Below, in pieces: positions 1-64,000 of a stretch of DNA of 64,000 nucleotides. Numbering within the stretch: the first letter of the stretch is position 1; each line of letters begins with the position of its first letter. Origin of the DNA: Ceratodon purpureus (taxonomy: Eukaryota > Streptophyta > Bryopsida > Pseudoditrichales > Ditrichaceae); NCBI GenBank assembly GCA_014871385.1, contig CM026430.1:5872630-5936629 (forward strand). Reading direction: 5' to 3'. The position numbers and the translations under genes are program-made. The notes beneath the pieces are model-generated. The model did no database searches. It was not told the DNA's origin and saw only the letters and a list, made by a program, of their open reading frames with translations.

Positions 1-2248
1 TACAAATAGTCTGTTTCCAGCATGCACCGACGCTTCTGGTCCCAACCTGCCCCGATTACACAACCATGTCAATGATGCGGCAATCAAAACAAAGAAATCC
101 ATAGAGCAAAGTTTGATATAAATTCATCTACGAGCAATAATGGGCCCTGAAGTACACACCTTTCAGCCAGCTCATGTGAGTTCTCATCAAATAATTGCTC
201 CATAAAATTTAGATCATCGGCGATATGTGCTTCCTTAGCAGACGAGCAACGCAACAATTTCATGAAGCTCGATGATTTCTTCATCGCTGGAGCAAAAGGC
301 TCAGAGCCGCGCGGAGCAAGATCAACCACCAAACATGTCGTATCGTCTCTCAACCCACGGCTCCTTATTGCTTCCTGACATCCAATAAGCTTCCTCTCAG
401 TATAAAACTAAAAACACGAAATTAAGTCCATTCCATGAGCTCATGTCAATTTCAACAATTCCCTGAGCTACTCAAGGACTGTCTGCAGGACGGGTCTACA
501 ATGACATTCTCTTGTAAACTTCACTCCATCGTGGCACACTGAACAATTCTTCCAGTGAATGACTTCAGTTTACATGCTACTGACACCACAACAATAAATA
601 AACTCAACGAATTCCATTTATAATTACTTCAATATATATTTCACCGCCATACATACAACATTTCCATCTGGTGTTGTTCTGTGCATTTCAAAATAACAGA
701 ACAAAGCTATAGGTGAGGTCACAGACACCTACCTTCACGACATACTTGGCAGCAATTTCTGGTCGCTGCACTCCACGACAACACCTTGCAGCCCTCCTTG
801 TGCTCACGGCATCCCAAACTCCATCCGACGCAATAATCAGCCTACCTCCAGCAGGCGCCAGCTGCACCATAACAAAAGATACTACCACTCAGACCTTGAA
901 ATAGATACTGTACATAATTCCCCTGAACACCCAGTTCCAGATCCGCGAGTGCATTCCTACTGCACTAAAGGAGCAAACAGATTTCAAGGTCTGCCAACAA
1001 AATGCTTCGCTGACTCTTGTCAAAAATGTTTTCTTCTGCTACAGCAACTTGAAATGGGACAATAGAATACCTCTCTGAATTTAAAATTGATTTTCTCAAT
1101 TACCTTAATTTGCTTCACGTGAGGCACGGCCACAATGTAATCGCCAACATCCATGTCTCCAATTGATCTTGACAGGCAAAGACCACCTGGCCACACCCTC
1201 AGTGGGCCGACCTCAACCCCACCTGCAAGCCTAATCCTCGCTACTTCCCCTCCACTTGCTTTGATGCGCTCTTGCCTGCAAGTACATACACCATATACAT
1301 TCTCAGAAGCTAAAACCAAGACCAAGTGCAAAACTTAACAAAATTAGGGATTACAAAGCGCAGCGACAGATGGGAAGCATAAGGACACCTACTCTTCATC
1401 GTTACCGTCGAGTCTGTGATCAATAGTTAGCGCTGTCGCTATTCCTTGTGCATCTAGCACACACCGAGAATCTCCAACACATGCTACAGTCACGGTCCAT
1501 CCATCCACGATCACCAGTGTCGCGGTTGTACCTGATGTTTGGCCTGTAAACACCCAAAAAACATATCATTCAATTTCTATTCAGTGAAGCTACAGCTGAC
1601 AAATCAAAGAGTGCATCACACCTCGACGGAAAGATGATTGTATGCTTTGGTTCACATGTCCAATACCTAATTGCTGCCAGTCCTTGTCGGTCTTCACGAA
1701 TCCTGCCACCATAGCTCGAGGTAAAAAATTCAACCACTCTTCTCGAGTAAGATCCGGTGGTATACAGCTCATGACATCCTTGAGAAGATTTTCCTTCGAG
1801 TAAATGGCAGCTGCTGGTCCATTGTGTCCATCCAAAATCTGCCAGAGAATACAGACGTCGGATTGTTTCAGTAAATATGACATGAAAAGATGGTGCCACA
1901 ACTCATAAATCATGCTTCTTCAAAAACATAGCCTATATGGTGAATTTTAAATACGTGCGGAATATTCAGGAAGGGCACTGGAGAAAGCATGTGTACCATG
2001 AATGCAGCAAACGCGGTGGATGGGTCACCAGGTACCCTCTCGCAGTCCGTCTTTGCCACAGCGAAGTCTTCTTCTTTCATGTACTGCATATGCTGCCCAT
2101 AAGATAACAGAGGGGTATCCTCTTCTTTGAACTCAAGCTCAGAGCTTATTAAGTTCAGAGGAAGCATTTGCTGCGCAAGTTTGTCTCCCACGATGCCGTT
2201 CTGAGGGAGCCCCATCGCAGGTTGTGCAGGATGTACAGTTACAGACAT
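1..2248 (-). CDS. PP2C-type protein phosphatase (partial, 3' end beyond window)
   Basis: A metal-dependent Ser/Thr phosphatase of the plant PP2C family, closest from memory to the Arabidopsis PP2C12/PP2C15-type proteins. Minus-strand exons are 1997-2248, 1667-1838, 1393-1531, 1104-1275, 733-861, 160-374 and 1-46 (truncated by the window edge). Every junction is GT-AG and the phases agree, giving at least 375 residues from the ATG at 2248. Visible PP2C motifs: the metal-binding DGHNG at the start of exon 2, GDSR in exon 3, GGLCLSRSIGD in exon 4, SDGVWD in exon 5 and RDDTT in exon 6. A family-typical tail follows, with a basic KKSSS segment and the beginning of a conserved Gly-rich SVHAG block in the edge exon. 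No break is seen. The specific substrate cannot be told from sequence. Confidence 0.93.
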
Positions 2249-3966
2249 GATTTTCAGAGCTGCTGTTCAATTCTTCACACCCCGAATCACCTGAACTGCT
2301 AAAGGTCTTCTCCGTATGTAACGTAAGACCCTGGAAAATTTAATGAGTCAGTACATCCAGAAAATTAACTACCTAGCTTGGTGCAAATCCAAGCAAAGCA
2401 GCTCCTACAAGGAACGCGGTGACCTAATATTACAAAAACTGAAGAAACCTCTTTCATCATACCCAGTAGCCTCGCTCTTCAACAAGAAGCCTAATGATAC
2501 TCCTATATCTCTCGAATTGCCTCTTTAAATAGCGTCACTCTTCGTGGTTTCGGACTCCTGAGAGGTCCAAAAGTAGAGTACATAGAAAGTCTCGCTGAAC
2601 TAAGATCCACTTCTGTACCAAACTGAAACTATACACGAAGTTGCTCTTTGGCCTACACAAACTTCCAGAATCTCAGCAAGTAAATCACTTAAACTGTGAC
2701 GCTTTTGAGGATGTCATGGCCCCATGACCACAAGAGTCAATGGCATTGACGGCGCAGACACGAGAGAGAGTAAGCACAAGCCCAGCTACATGACTTCCTT
2801 TCATGCCTCGAAAGTCTTCAATCTAATAAACAGAGCTCCAAAGTCCAGTGGGCGGCAAAGTCATCGTACAAGAATCATATATATTTTATTCCAAATCTAT
2901 TCATGTAATTATACCTTCCGTACTGCTATTTTTTCCCCCTATCTCGATTGAAATACGCAAGTTATGTCTGCAATTTAAATAAAAATAACCCACGCACTCG
3001 TAACTATGACTAGAAAACTAACACCAATTCCAATTCTCTATTCCGTCATCTGAAGGACCCTGTTGTGAACGGCGAAGTACACCTGTCGGCAACTTAAATT
3101 AAAAACTCCGCTCTCTTCCTAAACAAAGGTAAACCTACTATGACTCAACAAACTCTGTACCTCCTCAATGACGGTATATCAATATAGTTATTGCACACCT
3201 TATTATCAAATATAATTTTAGATTAAAGAGTGGCAAAAATACACCCGAAGACCCTGTCAAAGAATATCACTCATAAAAATAACAAAAAAAATCCCACCGT
3301 CAACTCGAACAAATGTGAATCAAACTAAAACACAGTTCCGGAAGAAGAAGACGGTGAATTCAACAAGCACCTGGAGAAGCTCCGATGAAAGCACCGAACG
3401 TGAGTTGCACCGACGACGTTAACGCACAATGCCGCAAGTTCCTCCTCATTTGCTAACTCCGCCTCCAAATCTCCCGAGCCCACATCAAAACCCCCCTCTG
3501 TCTCCCACTCTCTCACCTATCTCTTACTCTCTGTCTCCCTCTCAATCCACCAGAACGCCACCCCGAGCAACACCAAACACCTTCCAAAAGAGCAAAATTC
3601 ACCACCACCGCCCACGACGCGGAATCCGCTCAGTCGGCACAAAACTTCAAACTTTACACGCCACTCTAATTACCGATACCGAACCCACACTCCACTCGGC
3701 TTCCAAATCTAGACAACCAGTGTCGACTCCCGTGGTCCAACCCAAGTACAGTACAAACAGACGACACTCGAACACAATCCACTCTGACAGGGATGTCTGA
3801 AGATGCCACACGACGGCCGAAGAAAGCAAGAGAAGGAATAACAGTCTGGCTGGATGGGAAAGCTTGTACTGTTATGCGATTGCGCCTGGACTAGACTCTG
3901 GAGGGTTGCTCTTGGATGGTGTCAGGAGCAACGTCGACTGGTGGCCGCATACACATGACAGCAGGG

Positions 3967-4008
3967 TCAGGCAGGCCAGGCAGGCCAGGCGAGGCGAGGC
4001 GAGGCGAG
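3967..4008. repeat. GC-rich short tandem repeat
   Basis: Copies of GGCAGGCCA followed by at least four copies of GAGGC. A simple-sequence array in the upstream region of the PP2C gene. Confidence 0.85.
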
Positions 4009-4328
4009 ATTCCTCCCCAGCCTGGGAAGTTCTAGTGTAGACTTTTGATGTACTAACTGTTAACTTATTCTAGTGTAGATAGTGTGGTCCGAGGCTTTTC
4101 GGGATCCCGGAGCCGGACTCAGCAAAGAGGAGGTCCAGGAGTCCTGGTGAGCAGGTCATCGATATCGATATCACTGCAGGCCAGGCGCAGCTGTGGAACA
4201 GTTACTGCGGAGCATGAGGTGTGGGAATCTTGTGGAGTGTGGCCCTCGCTCTTTTCTTTTCCTGGGACGCCGCGGGTCCTACTCGTCCGGAGCGTCGCGT
4301 CTGGGCCCCAACACATGATCGTTTCCCA

Positions 4329-4397
4329 CTCGAAACTTGGCTCGAAACTTGGCTCGAAACTTGCAGGCTCGAAACTTGCAGGCTCGGAACTTGCTCC
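4329..4397. repeat. Tandem repeat of CTCGAAACTTG core
   Basis: Five head-to-tail units share CTCGAAACTTG. The first two are 12 bp (ending GG), the next two 15 bp (ending CAGG), and the last diverged (CTCGGAACTTGCTCC). The shift in unit length marks an array that grew in two steps. Confidence 0.9.
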
Positions 4398-7300
4398 GGG
4401 ACCGCCCTCCACCATTCATGTTCTCCGCGGTTGCCACTGGCTCCAGTCTCACCACAACCTACAACGGAAGAAGAGCTCCAATCACTATTTTATTTTATTC
4501 TAGTTTCTGAATCGAATGTATTCCAAGTTTGTTCCATCGAAACAATGCAACCAAAACGTATCGCACCGAACAAGTCACCTGCAGAATTCAACCTCTATTT
4601 TTGAGGCTATCAGGATTGAGATGTGAGAATTTAGAGAATTCCATTTAATTTAAGGGCGTAGTCTCATCTTCTAATTCTAGAAACACCGACGTGTTGTAAT
4701 TTCTTTCCCGTTTTTCTGACGGTGGTAATTAGATTTATTCCTGCGAAGGACGTGTCGTAGTTTCATGAAACGGTATTTTTTTTTTTTTTTATTGTTTTGG
4801 GAGACAGATGGAGCTTTTATTTCATAGTAAAAACAAACACAAAAACACCGCCTAGAAATTACCATGAAACTGTATTGTAATATAGATTACATTGTACATC
4901 GACATCAAGTTCGTTTACCCTTAAACAAATATTAATTTCTTTTTCTTTTCTTTTTTTAAGTCAAATGGTGAACATTCCATTGCCATATTAATTTCTTTTG
5001 GAAAATAAATTTTGTTTCCCAAAAATACAGTTTTTTGGTTTTCATCTTTTCAAAGAAAATCATAAATTAAGCCTTATATGAATTAAAAATAAAAAAATAT
5101 CGCATGAAATAACTTCTCATATTTTATTTTTTCATCTTTAAAATTCCCAAACTTTTTTCTTTCATTAGAGTTATTTTTGAATGAACCTGCTATCGACGTA
5201 TGGTCTCTCTGTTAAAATATTTCCATCCAATATTTCCATCCAGTTATCTTACTACGGTATCTAAACAAAAGTGATTCCAGATCTACAAAATAACCACAGT
5301 GCAATAATACTGTTGTGACTACAAATGTAGTGAGTTTTTTAAAAAATTATAAACAAATGGTGAACTGTAGTGAAGATTTGATAAGATACAGTTTCACGGT
5401 AATTGTGAGAGATTTGCACCTTCATCTGTGATCTGACTTGGCAGCCTCGTGACCCTTCCGTGAACATGAAGCCAGCATATTTTTCTGCATATTTTTTCCA
5501 GGTCTAAATCTGAACATTGCAAAAAAAAAATTAAAAAATGAATATAAATATAAATCTGATCATTGAAGTCTGGAAACTCGGGAATCTGGGTTTCTGTAAC
5601 TTAACTCAAGTCAGACCATGGTTTGTGGCTTTGTCCAATGAGAGCCGTGGCAGTGGTGGTACCAGGCTTCACGGTCATGGGATATTATGGTGGACAGACG
5701 GTGGTCTTACGTTGGCTCCAAGTGTTACTCCAACTCCAAGATCTTTGGAACTCAGTTAATTTATTGATTTTTATTATGGTTGTAAAAACAATTGTACGTG
5801 GCAGTAATGAAATTGGGCAGCATAGCATTCTTGAAATAGAAATATCACGAACCATTGTAGATTAACATTGTTGTTATAGAGGACCTTTTAAATAGAAAAA
5901 TGTGTGATTTTTGAATTTTTTTTTGAAATTGTGGTGATTAATTGACTCATAGTGTTTGATCTAATTTGGGTAGAATGGTAGCTTCCCTTAAATATTGATT
6001 TCAGATGATGCCATATATCTATTAAAGGATTTGATAAACTACTTCATTCAAATAATTATAGAAAAAAAAAAAACTTTGTGGATGATTAAATTAGAAATTC
6101 CTTGAGTTCTTTGTAAAAATATTTTTAAATAAATAAAAAATAAAAAATAAAAAACTTTACTTTTAAAAAAAATTGATCAATTCCCATTTCTCATGTACAA
6201 ATGTCTTTATTTTCTTGTTTCATCATAAATTTAATTAAAAGATGCACCTTAAACCAAACTATTGAACAATATTATGAATCTAAATGCTTGTATTCGCATT
6301 TTTTTCATTATTGTGGCTAAATATTATCTGTTTATTTATTTTGAAGGATAAGACGATTTCATGAATATGAATATTTAAAATAACTTGCTCTCTTTTTTAT
6401 AATGTTTTTCGAATTGCCTACTTCTTCTTTTTCTCACTATTCCTTTTAGGCCAATGCTATTGCATTACCAATGTTTAATAAACATTACATGGTAACTATA
6501 ATTTAGATAAGCTTCAAATTGAAATAGACATAAGGATGAACTACCATAGTTTTTAGACAACTTTGCATTTGTATAGTTGAACACATTTATTTATTTTGGG
6601 AAAATGAAGTCTAACACATTTAAAATAAAATTCTAGTAATAAAAAATATAAAAATAAATATTCTTATTTCTAATTTTAATCAAAACACCTTTCAACTTGC
6701 ATAGCCGCTTTTGTACAATATGCATTAAAGTACATTAGTTGCTCAATCATTTAGCTTTTTCTAATGTTCACTTCATTAAATACAAATGTCTCATTAACAT
6801 GTTTGCTCATGATTTAAAATTGTGTGTTAACCTTTGTGATTTTTTATTAGAGCTCATGTGGATTATCTTGACCAATTTAATTGTTTAGTTTGTTGTATTT
6901 CATATTTTCTATTCATGTGTCACCACTTTTGAATATTTTGTGGTTATTTTAATTGATATCCTTAAAGTATGTCTTTTTCCATAAAAAAAATTAAAAAGGT
7001 TTATACACAAAGTTGCTTGTAAACTACAGTAGCAATGCTTTGTCCTCTCATTGACAAAGCAAAAAAATTCTTTTTAGGGGGTTATGAAAAAGAATGGTAT
7101 CTTCACAAAGCAAATGCCTTATGCATCTCCGTAAAAGATATTTAAAATTCACATTCAAAATTGCAATTGAAAAAACACACATAAGCTCTTAAAAATTCTA
7201 CCTATTGAAAATGATGGGGTCTGAAGGGCTAAACATTTGATAAAGATATGATTAGTCATTGATTAGAATAAATGTTGAAAATTTGTAATATATTTTGTTA

Positions 7301-8280
7301 AATTTGATTTAAATGAATGCCGCTTTTATTTCAATTTCTTATATTAATATTTACAACTTTTAATCATTTATTGTGTTTCATGTTTATTCTATTTCATTTC
7401 TATAAAAAATTCATAAATTGGTACAATGAAGGTGGCAAGGCGTAAATTTGATCATGTGTGTGTTATAAATGCATTAGTAAAGAAAAGATGCAAATATTTG
7501 TGTAGACCTAGTTTACAACATTGGATGAAGAATTCAAGTAGAAAAGGCTATTATAGAAAAGACTTTCTAGTTCATTTAGTGCCTACACTATTTTAGCTAC
7601 AATAATCAATATGTCATGGATGTCATGGCTGTTAGAAATGAAATTAAGTTTCTAAAATTTCTACCTTCACAAATACCATAATTTGACATATTAACACCAC
7701 AAACTTTAGGATAAAAGTAATCCAAGAACTCTTTTTGAATTTGTAGATGAAAACAAGGAAAATAAAATAGTTTGAAGGAAAGAGTGCCATAAATATAAAT
7801 CCCAAAGGCAACTTATAATGTGCATATATTAGAATAAATGTAATACTCAAATAACATTTTGTCTGAGACATTTATAAAAAATCTATAATGATTATGTGAT
7901 ACTTTAGGGAAAAGGCTATAAAATGGATAAGAAACCAAATCAAGAAGTATTGAGTATCAAAGCCATCTCAAGGACAGAAGTTGGAGAAGTAATCAAAGAC
8001 TTTCTCAAGGCTTTTGACTCTATGTGGCCGATTAGAACAATCTTATTGTAAGGATGAATCTCATTTTGCCACGTGGAATTTTTTCCAACTAGTTCTAATT
8101 AGTTTTTTATTTTTTATTTTAAAAATGTTTTTGGGTTCTATTTTTCCCTGGATAAAAATCCATTGAGGGTTGTATTTTTCTCTCTACAATGAAGTTCATT
8201 CATTTGCCCCCAAAAAATTAAAAAATCAAGAAGTATTGATGTACTCTATAGAAATTGCCACAACTAACAATTGAGATAAT

Positions 8281-8325
8281 TACTAGGGCTACGCATGGTT
8301 ACGCACAATTGTCGACTAAAATCAT
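8281..8325. repeat. Dispersed repeat end, copy 1
   Basis: The sequence from TACTAGGGCTACGCA through ...GTCGA..AAAATCAT recurs with few changes at 15564-15610. Read on the minus strand, both copies end GCGTAGCCCTAGTA, i.e. with a CTAG-T terminus like that of Helitrons, but no clear terminal hairpin is visible, so the class stays open. Confidence 0.5.
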
Positions 8326-9738
8326 AATTTATTATGTCCTTTGATACAAACCCCATATTTTTTAACCCTTAAAGCATCAACTCAACAGTTTTGGTATGAT
8401 TTAGGGTTTGGTCAGGCTCCCTACGAGTCAAATTTTTCCGGATGTGGCTGTAACTTTGGCACAGCATGGGAAATCGTTATATCTTTCTAACAAGACCAAA
8501 TTTCATTTTCATTGGACCCGTAGTTAAGAAATAATTTGTAATCAAAGATCAAAATATGTGACAGTCTACAGTGACTTCTAAATGATCCTTTCTGAAATCG
8601 TTTCACAATTTTTTTTAAACTTAATTTTGTAATTGTAGGATCTTGTTCGGAGCCATCCAATTAGTATACATACCAAGTTTTATAAATTTTGACCGTACGA
8701 ATCTTGAGATATATTCAGTCAAAATTCCAAGTATTATAAAAACTTTCAAACAGATCAACAGTGATTAGGTCACCTTCGTCACCTGTTTTTCCTTCACCAT
8801 TTTAACCACACTATATGCTGTAAAATTCATATCTATTTTGGATTTATTTATTTTTTAGATTTCTTTCCTCTACAATTTCTTTTCCATACAAATGCATGTA
8901 TACATTGTTCGGATTTCAAAAAATAGATGATCTTCTTAGGCATTTGTAGTGTGGAAAAAGAGCCAGTGTATATGCATTTCATTTGACCCCCGCCACTCGA
9001 AATGTGGTTTTCCAATGCTTCTGTGTGTTGTATTGTCTTCAATGTTTTTTAGCATACTCCCAACCCACTTTAGAATCCAAAACTGAAGAGCCTCCAACTA
9101 CAAGATTTCAAAAAGATGGTTGTTTCACTCTCCGAAGGGTGGCTGTCCCTGCCGGGGAGTACCAAAAAAAAATTTTCTCTCAAGTTCAAACCTTATGATC
9201 TTCCAAACGGTGAGCATTTACAATCTATAATATTGTGTACACATACATGTACAAGTTAGGAACTAGATCCTACGGTTAGGTTCTTTGAAATACGCTCAAA
9301 TTTGCATAATTCTACCTTGAACTAAAAGAGGGCAAAATTGAGGCAGAATTTGGGATTTTATGGCCAAAAACTTTGGAGGTTAATTTGAATATAAATTTAA
9401 ATATTTCACAATAAAGTGTCTATTGCGGCATTTGTTAGAGAAGTGTCAAGTCTCATGCATTTAGGAAGTAAATGAATAATTGTATATTTAGATGTATATC
9501 TTGAAAGTAACAATTAGCTAGGTTGACGACAATCACAACCACGACCAAGCTGACGCCTGTGCCTTCCAATTCCCATTGTAATTTTCTTGAGTAAAAACTC
9601 TCTCCGAGTAGCTCGTCGACAAAATTAAAGTAAAGTTTAAACAAAGTTACTTGTTTTTTGAATGATGGTTTGCAGTGTGTAAATTTGAAAATTGCTTGAA
9701 GACCACTTTATGAAAAAAATTCCAAAAAAATCAAAATT

Positions 9739-9952
9739 AACAAGTAAAAAATGAAAAAATGAAAGGTGTTCATATAAAAATGAAATAAAATAAAATATAT
9801 ACCAAAAAAAGAATGAAGTTGAATTTTGCTTTTGTTTTCAAAATATGTCAATTGATTTTTAATCATTGTTTGAAATAAATTTTGCAATAACTTTTTGAAT
9901 ATCCATCTATATAATTTATATAACCTTTCAAACAACCTTTCAAGTTTCCAAC
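9739..9952 (+). repeat. 214-bp direct repeat, left copy
   Basis: Starts AACAAGTAAAAAATG and ends CAAGTTTCCAAC. It matches 11965-12178 over the same 214 bp with only about five visible differences. A third, clearly older copy lies at about 15715-15860. The left copy stops abruptly at 9952, whereas copies two and three continue together into CTCCAACTT. Confidence 0.9.
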
Positions 9953-11964
9953 CAATGGTCATGCGAGCCTGCTCTGTGCGCAGACGGTTGGTTAGCAATG
10001 TGGTGGCGAGCTCCACTAGCTCTTTTTCTAATGCCGCCCTTCATGTGCAAGAAGGAGATGCTCTAGCTGTCGTTGCCCCTCCTGATGCCGTAATTGAAGG
10101 TACTGTGATACCTTTGGGGGGGGGGGGGGTGAGAGTTGTGTTGGCTCGGGGAATGGTGATGAGGCGTGGCCAATCGTTGGTGTGAAGCTTGAATTGTTGT
10201 TGGCATGTGCTGATCCTTCATCACCTGTGACTTCTGAGGTCTCCAAGTCCGCTTGTCATGAGGTTTTGCGAATTGATCCTCCGGCCCGTCTTAAAGCTAA
10301 AGATTCCACTGGTGTTCTGGGGCCGGCTTCTGATGCGGTTCCTGATCTTCTTCCAAATCCAATCATCTCCTCCTCCTAATAATCGGCTCCTGTTTGCTTT
10401 GTAGTTCCGGCCACTGCTCGTGAGAGTGATGACTAAACTCCAATGTTGCCCTTATTGTCTAGGTTAGGGTTCTTAATCTTGAGATTGAGGAGATGTAAAT
10501 AGTTACGGATAGTTTGAGTACTTCTAATGCTGTAGGATTGAGATGCTGGTTGGTGCCTAAAGACACTGTGATGAACCTTTCCCTCAGCTTTGAGAAGTGA
10601 GGCATTTTGAATATCCCTTGCTATCTTATGTGTATTGACGCTAATTGTTGGGCCTACTTGTTGATATGAAAAAAGGTTGGTTTCTAAAATTGCATGTGTC
10701 TGATATGGTTTTCTGAGTCGAATGTATGACAACCTCTTGCTCAATTTGGTTGTCTCATGAATGTCGTATGTTTGGTTTCTGGTAGATAGGTTGTCGTATA
10801 TGAAGTGTAGCGCCTTGTGTTTACTAGGGTGCGGTGTTGTTGTTCTTCTAAAATGGATGTATAGTTGCCTTGCTTGTACTCTATATAGAAATAGTCGTGT
10901 TTTGCTTGGTGGAGCGTCACCGTTGGTGTATTTACTGGTCTATGTCCCTAGTCATATAGCTGAGGATTAGATCTTTCCTTATGATGAATAAGATGCCGAG
11001 CGTACTTTGGATCTTGCTTGGTCGTGTCAATTAGCTGATTGACTCTTCCTGATAACTTACTCAATTCAGTGTTCTTCATCTGGCGGATTAGTCTATGTTT
11101 ACAAGTCTTCCCCCTTGATAAAATAATATCATGGAAAAATTGCAAAGTAAAGCACCAATCTGAATAAAAGAGAAAGTAAGAAAAAAACAAGGAGAAGAAG
11201 GGGGTGGGTAGCCGAAGCTACCCGGGTGAAACTTGTGATTTATTCAAAGAAGGCTTTTCAGACTTCTTCGAACAAATTTGCTCAACTTGAGCCACGCCTT
11301 AGCTAACTTAACTTGTCACCGGTGTTTACTCTTATAGCGATTGCTTAGTGAGGTTTCATGTTAGGTCACAAGCTCTTACACTGGTTGGGTTTTAAGAACG
11401 TTGGTTATTCAAATTGGTCCGGGTTCGAATCCGTATTACGACCTCGTCTGAGCGGGTCTGTAACTTAAAGTGACTTGACACCTCTAGTGAGCAACTGCTA
11501 GCAGGAAAGTGAGTTTCTACCCAACCAGTGGACGCTAGCCCCACCTGAACGAAATCCTCCTCCCTCACTGTCAGTAGTAGACCGGGGGAGTGGATCGTAC
11601 ACAGTGACCTTAGTAGGTTGGGGCGCTTCCAGTGTGCATGGATGTGTGTATAAGGAACAAGAAAGGATATCCAAAAACTACAATAAACTAGTGGAAACAA
11701 AAAAACAGTTGTGTGCCCAGGCCTACCCGTGCTGAAAATAAATTTTGTTCTGTCATGCTCGCTTTGAAGCCCACTAATGGGGAAAAGATCGAGGAGACCC
11801 AAATGTGAACGGGTATGTATAAACCCAGGGGGGGTCGGATCCTTCATTCATGGTTGGTCTTGAGTCCCTCTTTACTGTTCCGTTCGACCCTCGCTGTGGT
11901 CATTGTAAGTTCATGTCTGCAGCTAAGTCAATGAGTTTTTGGATTAGGAGCGAGGTCTTGGTGA
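9953..11964. mobile_element. 2.0-kb segment bracketed by direct repeats (decayed retroelement-like)
   Basis: Base composition is clearly less AT-rich than the flanks, so this looks foreign to its surroundings. It contains short broken open frames (about 9958-10185 and 10182-10379, rich in Ala, Val and Ser) that might be remnants of a gag-like or LINE ORF1 protein, a run of about 13 G at 10116, and a tRNA-like box B at 11422-11432. No reverse transcriptase, integrase or transposase motif is visible. Because the bracketing 214-bp repeats do not begin TG and end CA, I do not call it an LTR element. Confidence 0.4.
11330..11650 (+). mobile_element. tRNA-derived SINE-like sequence (candidate)
   Basis: GGTTCGAATCC at 11422-11432 is an exact match to the tRNA/SINE box B consensus. 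About 40-80 bp upstream are degenerate box-A-like stretches (around 11341 and 11382). A GC-richer unrelated body follows, then an A-rich stretch. No target-site duplication was identified, so this is only a candidate. Confidence 0.35.
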
Positions 11965-12178
11965 AACAAGTAAAAAATGAAAAAATGAAAGGTGTTCATA
12001 TAAAAATGAAATAAAATAAAATATACACCAAAAAATGAATGAAGTTGAATTTTGCTTTTGTTTTCAAAATATGTCAATTGATTTTTAAACATTGTTTGAA
12101 ATAAATTTTGCAATAACTTTTTGAATATCCATCTATATAATCTATATAACCTTTCAAACAACCTTTCAAGTTTCCAAC
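11965..12178 (+). repeat. 214-bp direct repeat, right copy
   Basis: Partner of 9739-9952, about 97-98 percent identical by eye. To its right the similarity to the copy near 15715-15860 goes on for about 100 bp more, showing that this copy preserves the original right context of the repeat. Confidence 0.9.
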
Positions 12179-12719
12179 TCCAACTTCAATCTCTTTTTTC
12201 TTTTCATGACCATTTAAGACCAATATTACCAAGGAACATGACAACGACATTTTTCTTCATGTTTTTGTGGGATAAACCTTCTCCAAATTCCTCGTCAAAT
12301 GAATTATGCACAAAATAACGTACATTTTGGATATATATATATATTATAAATTACTACAATGCCAAATTTTCTTTTGCGTTCACTACTTAGGTTCTAGTTT
12401 CGAAATGTAGATTTATTGGGAATGTAAAATCTATGCTCATTTTTTTTTTTAAAAAATCAAGATTCCAAGGATTTTTAAAAAAAAAATCATGAATGTAAAT
12501 TTTTCATAAACAAATAAAATTTCCTTTAAAAATCATGGTTGCAACAAAAATTTCAAACATGCAACTTTTTTAGTAATTTGATGAATATTGAAAATTATTT
12601 TATTTTCTGAGAATTTCTTCTTAAAACATCTATTTTACGACTTTACATATATTTTAAAACAATTTGTACCTTTTCAACATAAGCTAGAAACAAAAATAAT
12701 AACTAATGCAAAAGTAATT

Positions 12720-13790
12720 TAACATTATGTGTATAATAATCTCATATATTTATGCATTTATCTTTACAAAATAAACATTTTAACATGCATTCATGTTTTT
12801 TCTCAATTATAATTTGTTTTTATGGAATCATAAACAAATATAGATTTATATTGTAGCATCATATCAAGTTTTATCTTTACAATGAAAATATATGTATGTT
12901 TTGGAAAATAAGATTTTTTTTTTTTTAATTGGGATTTATTATATTTTTTGATTTTTCAAGAATTTTTTTTTTAAAAAATGTTTCTCTTCTCATATAGTTC
13001 TTTTTGGATGAATTATTTTATGATGATATAGCATTCTGATACAATGTAATCTATTTGGAAGCTGCAGATGCAAAAATTATTTAATAGACTATTGTTTTAC
13101 CATATGTAATTATAATGGCTAAATTTACTATATAGATTCAACAAAAATTGTTTGATAAACTATTGTTTTACTATATGTAAATATAATGACTAAATTTACT
13201 ATATAGATTTATGATGACTCAAAAATGATCTTGCGTTTGGTGCTATAGGCGCCAATGACGCAATGGCCTATTGGTCACTGCATTATATAATTATATTAAT
13301 TTAAATAAGAATAACTACAAAATAAAATAGATTCACAAAAATATGAGCATTGTAACTTGCAATTTAACTTCTAAATTCAAACTATGCTACATTTCAAAAA
13401 TGATTATACGTGTATAAATGTTCTTTATTGAATGTATGATTATACTTTTACTCAATCAATCAACTTATTACAATGTTCCAACTTTAAAATGACAATATTC
13501 CAACTTTAAAATGACAAACCCTAAAAAAGAATTTGCAAATATTCTAACTTATGGTAATTATACTCTAAGTATCAACCTTAAAACTTAACAATTTTAATGT
13601 TTATGATCTTTGATTCAATCTTTATAGAACAATTGGATTATGTTGTGGCCTATCGGCTACTATCAAGTTAACAGCGCTTATGCATTCATGCAAATTCATT
13701 GGCTCCTACAACAACTATGAAAATTCATTTGTTCAAATTATTGTTAAAATACACAGTAAAAAAAATCATCATCCATTCTATTGAAGTATT
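12720..13790. repeat. Diverged long repeat, copy A
   Basis: Runs parallel with 14770-15440. Shared landmarks are a 'GGCCTATNGGCCACT'-like block, TTACAAAATAAAAT, CAATTTTAATGTTTATGATCTT and CAATGCAAATTCA in the same order. Similarity is patchy (roughly 70 percent), so the duplication is old. Confidence 0.65.
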
Positions 13791-14769
13791 TTTGCATTGA
13801 CAAAGTTTTTGAGTATTTTAAGTAATTCCACTTACCACTTCACTCGAACAAACAAAAACAAAAACTATTTTAAAGTAAATGGCGATGAGTGAAGTAGGTT
13901 GTGGGTTTTGCTTTAAAGTAAAAGACTCCCAAGTTGAGCTTCCAACTTCCAACTCCTCTTTCTAGTCTTGCTTCCACAGCCGGAGTGAAGCTAAAACTGC
14001 AACGCGATGCTGAAGTTGCGAAAGCGGACGCACAAGCTGTGGCGATCAGGCATTTATATTATAACACAATAAAAAAAAATTAATTATATTTATTTTATTT
14101 AAATTAAACGTGAATTCATATTTATAACTTATGTCCTATGAAACTACCATTAACTATATAAAAGCAAATGTCAAAATAATCTTGCATTGGCCTATAATTT
14201 TAGGTTCAAATTTTATGATTTAGAAATATCTAAAATTTTAAGTAATTATTTAATTTTCAAGATTTTATAAAAGTTAAAAAAATTATGAATGCATTTCTAA
14301 TGTGCATTGTGTGAAGATTTACAAAACCACATTGTAAGAGAAATATTAAACAATACATTAAGTATGATTGAAGAATTAAATAAAACATAATATTTATTTT
14401 CTAAGGAATAAAATGAGTTGTTGTTTTTTTTTTTTTTTTTTTTTTTTTTTGAAAAGATACATAGACTAAATTTCTTGTAAGGTTTTTTGTGGAATTGGCT
14501 TGCAATGGACAAAGGATATAATGTAGGATAGAAAGACGGATGGGCACTCTTTTATGAATGATCATTTGCACTATTTTATAATCATTTGTAAATTTATCAT
14601 GTGAATTCGAAGAAAATGCAAATGATTCTAAATTTTGGCATTGCAATGTATACTTTTTAATGAGAATTTCATATATCATTAAATTCAAGCATGCACTTTG
14701 CATTAAATAGTGCAGAATTTAGACTTTCTAGTCATAAATTAATTAAAACGATATTTTCATTATAAGTTG

Positions 14770-15440
14770 ATCATTATATATTTGGAAGCTTCAATTACTT
14801 CTTTGATACAAAAATGTTTTGGTAAACAAAACGTATGATTTTTTTCTATAAGAAATTATAATAACTAATTTATTACTATGTAGATTTAGAATGGCTTTAG
14901 AAATGATTGTGCATTTGTGCCATAAACACTTATGATTTGTAGTGGCCTATGAGCCACTACATAAGTTAGTTATAAAAATTTAAGTAAGGAAAAATTACAA
15001 AATAAAATCTCAATTCTGAAAACACATGTGCACTATTACTTGCAATTAATATTTAAATTAATACTAGACCATACTTAAAATAGAATTTAAACATGTATAA
15101 GTGTTATTTATAGACTATATGAATCTAATCAATATCAACCTTAGAATGGCAAATCTTAAAAATAAAACTTTGCATCCACTTAAACTTATGTTGGATATAC
15201 TCTAACCATTATCCTTGAAATTTTACAATTTTAATGTTTATGATCTTAAATTTAATGATTATTGAATAACTACATTAAACGATGGCCTATTCACTAGTGT
15301 AAATCATTAGTGTGCATGACATCAATGCAAATTCACTTTTATAAACCATTATAAAAAACATAGTAAAAAAATAAACTCAAACATTCATTATATTGAAGTA
15401 TTTTTGCATTAAAAAATTAGTTAAGTATTCCAAGTAAATT
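14770..15440. repeat. Diverged long repeat, copy B
   Basis: Second copy of the repeat at 12720-13790, somewhat shorter, with the landmarks in the same order and orientation. No coding sequence is visible in either copy. Confidence 0.65.
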
Positions 15441-15563
15441 ACATTATAATAGAATTATAAAAAATTTGGTTGAATTTTATTTGGTGTATAAAATAATTTT
15501 ATTAAAAAAATAATCATGAATACATATTAAAATGTTGATTTTGTGAAATCTTATTTATAAATA

Positions 15564-15610
15564 TACTAGGGCTACGCAATGCTACATACAATAGTCGATG
15601 AAAATCATAT
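15564..15610. repeat. Dispersed repeat end, copy 2
   Basis: Second copy of the repeat end at 8281-8325, with a few substitutions. It is followed to the right by the third copy of the AT-rich repeat at about 15715-15860, so the two may be parts of one decayed element. Confidence 0.5.
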
Positions 15611-15714
15611 TTTTAAAATTTGAATATAAAAAATAAAATAAAATAAATTTTACATAAAAAATGAATTTTTTTAAAATTTAAAAAAAAAAATTTTTTACAT
15701 AAATTTTTTTTTTC

Positions 15715-15860
15715 AAAATATATCAATTGATTTTTAAGTATTGTTTGAAATAACTTTTGCAATAACCTTTTAATAGCCATCTATATAATCTATATAATCT
15801 GTATAACTTTCCAAACAACTTTTCAAGTTTCCAACTCCAACTTTAATCTCTTCTTTCTTT
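15715..15860 (+). repeat. AT-rich dispersed repeat, third (older) copy
   Basis: Related to 9739-9952 and 11965-12178 through the blocks TATCAATTGATTTTTAA, TTGCAATAAC, CCATCTATATAATCTATATAA and CAAGTTTCCAACTCCAACTT, with more mismatches and small insertions. Confidence 0.7.
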
Positions 15861-16540
15861 TCACAACCATATAGGACATGACAACAATGGTGATGACGAC
15901 TACGATGATTTTTCTACAATATTTTTCTAGGTTAAAATCTTCTCCAAGTTCATCATTGACGGAAATACTCCAATTTGTGCATCAATTTTTACTAAATGAT
16001 ATACCATTGACTAAACTCTTTTTAATTTCTTGAATATAAGATGCTATAGCTAATTGTACATCTACTTAAAAATATGAGTTATGAATGTAAAATTATATGA
16101 TTTAGGAGGATGAAGATTGCGAGGCTCAAAAGGATATAAAAATACTCTAAAAACTACATGGAAAAAAATTAAGTAAGAAATTGGAATAAACACAAGCAAT
16201 GGTATCAAAGTTCAATAAAATATCAGAACAACATACATATTATATTACATAAGTATTATTAAGATTGATATATTACAACACCTCTGGATCTATTTCTTTT
16301 GTAGAATGGTGGAGATGAAAATGAAATTCATTTCAAAATTTTTTTTTACTAATTTTTTCAATCAAATTAATATAAAGTTTATCAAATTTGTGCAAACTTC
16401 ACATTAAAAGTCAAATATAAGTCAAATGTAATTGATTAAAAATTTCAAGATAACCTACTCCAATAAAAACTTCAAATTAAATTGATGTCTTTTGAGTAAA
16501 TTTTTAAAGAACTATCTAATCAATTTCATACTGCCTTTCA

Positions 16541-16630
16541 TGTGATTGATAATCTTCACACAAGATTAATTGTGATTGGAAATCTTCACACGAGATTGAT
16601 TGTCATTGATAATCTTCACACAAGATTGAT
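16541..16630. repeat. Three tandem 30-bp units with internal inverted repeat
   Basis: Exactly three 30-bp units begin TGTGATTG or TGTCATTG. Each carries AATCTT-CACAC-AAGATT, a 6-bp inverted repeat around a 5-nt spacer; the middle unit has one mismatch. The array lies about 430 bp before the F-box start codon, a plausible promoter position, so it could be a cluster of dimeric protein-binding sites. That role is inference. Confidence 0.85.
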
Positions 16631-17062
16631 TCGAAGGTAAGCAAGCGGAGTTTTTGAGAGGCGAGGCGAGGAGCAGTAAAAAGTGAAGCATGAAAGCTCC
16701 TACGCGAAGACGACGACGACGCCATCGCCATCGCCATCGCCACCAACACTTGTCGCTCCTCGCTTCTCTCCGCACACACCTCCCGTCCACAGCAACAGCA
16801 TGGAGCCAATCTTCACCGGATAACTTCCGGCTACGACCAATCCTGCGCTCGCCTCACTTCTGGCATGCACACAAAACAAACCCCAGCGAAATCGATCGCC
16901 TGACCCGGAAACCCTAGCTCCGCGAACCTCTGCTCTCGAGCAAGAATTCTTCGTCCACGATTTGAGAATGTAAGGCCGTTGCAATTATGATGGTAGTCCG
17001 GGGAGGGAACGAGCGGAAGACGACGGGTGAGGTGAGAAATTGAGGGCTAGGGTTTGGTGGCG

Positions 17063-18121
17063 ATGGAGATGGATCCATTGCTATGGCGAAATCTGCCGGA
17101 ACATGTGCTGGATGTGATTCTAATCCATTTGCCGGTGGCGGCGCTCACGCGGTTCCGGAGTGTGTGCAAGCGGTTGAATTCGCTCCTGTCGTGCCGGAGT
17201 TTCTTGGCGAAGTATTCGCTGACGCGAAGTCCGGTTTCGTTTTCACAGCCATGGCTGGTGCACACTCAGGGCGCGGATTTGAAGGCGTGGAGCTTTGAAA
17301 GGAACAATTGGATTGAGCTGAGCTCGTCGTGGATGCGAGTGCCGTGGTTCGCGAGTGTGCTCGCGTCCGCGAGCGGGCTTGTTGTGATGGCGCCCGTTTC
17401 GAAGGGCGTCGGTCGTCCGGCGAGGATACGCGTATTGAATCCGTTCATGGGGATTGAGCGACTGTTGCCGCCGATCGGGCACCCGGCCGCGGCGCAGTTG
17501 GTTGTGGATTCGAGCGGGGGAAGGTATCATGTCTACGCTCTGTGCGAGGCGGTGGAGCGCGGCAAGGGGTCGCTCTATCGGTTCGCCTCGCAGAGCAATA
17601 GTTGGGAGGTTTTATCGTCGGAGCCTCCGTGGCAGGTTTTCTTACCAGGCGCTACAATTGATGTATGCAACGGCGTTGTTTACTGCAGAGCAGGTTTCCG
17701 AACCCCGCAATCTGGAATCTGGACGTTCGACGTAGATCTGCGAATATGGTCGAGGATACCGCTTGCGTTTCTACCCTCGGACGCGCGATGCCAATTGGTA
17801 TCCTGTGGGAATCGTGTTATGCTCATTACGAGAATGAATTGCGACGGTTTTCTCCGCATTTTGCAGTTAGAGCATGCATGTATGGAGTGGATGACTATTC
17901 TCGAGCTCCCGAACGAGATGATAACGCAGGACGACGGAGGAAGCATTTCCTGCATGGCGCAGGGTGATCTGTTCTTCATCGTTTCTAGGACAATGCGTGA
18001 CATTAGAGTGGCGGTGTTCGATTTGGTCACGCAGAGGGTGCAATACGCCCCGCCTCTTGCTGGAGCCTTGACCACGAGCAAGAGCTTCCCGTTCTACCCC
18101 TGCCTCTCGACTCTCGTATGA
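17063..18121 (+). CDS. F-box protein (F-box/kelch-like)
   Basis: A single-exon gene of 352 residues. The frame is open further upstream, but the first ATG is at 17063 (MEMDPLLW), preceded by a purine-rich leader, so I start there. The N-terminus (residues about 6-48) is a classic F-box: LPEHVLDVILIHLPV, then a conserved RFRSVCKRLNSLL block. This motif docks substrate receptors onto SKP1 in SCF ubiquitin ligases. The rest (about residues 60-350) has the spaced W, G and hydrophobic pattern of a plant F-box-associated beta-propeller (for example YRFASQSNSWEVL and IWTFDVDLRIWSRIP). The target protein is unknown. The gene is GC-richer than its intergenic surroundings and convergent with the LPEAT2-like gene. 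Confidence 0.86.
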   Translation: MEMDPLLWRNLPEHVLDVILIHLPVAALTRFRSVCKRLNSLLSCRSFLAKYSLTRSPVSFSQPWLVHTQGADLKAWSFERNNWIELSSSWMRVPWFASVLASASGLVVMAPVSKGVGRPARIRVLNPFMGIERLLPPIGHPAAAQLVVDSSGGRYHVYALCEAVERGKGSLYRFASQSNSWEVLSSEPPWQVFLPGATIDVCNGVVYCRAGFRTPQSGIWTFDVDLRIWSRIPLAFLPSDARCQLVSCGNRVMLITRMNCDGFLRILQLEHACMEWMTILELPNEMITQDDGGSISCMAQGDLFFIVSRTMRDIRVAVFDLVTQRVQYAPPLAGALTTSKSFPFYPCLSTLV

Positions 18122-19103
18122 TGAACCCTTGGCGCTGAGTCTTCGTGTTTTGCTTCCCTCTATGATCATGAAACAGTGGTCTTGTTACCGGTGGAGTTGA
18201 TCTTGGCTGCCGAAAGCTATGCTTGTAAAGTACCATCTCCATGGTTGGATGGAATAGTGTGTATATTATATTTTATGATCGTTTGGCGGCGATTGGGAAT
18301 TCTTTCACAATGCAGTGAGAGTGTCATACTGCCGATATTTGCTCACAAGGAAATTTATACGCCGCGATGGTGTGTAGTATTGGTGCACGGTATTATCACT
18401 CTGCATATCAGTGGCATTGAGAAAATGTTGGCGTTGTATAATACATTGCATTTGTAATTTAATTTCTAATTTTTCTCGATTAAAATTGCTGAAGAGAATG
18501 CCCATGATAAAACTAACCTCTTAGTGCCACGATTCATCTTTAAGGGGAAGATATAGTGTGGAAGATTCATGCTGTTGATTCATAAGCTGCAGTGGATGAT
18601 AACATTCCTTTCTCTTGTAGCAGGTCAACAATAAGATACAATATCAACGCAGTTTTACGGAACATCATTCAGAGTCGACAAGATGGAATGTGAGCTATTC
18701 TCTTCGGATCTGAGCAAGGACTCATGTGTTTATTGCAAAGTGCCCGATGTTTACAAATTTTACATCTGCAGCGAACTTGTAATGGAACACTGCCTTCCCC
18801 GAAGCCTTTGCTGAGAAACTCTGCACTCAGCTACCCTTTCTAGAAACAATCTCGGCAGGGATCAAAAACCCTGTTCAGAAGCAACTCGTTTCAGGACCCT
18901 GCCTCATGTGGGTAGCAATAAAACCAAGTACAAAGGCTGCATGGGGATCAATGAGAGTGACACAGAGCGAATCACATCTGTGCCCAAGTGTTTTCCTGTC
19001 GGTCCTTGGAAGTGGACTATCTCAAAGTGGGCTCTCAAAGACAAAGTCCAGTTTGAGAGGGTCCATCTCAGAAAGACGGTCTCCAGGTTGGATGAGCTTA
19101 CAA
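18122..19103. other. Shared 3' intergenic region between convergent genes
   Basis: Lies between the stop of the F-box gene and the stop of the acyltransferase gene, which face each other. No exon of either gene is needed here and no conserved frame is visible. It most likely holds the two 3' UTRs. Confidence 0.6.
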
Positions 19104-22100
19104 TCAAAATGTTCCCACCATGAAAATTGGCAGTAGCTCGGGGTTAACCTCTATGAAGGCTTGAAACTCCTCCCAGCTGATGTCTCCTTCTCCGTGGAGA
19201 TGCAGCTTCTTGAACCACATGTTCACCTGCATTACTCACACACGGTCCAAGCTCAGCGGATACAAACATCCTCCAATTTATCTCTCCAACACCTTGTGGG
19301 CAGTGAAGAACATTACAAGCATATTAAGTTGTGTATATTCAAAGGTGTTGAGAACAGATAAATACCGTTAGATCAAATTCTACTTACCTTCGCACTGCTA
19401 ATTGACGGCATACTCAACTTCAAGGTTTTCTCCAGCTGCAAAATAGATCATTGTGAAATGAACTGTCAGCACTCAAGAAAAGCTCCATCGCACCGTAGAC
19501 ACAACTCGCAAATTTCCATGGCTACGGCTTGTACTAATGAAGTGTTTAGGATTGACATGTAGTAGGAACATATTAAGTGTACCTCCAATGCTGAGATGCA
19601 GCCGTCACTTCGAAGGTTGCATGCATTGAAAGCTGCTTTCATCCGGCTATTAAAATCCTTGTGCTTGGATATTGATCCTGATGCTGCCACAAACTGAAAA
19701 TATCGGCACGCAGCCGTGACCCATTAGTACTTAGGAAGGCATTTTCTTAAGAACGAAGAAAGAGTCATACAGAATGGGTGGAATAAAAGCAGAAACGAAA
19801 AGAAATGCTTCTTCTCATGCAGGCATTGACATCATATGTGTAATTTAGAGGGATAAGATGTTCTATCAAGTACCTCTCGGAATGTAATGAACCCCTGGCC
19901 AGATTGGTCGTAGAGATCAAATATCTGAATCAAACATTTTGACACGTTAGAGATTTTATGATCTGGGTAAGTACACAAATATCAACTAGTGACATACAAT
20001 GACCTGGTTTGAAAGATAAAAGCAGGCCAAAGTTTCTAGAGATGCAGACGCACACAAAGCTTGCATTACCTTCTTAGAAATCCAACATCTCGGCAAATGA
20101 TGCCATTCGAGAAATTGGTTCATGCTGACGGTACCACTGTTCAACGAAAGCGGGAGATGATATCAGAAATACAAGCAAAAGTGTATCTTCGATGATTCAT
20201 GTCTAAAACCAAAATTATAAGATGCAGAGAGATAAACAATCTACGCACCTATAAGATGGATTCATTGCGGCGAACTTCTCTAGAAAGCTCATCACTTCTC
20301 CGGACCTCAAGCCAAGTACCTGCCGACCAAAGCGAACTAGTGATAAGCATCCTCTTAAAAGAAAAGATACATCTTCGAAATTTCTCACTAGCGCTCAAAA
20401 AATTACTGAAGAGAACGGATGGATGGAACCAATAATGTAAACAAAAGTCACTCACCTTCTCTATTTTCCCCATTTCCACCATGTAACTCGCTGGTGAACG
20501 CTGCAAGTATTCAATTTTGCACAAAAGTTAGTTCATAAGCCAATGTATTCTCATGGTCAGGGTGATCTAGAAATTATTAGGTCAAAATTGTTGGTGCGAG
20601 TGTTGAGATCTATGTCAGACAAACCCATGAACTTTGCATGTGCTCAGCGAGGAGGAGAAAATAACCACGCACCAAACAAAGTCGCTGGGCATTCACAGAC
20701 AACATCAGATCACCATACGTATGTTCAGTCACGGGCACGCAAAGTGCTTGTGCCATTGTATGCCTAACCTGCACTTGTGACACATGTCTACATAATTAGA
20801 GTAAATACACAATAATCTTCAGCTTCAAACTAGAATTCACTCGTGCCTCTGTTTGCCAAAGTATTTTAAGATAAAACACCACAGGAAGAAACCCACCCGC
20901 TCAGCAAACTCCGCAGGATTTTGCACCTCCCTCTCAGATGGGTACACGACAGGCAGATATTCAACCTGCTCGCAAATACCGCATTTTAGATTCAGTTTCA
21001 GTACAATATCGACAACAATAAAGAGATGAATAACATGATTCTTCGGAAGGTGTGAGTCCGAGGTGCCAGACCTCCATGAAGTTGTTGAACTGCGTGAGCA
21101 TTCGAAACATTAAATTGGCCAATGAAATGTCCCCCCTGTAAATACCAGCGGAGTCGTAGTGCATTAGAATAGAATATAGGGTCTTGTTCATCACAATGAA
21201 ATTGGTTGCAATCAACATGTCACTTGCCAAGAGCCTTCTGAAAGAAAACGTACCAGGAAACGTCTAAGTGAACAAAAGGATACCGGATGACCACTGGTTG
21301 AATTGGAAAGCCAGGAGCAAATGCACCCAGTTTGAATGATATCAGTGTTCTGCCGTTCGTTGTAGTGCCCTCAGGAAACAACAGTACAGATGGAAATTCC
21401 ATGCTAGCTGCTCTTCTCTGCCATGAAAATCATGTCAGAGAACATGATATGCTAGAAAAATGTGATCCCAGTTTCCTACTTTCAATCGTCAAAAATCCTC
21501 AACCAACTCAAAAATTTGCACTATTTAAAAAAGTCCTGCCTTGAAATCAAGGCAAATTAAGCTACCTCATGATTAGAAATTAGCATCAAATCCTAAGAAT
21601 TAGGTCATTTTACAAGAACATCAAACATACTGATGACGAGTGTGGGATGGTGATAAGTACTTTGATCTCAATTGTCGCATACTTCCTTGATTCTGCATCC
21701 GTTTTGTCGACAGGGATAATCTACAACATAAGAGACTCAAAGATAAGTAAAGATATACTTCGAAGAACTTCAGCAGGAGTAAATGTTTCGGCATGGTAGG
21801 GGCTACAAAGTCTAGTAACCCACCTGCATTGAACGGATAATAGTCCCCGCTAGAAACATACTGTCGTGGGACTTGGAGCTCACAATGCTGGGAAATAGCT
21901 CGTAAAAGTAGAATATAGGATCAATGAATGACACATGGTTGGATACCACAATGGGAGCTGTGTCTTTGTGGGCAGGTTTCCCAATGCGCCGAATCCAGTG
22001 AAACCTGACACACAAGCACACCTGGAAGATTCAGCTGAGGCATAAACCCCAAAGTGAAAGCCCACACAAATGCTCACATAGCTTAACGACTTGGAAAGTT

Positions 22101-23204
22101 AATATCAAGCGGTTTAATCTAATCGCCAGGCTACCGTAATCACATTCAGTCTCTCACCAGAGAAGACATCATTGACTCACCGTTCTGAAATACCTCTAAC
22201 CTAGTGATCTACATTTGCAGCTAAATGATCAATCCTTGACCTTTTCTTATAGAAATGACCCACACACTAGTCCTTGCTCCGAAAGAACTTCTAACCTGGC
22301 TGAGATTTTTCTACAATTAAAGACAGTTGAGTAATCTTGATACTAAGTCACTAATCTTAGTACAAATAAGATTAGGTCTGCCCCGAGCTTTAAAAATGCA
22401 ACTTGTATAAAAGACCTCACAAAACTCAAATGAAACCCATTGCAACTTTGTTGAATTTTTCCTCCGAGATGACCAACCTAACCTAGCTTTACAAAATGCT
22501 TCAAAACTAGTTGAAGGTTACTAACAAGGTTAGGGCTTGTCAGAGCTACAAAATTATAATCCCAGGTGTTCATTTTTAACGCGGTGGGAAGTAAACTTAT
22601 CTCTTGTGTCCCCCAAGACATTGTAATCCTAAACCACAGATCTTGTGTGACTAGTACGACGAGCCATTAAATTTTTATTTTCGTTTTGATTGTTTCCAGA
22701 TATGACCCACCCGAAGCAGTAAAGAATGCCGCGTCCGCAGAGTCGCGTCACGCCCATGAGCTTGCGACGCCATTTTGGGAGCACCACTTGACTCTTCTTC
22801 CACCCGGCTAGAGCAAACTTCGTAGCGAAAAAGCCCACCACGAGAATTAATGCCACAACAGCCAAGCGCAGAATCAGCAGCGGTAGCAACAAGATTGTCT
22901 TGGCATTCTCGTACAGCCCACTCACTCTCGGCGTCATGTTCAAGAACGGATCTATCGACGTTTGCTTCCCAAACGACGGCACGATGGAGAAAAGCTCCAT
23001 CGCCTTCTGCATCCGACCGCGGTCTCCATCCACCACAGCGTCGGAGATTGATATTGTCATGCACACATCGTCACATCCGTTGAGAAAGTTCGTGCTTTCT
23101 CTCCGCTTGGAGACCCCCTTGTCACCGACGAGGATGGTAAACTCAGGTTTGAGCTCCCCTTGCACATCTACGTCCTTTAGCAGAGGAAGCAAATCTTCAC
23201 CCAT
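19104..23204 (-). CDS. LPEAT2: Lysophospholipid acyltransferase with EF-hands (LPEAT2-like)
   Basis: A complete 14-exon minus-strand gene, 1644 nt, 547 residues (Arabidopsis LPEAT2 is about 540). Exons: 22711-23204, 21824-22004, 21661-21720, 21254-21417, 21072-21135, 20897-20965, 20673-20768, 20456-20500, 20249-20319, 20070-20136, 19874-19924, 19583-19693, 19388-19435 and 19104-19226; all junctions are GT-AG and phases agree. Residues about 103-131 form a membrane segment. Acyltransferase motif I (NHVSFID, 187-193) supplies the catalytic His and Asp; FPEGTTTNG (259-267) and the following IQPVVIRYP are the substrate-binding motifs. The C-terminal third has diverged EF-hand-like segments ([21 protein letters not shown]). 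Known relatives reacylate lysophosphatidylethanolamine in ER/Golgi membranes. A further open frame lies upstream of the chosen ATG, but it has no ATG. Confidence 0.95.
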
Positions 23205-23248
23205 TGTAATTAAATCCAATATGCGGTCACTCAAGGTAGGTTACGTGA

Positions 23249-23272
23249 TCACGAGGCGGCGTCCAAATCCAT
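23249..23272 (-). promoter_or_regulatory. Short upstream ORF in the LPEAT2-like leader
   Basis: An ATG followed by six sense codons and TGA (peptide MDLDAAS) lies 44 nt before the chosen start codon. If the transcript begins farther upstream without splicing this part out, the uORF could dampen translation of the main frame. The sequence is seen; the regulatory effect is inference. Confidence 0.4.
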
Positions 23273-24150
23273 CTCAAAACGCCACAAAATCGAATTCACT
23301 CAACAACTCTCCACATCTTCGAACTGGACTCTACCTGAATTTCCTAAACCTTGCTAAAACGGAGCAGTACACACTATCCACCTCAAAGAAAACCATCGCT
23401 TCGAAGTGAAAATTCATCCTCACAAACCAAAGTAACGGCGCAGAATTCTTCAACACCTGTTAAGATTCAGCATCTAGACCTGCATCCTCAAACTCAAAAT
23501 GAAGTCCAGATCTAAACCTCGCCACCACTCACACACCTCAACCCTCCCAAAACTCAAACAAAAAATCTAGATCTTTCTGCTACCATGACCGAATTCAATA
23601 CTGCAAACCATGTAAGTTGCAGAAACGTCGACGCATTGCACACACAATAAGTCACTGATCTCTAAACCTCGGTCCAAGCAAAGGTTCCTCTCCGAACGTC
23701 ACTGAACTCCAAGAGATGGCACGAAGCTGGAAAAGAGCTCAGAAGCAGCAACTGCAGCCACCTAGAAGCACCTCCCTACACTTCCTGATCTCAGTACATC
23801 GATCCTCGACTGGAGCGAGCAACACACACTCGGCCATCAACACGGGACCCATCACATCTCAGCACTCAATCCATCACCCGCGACCAATCAACGCGGACCG
23901 ATCATCATTAGCGACCCCGAACCAATTGCCAATTCATGGCTAATTCTGCACAAAGCTAGACAAAGTTGCCCATTCTTGTGGGTACCGCTCCTTCCGGACC
24001 CACTGATTTAGAAGTCCGCGACCCGCGTACTACGCTTTTTAAGGTCCAACCTTTTTTGATCGATGATGTTTCTGCTGCCGTCGACTCGGCTGCCATCCTC
24101 ATCACCGATTTCCCATTTTACTAGACTCACTGCTCTTGAGGCGTCCCTTG

Positions 24151-24211
24151 ATCAGTCCGATCTAGATTTACGACGCCGTGTTCTAGTCCGATCTAGATTC
24201 ACGACGCGGTG
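24151..24211. repeat. Two tandem copies of an approximately 30-bp unit
   Basis: AGTCCGATCTAGATTTACGA at 24154 is followed by AGTCCGATCTAGATTCACGA at 24185, each ending CGCCGTG or CGCGGTG. A simple duplication. Confidence 0.85.
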
Positions 24212-24584
24212 ATCAGCGCCTGAGTATGAGCAGGTATTGCGTGGATATCTGGTTAGTATCACCTGAGTAGTAGAAGTGGATATCAACCGATGAGGTAGTT
24301 GTTGGAGTTTCGCGTCGGTTGGCCGGTTGTAGTCTTCCAGAAGCCTGGAAAGCAGGGCGACGGGAAGTTGCGCCGATCGATGGACGTGCAGGTTGAACGG
24401 CGTCGTGTTGGTGTGGATATTGGATCCGACGGCTTTAGGTTGTCTGCTTTTCGGTTGATGTCTATGCGATGTTCTGGTCATACTTCTACGATATCCTGCT
24501 AACACCCGGTTCATACTTGGGTCGTGTGATGTGTTTGGTAGTAATTGTATTGTGAGCTTGTAATAGATTACAAAAACTATTTGA

Positions 24585-24876
24585 ACTAAGGTTGAGACAC
24601 CCATAGCTGACAAGTGACCAATAGCCGATATATTCTAATTCCTAGATTATGAAAGAACAGATGTACCTCATTTGTACATATCGGTTATTGGGTCGGAAGT
24701 ACTTTTCACTTTGAAAAATTGTACAAATTTCAATATTGGGAGATAATTCATGAAAAAATGCTCATTCTTCATGAACCTTATTTTCCTATGAACTAAAAAT
24801 ATCTCTTTGTCGATAACCCAAGCTTTGATATGCTAAACTGCTTTAAGTTGTCGGTTATAGGTGTTTCTACCTTAGT
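24585..24876. mobile_element. Inverted-repeat (MITE-like) element, about 290 bp
   Basis: The left end ACTAAGGTTGAGACACCCAT and the right end, read in reverse complement ACTAAGGTAGAAACACCTAT, form imperfect terminal inverted repeats that continue through AGCTGACAA. A second internal inverted pair (ACCAATAGCCGATAT against ATATCGGTTATTGG, about 24617-24692) lies inside. There is no coding capacity. I could not identify a target-site duplication. Confidence 0.5.
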
Positions 24877-25797
24877 ATGTGTATGTGTGCCACGAGGAGC
24901 TTGAATCCTTCTGCTAGAATGTGATATCACCTGTGAGAGTTATCAATGATGAATAAAATGGTCCATATAATAAGATTAAACTGGAAGAATTGGAACCCAT
25001 TTTCACGTTCATAGGGAAAGTTGCTCCATGGAGGAGGTCCATGTTGTTTGAATCGCAGTCCGAGAGCATAGAGAGACGGAGAGGGGTAAGAAAATTAGGG
25101 TTTCAAATGAAAATGGGTTATCTCAGGTTGCATACTTGGACACCGGGTCTAAATATCTGGGGTACTGGTTTGGATATTGGAGGCTTTCATTCATGCAGTT
25201 TTCAAGTGATGTCTGTGTGATGCTGGGGCCATACTGGTAAGTTGCTTAGTACTAGTCCTTGCAATGGATTTGTTGCTGGAATTTTTGGATGAGATGATGA
25301 GTAAGCTTTCAAAAAGGGTGGGCCGGGGCAGGCTTCCATGTTTATATTGTGGAGACAATGATGCGACGATGATAACTTAGTCGCCCTTGCAAGGTTCGGG
25401 AGGAATTTCGTGAGGAGGACCGGATGTGAAGTCAGCTACGAATCTGGAATCTTTTGGTCTGACATACCGGTAACAAGTGCGCTTATTCTTCGGCAATCAG
25501 AGTATATTTACTGTGGGCTCAAATTATTGTGCATATTGATCGGAATTGCTTAGGACTTCGACTTTAGTTAGTACTTTTGGTGTGGTTGTTGAGTACTTTC
25601 GAACCTTCCCATGGAAGTATATGACCACTTGATTTTGGAATTGGTTTTGCCACTGTAGTAAACAGGAAATGAGGAACTTCAGATCTGATGCAATTCACAG
25701 ATTGCTTTTGTACACATTTTGTAGAATTAGAATTATAAATCCGGTCCCTTTTTGAAGGGCCAACATGAGTAAAATGTGTGTTTGTGAAGTACCTTAA

Positions 25798-26215
25798 GAG
25801 CATCCTCAGTCGTGAGAGTTTTGCTCCCTCAATCGCCAAAAAGTGGGAGCAAGAGCTTGTGGCGCGGGCTAGCCGCCTCTCTATGTCTCCCGTCACTATG
25901 CGAGTTTCACTAAAAGAACTCCCGCTCTCTGCAAATTTTGCACATTTGCCGCGAGGGAAAATCCTCCCGCTACAAGTCTTGCGCCGCTGTCAAAGGGGCT
26001 AATTCCAGTCTAATCCAAATCTGGAGGCCACATGACGGTGGGTGGACTAGCGCGAGCCAACGTGGGGAGCCACGTATTCCAAAGGTTTCGAACTCGAGAC
26101 CCCTTGTTAGGAGCGCCATTGTGTCTGCAACCTGCTATGTCGACCTACCACCAATCCAAGGGCCCGTCAAGCTCCGTTGGAGGGAGCTTGTGACAGGATT
26201 TGACTAACGATGCTC
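25798..26215. mobile_element. PIF/Harbinger-type (Tourist-like) MITE with TAA target duplication
   Basis: A 418-bp segment bounded by GAGCATCCTCAGTC on the left and GACTAACGATGCTC on the right (terminal inverted repeat GAGCATC...AGTC with three mismatches). TAA directly outside both ends (25795-25797 and 26216-26218) is the 3-bp duplication typical of PIF/Harbinger. GAGCATC termini are common in plant Tourist-like elements. The interior is GC-richer than the flanks and non-coding. On the minus strand it includes GTTCGAAAC (26085-26093), which fits the tRNA box B consensus. Confidence 0.72.
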
Positions 26216-28762
26216 TAAACTAGAGACATCTTCATTCATTACCTTAAATTGTCTACACTATTTATGGACGAGCCATTAATGTGGTGATATTTTCTCACAT
26301 TGGAGGTTAGACTTCATGGAGAATACAAATTTAGCATAATTTGTTTTTCAACATTAAAATTTGTAGAATTTTTGAAAATAAATGGTAGGCTTTAAGACCC
26401 TCTATGAAGAATAGATTACCTCATGCCATTAATCGAATGCCATTAATGGATTGTTTTACAATGAATTATGTGACTTTAAAAAGTAAAATAGGATGTGAAT
26501 CAAGTAGTAGATGGTTGTTAGAGGAGTCTACTTATTGTTTTCTTGTCTTTGGTTGCTTTAGGGTAGTCTTGTCGTCTTGACTAGTATCCTATGGACACAA
26601 GACTATTTCCAATCCAAAAAGTCGTAAATATTCTAACTGCATAATTATAAAATACAACATGAAGTAAAAAAAGATAATTGATAGGACAAATGTATGTATT
26701 GTAGTAGTCATATCATCAACACCATGAGATGAGATTTGTTGATTAAATATGATTATGACTCATAAATTGGTCTGGATTTGAAATGGTACAAATTTGTTGA
26801 GTGGTTTTGTAGTACGTAGTGGCTTGGTACTATTGGTTGTCAGAGTTGTATCAACCAATAAGCTTCACCTACCTCTTTGAAACCAACATCATTAAAAGAT
26901 ATAATCATAGCAAGAGAAGTTACAACAATAAATAGTTAGTGGTTTATCCTTTTTATAAGATTTTGAACAATTTGTTAATGTAAATCTTGGTAATGTGGTA
27001 GTTGTTGGTTTTTTTAAGGCATTGATTGTGTGATAAAACGGAAATAGTATTATTATTTTTGGATATTTGTCTAGTTATAAATTGATTTTAGTATTTTCAA
27101 AGTTTTGCGTGATTAGTAAAAAGAAGGTTATATGTAGATGCTTTAGATTTAAAATCAATGTTAATTAATAGAAATACTTTCGACCTAATTGTTTAACATT
27201 TGTATTTGAAACATATTTGAGGAGAGAATTAAAAGGTAAGTTGATATGATAGTGTAATAGTGATTATGGTTGTATATATAAAACTTTGTTTAAATGAAAG
27301 CTTTTATGAACATTTATGTGGTGAAGTGTTGGAGGTGCAATTTTTTTTATAGAATTATTGAATGTTAAACAAATTTAATAGATTCATAAGTTTTTTTATT
27401 TGCGGTTAAAAGCCAATAATGTGTTCAATTAGTGTACACAATAAACAAAGAGAGTAAATGATTTTAAAAAAAATTGGATTACGAAATTGTGGTGCCAAGG
27501 CATATAATTTGAAGTATGACAAGGAGTTATGGCAAGTATATTACCATAAGCAATGGGTGGTTGTATTGAGAGGTGATATGAATTAAGTTCAAGGCATGTA
27601 TTTGTATAAAAGATATAAATTTATGTATATATATTTGCACAATGTACATTTATTTATTTATGGATTTTTTTGGAAGCCTAGATTAATAATAAGGCTAAAA
27701 ATGAATCTATCTTTTTTGTTTAAAATATCTAAAACATAAAATTTAAATAATAATCAAAAAATATTTAAAACGATATGGTAGAATAAACTGAATTAAGTTA
27801 TCAATGATATTTCAGTTCAACAATGTACATGTAAGTAATTTAAATTCAAATTTTTTGATACTTAATCAAATTTTGATATTTTATGATTAATATTCAACAT
27901 AATCTATTATCTTTGATATTTAATTAAAGATTTATCTATTTAATACTTATTGTTTGAATAAGATCATTTTTTCACAATATAAATGTTTTAATTTTTTTTT
28001 TAAATCTTTATTTTAAAATTTGATATAGATTTCATTTTAAAATCGATTTTTCATATTTCATATTAAAGGAGAATTTTATTATTTTATTTTATTTGATAAG
28101 ATTAAAGGACGAAAGAATGTCAAAAACTTCAGATTATTTGGTCAAAGTGAAAAAATGGACATCATTAAAATTTACTCTGTAAATTAATCTAAAATCTACA
28201 TTTTTTTTCCATTTAAAATTATAAATTATTACGCAAATTTTTGCATTAAATTTCAATTAATGGATTGTTTTCCTTAGATGCCAAAACAAAGAATTATAGG
28301 CAATATTTTTTTATTTGATGTAAGCTATGCATTATTTTTTTTTCTTCTATAAATCTAAATCATGCAACTTTAAAATGCAAATCAAACAATTCCTAAATGC
28401 AATCAAGTAAGAGTTTCATCTTCAGAGTTGCATGGCTTTATCTTTATATCCTATTTGCACTCACTTTGTGTTTTATTCTTCCGCGAGTAATCTGTTGGAA
28501 AAGCGCTAGAGACGTACATGCTGGTTTTTAAAGACGCACGAGCTGGTTTTTACCACTTCTATGGTTGTTAATAATTACAAATAATAAACTATTTTTTGAG
28601 CTTGAATTTTTCAATGCTAAAAGTTAGAATTAATAGTTTGTTCTAGGTGAAGATTTCCGAAAATACTCAGTTTGTGCATACAACTTCTTTTAAAGAGCGT
28701 GATCACTAATATATACGGGCTCATTGCTTAATCCATATCCTTGTTATTGTAGCATTGCACGA

Positions 28763-28831
28763 TGTGCACACTGTGCACACTATGCACACTGTGCACACTA
28801 TGCACACTATGCACACTATGCACACTATGCA
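28763..28831. repeat. 9-bp minisatellite (TATGCACAC)
   Basis: Seven full 9-bp units and a partial one: TGTGCACAC three times interspersed with TATGCACAC, then three pure TATGCACAC. Each unit contains the palindromic GTGCAC or TGCA core. Confidence 0.95.
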
Positions 28832-29014
28832 GCACAATGCACTTCAACTTCATTTGGTGACGGATTTAAAGAGCATAAGAGGGAAGTATACAACACATTC
28901 CAATGTTCGTTTAGAAAGCTTTGTCATGCACAATGCTTTGGTTAGTGTTGATAAAGGTTATGACCTTCTATTTGTCATTGTTCATCTATATTCAACCTAT
29001 TTTTTGCTATATCA

Positions 29015-29216
29015 AATAAGATTATCAATCTAATCAATGTAATCTAATAAGATTATCAATCTAATCAATGCAATCTAATCAAATTATCAACCTAATTAAA
29101 GCAATCTAATCAGATTATCAATCTAATGAGATTATCAATCTAATTAGATTATCAATCTAATTAGATTATCAATCTAATCAGATTATTAATCTAATCAATG
29201 CAATCTAATCTTATCA
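29015..29216. repeat. Minisatellite of GATTATCAATCTAAT units
   Basis: About 200 bp of irregularly repeated GATTATCAATCTAAT(C/T)A, sometimes extended by ATGCAATCTAATC to longer units. The junction TAATCTAATTAGATTA is a perfect 16-bp palindrome. An AT-rich array without coding potential. Confidence 0.9.
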
Positions 29217-29747
29217 ATATAAAATGATCAGATATCTTACCAAAACAAATAGTGAGACATCATATGTGCAATCTAAGCTTATCAACACAAATAGTGAGAC
29301 ATCATATAAGGATTAGTACGCCATTCATTCTCCCAGTTTCCTACCATTCACTCTCTCTATCAGTTCCTCAAATTACGATCAAAGCGGCGCAAGTCAAAAT
29401 GAATTTCTAGTAAATGAACAAATGGAATTAGATTAGGTTAGAATAGTGTGAGTGCGAGGGTTTTTCTTCTTCATTCTTTGAATTATTTTAAAAAAAAAAA
29501 TCTTATTTTAAATTTTGTTAATTATTGTTCAAAACTTTTAATTCTTTTAATGTGAACATGTAATGCCAATCTTAATTTTAAATTTAAATAATAATTAAAA
29601 TAATGCGCATTATAGTCTATAAACATTTAAAATGTTCAAGAAGATGTATTCACTAAAACTTAAGTATATGATTTAAGGAATACGAGAATTGTGACACAGC
29701 ATTTCTCCTCTAGAAAAATGAAGGAAAGTGGGGATGAATTGGCCCAA

Positions 29748-29802
29748 AAATAATAATAACTATTATGATTATGATTATGATTGTTATTATTATTATTATT
29801 TA
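29748..29802. repeat. TAA/TTA and GATTAT microsatellite
   Basis: TAATAATAA, then repeated TATGAT, then TTATTATTATTATTATT. Simple-sequence DNA. Confidence 0.9.
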
Positions 29803-32010
29803 CAAAGTCATCACAAAATAAAAGAATTTGAAATTCAAGAAAGAAAGGAGTGAGGGAGAGGAGTCGAACTGGAGACTTTCTGGGCGTGTGAGCAAAAGCT
29901 GTGGGGCGCAATGCATGCGACCGACACAGCCTTTGGCCAAACGATCAGAATGTGGCCGATACTATATGTGCTCACAATCAATTTATATAGTCATGTCCCA
30001 ACCACAGATATACTGTGTGTACAATGTAGGTGACCTGTTAGAGTTCACTTCGTTTTGTAGCACCTAGCGAACAAATATTTAATTATATATAAATAATTTT
30101 AATTAAAGAAAGAAAAAATAACCGTTTAGGATGCGGTGGTTTTATTATACAATTTAAATGTTCCATTTTGTTGATCAAGTATGTGATTCAAATATCAAGT
30201 GATGATCGCCAATTCTTTAAAAAAGATCATACTTATGTATATGACTAACAAAAATATAGATTTTATTAAATGACAAAAATCCGTATTAATATTATCTATT
30301 ATCTCCAACTCATTGAGTTTGGATAATTATTTGGCAATTAGCTAATTAAAGACTGTATTCAATCTTGCCATTCAATAAAAATAAGTGAATAATTACAAGG
30401 ATTTTTTTTATTAGTCGGATTAAAAATATTGGCGCAAAAAACATGTTTTTAAAATTTCTCTTATAATGTTTTGGATTGTGTTCCATATTGCATAATTTTC
30501 TAATATTCCATACTTAATTTTTGATAAAACTTGACAATCTCTTGAACTTTTTTTTGGATAAACTTCCAAGAAAATAGAAATTGGTTGATTAGAATACAAC
30601 ATAAAGTGTATTAATTCATTAGAATATAAACTTATTGTATTTATTTTAATTTTTTAAAAACCAAACTATAATTAAAAAAAAATATTACAAAAAATTAAAG
30701 AAAAAAATTATTTTTTGTTTTTTAACAAACTTAAATCGAATTAATGATTAAAGTTAATGCAACCAATGTTTCAATTAAAGATGTAAAATATAATTTAAAA
30801 TCCAACTGCACACAACATAAATTCTTTGAAACAATGAAACCATCATTCATTAAATTACGTTAAAACTCTCAGAAATTCTCAGAGTCTAAAACGACCATAA
30901 AAAATCTTACTACGGTAGACAAAAACGTTCCATAACTCCAAACAGTGTAACTTAACCACCAAGCCTCCAAAACTTCACAGCCACGTCCACTTAAGGTCCC
31001 TGACCACCGTCCTTCCCTACTACCCAGTAATTTCAAAATCTCTGTCCCACTCTTCCATGAATTTCAAACACAGTCCTTCCATGACACCATTTTCTAGTAC
31101 GATTTCAAACCAAGGAAATCATCATCCATCAGCCGCTGCCGGCTGCAAATAATCTCAACGACATCACCAAAGGAGAGATGTATTATACCTGTATGCATCA
31201 AGCATTATTCAAAACTGCCATCATCTCAAAACTGTATAGATTTCACATCATCAGGTGTACAAGTGGAAGGAGACAAATTACTAGCTTTGGGTACAGTGTT
31301 GGTTTTTTTGATATGCATCCATTAATACAGTACTCACACACTCTTCCTTCTCAGTGCACCCAACTGTCAACTTCTGCTCATTTCATATGTGCACTTGACA
31401 GCATTTGAGTTGTGAGTTTGAGCTGTAGCTAAGGATTTTGAGCTCACAGTGGCTTTGTGGTGATGTGAGGATAACTGGAAGCTCTGAGGAGAAGGATGCT
31501 GTAGACTGTGGGGAGCTGAGTTTGGGATATTTGGGTCTAGTCATGGAGTTTTTGAAGCAGCTGGTTCGGTGTTATGTAGTGCTTGGGTTGGTTGCAGCTG
31601 TTGTAAGTCCAGTTGGGTTCGATGCTCTCTTTCAGCTCATGTGCCAAGTTTTGTGTTTTTGAGTGAGTTTTGGGTTAAATGAGGAGACTGTGTGAATAAT
31701 ATCTGGAAGGTGATCACATGAGAGTGTTACATGAGTGTTGATTTTTGTTTTGGTTTTTGATAGAGGGGTGAGTTTGATTGGGATTGAGGCTGAGAGATAG
31801 TGTGTTGAGGTGCTTCATGTGATGTTTATGTCTTAGTGAGGTTTTTGAAACGGCCATGAGGCAGAGGTTTTCTTGGTGGAGTCCGTGGATGTATTTGTTC
31901 ATGTGGGAACAGTGCCTTAGCAGGATAGCATCTTAATCGGTGTTTAGTGTAAGTGTCCAGTACTCTCTTTGACTTGCTGTAGGATCGAGAGTTTCTACAT
32001 CAACCCAGCT

Positions 32011-35000
32011 ATGGCGAGCTCCACGACAGTCGTATTTAGATTTTTGATTGCAGTGCCTCTATATTTTGCATTGTTCTCAACAACTCGATCCTCAGGAAGG
32101 TGACTCGACTTGAAGAGAAGTTTGCATGTAATATAACTTTTCATAAGAGCGATAACTCATAATCTAACTCATAAGTGGGGTATTGCAATGTGGACTTATG
32201 AAACCAGCTCTCAAGAAATGGGGTTACTTCGGCTTGTTCAAATATCTTGAACGATTGTAACCAATGAGCAAAGGAATTGCCTTCGGATGAGAGGAGCATG
32301 ATCTCGTTGTCCCATATTTGCATCGAATAGATGTGAAATTTTACGGGACTCTGCAATCGCTTCACCTCATTTGTCTCCATTGACACCAAGCACATTGTCA
32401 TACCGTAGTCTTCCCAATCGACATACGGAAGTTGTGTAGCTCTTAATTAGGACTTTCTCTGTGTTGTCGATCATCATTTTGCAATTAACCTTCTCTAATG
32501 GTACATATGGCTCTGTCGTGTGTACTAAAGTAGCAATTGTGTTATGATTTAATGCGAGCAGGTTCATCAGTGCCATAGCCAGTTGCACGAAAACTTTACA
32601 GGTGATAAATATGTTCCTGATGGAACGGCAGCTCTCCTGTCTCGGAGGTCCCTCCTCGATAACCCTAAAGTGCGCGCTGTTAGTCTCGGAGGTTGGCTCG
32701 TAATAGAGAAATGGATCAAGCCATCGTTATTTGATGGCATACCTGACAGCGACCTTCTTGTAAGATTTCCCCACCTACATTTTCATTAGTGCTTTCTATT
32801 TCTTTACCCTTTTTTTCAAGCAGACTTTTTTGACTTCATATCCACAATCGACCATTCTCTCGTGGTCCATATCCCTGAATAAAATGAATGTAATGATGAA
32901 TGATGAATATGGAAGAGAGATGCCGTGCCATTTATAACTTGCCATTTGTATTAGGCCTTGAACTTTGTAACATGGTACGAAGCAGGAAAGGGTTAAAATT
33001 CTTGTTTATCAGCCAGTTGCCCTTGCATTCTTGGATTTGGCTGTGTGAGCATTAGCTGGGAAGGGGAAAATTTCATCTTTGGGATCTTCTGATACGTGGT
33101 GAGAACTGTAACTGTAATTTTGAAATCAGGATGGAGCGCGTATTAATCTGCAGTCCACATCCAAAGGAACGTTTGTGTCAGCAGAAGGAGGTGGGGGAGG
33201 ACAGATGGTTGTCAACCGAGCAGCTATTTCTACTTGGGAAACATTCAAGGTGGGTCTTATTTTTCGTCTCCTGCATGATGACCGAGATGGTTGGTGTTGT
33301 GACAGGGGGGTAGTGAATGCCTATGCTTGTTCGGTGCATTTCTTTTATTTGTATGGTCTCTTGGTTCTGAACTATAAGTCTTTGTTGTAATTCTAATTCT
33401 AGAGAGAATAGCTGAGATAGCATTGGACATGTACTTCATGATAAATATCGTTGTGAGTCTTCTTTCTATGTCCTCTTCTGAGCTCCACGAATTCAGCCTG
33501 TGTGGATTGCGCTTTCTTCTTGAGCAGATATGGCGAGTGTCTACAGGAGTCTATCAGTTGCGTGTCTTCAACAACATGTTTGTGTCAGCTATAAAGGGAG
33601 GTGGAGGAAGTGTACTAGCAACTGCCGCAAACCCATCCACCTGGGAAACGTTTCACATCATCCGCAATCAAGCAAACCCGTCTATGGTTCACATTCAAGC
33701 TAACAACGGCATGCATCTCCAGGTATTGAAAGCCAAAGACCTGTGTTCTCTGAATCAGAAACTCGTATCTGTTTTATCTCATTTATCTGGCTTTGGAATA
33801 AATTTGTGATTCCTTCTTCCTCTTCGTAATCGGTTGGTACAACTCGAAAAAAATTCCTGGTTTTGATCATCTTCTAAAGAGGAAAAATCGATCTGAGTAT
33901 TTCACATAGCGCGTGAGAAAATTTTAAAGCTCTGAATCATGAAGCACATCTGTTCATCTGATTAAGGTAGTTTAATTCTTGTTACTGCGCAGGCAAAGGA
34001 TGGAAACCATCTTACCGCAGACTTTCAGGGGAAACCAGGCTGGGATAATAATGATGCAACATTCATAATGAAAGTTAGCACCTGGTTAGGAGGCGAGTAT
34101 CAGCTTGCTAATGGCTGGGGTGCGTCGGCCCCAGATGTATTTAAGGCGAGTTGATTTCTTCACCATGCTTACACATGCGACTTGCAGTTGATCATGTTCT
34201 ATAAGTGTAGCATGGCCCATTAATGTGCGTTGTCACTGATTCAAGCAGCTGAAAAGTGATAGTTGATCATCCATTGACAAGTGATTGGTTTTAACTTCGT
34301 GAGAGTAACCAAATTAGCCTTCATATTCTGTGCAGAAACATAGAGACTCGTTTATACATGAGGGCGACTTCTGGTTTCTCTCGAAAAATGGCATTAATAC
34401 AGTACGCATTCCAGTCGGATGGTGGATAGCATCAGATCCCAATCCTCCAGCACCATATGTCTCCGGCTCCCTTCAAGCTCTTGACAATGCTTTCCAGTGG
34501 GCCAAGTACGATTCTTTGTCTCCTTTGGTTGAATCTCGTGCTTTTAACTCCTGAAGACATCTCAATAGCATCACTTTCTTCACGAGGTTTAGTTCTGATT
34601 GTTTCAGATTCTAATAAGACAATTGCACCACTTAACATAACGTGCTTTAATTCTTGAATTCGACGAAACTGGTCTTTACGAATTGATCACCTGAAATATA
34701 TTTGATTGGCAGTGCTCATGGCATAAAGGTTCTCATCGACCTACATGCCGCCCCTGGGTCACAAAATGGACAGGAGCACAGCTCGTCCCGTGATGGCGTT
34801 GCTGAGTGGGCTGAGCAAGGAGGTTCGACCGACTACTTGTATGAGTCTATCAAGACCATCGACTTTCTTGCTGGCAGGTGATACCTCTCTCTCATTCCAA
34901 ACGATTTAATAAAAATAATACAATGCCAATGTTTGAATTCACCTGCAGTTTGCTCGTTTATTTTCAATAATGCAGGCAAGAACGGGGGGTTTCTAGGACA

Positions 35001-35920
35001 GATTCACAACATCCCTCTCCAAACTGGAACAATTTGTTTAGATTTTGACTTCATGATGGAAAGGGAATGCCATGTAAAGGAGATTCCTGATAGTTCATAA
35101 TTTATTCATGTGCTTTCTCATGAAGGTATGCCAACAATCAAGCATTATTTGGAATTGAACTTCTGAATGAGCCTGGCGCAGCGGTGGTACCGTTGAATGT
35201 ATTGGAATATTACTATAAATGGGGATATAGTACAGTGCGAAAGCACACAGCTTCGGCGTATGTCATTATGTGCCAACGCATAGGGGGCGATTTTGCGGAG
35301 CTTGTGAACGTCCTACCAGCAGATAAAGTTGTCCTTGATATCCACTTCTACAACCTTTTCAACACTAATCTCTTTGGTAAGACAACTGCTCAGTGGAATA
35401 TTGACTATGTATATCGCGACCGGCTTGGCCTCGTGAAAAAGCTCAACACAGCCGGAAATGCACTTATTTTCGTGGGTGAGTTCTCATGGGCCTAATGAGT
35501 TCTGTTAACTGTTTTCTTCTATGCCTTTATGAGGCGGCATCATGTGCATACCTGCAATGTGGTCCACTAACTCAACAAATTTAAGACTGAAATTAGCATT
35601 AAAAATTTTCAGAGACCGAATGAAGAATTATTATTTGGTTAATTCGTTTATGAGCATGAAGTCGATCTAGGTCTTTTGCTGGGTGTTTGATGCCCTCCAT
35701 GATGGGTGCTTGATCTGTAGGTGAATGGACAAACGAGTGGGAGGTCAAGGCTGCCTCTCAGTCCGATTACCAGAAGTTTGGAGCAGCTCAGCTGGAGGTT
35801 TTTGGCCAAGCGACATTCGGTTGGGCATATTGGTCATATCAAAACCAATTGAGTCGTTGGTCATTCAAGCAATCTGTGCAGCAAGGTTACCTCCAACCTC
35901 CATCAGATGGGTGGCTATAA
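32011..35920 (+). CDS. Glucan 1,3-beta-glucosidase (GH5, exo-beta-1,3-glucanase) with fascin-like insert
   Basis: Exons: 32011-32099, about 32579-32759, 33130-33249, 33528-33722, 33993-34145, 34336-34505, 34713-34877, 35126-35475 and 35721-35920; about 530 residues. Exon 1 encodes a signal-peptide-like start (MASSTTVVFRFLIAVPLYFA), so the enzyme is probably secreted to the wall. Exon 2 has the conserved VSLGGWLVIEKWIKPSLFDG block; exons 3-5 encode a beta-trefoil/fascin-like (DUF7910-type) insert with the repeated STWETF motif. Exons 6-9 form the GH5 barrel: INTVRIPVGWW, VLIDLHAAPGSQNG, the acid/base Glu in LLNEP (exon 8), and the nucleophile Glu in IFVGEW across the exon 8/9 junction. Phases agree from exon 2 on. 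Intron 5 has a GC donor (AAG|GCGAGT). The exon 1-2 join is uncertain: it needs the weak acceptor at 32578, and another signal-like first exon lies at 31543-31602. Confidence 0.92.
32141..32588 (-). pseudogene. Antisense coding-like fragment in GH5 intron 1, frameshifted
   Basis: Two overlapping minus-strand frames (32367-32588 and 32141-32401) read like ordinary protein sequence (for example PYVPLEKVNCKMMIDNTEKV, then VKFHIYSMQIWDNEIMLLSS) and could be one polypeptide interrupted by a frameshift near 32370-32400. I do not recognise the family. Location inside an intron of the plus-strand GH5 gene and lack of an obvious start suggest a decayed insertion rather than a working gene. Confidence 0.35.
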
Positions 35921-37993
35921 CAGAGTATCTCAATGGACAAAATACGGCTATAAGTAGGGAGTTAAATTTCGTAACCCGGTTTTTGTCCTTCCTACGTCGA
36001 AGAAGTCGGAAGTCATAGACACCGCAGCGATCAACCATATACTTCGGTAAACCTTTGTTGAGATTGGATAGATTTAATGGTATATGCGGAATGTATCCAG
36101 CATGTCAAGTTGTAGTTTTCTCACAAATGTTTTGAGTCTGGCAGCTGAATGTGCACGTTTTGAATAATAGATCTCTCTTTAGTTAAGTAAACGGTTGTGG
36201 GAATCGGAGTTCAGATGAGAATTGCCATGAAAGTAATTTGGTATTATGTTGAATATTATCTGACTCTTTTCTTATACTCCAGGCTTGATATTTTGATCGT
36301 TGATTAATTTTCATTCTTGAGATTGTAAAGATATACAAAGGCCGAATTTGTTTTTTTAGGAAGTAAAGAACTTTGGTTTTGGTCAAACTTTTAGGCTTGT
36401 GCTTGCAAAACTCACATATACGACAACTTGGATAACTTGATATTTTGAGTAGGAATTTGGTCAAGAATACATTACAATAAAAAAAATTCAAAAAAAAACT
36501 TATATATATAGAAATCCAAATTTGAAGAGAAAATGGGTTTGTCAATTAAAAATTTCCAAAAAATTGTAAATCCACCAAAGAACTTCACACAATTAGTTTG
36601 CAGTAAAATCTCCATCCTCAAAAATTTCATTGCCAAGACTTTTCTTTTTGCTCCATCTAATTCCGATACTCAAATTGGGTTTAAAAAAAACCTTAATGGG
36701 TAATTTGCACAAACTTAAGGAGCAATTTTTTACACATAAGTATTTCTTACATGATGTTATAAACTGATTCGTAGCATTGGAAGCTTGGATCTAATCATGC
36801 ACGTCCAATTTTTTCCTCTAAGGTTTTCATTGTGCATGTTCATTATCATTTCCTCTGATGCATGTTTTTGCACCTTTAACATTGACCAATTTGTGAAGTG
36901 ATGTGAAATATTTGTCTCCAATGTATGTGGGGTATTTTCTTGGTGGTTCGTTTCATGCTTTGAATGCTCACCTTTTTGCTATATAAAATAAAGACTTGTC
37001 AACCCTCATGGAATCCCATGTGGATCATCTTCAAAAACAGATACTGCATACTAAAATCTCCAAACAACAAGAGAGACAACTTTGCAACACATGCATACAC
37101 AAGCTCAAGATTTAGAAACATACGAAGGCTTCATCATATATATGCCAACTTTCATGAACATGAACATCAAAGAAAGCGATGTCGCAGGACCATGAGTGAG
37201 ATGACGACGAAGGGAATACTTCAGAGACATTGGCACTTGAGTGGCGAGCATATGAACTCACAGCGGCACCAGTGGTGTAGAAAGGTAAACAAATTCTGCC
37301 GCATTTGCTGTGACAAAGGGGGCGACTCCCGATCGGGTGACTTTGGGGAGCCCGTTCCTGGGAGGCAGCGGCCCAGCACTCCGCCCAACGCTCAGGTTTG
37401 TACTAGTGATCATGTGCATAGAAAAGTGACCAACAGAAAGGAACCATTTAAGTCTGAGTTCCATGCCGTCAAAACCATTCTCTGCGGATAGAAGAGAGTA
37501 TGTGCGGTGAATCATTGTCACTTTTTATTTCTAAGATATGATAATTACCGATTTCTGAGACGACGACGGCGGGGACACATTTCTGCTCAACCACAGAACA
37601 GAATACTGACCCGACGTACGTGCCCAGACCATCACAGCCGCCTCCATGAAGCTCCAGACAAGAGAGAGTATCAGAGTGCAACGGGTGGTCAACCTCCTTG
37701 AGGAACAGGTTGAAGGAAGATCCCTGCTCTGTACTGCAGAAGGAGCACATTCAATCAAAACAAGAACAGCTTCTTTAGAACATTCTACCACCACGCCATG
37801 TATTCCAATTAAGAAGCTGTGTCCTGTCATGAATAGGAATGTGAAATTATATTCTAAAATTAAGATTAATCTTGAAAATTTCTAAAAAACACTTCAAGAT
37901 TAATCTTCTAGACACTTCAAGATTTCTAAAAAAACACTACAAGACACTTCCAGATTAAAAGACACTTCAAGATTAATGCAGTAACTTCATGTG
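35921..37993. other. GH5 3' UTR and AT-rich intergenic region
   Basis: 36109-36254 (presumed 3' UTR) has a related copy at 45281-45421. Beyond 36300 the DNA is AT-rich; 37190-37830 is less so and has short open frames on both strands that overlap one another. None resembles a known protein, so I call no gene. Confidence 0.5.
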
Positions 37994-39616
37994 TTAGAAA
38001 TTGGCCAGCACACGGTGTGCGAACGAAATTTTCTCGCGCTTCAGAGCCAGTTTTTCTTCTTTGATGGTGAGCAATTTCTCTCGATGCATCTGGTCGTCCT
38101 CCTCCCGCTTTCGCAAAACAGAGAGAAGAGGCTTTAGTGTATCTTCAATCTGTTTGTTCACAAACGGGGCTATCCTCGAAATGAGTTCATCCTCCATAAT
38201 TGTGTCAGCGGACATCTTTCTGCCAGCGTTGTTCGAGTTCGTTTCGTAGTCAGGCTCATTGATGCGTGAGAAATGGCTGTCCGCTGCAATCTCCACTTGA
38301 GATTCAAATGTTGCAGTTGAGTCACCGCTCAGTTCTTCGTCTTCGCTATGAATATCCACTTCTTCCATTTCCTCGTCCGTTGCTTCATCATACAGCATCT
38401 CCTCGCAACATCTAGAAATGGATAGAACCATATCACTAGGCGAGCGGAATTGGAATGGACAGAGTGGTGAAGCTGGAGCAGACAAAGAAAAACCGGCATC
38501 ATTTCTGCCATCTTCGAATAACTTTTGAGTAAGAATCCTCTCAATTATATTTCTGTACTCCAGCTCAAACTCTGTGGACGCTTGTATTTCCTTGTAAGAC
38601 TGCAGTAGAATGCCCCACATGTTCTCGCATGAATTAGAAGCTCTATCAAACCCATAATGTTCCCAAAGATTTTCAGAAACGTAATCCCAGATGTCAGGCC
38701 CCCTATCCACCTTCAACGCTTCTTCCGTCAACTCCAACATCGTGCGAATTTCATCAACACTCCACCCTCTGGTCCCTTGATCTAGAGTCTTAAAGAGAGA
38801 GTGGTTTGGAGCTTCGTTCTTCAACTTTGGAAGTCCACAAATTGGTGATTTGTGATCTGCATTCGCCTTAAACACCTCAGGCGCCATCCACCGTCTGGTC
38901 CCTATATTTAGTGTACTGTGTGAGTACTTAGAGACTTTAGCCTTCGACAGGCCAAAATCTACCACCTTTACCCGCTTGTAAAGCAGTTCAGGATCATGGA
39001 CATTAAATTCATACCCAAATGTCCTGAAAAAAGTACCCCAGGTGGGGTGGCGCTGCAGTTGCATGAATTCACGGACGTTGATCTTTTCGGCCTCGCATGG
39101 CTGAAGAAGACGATGGCGAGTGTGATGGCAAGCACCACTCGGTCCATCCGCCAGAGTGCTCAATATTTCTAAGAATATTTCTTGATGTGGTCCAAGAGCA
39201 TCATAACTTTTTCGAAGACATACAAAGAGCTCATTCCCCACCACCAACTCACCATTATCAAAAGGGTTTTCATCCTCGCCATAGAATGTCCTCAAGGATC
39301 CACCCCAGGTGGGGTAGCGCTGCAGTTGCCTGAATTCCTGCTTGTTGCTCTCTTCGGCCTCGCAGTCACCCTCGCCTCCTTCACCCAAGCCGCTGCTAGA
39401 CTGCTCCGCCAGAGTGCTCCAGTGAGTCTTGGAGTGCTCGATCTGCTCCTCCACTGCAGATACAAACCTCGAAGACGTGGTCGTGTCCGAGGGGGAGGGA
39501 GGGCGACAACTTTCTCCCTGTGAGATCGCCATGCGCGAGCTCTGCCCCATGCGAGGCTCTCGAAGTTCGAAATGCCCGACAGCTGCCGCGTGTGTGCGAT
39601 CTATGGTGGTGATCAT
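37994..39616 (-). CDS. Chimeric ORF: NB-ARC-like and kinase activation-loop pieces plus trihelix domain and coiled coil
   Basis: A single open frame of 540 residues with an ATG start. Residues 85-111 and 174-200 are an internal duplication (CEAE...REF.QLQR.PTWG). Residues 134-152 (LRKSYDALGPHQEIFLEI) resemble the ARC1 part of plant NB-ARC proteins. Residues 215-250 are a protein-kinase activation segment with DFG (220-222) and APE (245-247), but the catalytic loop and N-lobe are absent, so kinase activity is not expected. Residues 283-355 match a Myb/SANT-like trihelix DNA-binding domain (RGWSVDE...IWDYVSENL...CENMW...YKEIQ). Residues 478-495 (ELISRIAPFVNKQIEDTL) and the following coiled coil are shared with two other genes of this window. 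It may be a transcribed fusion of a resistance-gene fragment and a trihelix gene, or part of a spliced gene. Confidence 0.6.
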   Translation of the reverse strand: MITTIDRTHAAAVGHFELREPRMGQSSRMAISQGESCRPPSPSDTTTSSRFVSAVEEQIEHSKTHWSTLAEQSSSGLGEGGEGDCEAEESNKQEFRQLQRYPTWGGSLRTFYGEDENPFDNGELVVGNELFVCLRKSYDALGPHQEIFLEILSTLADGPSGACHHTRHRLLQPCEAEKINVREFMQLQRHPTWGTFFRTFGYEFNVHDPELLYKRVKVVDFGLSKAKVSKYSHSTLNIGTRRWMAPEVFKANADHKSPICGLPKLKNEAPNHSLFKTLDQGTRGWSVDEIRTMLELTEEALKVDRGPDIWDYVSENLWEHYGFDRASNSCENMWGILLQSYKEIQASTEFELEYRNIIERILTQKLFEDGRNDAGFSLSAPASPLCPFQFRSPSDMVLSISRCCEEMLYDEATDEEMEEVDIHSEDEELSGDSTATFESQVEIAADSHFSRINEPDYETNSNNAGRKMSADTIMEDELISRIAPFVNKQIEDTLKPLLSVLRKREEDDQMHREKLLTIKEEKLALKREKISFAHRVLANF

Positions 39617-40250
39617 TCTGAACTCCAGGACTCGTTATGATACGAAGGATAATTTTGTAACAAGAATTATGAAACCCAACCCCAACTTGATTCTATAATG
39701 TCCGCTCGCGTATCTTCAATCTGCAGGCCAACTTCCAATTCGTCGGTGGCCATTCTTTGAAACAACGCAAATGTTTAAAAATTGTTGCGGTTACAATCAT
39801 TGCAGCTCTTATCATCGCATACAATAACAAAGCTACAAAGAATCAGGACATTTCTTCAAGTGGTAGGAGCTTTACCGTCTCCAGAAACTTGTGTCTCGGG
39901 AAAGCCTGAGTTGAGTCTCGATGAAGGATAGTGATTTGAATCGCAGAATGCGTCGATGGGCTGCCAAGAGTACTACAAGGCCCACGATTGTCTGTATAAG
40001 TGGTGTATACAAGAGATGGGAATAGACAATCTAAAGTACCATGAAAGTTTGTGGGATGCTCAGTAACGACATACCTTGAAGCTTCAAACTACCGGTGTTC
40101 CAAGATGTCACTTCACTATAACGTGCGGTATTTGGCGCATTACCACCTCCTTCAAATCTAAGTGCACTTCGAAGTGTTTACCGCGACCTTCTAAGCATCT
40201 ACTGACAGGACTGAGTTAGTCCACAGTTTGCATCCCCTTTCATTGACAAC

Positions 40251-40565
40251 ACTCTATTTCTAAAATTTCACAACTTCTTCTACCCGCAACAACTGTTCAG
40301 CTTCTTGCAGCACCACCCTGGACTGATCAACACGAGAGAACTTGCAGGAACAATAGAGTAGTCCGCATAAACTTACCTGCTTAAGTGTAGCACCCAGCTT
40401 TAGTTGTTGGCCAAAAACCCTTCTAGTAATTTTGTTCCTCTTCACTCCACAAAAACAGTTCAACTTCTTCCTGCGCAATTGCTCACAATATCACAAGGTT
40501 AACATTGGTTGATCAAGAAGCAGAACTGGAAAGAAGAGTAGGGTTATCCGCATAATCTTACCTGT
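40251..40565. repeat. Diverged tandem duplication with paired splice-donor-like sites
   Basis: GTTCAGCTTCTTGCAG...ACTTACCTG (40299-40380) recurs as GTTCAACTTCTTCCTGCG...TCTTACCTG (about 40458-40564). On the minus strand each unit contains CAGGTAAG followed by TTATGCGGA, as if one leader exon had been duplicated. Confidence 0.55.
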
Positions 40566-41257
40566 CATTACCACAACTATTGTCCTGGATGCCCGCCACT
40601 ACGAAGCATAAAAAATTCAGATTGCAAGCATATCTTCCATATTTTCGCAAAAGACATCTCCCCACCAAAACAAATCATCGTTCTATTTCATACATAGTGA
40701 TCGCAGAAAGAACATCGGTCCAGCTCTATAAACAAAATCAGAACTTTGATAAGATTGCACTCGACGCAGTTTGCACAAAGAGAACTTTTGCTAAAGAGAA
40801 CTTTTGCTAGAGGTACCGGGAAGAAATGAAGCAGAAAAGTGAAGCAAGAGTCGTCCGACAATTCTGAGGCTTCAACGTCCGAGTCTGAAATTGCCTGCTT
40901 GTGACGAGGAGCTGGGCTTCGTAATCGGATCTAGGTATCAGCTATGGAGGCCAGATAACACATGTCGGCGTATGAATTGCGCAACGAACTTCTCACTCCT
41001 TCAAACTTAGACCGCTGTCGGAATCCTGAGAAAACAACTTTCAACATATGATTAAAATAATAAAATTTGTGAAAACCTCTGATAGAAAATGGGATCTCCG
41101 GTATGAAATAGAATCCCCGATAGCTCAATATAGCTTTTTTAGTACAGACACGAATTGTTTATATATCTTTTGGACGGTGGGACGGGCCAATTACCACGTG
41201 CCAAACCACCGAGGGCTTGGCAGGCTACTTTTGCAGAAGTTTTGCACAAATTATGCT

Positions 41258-41335
41258 TGTACCGGAGATTGCAATTTCTGTACCAGATATTGTAATGTCT
41301 GTACCGGAGGTTGCTATGTCTGTACCGTTGGTTCG
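41258..41335. repeat. 21-bp minisatellite
   Basis: Three full 21-bp units (TGTACCGGAGATTGCAATTTC and variants at 41279 and 41300) and a partial fourth. Since 21 is a multiple of 3, one plus-strand frame reads as a Cys-rich repeat, but that ORF has no other support. Confidence 0.9.
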
Positions 41336-42596
41336 CTTCTACTTTGACCATTTTACAGGGACGGATTAAGCTCCCTTTCTAGACGGTGGCATCAGTTTCG
41401 GATGGGTTTTGGATGTTCAGCCAGAGCTTCGAGAGCTTGTCTGTACACTGAACGACTTTAACAATGAATTGTGTTGTGGAGAAGTTGCTTTTGCAATCGA
41501 CAGGCGGACAGGCGATGTTTTATTTTGATTGCACTAAGTTGTACTAGGCGAGGGAATTCTAGCGGGGTCACTGAGGCCCTGGCGCTTCACTCTCTGAGCA
41601 CTTCAATCCTTTGCTTTCTGAATTTGCTTCTAGGTCTCCTCCACCTTCAGCTGCTTACTAAATGTATTGAGATCTAGTTGCCGGCATTCCACTTCAATTC
41701 CACCTGCGCACCACATAGTGCCTGTGGATTTTGTTTAGTGTCTTTCTCGAGATCAGCTTGTTTGCGAGTGGCCTTTCCTGCACAAGTGATACCGACAAAG
41801 ATTGACATTGTGGAGCATTGCTCCGACGCTCTGGCCAAGTGCATTACCCCGCTGTTCAGGCTGCCAGTTCACTTTCATCGATCAAGTAAGCGTTTTCCTT
41901 TGAAATCTATGTTCGTAATAATAACTGTGTATGGTCTTACTTATTCACCGGCTTATTGTACCCTAGTTCTCTTTGAAAGCAAAAGTCAGAACTTAGGTTT
42001 ATGGTGTTGCGCAATCTTTTATGTGTTGCAATAGTATTGTGCTCTGTACTTACTGCTACACGAAGGGCATATGAAGATAATCCTTGTGCGTCGTATTGAT
42101 CAGGCTGTCGATTTAATTCTACCGAAAACGTGAATAGTTATCAGTAAAATGCCCAGTAAATCAACAAACAAGCCTTTCTTGCGTGCAACAGCTCTAGCAA
42201 ATGCTGTCACTGTTGCGAACGAGACATTGAAATGCATATATTTAAATATATAGGATTTATGTTGTCTCTTCACCTTAATGAATCATATGTAGGAGATGAG
42301 ATTTACGGAATAGACCTGTCGGTGGATGCCACCAAGACGGTTATAATAATTGCTTGTGGGTGGAAGTATGACTTATTTCTCCTCACAGGATTGAAGGGGC
42401 ATGCGACATCGGAGGTCTGAAGCTCTGACTCGGTACAACTCATTACTGCGTGTTTCCAATGGTTGCAATTAGTTGATCAATCCTCATGCTGCCTGCCAAA
42501 TGTTCCATTCTGCATGCCAAGTTAATTCTTTGGAATGTTTTGCTACCTTGAAAAGTGATCGAATTACCGTGATTCGTGCAGGTATAAACGACCACA

Positions 42597-44212
42597 ATGG
42601 CCGGGTCTGATGAACTCGTGAACTTTACATTATCACACATAGGGGCGACTTCGAACACCGCAACCCCTTTGGCCCAAGGACACACAAAAAATGGAGTTGA
42701 AGAGAAGATGCCTTCTCCCGGTTATATGCAAGCCGCCAAGAGAACAACGCTACCTGCTAGTAGGGAGGTTGCACATAATAAGAGATTTAGGGCTGCAAAG
42801 TGGAAGGATGAAGAAAAGACCTCTCTACTGGTTGAGAAGCTAAGTTTTTTCTGGATCCGCCTGCAAGCGTCCTTAGGCCTAAGTGCATTTGAGTATGACA
42901 AGAGCTGGTCTCATTATGTTTCTGGACAGCTTGGTAGAAATGTGACGTCATGCCAGCAACAATGGGACAGCCTAAGGAAATCTCTAAAGATTATTTTAGA
43001 TTATGAAAAGAAAATCAAGGATTCTGAAGGTACATGTGATCATGTCAGTTTTTGGCAAATGAATGAGGAACAGAAGAAAATTGTCAATGAACAGAGGAGC
43101 AAAGCCAAGCTTGAGCCATTGCCTCAGGTATTCCAAAGGGCGTGGTGTGTACTCATGGATACGATATATCAGATTGATGCTGTCAAGAAAAACACAGGCA
43201 AGAAAAAATCGGTCGATGCAAATCGTCCATCGTCATCTAGAGCGCCTCATATTGCTTCGACAATCACAGACTCAGATGATTCTCCACAACGACCTCCTCA
43301 GCCTGAATCCCTTTCCCAGCCTTCCTCTCAGCCTGATCAGTATAGCGATCCTATGGATCCACCTGAGGTGCCTTTGGTGATCAGTGGTCAACTTGGTAGC
43401 CAACGATCTGAAGACGAGGTATTGGGCATGTCTGACGGTCACCTGATCTCTGTGATAGCTCCATATATCAACAAAGAGATCGGAGATGCCCTCAAGACTC
43501 AAGTCATCCCTTTATTGGGAGACCAGGAGGAGAACGAGCAGAAGAATCATCGAGAGGAGTTGCTCGCCGTTGAAGAAGAAAAACTAGACCTGAAGCGCAA
43601 GGAGATGGCGCTATTGGAAGTCGTGCTCGAGCCGCTTATTCTCAAGCTGCAGATTCGGGAGGAGGAGGAGCAGAAGCATAAAGTGAAGTTGCTTGCCATT
43701 GAAGAAGAAAAGCTGGCTCTGAAGCGCGACAAGGTGGCTCTGAATCGTGACAGGCTTGATTTGGAGCGCAAGAAAATGGCATTTAAGTCCAGGCTAGCAA
43801 ATGCGACTCCGGCTCATCCTGAAAGTGGGATGTATTTTAACTCTGGACAGCAAGCCAATTGTTTTCAGATGCCCCCAAATGAGGTAAACCATCAGCCAGA
43901 TTGTGGAAATCCTGAAACTGGGATGTGTTTGAACGTTGAACCGAGTTTTAACTCCGGACAGCAACCGTCGAACTGTTTTCAGATTCCCCCAAGTGAGGTA
44001 AACCATCAGCCAGATTGTGGAAATTTTGAACTGTATGTACGTATTGATTGTAGATAGATAATTGTTTTTCTTGCAATATGCATGATAATGTATAATCTTT
44101 GAACTCACGTTTTTTTTCTCTACCTTTCCTGCAGGACTTTTCTTTCCCCCATGGCAGTCCTCCCTTCCAGAGCTTTCCCTTCTCGCAGGATGGATCAACG
44201 AATTTCCAGTAG
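42597..44212 (+). CDS. Trihelix (Myb/SANT-like) DNA-binding protein with coiled coil
   Basis: Two exons: 42597-44036 and 44135-44212 (GTACGT donor, TTTCCTGCAG acceptor, phase 0), 505 residues. Without splicing the frame ends after six more codons; with it the protein gains a tail ending FSQDGSTNFQ, which looks more natural. Residues about 66-180 form a trihelix-type DNA-binding domain (KWKDEEKTSLLVEKL...SWSHYVSGQL...CQQQWDSLRKSLKII). A Ser/Pro-rich linker (200-260) follows, then the LISVIAPYINKEIGDAL module (283-299) shared with the genes at 37994 and 63323. A long charged coiled coil (about 310-400) contains a duplicated unit (REELLAVEEEKLDLKR / KVKLLAIEEEKLALKR). The tail has two copies of an FNSGQQ..NCFQ.PP.EVNHQPDCGN repeat (411-438, 441-476). 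Probably a nuclear transcription regulator; target unknown. Confidence 0.75.
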
Positions 44213-45511
44213 GGATCGCAAGGAAACTGGAAGATTGATAGCTCGCAATCAGCTGGTTACTGACTTTTTATGGTTACTGATTTTTATGATTAAAGCTGAG
44301 TAGGCCATGCGGCCTTCAAAGAGCATTTTCACTGATTTTTATGGGTTAATGGCCTTTGGCCTTTGACCTTTATTTACTCTGGTATTATCTATACCAGAGT
44401 TATCTTTTTATATATATATATAAACTTAGAAATACTGAGTTTGATGTTGTTCTTGTTGTAGGAGAGTAAGAGTTGGTTTGTCTACCTTCTGACAGCCTGG
44501 ACAGTACCACTGGATCATGTCAATCTATTTCCGGTTGGGCATGGATTTGAGCCCCTGTAGAAACACTCTTCATTCGTGCCACCTTTCAAAAAAATGGCGT
44601 TCTTCTTCTTCGTCATCCGTATCCCCGTTCTTTTATCATCTCTGTATTCTGTCTGGGGCTGTGGGATTTAGGATTACATCGAGACCCGTCTACATTTGAG
44701 CACTATGATTCGTCTTCTTGCCACTGTGTAGGTAATCTAGCGGCTAAGAAGAAAGCTAGCGTTGAACGCAACAGCTTTGCCGCATGAAGAGGCTCGTCAT
44801 TGACACACACGGAGAATCTTCGAGTGTGACTAATGGCTATAAAGAGACTAGTCTTGCTATGTTGTACATAGACTTTGCCGCTCTATGCAGCTAGCAATTG
44901 GATTGCTGTAAGCTGCGACTTATCGTTTGGCTAGATGGGGAGTCTGTGTGTCTGTTTTGGGGGATTCGGGTGTTGGGCTTGCGTTTGCGTTTTGCGTGAT
45001 CCAGCCGATGGTTTCGATGTTAATTGGTTTGCAGGTAGGAGTGTGGTGAGGATCAAGGTGGAGTTTGAGTTTTTTCCGTTAAGTTATGACTCGGTGGTTG
45101 CGTTCGATCGTCATGTGGTTTCTCTTACTTGGAGCGTTGCAATGTGGTGACGGCTTGCTCGTTTGTGAGCGCGTTTACAGTGTTTTGTTGTGATTTCTGG
45201 TGCCTTATGTCTGGTTGACGAGTTCGAGTCGTTGAGATTGGCATTCTGAAGTGTTGCCCTTCATACCCAGCATATCTATTAGTTTCCTCACAAATATTTT
45301 GAGTCTGGCAGCTGAAATGTGGCGCATGTTTTGAATAATAGATCTCTCATTATTCTAAACGACTGTGAGGATCAGAGTTCATTTGAGAAGTGGCATGAAA
45401 GTTTGGTATTATGTTAAATATCACGAGTCACTGATCACTCAAACCTGACCGATATTCCTCATTACCAGTAGCCACTTATCGTCAAGGAATTTCCTCGTAA
45501 GCCATCATTAA
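44213..45511. other. Intergenic region downstream of the trihelix gene
   Basis: No gene recognised. The right part contains the repeat described at 45281-45421. Short frames (for example 44935-45150) have no recognisable domain. Confidence 0.5.
45281..45421 (+). repeat. Copy of the GH5 3'-UTR region
   Basis: Matches 36109-36254 in the same orientation: TTTGAGTCTGGCAGCTGAA, TTTTGAATAATAGATCTCTC, GGTATTATGTT in the same order, with small gaps (roughly 80 percent identity). A remnant of a segmental duplication of the GH5 gene end, or a shared dispersed repeat. Confidence 0.75.
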
Positions 45512-45861
45512 CCCTTAAACGTCAGACCCAGCCCCAGGGGCTGGGTTTAAAGGAATAATTGGAGACAGAAGTTTCATTTCTCAACCAAATCAAGCGAGAC
45601 TTGTTGCGTTGGAAAGCTATTGAAAAAGCGATCTAAATTCCAAATTTTCGCCTCATTTGATAGATTGTGGAATCGTTGGTAAGCAATCAAAGTTATCAAA
45701 TTGAACAAGTTTTGAGGTTGGGGCAGCTGAAGTTCAGCAATGCTCCAATGGTACAGTGCTACAGTGGGGCGCTACAGTGCACTGCAGAGCCATATTTGGG
45801 GGAAAAAATATTTAGATTCCGTCCGGGCTGCCCACCCAGGACCCAAAATGACGTTTAAGGG
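45512..45861. mobile_element. piggyBac-like MITE (350 bp) with TTAA on both sides
   Basis: A perfect 13-bp terminal inverted repeat (CCCTTAAACGTCA at the left, TGACGTTTAAGGG at the right) with TTAA directly outside (45508-45511 and 45862-45865). CCCTT-type ends and a TTAA target are diagnostic of the piggyBac superfamily. Just inside the left end, 45526-45546 is a perfect hairpin with 10-bp arms (ACCCAGCCCC and GGGGCTGGGT) around one A. There is no coding capacity, so it would depend on a transposase in trans. Its ends differ from those of the large element next to it after the fifth base. Confidence 0.87.
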
Positions 45862-45865
45862 TTAA

Positions 45866-45882
45866 CCCTTTAGTGCCCAGGG
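45866..45882 (+). repeat. Left terminal inverted repeat of the giant piggyBac
   Basis: CCCTTTAGTGCCCAGGG, preceded by TTAA, which is at the same time the right TTAA of the neighbouring 350-bp MITE. Confidence 0.9.
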
Positions 45883-46710
45883 TTTTTTTCCAGCAACTCT
45901 GATTTTTAGCGTTTTTTGCGCTATTCTTGGAATTTACAAAAATAGGTTCGCATTGTTGGATATCTAACCATATAGTACTGTAGCCAAGGGTAGTAGAATA
46001 CTATGGGCAAAACATGGACCCAATCCAACCGTGGGAAGTTCAAGTGTATAATCCGTATATGGGGGACAAAAAGTTTGCAGTTTTGTGTATTTTTCCAGGG
46101 GGGGTAAGTTTGGAACCCCATAAATCTCGGAATAAATTTCTAAATTTAATAAAAGAGCTGTTCAGCTATGTCCCATGTTAAAATCTCCAAGATAAATCAA
46201 AAACATATATGTGCAAAATTACAAAAAGATTTAGAGGAATTTTAAGATTCAGTCATGAAAACAATGTACTGTTTAGGGTGTTTTTGGTACATTGGGTCTC
46301 ATTCATATGACTCAAATGTAATGCAATCCACAACGGTTGAAAAGTTAGAATGGAGGCATAAAAGAAAAAAAGTAAAAAAAAATCCTCAAATCTACTGTAT
46401 TTTCCTCTAAATACACTATATGTACACTATTATGGCAATACCGTAGAAACAACGCTGTACATCTTTCCAGCAGTCAAACATGAGTCTTCTTTCTAGACTA
46501 TCATCCACCTCCGTTACCAAAATCAACTGAAACAGCCACATATATGTCCAAGTGACTCAAATGCAAAACATGGCTCCATTGGGAACGTTCAGAGAACAAC
46601 CATCCCCTGTCCAATGAGAATGAAGGAGCTGCGAATTCCCAATGTCAGCTGAAACCGTTGCAAGGAACCACTGTCAGCTGAAACCAGGGAAAGAAAAAAA
46701 CGGTTGCACC
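45883..46710. other. Left subterminal region of the giant piggyBac
   Basis: AT-rich, non-coding. It would contain transposase-binding subterminal sites, but I see no clear repeat of the terminus here. Confidence 0.5.
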
Positions 46711-48742
46711 CTACTTGGTCACTCGGAAGCTGTAAGTGTCCACTTGGGTGAAGGTCATCTTATCCCCACACTTCACCTTGTTCTCCTTGCAAAACTCTCT
46801 CCAGCCAACAGTGAAGTGGCACTGCGTCTGAGCTGCATTCGCAGTCACAGCAGAAGAAACTCGGACGGTGGACTTGTCGCCAAACAATTTATACTTGAAT
46901 CCATCGAAATTCCCTGACCCCAGCCTGCGCCAAAACTTGGTTGGAATGTCCTACAGCAGGAAATACACACGTTAGACAGCAATCTTCCTCTTCTCTCTTG
47001 ATCCTACACGCTAAAGGAATGTGTAACTACATTCAAGAATTGTTTCAGAATTGCAAAAACGAAAGCAGCCTATGACAGTCTATTCCAATTCTCCGTCTCC
47101 ACTGCATCATTCACATTCGAAACCAAGAGCTCACGATTCGCATAAATCAAAACGGACACTAATTTCTGTACAACACCAACAAAGAATCAGCCACATGAGC
47201 TGAATTGCTCGCCCTTTCACCTACACAACACAGCAGGATTCAAAACACGGTACAAAGACAATCCTCATGAACCCAAGATGCCGACGATCTGACCTTACAC
47301 TCGATAAAGTAAGACCATCACTCCCGCAACCGAGAATTCTAAAAAAACCAAGCAAACGCAAAACCATCTCACGCTCTACACAAAAAACAATCCCATCTTA
47401 GCAACTGTTTCAGCCACTCCATATAAAACATACTCGAGGCCATGACTCACAACACACTCGTAGATCAGTCCTGTAGAAGTTTGACCTAAGCCACTCCCCG
47501 GATTCACCAACGACCTCCGAATCCTACAACAATCTTCCAACAAAACCCCGAAAGCAATCCCTCACACGAGAACAAACTGACCCACGAAGCCACACTCATC
47601 AAACTAAAACACAAGTGGCGCTAATCAAACAGCAAATGAAGTAGGAATGCGAAGCACACGAACGTAAGCACTTGACAAGCCACAGGTCAACAAGCTTCCC
47701 AGCAAAACGATGATCGCACACATAATTACCGACCAGAGCTCTCTTCACCTTCGCAACCAGAAACACCCTCCCCTAATCACCAGCTCAAACCAATACCCAT
47801 CTCAATGACTTCACACAGAACACCCAACTCTCAAATCCCGAGCACAACAACCAAAGTAGTAATCAATCTCAAAAACCCACCAAAAATTTCACCCTCTCTC
47901 CCACACAGAGTGCAATGAACTTACGAGCTTGTGAATTCGGAGGTGGCTCGGGCGTATAATTTTAACAAAGGCCGGTTGCAGCCCCGGCGGGTGGTGCACA
48001 TCCGCCACCAAGGTCCGCTCATCGACTGCCTCGAAAATGATGAAGTGCCCTACTCCAATTCCCTGGTCCTCGAGGAACTCTCTCCACTCTGTGCCGATGC
48101 TGCGGGCATCACCTCCTTCACCGCGTAGAACCTTCAGAGGCCACTCCCGCTGGCCGGCGATGGAAGTAACGATTGTGCAGTTCCTCCCCCCTGGCCAGCG
48201 GGTTTTGGCGGTGAAGTGGGCTGGAATTTCCTACAAAACAGGGGAAATCACGAATTCAGAGGGAGTCGAGAGAGAATGTCTTGTCCACTGCAGATTCATG
48301 AGAGTGTACTCGAAGAGAACCGAGCTGCTGCGTGCTGCTGCTCCTGTGCGCGGCATCTAGAGGGAGTGAAGAGAGAAGCTTTTGACTAGCCGGGTACCAC
48401 AGGGACACTAGATTCCCAAAGCGAAGGAGGGGAATGATGACAAGTATCCCACATTCATTAAGACATCCTGAAGAAGGCTCATCAGGCCCCCTCGTCCTGA
48501 CGTCCTCTGTGACCCCCTCACCTCAAAGCTCCACACACTCCCCCCTCGGCTTCAATCCAAACAAAACACTAAGACGAACAGATCGTGATCAGTTCTCTGC
48601 AAAACGGAACAAGGCGGAAACACATGGATTGGAACAAGGAGCTCACCAGTACGTCAAAGCTCAAACTGCCAGTGATAAGGGTACTGAAGTAGGTGACCCC
48701 GCTCTCCACATACGGGGTAAGCGCATCTTCGAAAGCCTCCAT
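46711..48742 (-). CDS. Two-B3-domain (REM-like) DNA-binding protein, cargo of the piggyBac
   Basis: Exons 48647-48742, 47925-48230 and 46711-46950 join in phase 0 at GT-AG sites to give 213 residues. The start is MEAFEDALTP; the first B3 domain begins in exon 1 (YFSTLITGSLSFDVL) and runs through IPAHFTA, WPLKVLRG, TEWREFLEDQGIGVGHFIIF and ADVH. A second B3-like domain fills exon 3 (IPTKFWRR, STVRVSS, FTVGWREFCKENKVKCGDKMTF). B3 domains are plant-specific DNA-binding folds; tandem B3 proteins are typical of the REM group. All three exons are open, unlike the neighbouring captured fragments. It shares orientation with the transposase gene. It could be expressed cargo or a recently captured gene; the short first intron region also offers another ATG at 48356, which does not splice cleanly. 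Confidence 0.8.
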
Positions 48743-49208
48743 GAGGGATCTGTGAGAGTGAGAAGAAACTGAAGCTGTGTGAGTGAGAGGAAACTGAGAG
48801 AGGAGAAAATGAGAAGTGTGTAAAAAGAGTGAGAGTTCTGAGCATATGAGGGGAGCAAAGTGCAGGAGAGATCATGGGGCTCAACATTGATGTCACAATT
48901 GGGTTTAGGGTTGAGCAATTACTTACTGAATCTAACGAGATCACAATTGAGGATTAGTGTGTCGCATCGCCATTAATAACTCATCATGAGATGTGACAAT
49001 CTAATATATGAGAAGTGACAATCACAAAAATCACCAAACCACAACACAGCAGTGAGTACCGACAATGTAACATACACAGTATTCCATGAACATACACAGT
49101 ATTCCCTCAATCTACAGCATGTTACATGATGATTCATGCGAAGTCAAATTGAAACAATGGAGATTCGCTGATCATTAGTTGTGGCGTATTAGAAGTGTTT
49201 GGAATCAC

Positions 49209-49380
49209 CTGTGTTCGTCCTTCTGCTCGCATTCGATCTTCAACATCTCTCACATCCAGTTCCTTCTTTGCATAAAAACTCGAAGCCTCTGTTTTTTGCC
49301 GTTCTGCAACTTCTTTCTCTTTCAACAAAGGCTGCAGCTCTTTATTCAGGTATTGCAGCAACCGCCGGTGCGACAGCAAT
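49209..49380 (-). pseudogene. Exon fragment: duplicated piece of ECA3 exon fused to unknown coiled-coil sequence
   Basis: The 62 bp at 49345-49406 repeat 51668-51729 with one mismatch and include an intron end and the ECA3 exon start ([12 protein letters not shown] in the ECA frame). After CCTGAA the match stops and the ECA frame hits TAA. In another frame the exon reads LLQYLNKELQPLLKEKEVAE..., a charged coiled-coil-like segment ending before a GT donor. I do not recognise that protein. It looks like another captured and rearranged exon in the element. Confidence 0.6.
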
Positions 49381-49594
49381 CTAAAACGCCCAAGAAAAAG
49401 GAAACTAATACTCCACCAAGAAAATGGCCCTAAACTTTACAATGTAAATTGTAAGCCTGCAGAAGATGCACCAATTCAGGATAATCCCTAGTTCGCCCAG
49501 GATAACGAACTCCGACACTTCAAAAAGACTTCCTAAATCTAACAATCTACGATTATCTCTACTGTACAGTACAAGAGCACACTGCTAAAAAATA

Positions 49595-51662
49595 TCAGGC
49601 AGCAGCCTTTTTCGCGTGTTCACTTCTCATCTTCAATTCCTTCGTAAACATACGGGGAGCAATTGCCATGGACATCAACTCCTGAAAGAGAAGCTTGCAT
49701 GCATATGGGATGTGCACCTGCCACATTCTCAAAACAGAGGCAATTCAGAATAGAGATCCAGTGCAACAATAGACAAGTCAGAACTCAATAAATTAAACTT
49801 GCTGTTAGGAGAACGGGAAATGAACACTCACCTGTACAATATCGGTGTTGTTTTTACAGCCTCGGCATTCATAAGTATTCTTTTTCAAATTAGCGATGGC
49901 AATCAGTCCACAATGCTCACAAACGTGAACCCGGTAGGCATCGCTCTGATCGAACAAGCGTTCCTTCAAGAAATGAGCTGCACCATGAGCAATCATACAG
50001 TCTCTTTCCATTTCTCCGAATCGCAAACCTCCATCTCTTGATCGACCTTCGGCAGGCTGACGTGTCAAGATTTGCACAGGACCCCGACCTCTTGAATGAA
50101 TCTTATCATCAACCATATGCTTAAGCCGCTGATAATATGTAGGACCCAAAAAGATGTGCGCAGTGAGCCTTCGGCCAGTGTGCCCATTGTACATCACTTC
50201 AAAACCCCTCATTTAATAGCCACACTTATGCAGAGCTTTACTGATGTTGTCGACCTACAGAACTCGACAAATAGGTCAATCAGTCAAAGAGAACACTAAG
50301 AGTCATCACATTAACCAAAAAGAAAAAACAAAAAAAAGAAAAAACTAGGAACCAAGAAAAGCTCTCACAGATAACACAGTAGTCTTCCAAACAAAGTATG
50401 TCTTGGTAAATAAGTCATCTTATAACTGATTTACTTGGAAGCGCAGGAACTTACAGTGACATCAGTGAACGGTGTAGCATCTCCTTCCTTACCCATATGG
50501 GCAGCCACTTTGCCCATGATACACTCAATGAGCTGACCAATGGTCATACAAGATGGGATAGCATGGGGGTTCACGATGATATCGGGTGTAATTCCCTCTT
50601 GTGTCCATGGCATGTCTTCCTACATGTAAGTCATTCCGACAGTTCCTTTTTGTCCATGCCTACTACTGAACTTGTCTCCAATTTGAGGAATCCGGATAGA
50701 CCGGACTCTGATCTTGACAAACCGCAAGCCGTCAGCATTGGTCGTTAACAAGACCTGATCAATCATACCACTTTCACTGTGACGCAAGCAAGTACTCTGG
50801 TCCTGCTTCGTGTAGCGCTGCGCTTGGCTGGCATTGTCATCCTGTGGCAGAGGCGTAGTTTTGCCAATGATAACATCTTCACCTGACACTCGAGTGCCCT
50901 GCACAGGAGAAAATCTCATCTTTACACACCATGCTACTACTGCCAAGTATAATGAACAAGACAATTATCTAATTTTTAGATTCATAAAAGAAAGCCCTGC
51001 TGAGCTACCGCTAGCCGAAGCTTCGCCGAGGTATCAGCACGAGCAATAGAGGAACAGGTAACGACAAACAAACGATCAGAGTTGAAGGTCACAAAAACTT
51101 ACAGATGGGGCAAGGCCATCATCATCAAGCTTGTCATACGAACCATGCCGCATGCCCTGTGAGGCAAAAATTCGTAGTTTCGGTATTATCCAAACAGCAC
51201 CATAGAAAGTCATCAAATTAAATTAAATTAAATTAAAACAATTTAAAAATAATAGATAAATTCCTTAAAACACAATTTTGACCACAACTTCAAAAGCTTC
51301 AAATCAGAGGAAAAGCAGCTAATAATCAGAGGAAAAGCAGTCCGACTAACCCGTCACAACTTACAGTGGTGTTCTCTCTGTTCGGTCTCTCAAATTCTTC
51401 CTTGATTAGAGTACCTTGCTTCTTCTCCTCATCTCTGTAATAGAAGCACAACAAGAGAATGTGACATTATGCCTTTTGCATGCTAACAACACCAAAGCAA
51501 TCACTCTTTCACCAATTCATGCAATTGCGTAAAGTTTGTAAATAAAGTCACAAACTCAAGATCAAACTCTTACCTGTAAGATCTGTAAAAGATGGAGCGG
51601 AAGAAACCCCGATCAATGGAAGACTGATTCATAATGACAGAATCCTCTTGATTGTAGCCGGA
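49595..51662 (-). pseudogene. RPB2: Captured 3' half of RPB2 (RNA polymerase II second-largest subunit), two nonsense codons
   Basis: Exons 51574-51662, 51365-51434, 51103-51156, 50455-50898, 49832-50254 and 49595-49717 join in phase and read as the C-terminal portion of RPB2: [115 protein letters not shown] and the zinc-binding [22 protein letters not shown]. The front half of the gene is missing; it starts at a fusion with ECA3 sequence. In-frame TAG at 50620-50622 and TAA at 50213-50215 replace conserved Gln codons, and the conserved SRMTIG reads SCMTIG. Retained introns show DNA-level capture, not a retrocopy. It cannot make a working subunit. Confidence 0.95.
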
Positions 51663-52819
51663 AGTCCTTCAGGTATTGCAGCAACCGCCGGTGCGACAGC
51701 AATCTAAAACGCCCAAGAGAAAGGAAACTTACTCTTCGCTCAAGCTTATACAAAGGAATTCACACTTCACAAGAAAGTATATGCTTTTGTGTATAACAAG
51801 ATGAAGACGAGAAACAACATTTACAATGAGGATGGTGGCGGTTATTAAGTTTTTAAATGTTATTAAGGACTATGCTTTCGTGTTTGTCTCATCCACGTGA
51901 GAAAACGAACTCTAGTTAGAATGTGTAGATGAGGCACCTTGAAGTAGTAGATGGCTCCACACAAAATACCTCCATGAGCAGGATCTCGAAAGTGACCGAT
52001 ATTTACCACCCAAACTAGTACACAGACTACTGCAATAACCTGATATACAAGTTCAATGTCAACATTAATTATGAAATTATAGTTTTGACACGAACAGCGC
52101 CTGACTTAAACCCAAATGCAAGTACTGTATGACAAGTAAAAGCTACCGGCAAACGCCTGCACAATACGAAGCATTGTAATAGTGACAAACCTTAGACAGG
52201 AATGACCCGAACTCATCAAGCTTTTTCTTCAGGAGAGTCATTTCCTGCACCACAATAATATACCAACCAAATCATTACCTAACGTACCTTGAGACACCCT
52301 AACAGGACCTCAAGGCTTCAAGGCTGCAACCACAACGTCAAGAGCCATATCAACAATCATTCAACTCTCCAGCCCTGAAACTGAGCTAATAAGGCTGAAT
52401 TTCTCTGAAGTAATGCCAGGATTAAAAAAGAAATGCATATACTCACAGCCACTGACTCCGACATAGCATCCCGAATCTTCCCGGATGCGGTTTTTGAGCC
52501 AACACCGGTAACAACTGCCCTTGCTCGCCCCACTGTTACCACTGTACCCTACAAATCCCCTGCAGTATTAATAGCGACACAAAATCCAACTCTTGATGTG
52601 ACTAAAACGAACTTCGATGCAATTAGCTATTTTTATAAACTTCATTCCAAAAAAATAAGATGGTTAGGATGCCAACTATTTGTATATGAACAAAATATAG
52701 AACAAATGCATACTAGGATTTTTAACCACTTACTGAAAAGAGTATGCTCGTCTTGTCTTGATACACTGCCTTCTACACCATTGTTTGCTCAGAACATTTT
52801 GCCACAGAGCAGCTTTCTC
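51656..52819 (-). pseudogene. ECA3: Captured fragment of ECA3-type ER/Golgi Ca2+-ATPase
   Basis: Exons 52734-52819, 52447-52548, 52191-52244, 51938-52039 and 51656-51703 read as consecutive parts of an ECA3-like P2A Ca2+-ATPase: GESCSV...[63 protein letters not shown] and AIPEGLP (the transmembrane segment 4 Ca2+-binding motif). The first exon contains an in-frame TAG at 52773-52775. Where the family has a Leu in [12 protein letters not shown] this copy has Pro. The phosphorylation domain (DKTGT) is missing because the sequence switches to RPB2 inside CTTCCGGCT. Non-functional cargo in the giant piggyBac. Confidence 0.92.
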
Positions 52820-53318
52820 CTGTGATAAAAAAGGTTTGACAAACTTTGTAAACCTTAAAATATCTCCCAAGTATGCAAAAGCGACATAAGAAAACATACT
52901 AGGGGTTGATGCACAGAAACATGGTTAGCATAAAATCCACATCATATGCCAACCTCTACTTTGAAACAGCACCTACATCGACAGAAAACACAGATCTTCC
53001 TAACCATGCGTGTACTTACCAAACACAGAAATTGTGATGCCATCAGAGTAGATAATGGATCATTGCAAAACGAGACAACACACTGACTTGTGGATACACT
53101 TGTTATCAGTAGAACGAAACCCACGCTTCACTGATTTTATGGGGGAGAACAGGGGGTTTGTACAAAGCAAAATGAGCTCCCCATAGCTGCAAGAAATCAC
53201 GTATTTTTCCGGAACTCAACTAGATGAGCACTATCACTGCCATGCAAGCAAAAAAGAAATTGGCACATACATCTAAACCATGTGACATTACACTATACAA
53301 AGATTACACTATCTGAGT

Positions 53319-53563
53319 TTACAAGCACAAGTGCGGACTGATTGCATTGAAGTCGGGGAAGTCTCGGGCTCCCTTCACCGAGTCACCGCTCTCAGTTTCA
53401 ATCTGAGATAGCAACATATACAAACACATGTCAGAACATGAAAGTGGATTCACAATTGGGTTAGGCATCAACTAAACATGGTTGAAGTGACGAATCAGCA
53501 TGGCTCACCTCCACCTTTTGAGCATTTTCGGGAAGAACTTCAGCGTCCACAGTTTGTCCCACT
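53319..53563 (-). other. Two unassigned candidate exons 3' of the transposase
   Basis: Candidate exons 53509-53563 and 53319-53402 (TTTTGCAG acceptor, GAG|GTGAGC donor, ATCTCAG acceptor) read VGQTVDAEVLPENAQKVE then IETESGDSVKGARDFPDFN... to a TAA. The frame looks protein-like, but I do not recognise it. It begins only 20 nt past the transposase stop codon, so it may be an alternative 3' end of that gene or another captured fragment. Confidence 0.35.
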
Positions 53564-53582
53564 CTGCAAAACCGCAGTTGTG

Positions 53583-56500
53583 TCAAATTCGGAGGCCCTC
53601 ATGGGCAGCCAGAAAACAAACATCTGGACAAACTGCTTTTCCCCTGCACCGTTTACAAGCCCACACCGTTCTACGCCTGCAGATGATACAGAGCCTCCGT
53701 TTGCCACTGCGGGAACCGTAGTGAGCGTTCCAGGTGTGAAGAGCTGCAACTCCCGGTGTAATAGCTGTAGGTAAACGATTTGGACGGCGTCTTCGGAGTG
53801 GTGGTGTGGAGAGAGGGTCCTCGGGAGGTGCGTTCTGGTTGACAGGGGGAGGATGCATGTCAGCAAGGGTGACAAATGTATCAGCAGGTGGGTTGGGGAT
53901 CCCACATCCAGGCGCCATGGATGCAACTGATTCTTGCGACAGAATAAAATCCTCTGTGAGTGCAGATCGTGGCAAATCTCCAGTGGACACACGCCCTGAA
54001 GGGGAAGACATGGATGGAGCATGGCCGTCACTTGGAGAAACGAACCCCTTCTTGCCAAAATCAGCTGGGAGTGGTATCTCCATTAAAGCATGGGCAACTT
54101 CAAGCTGGAAATCCCGATGTACCATGGGCCTCAAGCCGCGTGCTAGGCACAAATGCTTATGCATGATGAAAGCATTCGTGAGTGTGGTATCCAGGCAGAA
54201 GAAGTAAACCCGGTGCCACCACTTCTTGGTGTAGATTTGGATAGAGAAACTCCCCCGCAACTGGTCCTGAGTGTCGACTCCCCGCATGTATTTCGAATAC
54301 ATCAGCTGGATCGGTGAAGTTGGTATTCTTCTCTCAGCACCACCGGAATTCCTTGTTACAAACATCCCGTACCTCTTCACAGGATCAGCTGCAGTTGATA
54401 GGAAGTGAACCCCCTTGGTATCGTGCCAGTGGATGGCAGACATCTTCAAGTCCTTGTGCATTCGGATCTGTAGCGACCCCCTCACTCCTTTCGAGCCAAT
54501 CATGTGGAGGCTAGAGGGGTACCCCACCCGCCCCTCACGGATTGTTCCAACAGCATAGAAACCACGGGACAGGAGGTCATCAAACAACATGGGACTCGAA
54601 AAAAAATTATCCATCACCACAGTGTGATGACGGTTCTCCCATCCAGATGTTAGTCGAGTGACGACCCCTGCACCGCTCCCACATGCATGCAAGGGCAACC
54701 CGAGGATGGCTTCGTTTGAGGCACTGACATACACCTCAAGGTTTAAAACGTACTTGGTAACAGAACAAGCCATGCACCAAAGTTTTATACCATGTGTCAC
54801 GGGCTTCGCAGGCATGAACTGTTTGAAGCTGCAGTACCGACCATTGTATCCCACCATGCACTCGTCCACACAGAGATACTCGGATGCATTCCAACTCTTC
54901 TGATAATTGACAATGAGATTGTCAATGAGCCACCGCACCTGTCCGATAGGGTCGTACCTGGGATCCTGTTTGTTATGCACTAGAGTTGACTTCGGCACCA
55001 CATGCACATGACGTAGTATGTGAAGGAATCGATTCCTTGTCATGGTGTTCGCAACCTCACTGCAATGGAGTGCTTCAGCTTGAACGCTCCAGTAATCTCG
55101 CAAAGTCGGCTCGTCTCTCACGGCCATGAATGCACAAATACCTGTGAACTGCCGAAACTCTCTTCGGGTGATGGGCTTCTCCCTCTGATTGCCTGCTGAG
55201 GAGCTCGGTGCAGTAGCCTTGAAGATGGCATAATTGTTTGCCTCCTTTGCAAGCTTCTGCTGAATCTTGTCGTCCCAGAGCTGTAAAAAGCAGTGAACTG
55301 GCGAGGGCACATCTTCTCCACTCCACCACGTACAACCAGGTGTATGGCCTATGAAGCCATCCCTGGGCAGCATACTCCATGTTCGAGCATGCCAGTTGCA
55401 ATCGGCATAGTGGGCGTCAAATGTGGATTCCTCCAATGTCCAGGGTCCATGCATCCTGTAATCGCCAAGCTCTCCAAGTATGGTGTAGATGGACTCATCA
55501 CGGTCAGGATCAGACTCCCCTGTCGACATTCCCAGACGCGCGCATCCACCTGCGGCCTCGACATGGCTGGTCGGGTCTGGAAACCACTCAGGATCAGACT
55601 CCTCTCGTGGACTCTCCAGAAGCGACCCCTCACCTTCTACAGCATCAGCCCCCGGCCCACTTGCCCCCGTCATACTTGGTTGGAGAAGAGTAACTCGCAC
55701 CTGTGAGGTCCGAGCTTGCACACCGAGGCTTGGAGTAGAGCAATCCATGGTGAAAGTCCGTAACCCCAGCAAATCTCCAAGACAGAACGGGTCAGCAAAG
55801 GCATCCACGAGGACGTTCTGAATTGCAACCAGCTCCAACTCCGTTGACAGTGGAGGCACCCACGGAATGCAGAGGTTGACAGGAACGAGCTGTACTCCAA
55901 GATGTCTCCCGAACTCAACCTCAAAGCATACCCTACCATCCGGACCATCTAGAACCATCTCTCTAACAATACCAAACACAAACTGACTTGGATTTGAAAT
56001 GTACTCCCCGCCCCACTCTAAGCAGAGAGCTTGCACTTGAATGCGGCGTATGTGGTTCCTACCTTCCTGGCCGAGGTCGCTAAGACTGTCTGTGGAATCC
56101 CCTTCGCAGATGTCGGGCATGTCTGCGTTACAATCTGCCCACCCTCCAACTGATCCATCTTCTTGCGAGGGGGACATTCCTTTGTCATCGCAGGGCCAGA
56201 CACCGACAGGCTCCAGAACTTGCGGTGGACACACCTGAGTTCGCCCATCGCTTTGACCCTCTGTAACACCAGCCCCTGAAATGTTGTCGAAATTCATTGC
56301 TCCAAACTCCTCCGCCCTGTCGTACAACTCCCTCTCCGACACAAGCAAATCCGTGCCATCAGCTTCGACACTCTGAATTACAGGTGCCATACGTTGCGGG
56401 CTGAAGTTCGGCCAGAAATCTGCAGGGACAACCACAGAACAATGAGTCAGTCAAAACGAAACCAAACAGGAAGACCAAATCATGGAAACCACATCTCGAA

Positions 56501-59500
56501 ACCCATGTTTCATAATCCCAAACAAAAGCCGTATATACACAAATAACGACGTACAATCAGTTTCCACAAATGAACAAACATCATATGGACCATGTTAGAG
56601 TAGAAGATACTTGGTTCCTTTTATGTCAATGCAGTCTAGCACTATGCATTCAGAATTGAATCTAAAATTCTTTTGAGAGAGGCCGAATAGATCTGATGGG
56701 GTCACTTGCAGTGGCTCAGCCCATAACTGATTATGTTCAAGCAAATGTTGTGGCCATTGCACGCCTTACTTCTTTGACTCCAGCATTTAACGGGTTGCAC
56801 TCTATTTGATGTACAGCAATTCTACAATTGAGAAACAATGGGCCTACATTTCTTACAAGTGAATCTGAATATGTGGAAGTCATTTCATAGTTCTCTTACC
56901 TGGGCCCTCAAAAAAACATTGGTTCCACCTAATTGTTTGTTCATTAAATTCACAAACATGAAATCAAACTACCAACCACCTGATGCAATAAGTCAAACTG
57001 TTATGAAAAGGCCATGGATTCGTGGAGAAGGGGCGTACCAGGCAGAATCTGCTCGTCTTGCATTGATACACCCACCCAGCTGTTGTCCTCCATCGACTGA
57101 GACCCCAGCGAGAACAGACTGCGTCTCAGCCGTTTACCAGGGGCCCTCATGCACAACACATAGGACCTCCGCTGCGGTGGTGTGAAGTCCTTTGGATCTC
57201 GGAGTTCAACGTCGGAGCAGACCTCCTCCTCGACGACGATGGGCATCTTCTTACGTGCCGCCCGTTTCCTCATGTGCCCCGAGGCAGAAACCAGAGCTCG
57301 TTTTTTCGCTGCTGCGACTCTTATGGCAGGGTCTTCAAGAATGGGCTGGCCATCATAGCCAACAGCAACGCGTCGAGTAGCTCTCTGCCGAGGCATCCGG
57401 GGGGCCCTTGTCTTCTTAGGTGCCTCTGTTTTTTTTTTTACTGCACAAAATACAACGGCAGATCATTACAACTCTAAGCAATTACATGCTACAGACCATG
57501 ACTTCCCCCCAAGCAACAGTCCCTCCAAAAAATTGCAAAACCACCATACTTCATTCTGAACGGATCAAGGCCACATTGAACTCATTTTGGACAGCCAGTA
57601 CATGGTTGCTTTAGGAAGTTGTTGACAGTAAAAGTACCTGGCTTTGATGGCTGACCCTTGGAGCATTCTCCTACCTCCTTCAACTCCGGTGACTTCTTCG
57701 AGTTCTTCGAAGCTCTCGGCTTAGCTGGTGTCTTTGTCCTTGTCTCTGTAAAGAAGGAAGCAAGTGATATGTGACATTCCAAATAGCAACAAAGGTAAGG
57801 AACATGCAAAATAGCGAATAGAACTTAAGAGGACAGTGGAATGTGCACACGCTTACCTGCACTAGTCCTGGCCCTTTTCTCAGTTGGTTTTTTCAGCGTA
57901 GCATTTGGTCTCGCAGCGGCTGGTGCAGCAGGTACATCAAGGTCGGCATCTGCCACGCACAATGCTCAAAGATTAGCGACGGTCTCACATGCATAGAGCA
58001 TACCAACAGGTTCAAAGGATTTATAGCATATTCACATAGAACTAACTCCCGGATCACTTCACAGATTTACCTGCAGATTGAATGTCCTTCATGTTGGTGC
58101 TGATGGCACATGGAGGGTACACTTCATCATCGTCTCGGTAATCATGGGGCACATTTTCTCTATCTGAAGACAACGCGTAATCTGCAAATTGGTAAATTGG
58201 AAAGTCAGATTAAATCAATGCAAACAACTTCTTTAAAACAAATCGATCCAAACATATACAGTACATGGGATGATGATGTACCTGTAAGCAAACCGAGGTC
58301 AAATTGTTCCAGAGTTGACAGCCATGCATAAGGACAACCTGCCAAGAGAGAACACATGCACAGTGAGTACACTGAAGCAATGCACATTTTTTTAATCACT
58401 ACAAATCCTATGAAGGGTTCACAATCTCTGAATCTCCCCTTGAATTCACTGGTGCAAGCAACAGCAGACGAGAGTCGAATGAAAGAACCCGCACAGTGCA
58501 TATAGATTAACAACTGCATGAACAACCTCGAAGCATACTCACATCCAGAACTATGAACCCAACGTTTGATCTTATCGGGAGCAATGAACCACACTCCCTT
58601 GCAAGTGCTGATGGGGTTGATTTCCTCGACTATTCCTTTCCCCTTATCGACTGCTCGTTTCTCCTTCTCGACATCTCCTTTCCCCTGTTCATCGTCATGA
58701 CTGATTACTTTTGCATACCAGTGGGACATGTCCTCACCCACAGCTGCTCCTTTTCTCTTGTCGACCTCTCCTTTCTCCGGATGATTGTCACGTTTGCACA
58801 CAGGTGGGAAGTTAGGTGCACTGTTTTGACCAACAGATGCCCTTTCCCCCTTGCCGACATCTCCTTTCTCCTTGTCGATGTCTCCATTCCCATGCTGTTG
58901 GTTAGGGTTAGTCACTGCTGGGAAGCGAGGGCCGGTGTTCTCCCCCACATCAGAATTGACATGCACCGCCGGCTGCACAAGTCTATCGATCAAACCTGTG
59001 ACACAATCCAACCACCAAGCCTTTAACTCACATTGAATCATTTCACAAAACTGCACAGAGTGATGAGTAGCAACAACTTGAAAGCAGAATCAACTCGTTA
59101 CCTGTGACATAATCCACCAAGGACGTCGACACTGGAATCCCTTGTGTAGACCCCGACATGGCCAAATTCTGAATAGCTGTATTCCCCAGCACCGCACTCG
59201 TCTTCTCCGACATGGCCAAGCTTTGAGTGACCACGTTTCCCATGCCATGACCAAGCCCCGCAGAAGTCTTCCCCTGCACAACCAGGTCTGCCTTACCCCG
59301 TCCGAGAACAGCACCTGTCTTCCTCGACATGGCCTTCCCCTGCCCAACCTTGTTCTCCTTGCCTCGTCCGGACACCGCATCTTTCTTCTCTGCTGCGCAA
59401 CTACTCTTCCGAGTATACTTCCTAACAGGCTTGTTGGTGATGGCACTCATTCGAACTGAGCCACCTCCTGCACCTACTTCCCCTTTCTCGATCTTCACGC

Positions 59501-60492
59501 TTAGTATATGCTGACCTCTTCTGCAAGAGGCACTGACGTTTAAATCATCTGTTTGTGCAGCATTCGATGGCATAGATTCCGCATGCTCACGAAGTCCTCC
59601 ATCCGTCATAGCACGCCCATGGCTACCCTCCTTCACAGGATCACATGGCAAGAGTTCTTTGTCTCTGTGCAAAATCAAATGTGCGATGGAGTTAGCCAGA
59701 ACATATGACATCCAGAAAGACCTCTGCAACGACTGGAATGATCTATGAAATAAAAAAACCCTGAGTATAAGCAGAAACGCACATTCTCAGTCACAAGAAT
59801 CTTAATAAACATACAAAACATAGGTAACATGCTGCTATCATAGAAAATAGAGTCAGTAGTATCCTCTTGAAGACAGGGTGACAGTTCAACCCTCGCCTAG
59901 TTTCGTTGTATATTTCAGAGAAGAAACTTGATGATTTGCATCGGCTATTCTAATGTTTTCTCTCTCTAATTATCACATCTCTCTAGATTGACTGGCAACA
60001 TGTTGCACGACTCAACATCCACGTCAAGCAGCCCCATACCACCTAGAGAATTAAGACCATCATTCAAGAGCACACTGATTCACCTGACTTGAATTCAAAA
60101 TTCCTCATCTGTCCGAAACCCATGGGTCCTCTAATGATTCAAGCTGAAGTGGCCCTCATCAGCACAGGATGGAACAGGTTCTTCACTGGGTATAACGAAA
60201 CAATGTTTAACCAATTTCTTCCACATCCTCACAACGAGGACAAAACCAACGAGGACAACTGATACCCTAAGTGCATGACCACTATCTCGACCGTATGACC
60301 TAAACGAAAACTAGATTGACATGAAACCAGATTGACATAAAAACGAAAGACCTGCATAAGGACTAGTGCTTACCTTTCGATGTTGCTTGATCTTTCGACA
60401 TGATTCTCGGCCTGTGTGACCTGCCCTTCGCCTGGATCCCCATCAAACGTTTGCGACATGTCTGCATTCGCAACACCTTCAACTGGCTCCAT
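53583..60492 (-). CDS. piggyBac transposase with a 635-residue multi-exon N-terminal extension
   Basis: Nine exons: 60374-60492, 59102-59664, 58543-58995, 58282-58338, 58071-58181, 57857-57949, 57638-57745, 57039-57440 and 53583-56419. All are GT-AG and in phase: 1580 residues from the ATG at 60492. Exons 1-8 encode a low-complexity basic/acidic region with repeats (MSRKTGAVLG; KGDVGKGERASVG) and Lys/Arg clusters like nuclear localisation signals. Exon 9 holds the DDE_Tnp_1_7 (piggyBac) transposase: the catalytic triad is Asp in CVDECM (1154), VVMDNFFSS (1239) and YMRGVDTQDQ (1351), with the usual spacing. A Cys/His finger closes the protein (C-x2-C-x7-C-x2-C-x5-C-x3-C-x4-H, 1546-1575), which in known piggyBac proteins binds the terminal repeats. 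No stop or frameshift. An ATG at 56390 could start a shorter, transposase-only protein. The gene lies inside matching TIRs, so it may be the autonomous source. Confidence 0.9.
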
Positions 60493-61725
60493 CAAATTCC
60501 AAGCTTGAACCGAAGTCAGTCACTCCCTCGCATGTGGATCAACAAAATCCCTCACCAAAAAGCCCTAAAACCCTATCAACTCCTACGATCTTTGCTATCC
60601 TACCCCTGTGTCTCTGAATGTGTTGAGCATCGTCTCCACTTCTGAGCCTCTCCATCCCCCGAGCCATGTCATTGCGTGTTGGAGGTAAGAGCAGGGGCAA
60701 CTCCTTGGCCCTGTCATGGCCTCGTTATCTACGTCCCAAGGCAAGAAATCCAGCTACACATGACAACATTATCCCCCCGAATTAGCAGATGAATTTCTAA
60801 ATGCCATCCCTGTAAACTCTTATGCAATGCAGGATCGACACATGCTCATTGACACCGTAGAATCATAGATCTAAAACATAAACAATGCACAGACTCATAA
60901 TGGATTACCCTAACCATGCAAAAACTCGTAGATTAGAACCCTAAACAATGCACACACATGCTTCATTCACCAACATCAACATGGTAATCAAGATTCTGAA
61001 ACCCCCTCAATCCCCCACATACCCAACACAAGCTCTCTAAACCTGGCGCTCCCTCATAAACCATAGCCGTCAAACGAGAGAGAGAACTCAATGCAGAGCT
61101 CAGATTCCAACCTCCACGACGACATCAAACCTCCAAACCCTCCATCGTGATCCGTGACTAATCCCCTGGAGCCACCTACAGCACCTCAGAAACAGTTGGT
61201 AGCACAAGAAAAATCTAAGGATCCACATGCACAGGCTCATACAGGAATATCTGTGGGCGAGGGAAACCAAGGCAGAGACAACACTAGATGCTGCTCGCAC
61301 GAACATCGACCTCTCTCGAGGAGCAGCTTCACGAGGACGATGATCATCATTAGTGACCGTTATCGAGAACTTTTCTGGGAACTAACTGGGAACAAGTTCG
61401 AATCACGAGGGGAACGGGCTTCCCAGATCCCGGAAATTTGCTGCTTGACAGAAGTTCATCCCACCGAGGCCACTCTCTTTTGTACGCTTTTCTCTGTATT
61501 CTCTTCTATTCTGCTTATCTTTTGCTCACAGATTGTCTCCGTATATTGCTACAGTGACGTATTCTTGTCGATTTGAAGCCTCTACACTACTCCGAATTGA
61601 GATCTGATTGTTGCATTGTGAGCCCCTCAGAAGAACGTAAATCTGAACAGGTATAATCGAGATCAAATTCATTTTGGATTTTGAGTTATTCATCTCCAAC
61701 TGAGTTTCGCAACCACATTATGGTT
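60493..61725. other. Right subterminal region and presumed transposase promoter
   Basis: About 1.2 kb between the transposase start codon and the right terminal repeat. It has no recognised gene; a plus-strand open frame at 61154-61576 is not supported by any motif. It should contain the minus-strand promoter of the transposase gene. Confidence 0.5.
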
Positions 61726-61742
61726 CCCTGGGCACTAAAGGG
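61726..61742 (-). repeat. Right terminal inverted repeat of the giant piggyBac
   Basis: CCCTGGGCACTAAAGGG, exact reverse complement of 45866-45882, followed by TTAA at 61743-61746. Confidence 0.9.
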
Positions 61743-61746
61743 TTAA

Positions 61747-63322
61747 GAAGTAACTGTGCAAAGGATGTGTGAGTTACTGAGACTTCTGATGCGGAAGTCC
61801 CAGATCTTGACCAAAATATTTATTCCAGTAACTCATTGTGATACTTAAGAGCGTTAAAGAGAAACAAATAACAAACGTCCCATATTAGCTAAAATAACGT
61901 ATTTCAATATCAAATCACTGAAAAACGTTATTTTAGCTAATAACGTCCCCTAAGGTAAAGCACAATATCAACGCACAGGAAAATAAGTTATATACCTTGT
62001 GAACGATTTGGATTGCAGAAATGATGGAGTGTTTAATCAGGAAATCTCGACGGCGAGGAAAATCAACACCGCTATCTGGTTGAAAATCCTGAATATGTGT
62101 GGGCGGTCTCTTGGGGGTGCATCAGGCTGCATTAGCACAGCATCACTCAAGTTGGAGTAGATTTGAGCATATCTGTAAGCAAGATGGGATGAAGATCACT
62201 TCGTTTAAACCAATTGTCATGTGCTTGTGTACGTCATTGGTCTGTGTTGCCCCTTGCCTTGCAGTCACTAGTTTGGTGTGCATTTGTTCTTTTCTGCAAT
62301 TAAATGATTTTTAATTTTGTATAAATGTAAATAAATATTTAGAAAACAAGAAATGAAAAAAAAGGCATATACATGATGAGACCTGCCAAAGACAAGGCAT
62401 AGAAGGTGTTAAGATGTGCACACTACTAAAAATAGTGGTGGATTAATAAACATTTTTACAATTCACAATTCACCAAAGTCAACAAATTGGACAAAAAACT
62501 TGAATTCTCCAAGTTGCATATATGGATTCCATGAATTTAACAAGTGACTGAGAGTTTGTAAGATGGCATTTGCTTAGACCCCGGTCGAAAGTGAGTTTTA
62601 CCTTGAAGCGGCAAAGCTGGGTTCACTATCTGATAGACTGATTCAGCATGACTGCTTGTACATGCTGGTGATCCTCAGAGGAATTTAACACTAATGTAAA
62701 CCATATAATGTTCAATGACTCTATATACATAGGATACTCTTTGTATTAGCTAAAATAACGCATTTCACTGATGTGGCGCAATTTCGGATGCCTCAAAATC
62801 TGAAATCTTACTCCAACTGTCCTAGTTTTCACAATTCTGCCTTGCTAGTGAAATGCTTAGCTTCACCAGCAACACACTAATTCCTGAGTTGATGACAGAA
62901 TCACTAGCTAGTGTATCACATGCGGCTCTCTCATGAACGGTGAAAAATTACCTGCTCAGGAACAGATCCACTACAAGACCATGAAACTACGTCATCGAAT
63001 TCTACGTGAACCATTATCCGGAACCTGCTATCGATGCACTGGCTGCTCTATTGCAACCCCAGAAATCGTGCAAAAATCTGTTCACTCCTGCAAGAAATCT
63101 GCTCACCAAAGAAACCCTGTCAAAGCGTTTGTAATTGGAAGGGAAAAATTGAACACTATATTTACTTATGAATAAGACCATAATTTGGAACATCTACAAT
63201 ATTTAAGATCACAACATTAACTCATAGTGCTTGACACATAACTACATCAGCATGTTCCGATCGACTTTTGAATCACCTTATCAATTGAGGGAGGATGATT
63301 TTGATTTGGAAATTCTTTCGAC
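61747..63322. other. Intergenic region right of the giant piggyBac
   Basis: AT-rich. It holds a 17-bp perfect inverted repeat (separate entry) and a third copy of its arm at 62745-62760. No supportable gene; short plus-strand frames at 62099 and 62933 have no recognisable motif. Confidence 0.5.
61884..61941. repeat. Perfect 17-bp inverted repeat (hairpin)
   Basis: ATTAGCTAAAATAACGT (61884-61900) and its exact reverse complement (61925-61941) are separated by 24 bp. ATTAGCTAAAATAACG recurs at 62745-62760. Possibly ends of a small inverted-repeat element. Confidence 0.85.
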
Positions 63323-64000
63323 TTAGCTGATACGAAGGTAGTGTTGCATGAGATTAACTTCACCATGTGACCCATCATCTGCAATGTGGTCTTCTTGGCC
63401 GGCCAGACTTGTACTTGCTAAGTTCAAAGGGGCCACAACTTGATTGTACGCCGAAGTACTAGCAAAACTCCCCATGATAGTCGCCCCGTGGTGTGTGGAT
63501 AGCATATTATGTTTCTCATGCATCAAGGCCAGCTTCTCTTTTTCTATGGCTAACATCTTCTCTCGATACGTCTGTTCCTCCTCTTGTCGACTTTGTAAAA
63601 CATGCCTAAGTTTATCTTCAATCAGTTTGTTGACAAATGGAGCTATTCTAGAAATGAGGTCGTCGTTAGACATATTCGATACCTCAGCGTCCTCAGATTG
63701 TTGTAGATTGCCTTGAGAAGTACTGCGTAAAGACACGTCCAATACCACATCTTCATGACCTTGGCTACTTTGATCAGTAGTGGCTAAATTGCTGAACTGG
63801 GCTGCTGTTGAAACGATCGTTGAAACCAGCTGGTCTTGAGATGGCCCAGATAATATATAATTGGCATCCGAAGCTTGTCCAAGTTGAATTAAATCGGCTG
63901 AATTGATAGTGATAGTAGTTGAAGGGACTTGAATCGAGGGCGATGGAAGATTTGCATCCACTTCGATGCTTGTGGCCGTTCCCTTGATGCTTGCGGTTCC
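63323..64000 (-). CDS. Trihelix-family-type protein, C-terminal part (5' end beyond window)
   Basis: The frame is open from the right window edge to a stop at 63323, so only the C-terminal part (about 225 residues) is visible; no start codon is needed inside the window. A Ser/Thr/Gln-rich stretch leads to DDLISRIAPFVNKLIEDKL and a charged coiled coil (REKMLAIEKEKLALMHEK). Both match the C-termini of the ORFs at 37994-39616 and 42597-44212, so it is probably a third member of that family, with its trihelix domain expected upstream of the edge. The last part (THHGATIMGSF... to LRIS) is unlike the other two. Confidence 0.7.
   Translation of the reverse strand, partial: GTASIKGTATSIEVDANLPSPSIQVPSTTITINSADLIQLGQASDANYILSGPSQDQLVSTIVSTAAQFSNLATTDQSSQGHEDVVLDVSLRSTSQGNLQQSEDAEVSNMSNDDLISRIAPFVNKLIEDKLRHVLQSRQEEEQTYREKMLAIEKEKLALMHEKHNMLSTHHGATIMGSFASTSAYNQVVAPLNLASTSLAGQEDHIADDGSHGEVNLMQHYLRIS

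Follow-up and report, generated by a model that had tools for sequence, protein, structure and literature searches.

The 64-kb window, that is, the whole stretch of Ceratodon DNA that was analyzed, contains a perfect 17-bp terminal inverted repeat (TIR; CCCTTTAGTGCCCAGGG) that starts with CCC, as piggyBac-type ends do. The two TIRs span 15,877 bp and are flanked on both sides by TTAA (Table 1), in agreement with the repeat, the TTAA sites and the 15.9-kb size given in an initial annotation of this DNA. When up to three mismatches are allowed, the TIR matches only two sites in the window, namely the two ends, whereas 100 shuffles gave a mean of 0.03. The first 0.6 kb of the left non-coding end is about 85% identical to a set of 1-kb elements found elsewhere in the genome. 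A repeat search inside the element found no long inverted-repeat pair beyond the TIRs; the next-best inverted repeat (26 nt, 77%) lies partly within an open reading frame (ORF). A tRNA, Rfam or tandem-repeat origin of the ends was also considered, and none of these features was found there.

Table 1. Features of the element and its target sites (window coordinates).
Feature	Position	Strand	Remarks
Left TTAA target site	45862-45865		At C10:5918491; doubles as the right TTAA of an adjacent small TTAA element
Left TIR, 17 bp	45866-45882	+	
Left non-coding end	45866-46710	+	93-99% to other large family copies
Intact gene, two B3 domains, 213 aa	46711-48742	-	Three exons: 48742-48647, 48230-47925, 46950-46711
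Coiled-coil exon fragment, presumably SMC3-like	49137-49348	-	No Pfam match
62-bp stretch of Ca-ATPase cargo	49345-49406	-	Direct repeat at 51668-51729
Host RPB2 gene fragment	49403-51662	-	Exons and introns; one in-frame stop
SERCA-type Ca-ATPase gene fragment, presumably ECA3-like	51657-52830	-	Exons and introns
piggyBac transposase gene model, 1580 aa	53583-60492	-	Nine exons, no internal stop
Transposase exons 1-5	60492-60374, 59664-59102, 58995-58543, 58338-58282, 58181-58071	-	
Transposase exons 6-9	57949-57857, 57745-57638, 57440-57039, 56419-53583	-	
Open frame, 955 aa	53583-56450	-	DDE domain (PF13843) and putative Cys-rich C-terminus
Right non-coding end	60500-61725	+	Common to other large copies
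Right TIR, 17 bp	61726-61742	-	
Right TTAA target site	61743-61746		

The transposase gene

The stop-free transposase frame of the initial annotation is present (955 codons), but it is not the whole gene; it corresponds to the last exon of the nine-exon model. This frame matches PF13843 (1.1e-74), and a match to the piggyBat structure in the PDB (2.9e-24) covers residues 364-768. Asp 529, 614 and 726 of the protein P0001, which we take to be the three catalytic residues, align with Asp residues in piggyBat and are conserved in P0002, the single relative found by protein search. A Cys cluster at residues 921-945 near the C-terminus, recognized by eye, is likewise conserved in P0002. No relatives were found in viral contigs and phages, and the N-terminal 636-residue part, searched as a 649-residue piece, had no Pfam match. 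Among the submitted ORFs inside the element, Pfam recognized only the transposase, B3, ATPase and RPB2, besides a sub-threshold Myosin_N match (0.05).

The nine-exon frame is also open in two sister copies, C1 (1580 aa) and C3 (1555 aa), and the exon length changes in the latter are multiples of 3. The dN/dS values of the transposase gene are 0.38 and 0.33 for the C1 and C3 copies, respectively, and those of the transposase exon 0.36 and 0.29. Weighing against our main reading, a large autonomous transposon, the exon 9 acceptor of the C1 copy is not AG, and the exon 2 acceptor of the C3 copy falls within an alignment gap. Judging from its sequence, the encoded protein would cut at the TIRs and paste the element into TTAA sites, and it may also move transposase-less relatives in trans.

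Copies of the family across the genome

Searching the 362-Mb genome for other copies with the same ends, as the initial annotation had proposed, yielded 85 exact matches to the 17-mer and none to its reversed pattern, which served as a control. Among the matches are 26 facing pairs, of which 18 measure about 1 kb and 8 measure 5.1-16.2 kb, compared with 0.1 expected at random for pairs below 20 kb. The pairs account for 52 of the 85 sites; the 33 unpaired sites count against the main reading. TTAA was read in all large pairs and 10 of the 18 small ones, and was present on the left in 18/18 and on the right in 17/18, the one pair without a right TTAA likewise counting against that reading. Homology between copies stops at the TTAA sites.

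The C1 copy is the closest to the window (C10) copy, with 98.8% identity in the right-hand 10.1 kb, 97.7% in the left-hand 2.4 kb and unrelated flanks. The two copies are about 1.1% different (99/8,929 sites). The C3 copy matches in pieces at 82-98%. At their own, different loci, both sister copies show the ends, B3 gene and transposase of the window copy in an unchanged arrangement. Copies C1a, C6a, C6b and C9 have nothing but the ends in common with the window copy and, as far as the alignment shows, appear to be non-autonomous, having no transposase. The 12.0-kb C4 copy looks as though about 11 kb had split a 1-kb element, and the C9 copy contains a repeat-rich stretch. At C6:28462855-28516668, about 53.8 kb lie between ends in matching orientation. 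The loci at C6:28.47M and C7:17.26M have only about 110-130 bp in common beyond the C10-type part, so that a large element with an identical insert at both is unsupported.

Captured host genes and candidate donors

The sequence shows the cargo to be host-gene DNA with introns still in place. The Ca-ATPase fragment has a candidate donor at C10:4956060-4958807 (98%), the SMC3-like fragment, of which the C1 and C3 copies hold a longer version, on C13 (97%), and the RPB2 fragment at C6:51070088-51072306 (95%). The C10 and C1 copies are 1.1% apart, whereas the RPB2 cargo differs from this C6 gene at 6.0% of non-coding sites, so the C6 gene itself probably did not serve as the immediate template. 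A test gave no support for C-to-T (methylation) changes as the explanation of the RPB2 differences. The two-B3-domain gene is open in the C1 and C3 copies too. A match at C10:4799155 is at best a possible donor: a family right end lies 14 kb away, and the strand is unfit for one simple copy.

Sister copies carry different captured genes. For the cargo of the C3 copy, the candidate donor is another gene on C6 (93%). One potassium-transporter gene, with a candidate donor on C9 (97%), is common to two copies of 6.7 kb that have no transposase and that align with each other from TTAA to TTAA only. These are two separate insertions with the same cargo, and the captured DNA therefore moved as a unit.

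Origin of the cargo and alternative explanations

Taken together, the interval from 45862 to 61746 very probably represents a single insertion, that of a large autonomous transposon of the piggyBac superfamily with cargo from host genes. Adjoining cargo pieces overlap by TTCA and by CCGGA at two of three joins, and these short overlaps, together with the 62-bp duplication, are suggestive of repair by template switching. The remaining join, between Ca-ATPase and RPB2, has little or no overlap and counts against the main reading. More tentatively, the element may acquire cargo through template switching, when unrelated host loci supply the DNA that fills an internal break or an incompletely repaired site. 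The precursor of the window copy would have resembled the C1 sister, with SMC3-like and Ca-ATPase cargo, and would have lost 2.32 kb from its middle and gained the 2.26 kb of RPB2, leaving the 62-bp Ca-ATPase duplication behind.

A different route, argued for several superfamilies in excerpts from PMC8903248 and associated with Pack-CACTA elements, is that two compatible elements insert nearby and their outer ends then mobilize the intervening DNA. The cargo of the transposase-less C1a, C6a, C6b and C9 copies lies between two intact ends, as this route would predict. We nevertheless consider it unlikely here, as the RPB2 fragment of the C10 copy comes from another chromosome, sits inside two older cargo pieces, and was joined with 4-5-bp overlaps and the 62-bp duplication, while the window holds no internal TIR with three or fewer mismatches.

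Nested insertions are common in plants, and Helitrons, MULEs or other transposons with gene fragments might have entered a normal-sized piggyBac that only looks giant. The seemingly interrupted C4 copy and the C9 copy with its repeat-rich stretch fit such a history, which is improbable for the window copy: no long internal inverted-repeat pair accompanies the TIRs, and the joins examined lie within gene sequence on both sides. Finally, the 17-bp ends also bound the eighteen 1-kb elements, which raises the idea that each of the two TIRs belongs to a small element of its own and that the two bracket host DNA by chance. Every 1-kb element is two-ended, whereas here a single end stands on each side, and in the C1 and C3 copies transposase, B3 gene and ends follow one another as they do here but at other loci, their unrelated flanks opposing segmental duplication as an escape. 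These sister copies lead us to reject separate small insertions as scarcely credible.

Comparison with known systems and implications

Like piggyBat and Trichoplusia ni (T. ni) piggyBac, the moss transposon has TTAA sites, CCC-starting TIRs, a PF13843 transposase and, as read by eye, a putative Cys-rich C-terminus. It differs from them in its 15.9-kb length, nine exons, long N-terminal part, host-gene cargo and plant host. Teratorn is also a giant piggyBac-type element (41-182 kb, in the portions of PMC6431247 consulted); it is fused to a fish herpesvirus, whereas the identified extra DNA of the moss element consists of host genes. With Pack-TYPE elements (Pack-MULE, Pack-CACTA) it shares host gene fragments between TIRs, identifiable donor loci, several donors per element and transduplication. 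It differs in belonging to the piggyBac superfamily and in that the window copy bears its own transposase, whereas Pack-TYPE elements are non-autonomous.

The giant, host-gene-carrying piggyBac of the initial annotation is thus upheld by sister TIRs and TTAA sites, an open transposase gene, candidate donors and one cargo in two insertions. Its likening to Pack-MULEs stands too, with the difference that the element, unlike a classical Pack-MULE, also has a transposase of its own. That the element may still be mobile, as was suggested there, is no more than a possibility, its closest pair of copies being about 1.1% apart. Two earlier papers, as excerpted, already state piggyBac-like elements in plants, and PiggyBac matches appear in a repeat table for a fern, so that the plant host is unusual but not unknown. 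No gene-capturing piggyBac family turned up in the literature searched, which for piggyBac in Ceratodon gave no relevant work, the matches being to the word 'piggybacking'.

In excerpts of PMC8903248 and PMC6431247, DNA transposons known to shuffle plant genes are MULE, CACTA, hAT, PIF and Mariner, the superfamilies that the former names as Pack-TYPE, and gene-carrying MULEs are mostly small and without transposase. A gene-shuffling piggyBac family with large cargo and autonomous, open-transposase copies extends this list by one superfamily and brings in an early lineage of land plants. It is possible, at somewhat less than even chances, that a moss lineage of autonomous gene-capturing piggyBac swaps cargo by template-switching repair, keeps the captured two-B3-domain gene as a now stable second gene and has carried cargo from a probable sex chromosome to autosomes, and that C6:28462855-28516668 carries far more DNA. 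The way in which cargo is gained is directly testable, because one genome holds several stages: cargo-poor ends, differing cargo in sisters, one cargo in two copies, and donors nearby.

Terminal repeats and family members

The perfect 17-bp inverted repeat claimed in the initial annotation, with TTAA outside each end, was confirmed in the window copy (Table), and its two arms are the sole matches in the 64-kb window at up to three mismatches (shuffled sequence, 0.03). A check of the same genome (362,488,568 bases, 151 contigs) for other copies with these ends found 85 exact 17-mers, 38 forward and 47 reverse, against none for the reversed control. Neighbouring facing repeats form 26 pairs, and 33 of the 85 sites have no partner; random placement gives a mean of 0.1 facing pairs below 20 kb. 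Eighteen pairs are small (915-1,026 bp) and eight are large (5,065, 6,664, 6,689, 9,031, 11,966, 14,804, 15,877, and 16,152 bp). Among the 18 of 26 pairs read (all eight large, 10 of the 18 small), TTAA lies on the left in every case and on the right in 17, with ATAA at the right of the remaining locus, L026. Extra pairs with imperfect repeats came from end searches in which 40 of 120 candidates (right end) and 40 of 128 (left end) were scored. In addition, two family ends in matching orientation lie 53.8 kb apart on chromosome C6 and enclose a 94% transposase copy with one stop, possibly representing a far larger element or an element that has received nested insertions.

The large C1 copy matches the window copy in its right 10.1 kb (98.8%) and left 2.4 kb (97.7%), and the C3 copy matches it in pieces at 82-98%. 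No alignment of these sister copies was found past the TTAA sites, save a few bases. The window (C10) and C1 copies differ at 99 of 8,929 sites (1.1%). A second, 358-bp TTAA-bounded element with another perfect 13-bp repeat (CCCTTAAACGTCA) adjoins the left end of the window copy, one TTAA being common to both.

Locations of the features discussed (window positions carry no prefix)
Feature	Location
Window	C10:5872630-5936629
17-bp repeats, window copy	45866-45882; 61726-61742
Second element, 358 bp	45508-45865
RPB2 cargo	49403-51662
Long open frames	37994-39634; 42588-44054; 63326-64000
C1 copy	C1:21515332-21531483
C3 copy	C3:4644575-4659378
Ends 53.8 kb apart	C6:28462855-28516668
Imperfect-repeat pairs, examples	C4:3641125-3645346; C5:9052102-9055432; C6:69328143-69331676
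Second-clade element (L060)	661-9402 of C5:11911500-11921000
B3-region match and right end	C10:4799155-4814475
Match to RPB2 cargo (L059)	C6:51070088-51072306
Match to Ca-ATPase part	C10:4956060-4958807
Match to SMC3-like part	C13:13779333-13780179
Match to other C3 cargo	C6:24632531-24634498
Candidate K+ transporter donor	C9:10809748-10813189

Transposase gene

The intact piggyBac transposase frame reported earlier is present between the repeats, with 955 codons, a PF13843 match, and PDB matches to piggyBat (2.9e-24) and a second piggyBac-type transposase (5.3e-19). This frame is open but is not the whole gene: eight more exons upstream are joined to it in one frame. The resulting model encodes 1580 aa without an internal stop, has GT donors and AG acceptors at the upstream exons, and shows phase 1 in its last seven introns. 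No Pfam family was matched by the N-terminal 649 residues in a Pfam search. When projected onto the C1 and C3 copies, all nine exons are in frame (1580 and 1555 aa, respectively), with a single stop, at the end, in each. Relative to the window copy, dN/dS is 0.38 (C1) and 0.33 (C3) for the whole gene, and 0.36 and 0.29 for the transposase exon, the C10-C1 values being based on few changes (76 of 7,100 sites). Two features count against reading these ratios as selection: the exon 9 acceptor of the C1 copy is not AG, and the exon 2 acceptor of the C3 copy falls inside an alignment gap.

A genome search for the transposase (48 of 1,157 candidates scored) listed 56 matches, among which eleven, at 73-100%, belong to the window's family: the window copy, C1, C3, C6 (94%, one stop), a partial C7 copy, and two broken C6 loci in six pieces. 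The other 45 listed (34-54%) represent ~40 loci of a second clade, many of which have internal stops. These groups stand apart in a tree of 26 sequences, built from open frames of at least 590 aa and omitting five shorter loci, including L032 of the window's family. The only relative from a large protein search was P0002 (966 aa; JGI metagenomes, 9 contigs), which is 45% alike across 89% of the 955-aa frame and retains the three Asp and the Cys cluster. Within the genome's own set, P0002 resembles the second clade (up to 52%) more than it does the window's family (44-49%). One second-clade transposase, at locus L060, lies in a TTAA-bounded element of ~8.7 kb, whose repeat has its first 13 bases (CCCTTTAGTGCCC) in common with the window's family; L061 has a left end only, within the stretch read.

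Cargo and candidate donors

The cargo of the window copy lies entirely on the minus strand, in the order B3 gene, SMC3-like exon, RPB2, and E1-E2 ATPase fragment. The B3 gene has three exons, encodes two B3 domains (PF02362, 1.8e-17, in two stretches), and is open in the window, C1, and C3 copies; the exon next to it, without a Pfam match, is presumably SMC3-like. Elsewhere on C10, 14-15 kb separates a B3-region match from a family right end on the opposite strand, an arrangement that may reflect either a rearranged copy or the source of the B3 gene. The RPB2 cargo matches Pfam domains 6 and 7 (8.5e-105 and 2.7e-36) and yeast RPB2 (2.4e-183), and has one in-frame stop where the candidate C6 donor gene is open. 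The ATPase fragment matches Pfam at 3e-19 and SERCA2 at 1.7e-38. The C6 gene, the only long match to the RPB2 cargo in the genome apart from the cargo itself, aligns at 95% over bases 1-2256 of 2261, introns included. For the C1 copy's Ca-ATPase part the candidate donor matches at 98%, and for the SMC3-like part at 97%.

A 2,321-bp stretch of the C1 copy (its positions 3737-6057; SMC3-like and Ca-ATPase) is missing from the window copy, where a 62-bp Ca-ATPase stretch and 2.26 kb of RPB2 stand instead, followed by Ca-ATPase again, so that the 62-bp stretch occurs twice. The joins overlap by TTCA (SMC3-like/Ca-ATPase) and CCGGA (RPB2/Ca-ATPase), the third having little or no overlap. This pattern suggests template-switching repair. 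Because C3 and C1 both carry the long SMC3-like piece (96.9% over 1,325 bp), the C1-like state is probably the older. The other cargo of the C3 copy is 93% alike to a C6 gene that we take to be UTP6-like (without a Pfam match), pieces of which also lie within the broken C6:43.97M locus.

Of 1,149 exon sites, 20 separate the RPB2 cargo from the C6 gene; synonymous changes fall in 16 codons, non-synonymous ones in 4, and the exons contain no indels. In non-coding sequence the two differ at 64 of 1,072 sites. This non-coding divergence (6.0%) exceeds that between the C10 and C1 copies (1.1%); thus, if RPB2 entered after these copies had diverged, the sequence comparison suggests a diverged homologue, not this C6 copy, as template. 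Chromosome C6 has 110,524,308 bases; a published source gives 360 Mb for the moss Ceratodon purpureus and more than 100 Mb each for its U and V chromosomes (PMC8000587). If C6 is a sex chromosome, the other-sex gametolog would be a natural candidate template.

Copies without a transposase

Copies C1a (5.1 kb), C6a and C6b (both 6.7 kb), and C9 (9.0 kb) have in common with the window copy ~0.99-1.8 kb of its left side and 1.0-1.5 kb of its right, and hold other DNA between these family ends. The middle of C1a is 2.4 kb long. Both C6 copies carry a K+ transporter gene (PF02705), whose candidate donor on C9 matches at 97% over bases 79-3513 of 3,536; more remote relatives occur on C12 and C3. C6a and C6b align at 97.0% between their TTAA sites and not past them, therefore cargo and ends moved together. 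The C9 copy contains a class-V aminotransferase fragment and the C4 copy a GH31 fragment; the latter copy may be a 1-kb element split by ~11 kb.

Relation to known elements

Pack-TYPE elements are known for MULE, CACTA, Mariner, PIF, and hAT (PMC8903248), and a text search of a 2026 review did not find the word piggyBac (PMC13317346). Another source gives 41-182 kb for Teratorn and no reported Pack-MULE above 7 kb (PMC6431247). A literature search, with most subscription journals outside its reach, found, among the items listed, no gene-capturing piggyBac elements in plants.

Other open frames in the window

Three long open frames have by eye a common C-terminal motif (IAPFVNK/IAPYINK) and may form a dispersed family of genes or transposons. 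For the first, at 37994, the matches are Myb/SANT-like and, below threshold, kinase.
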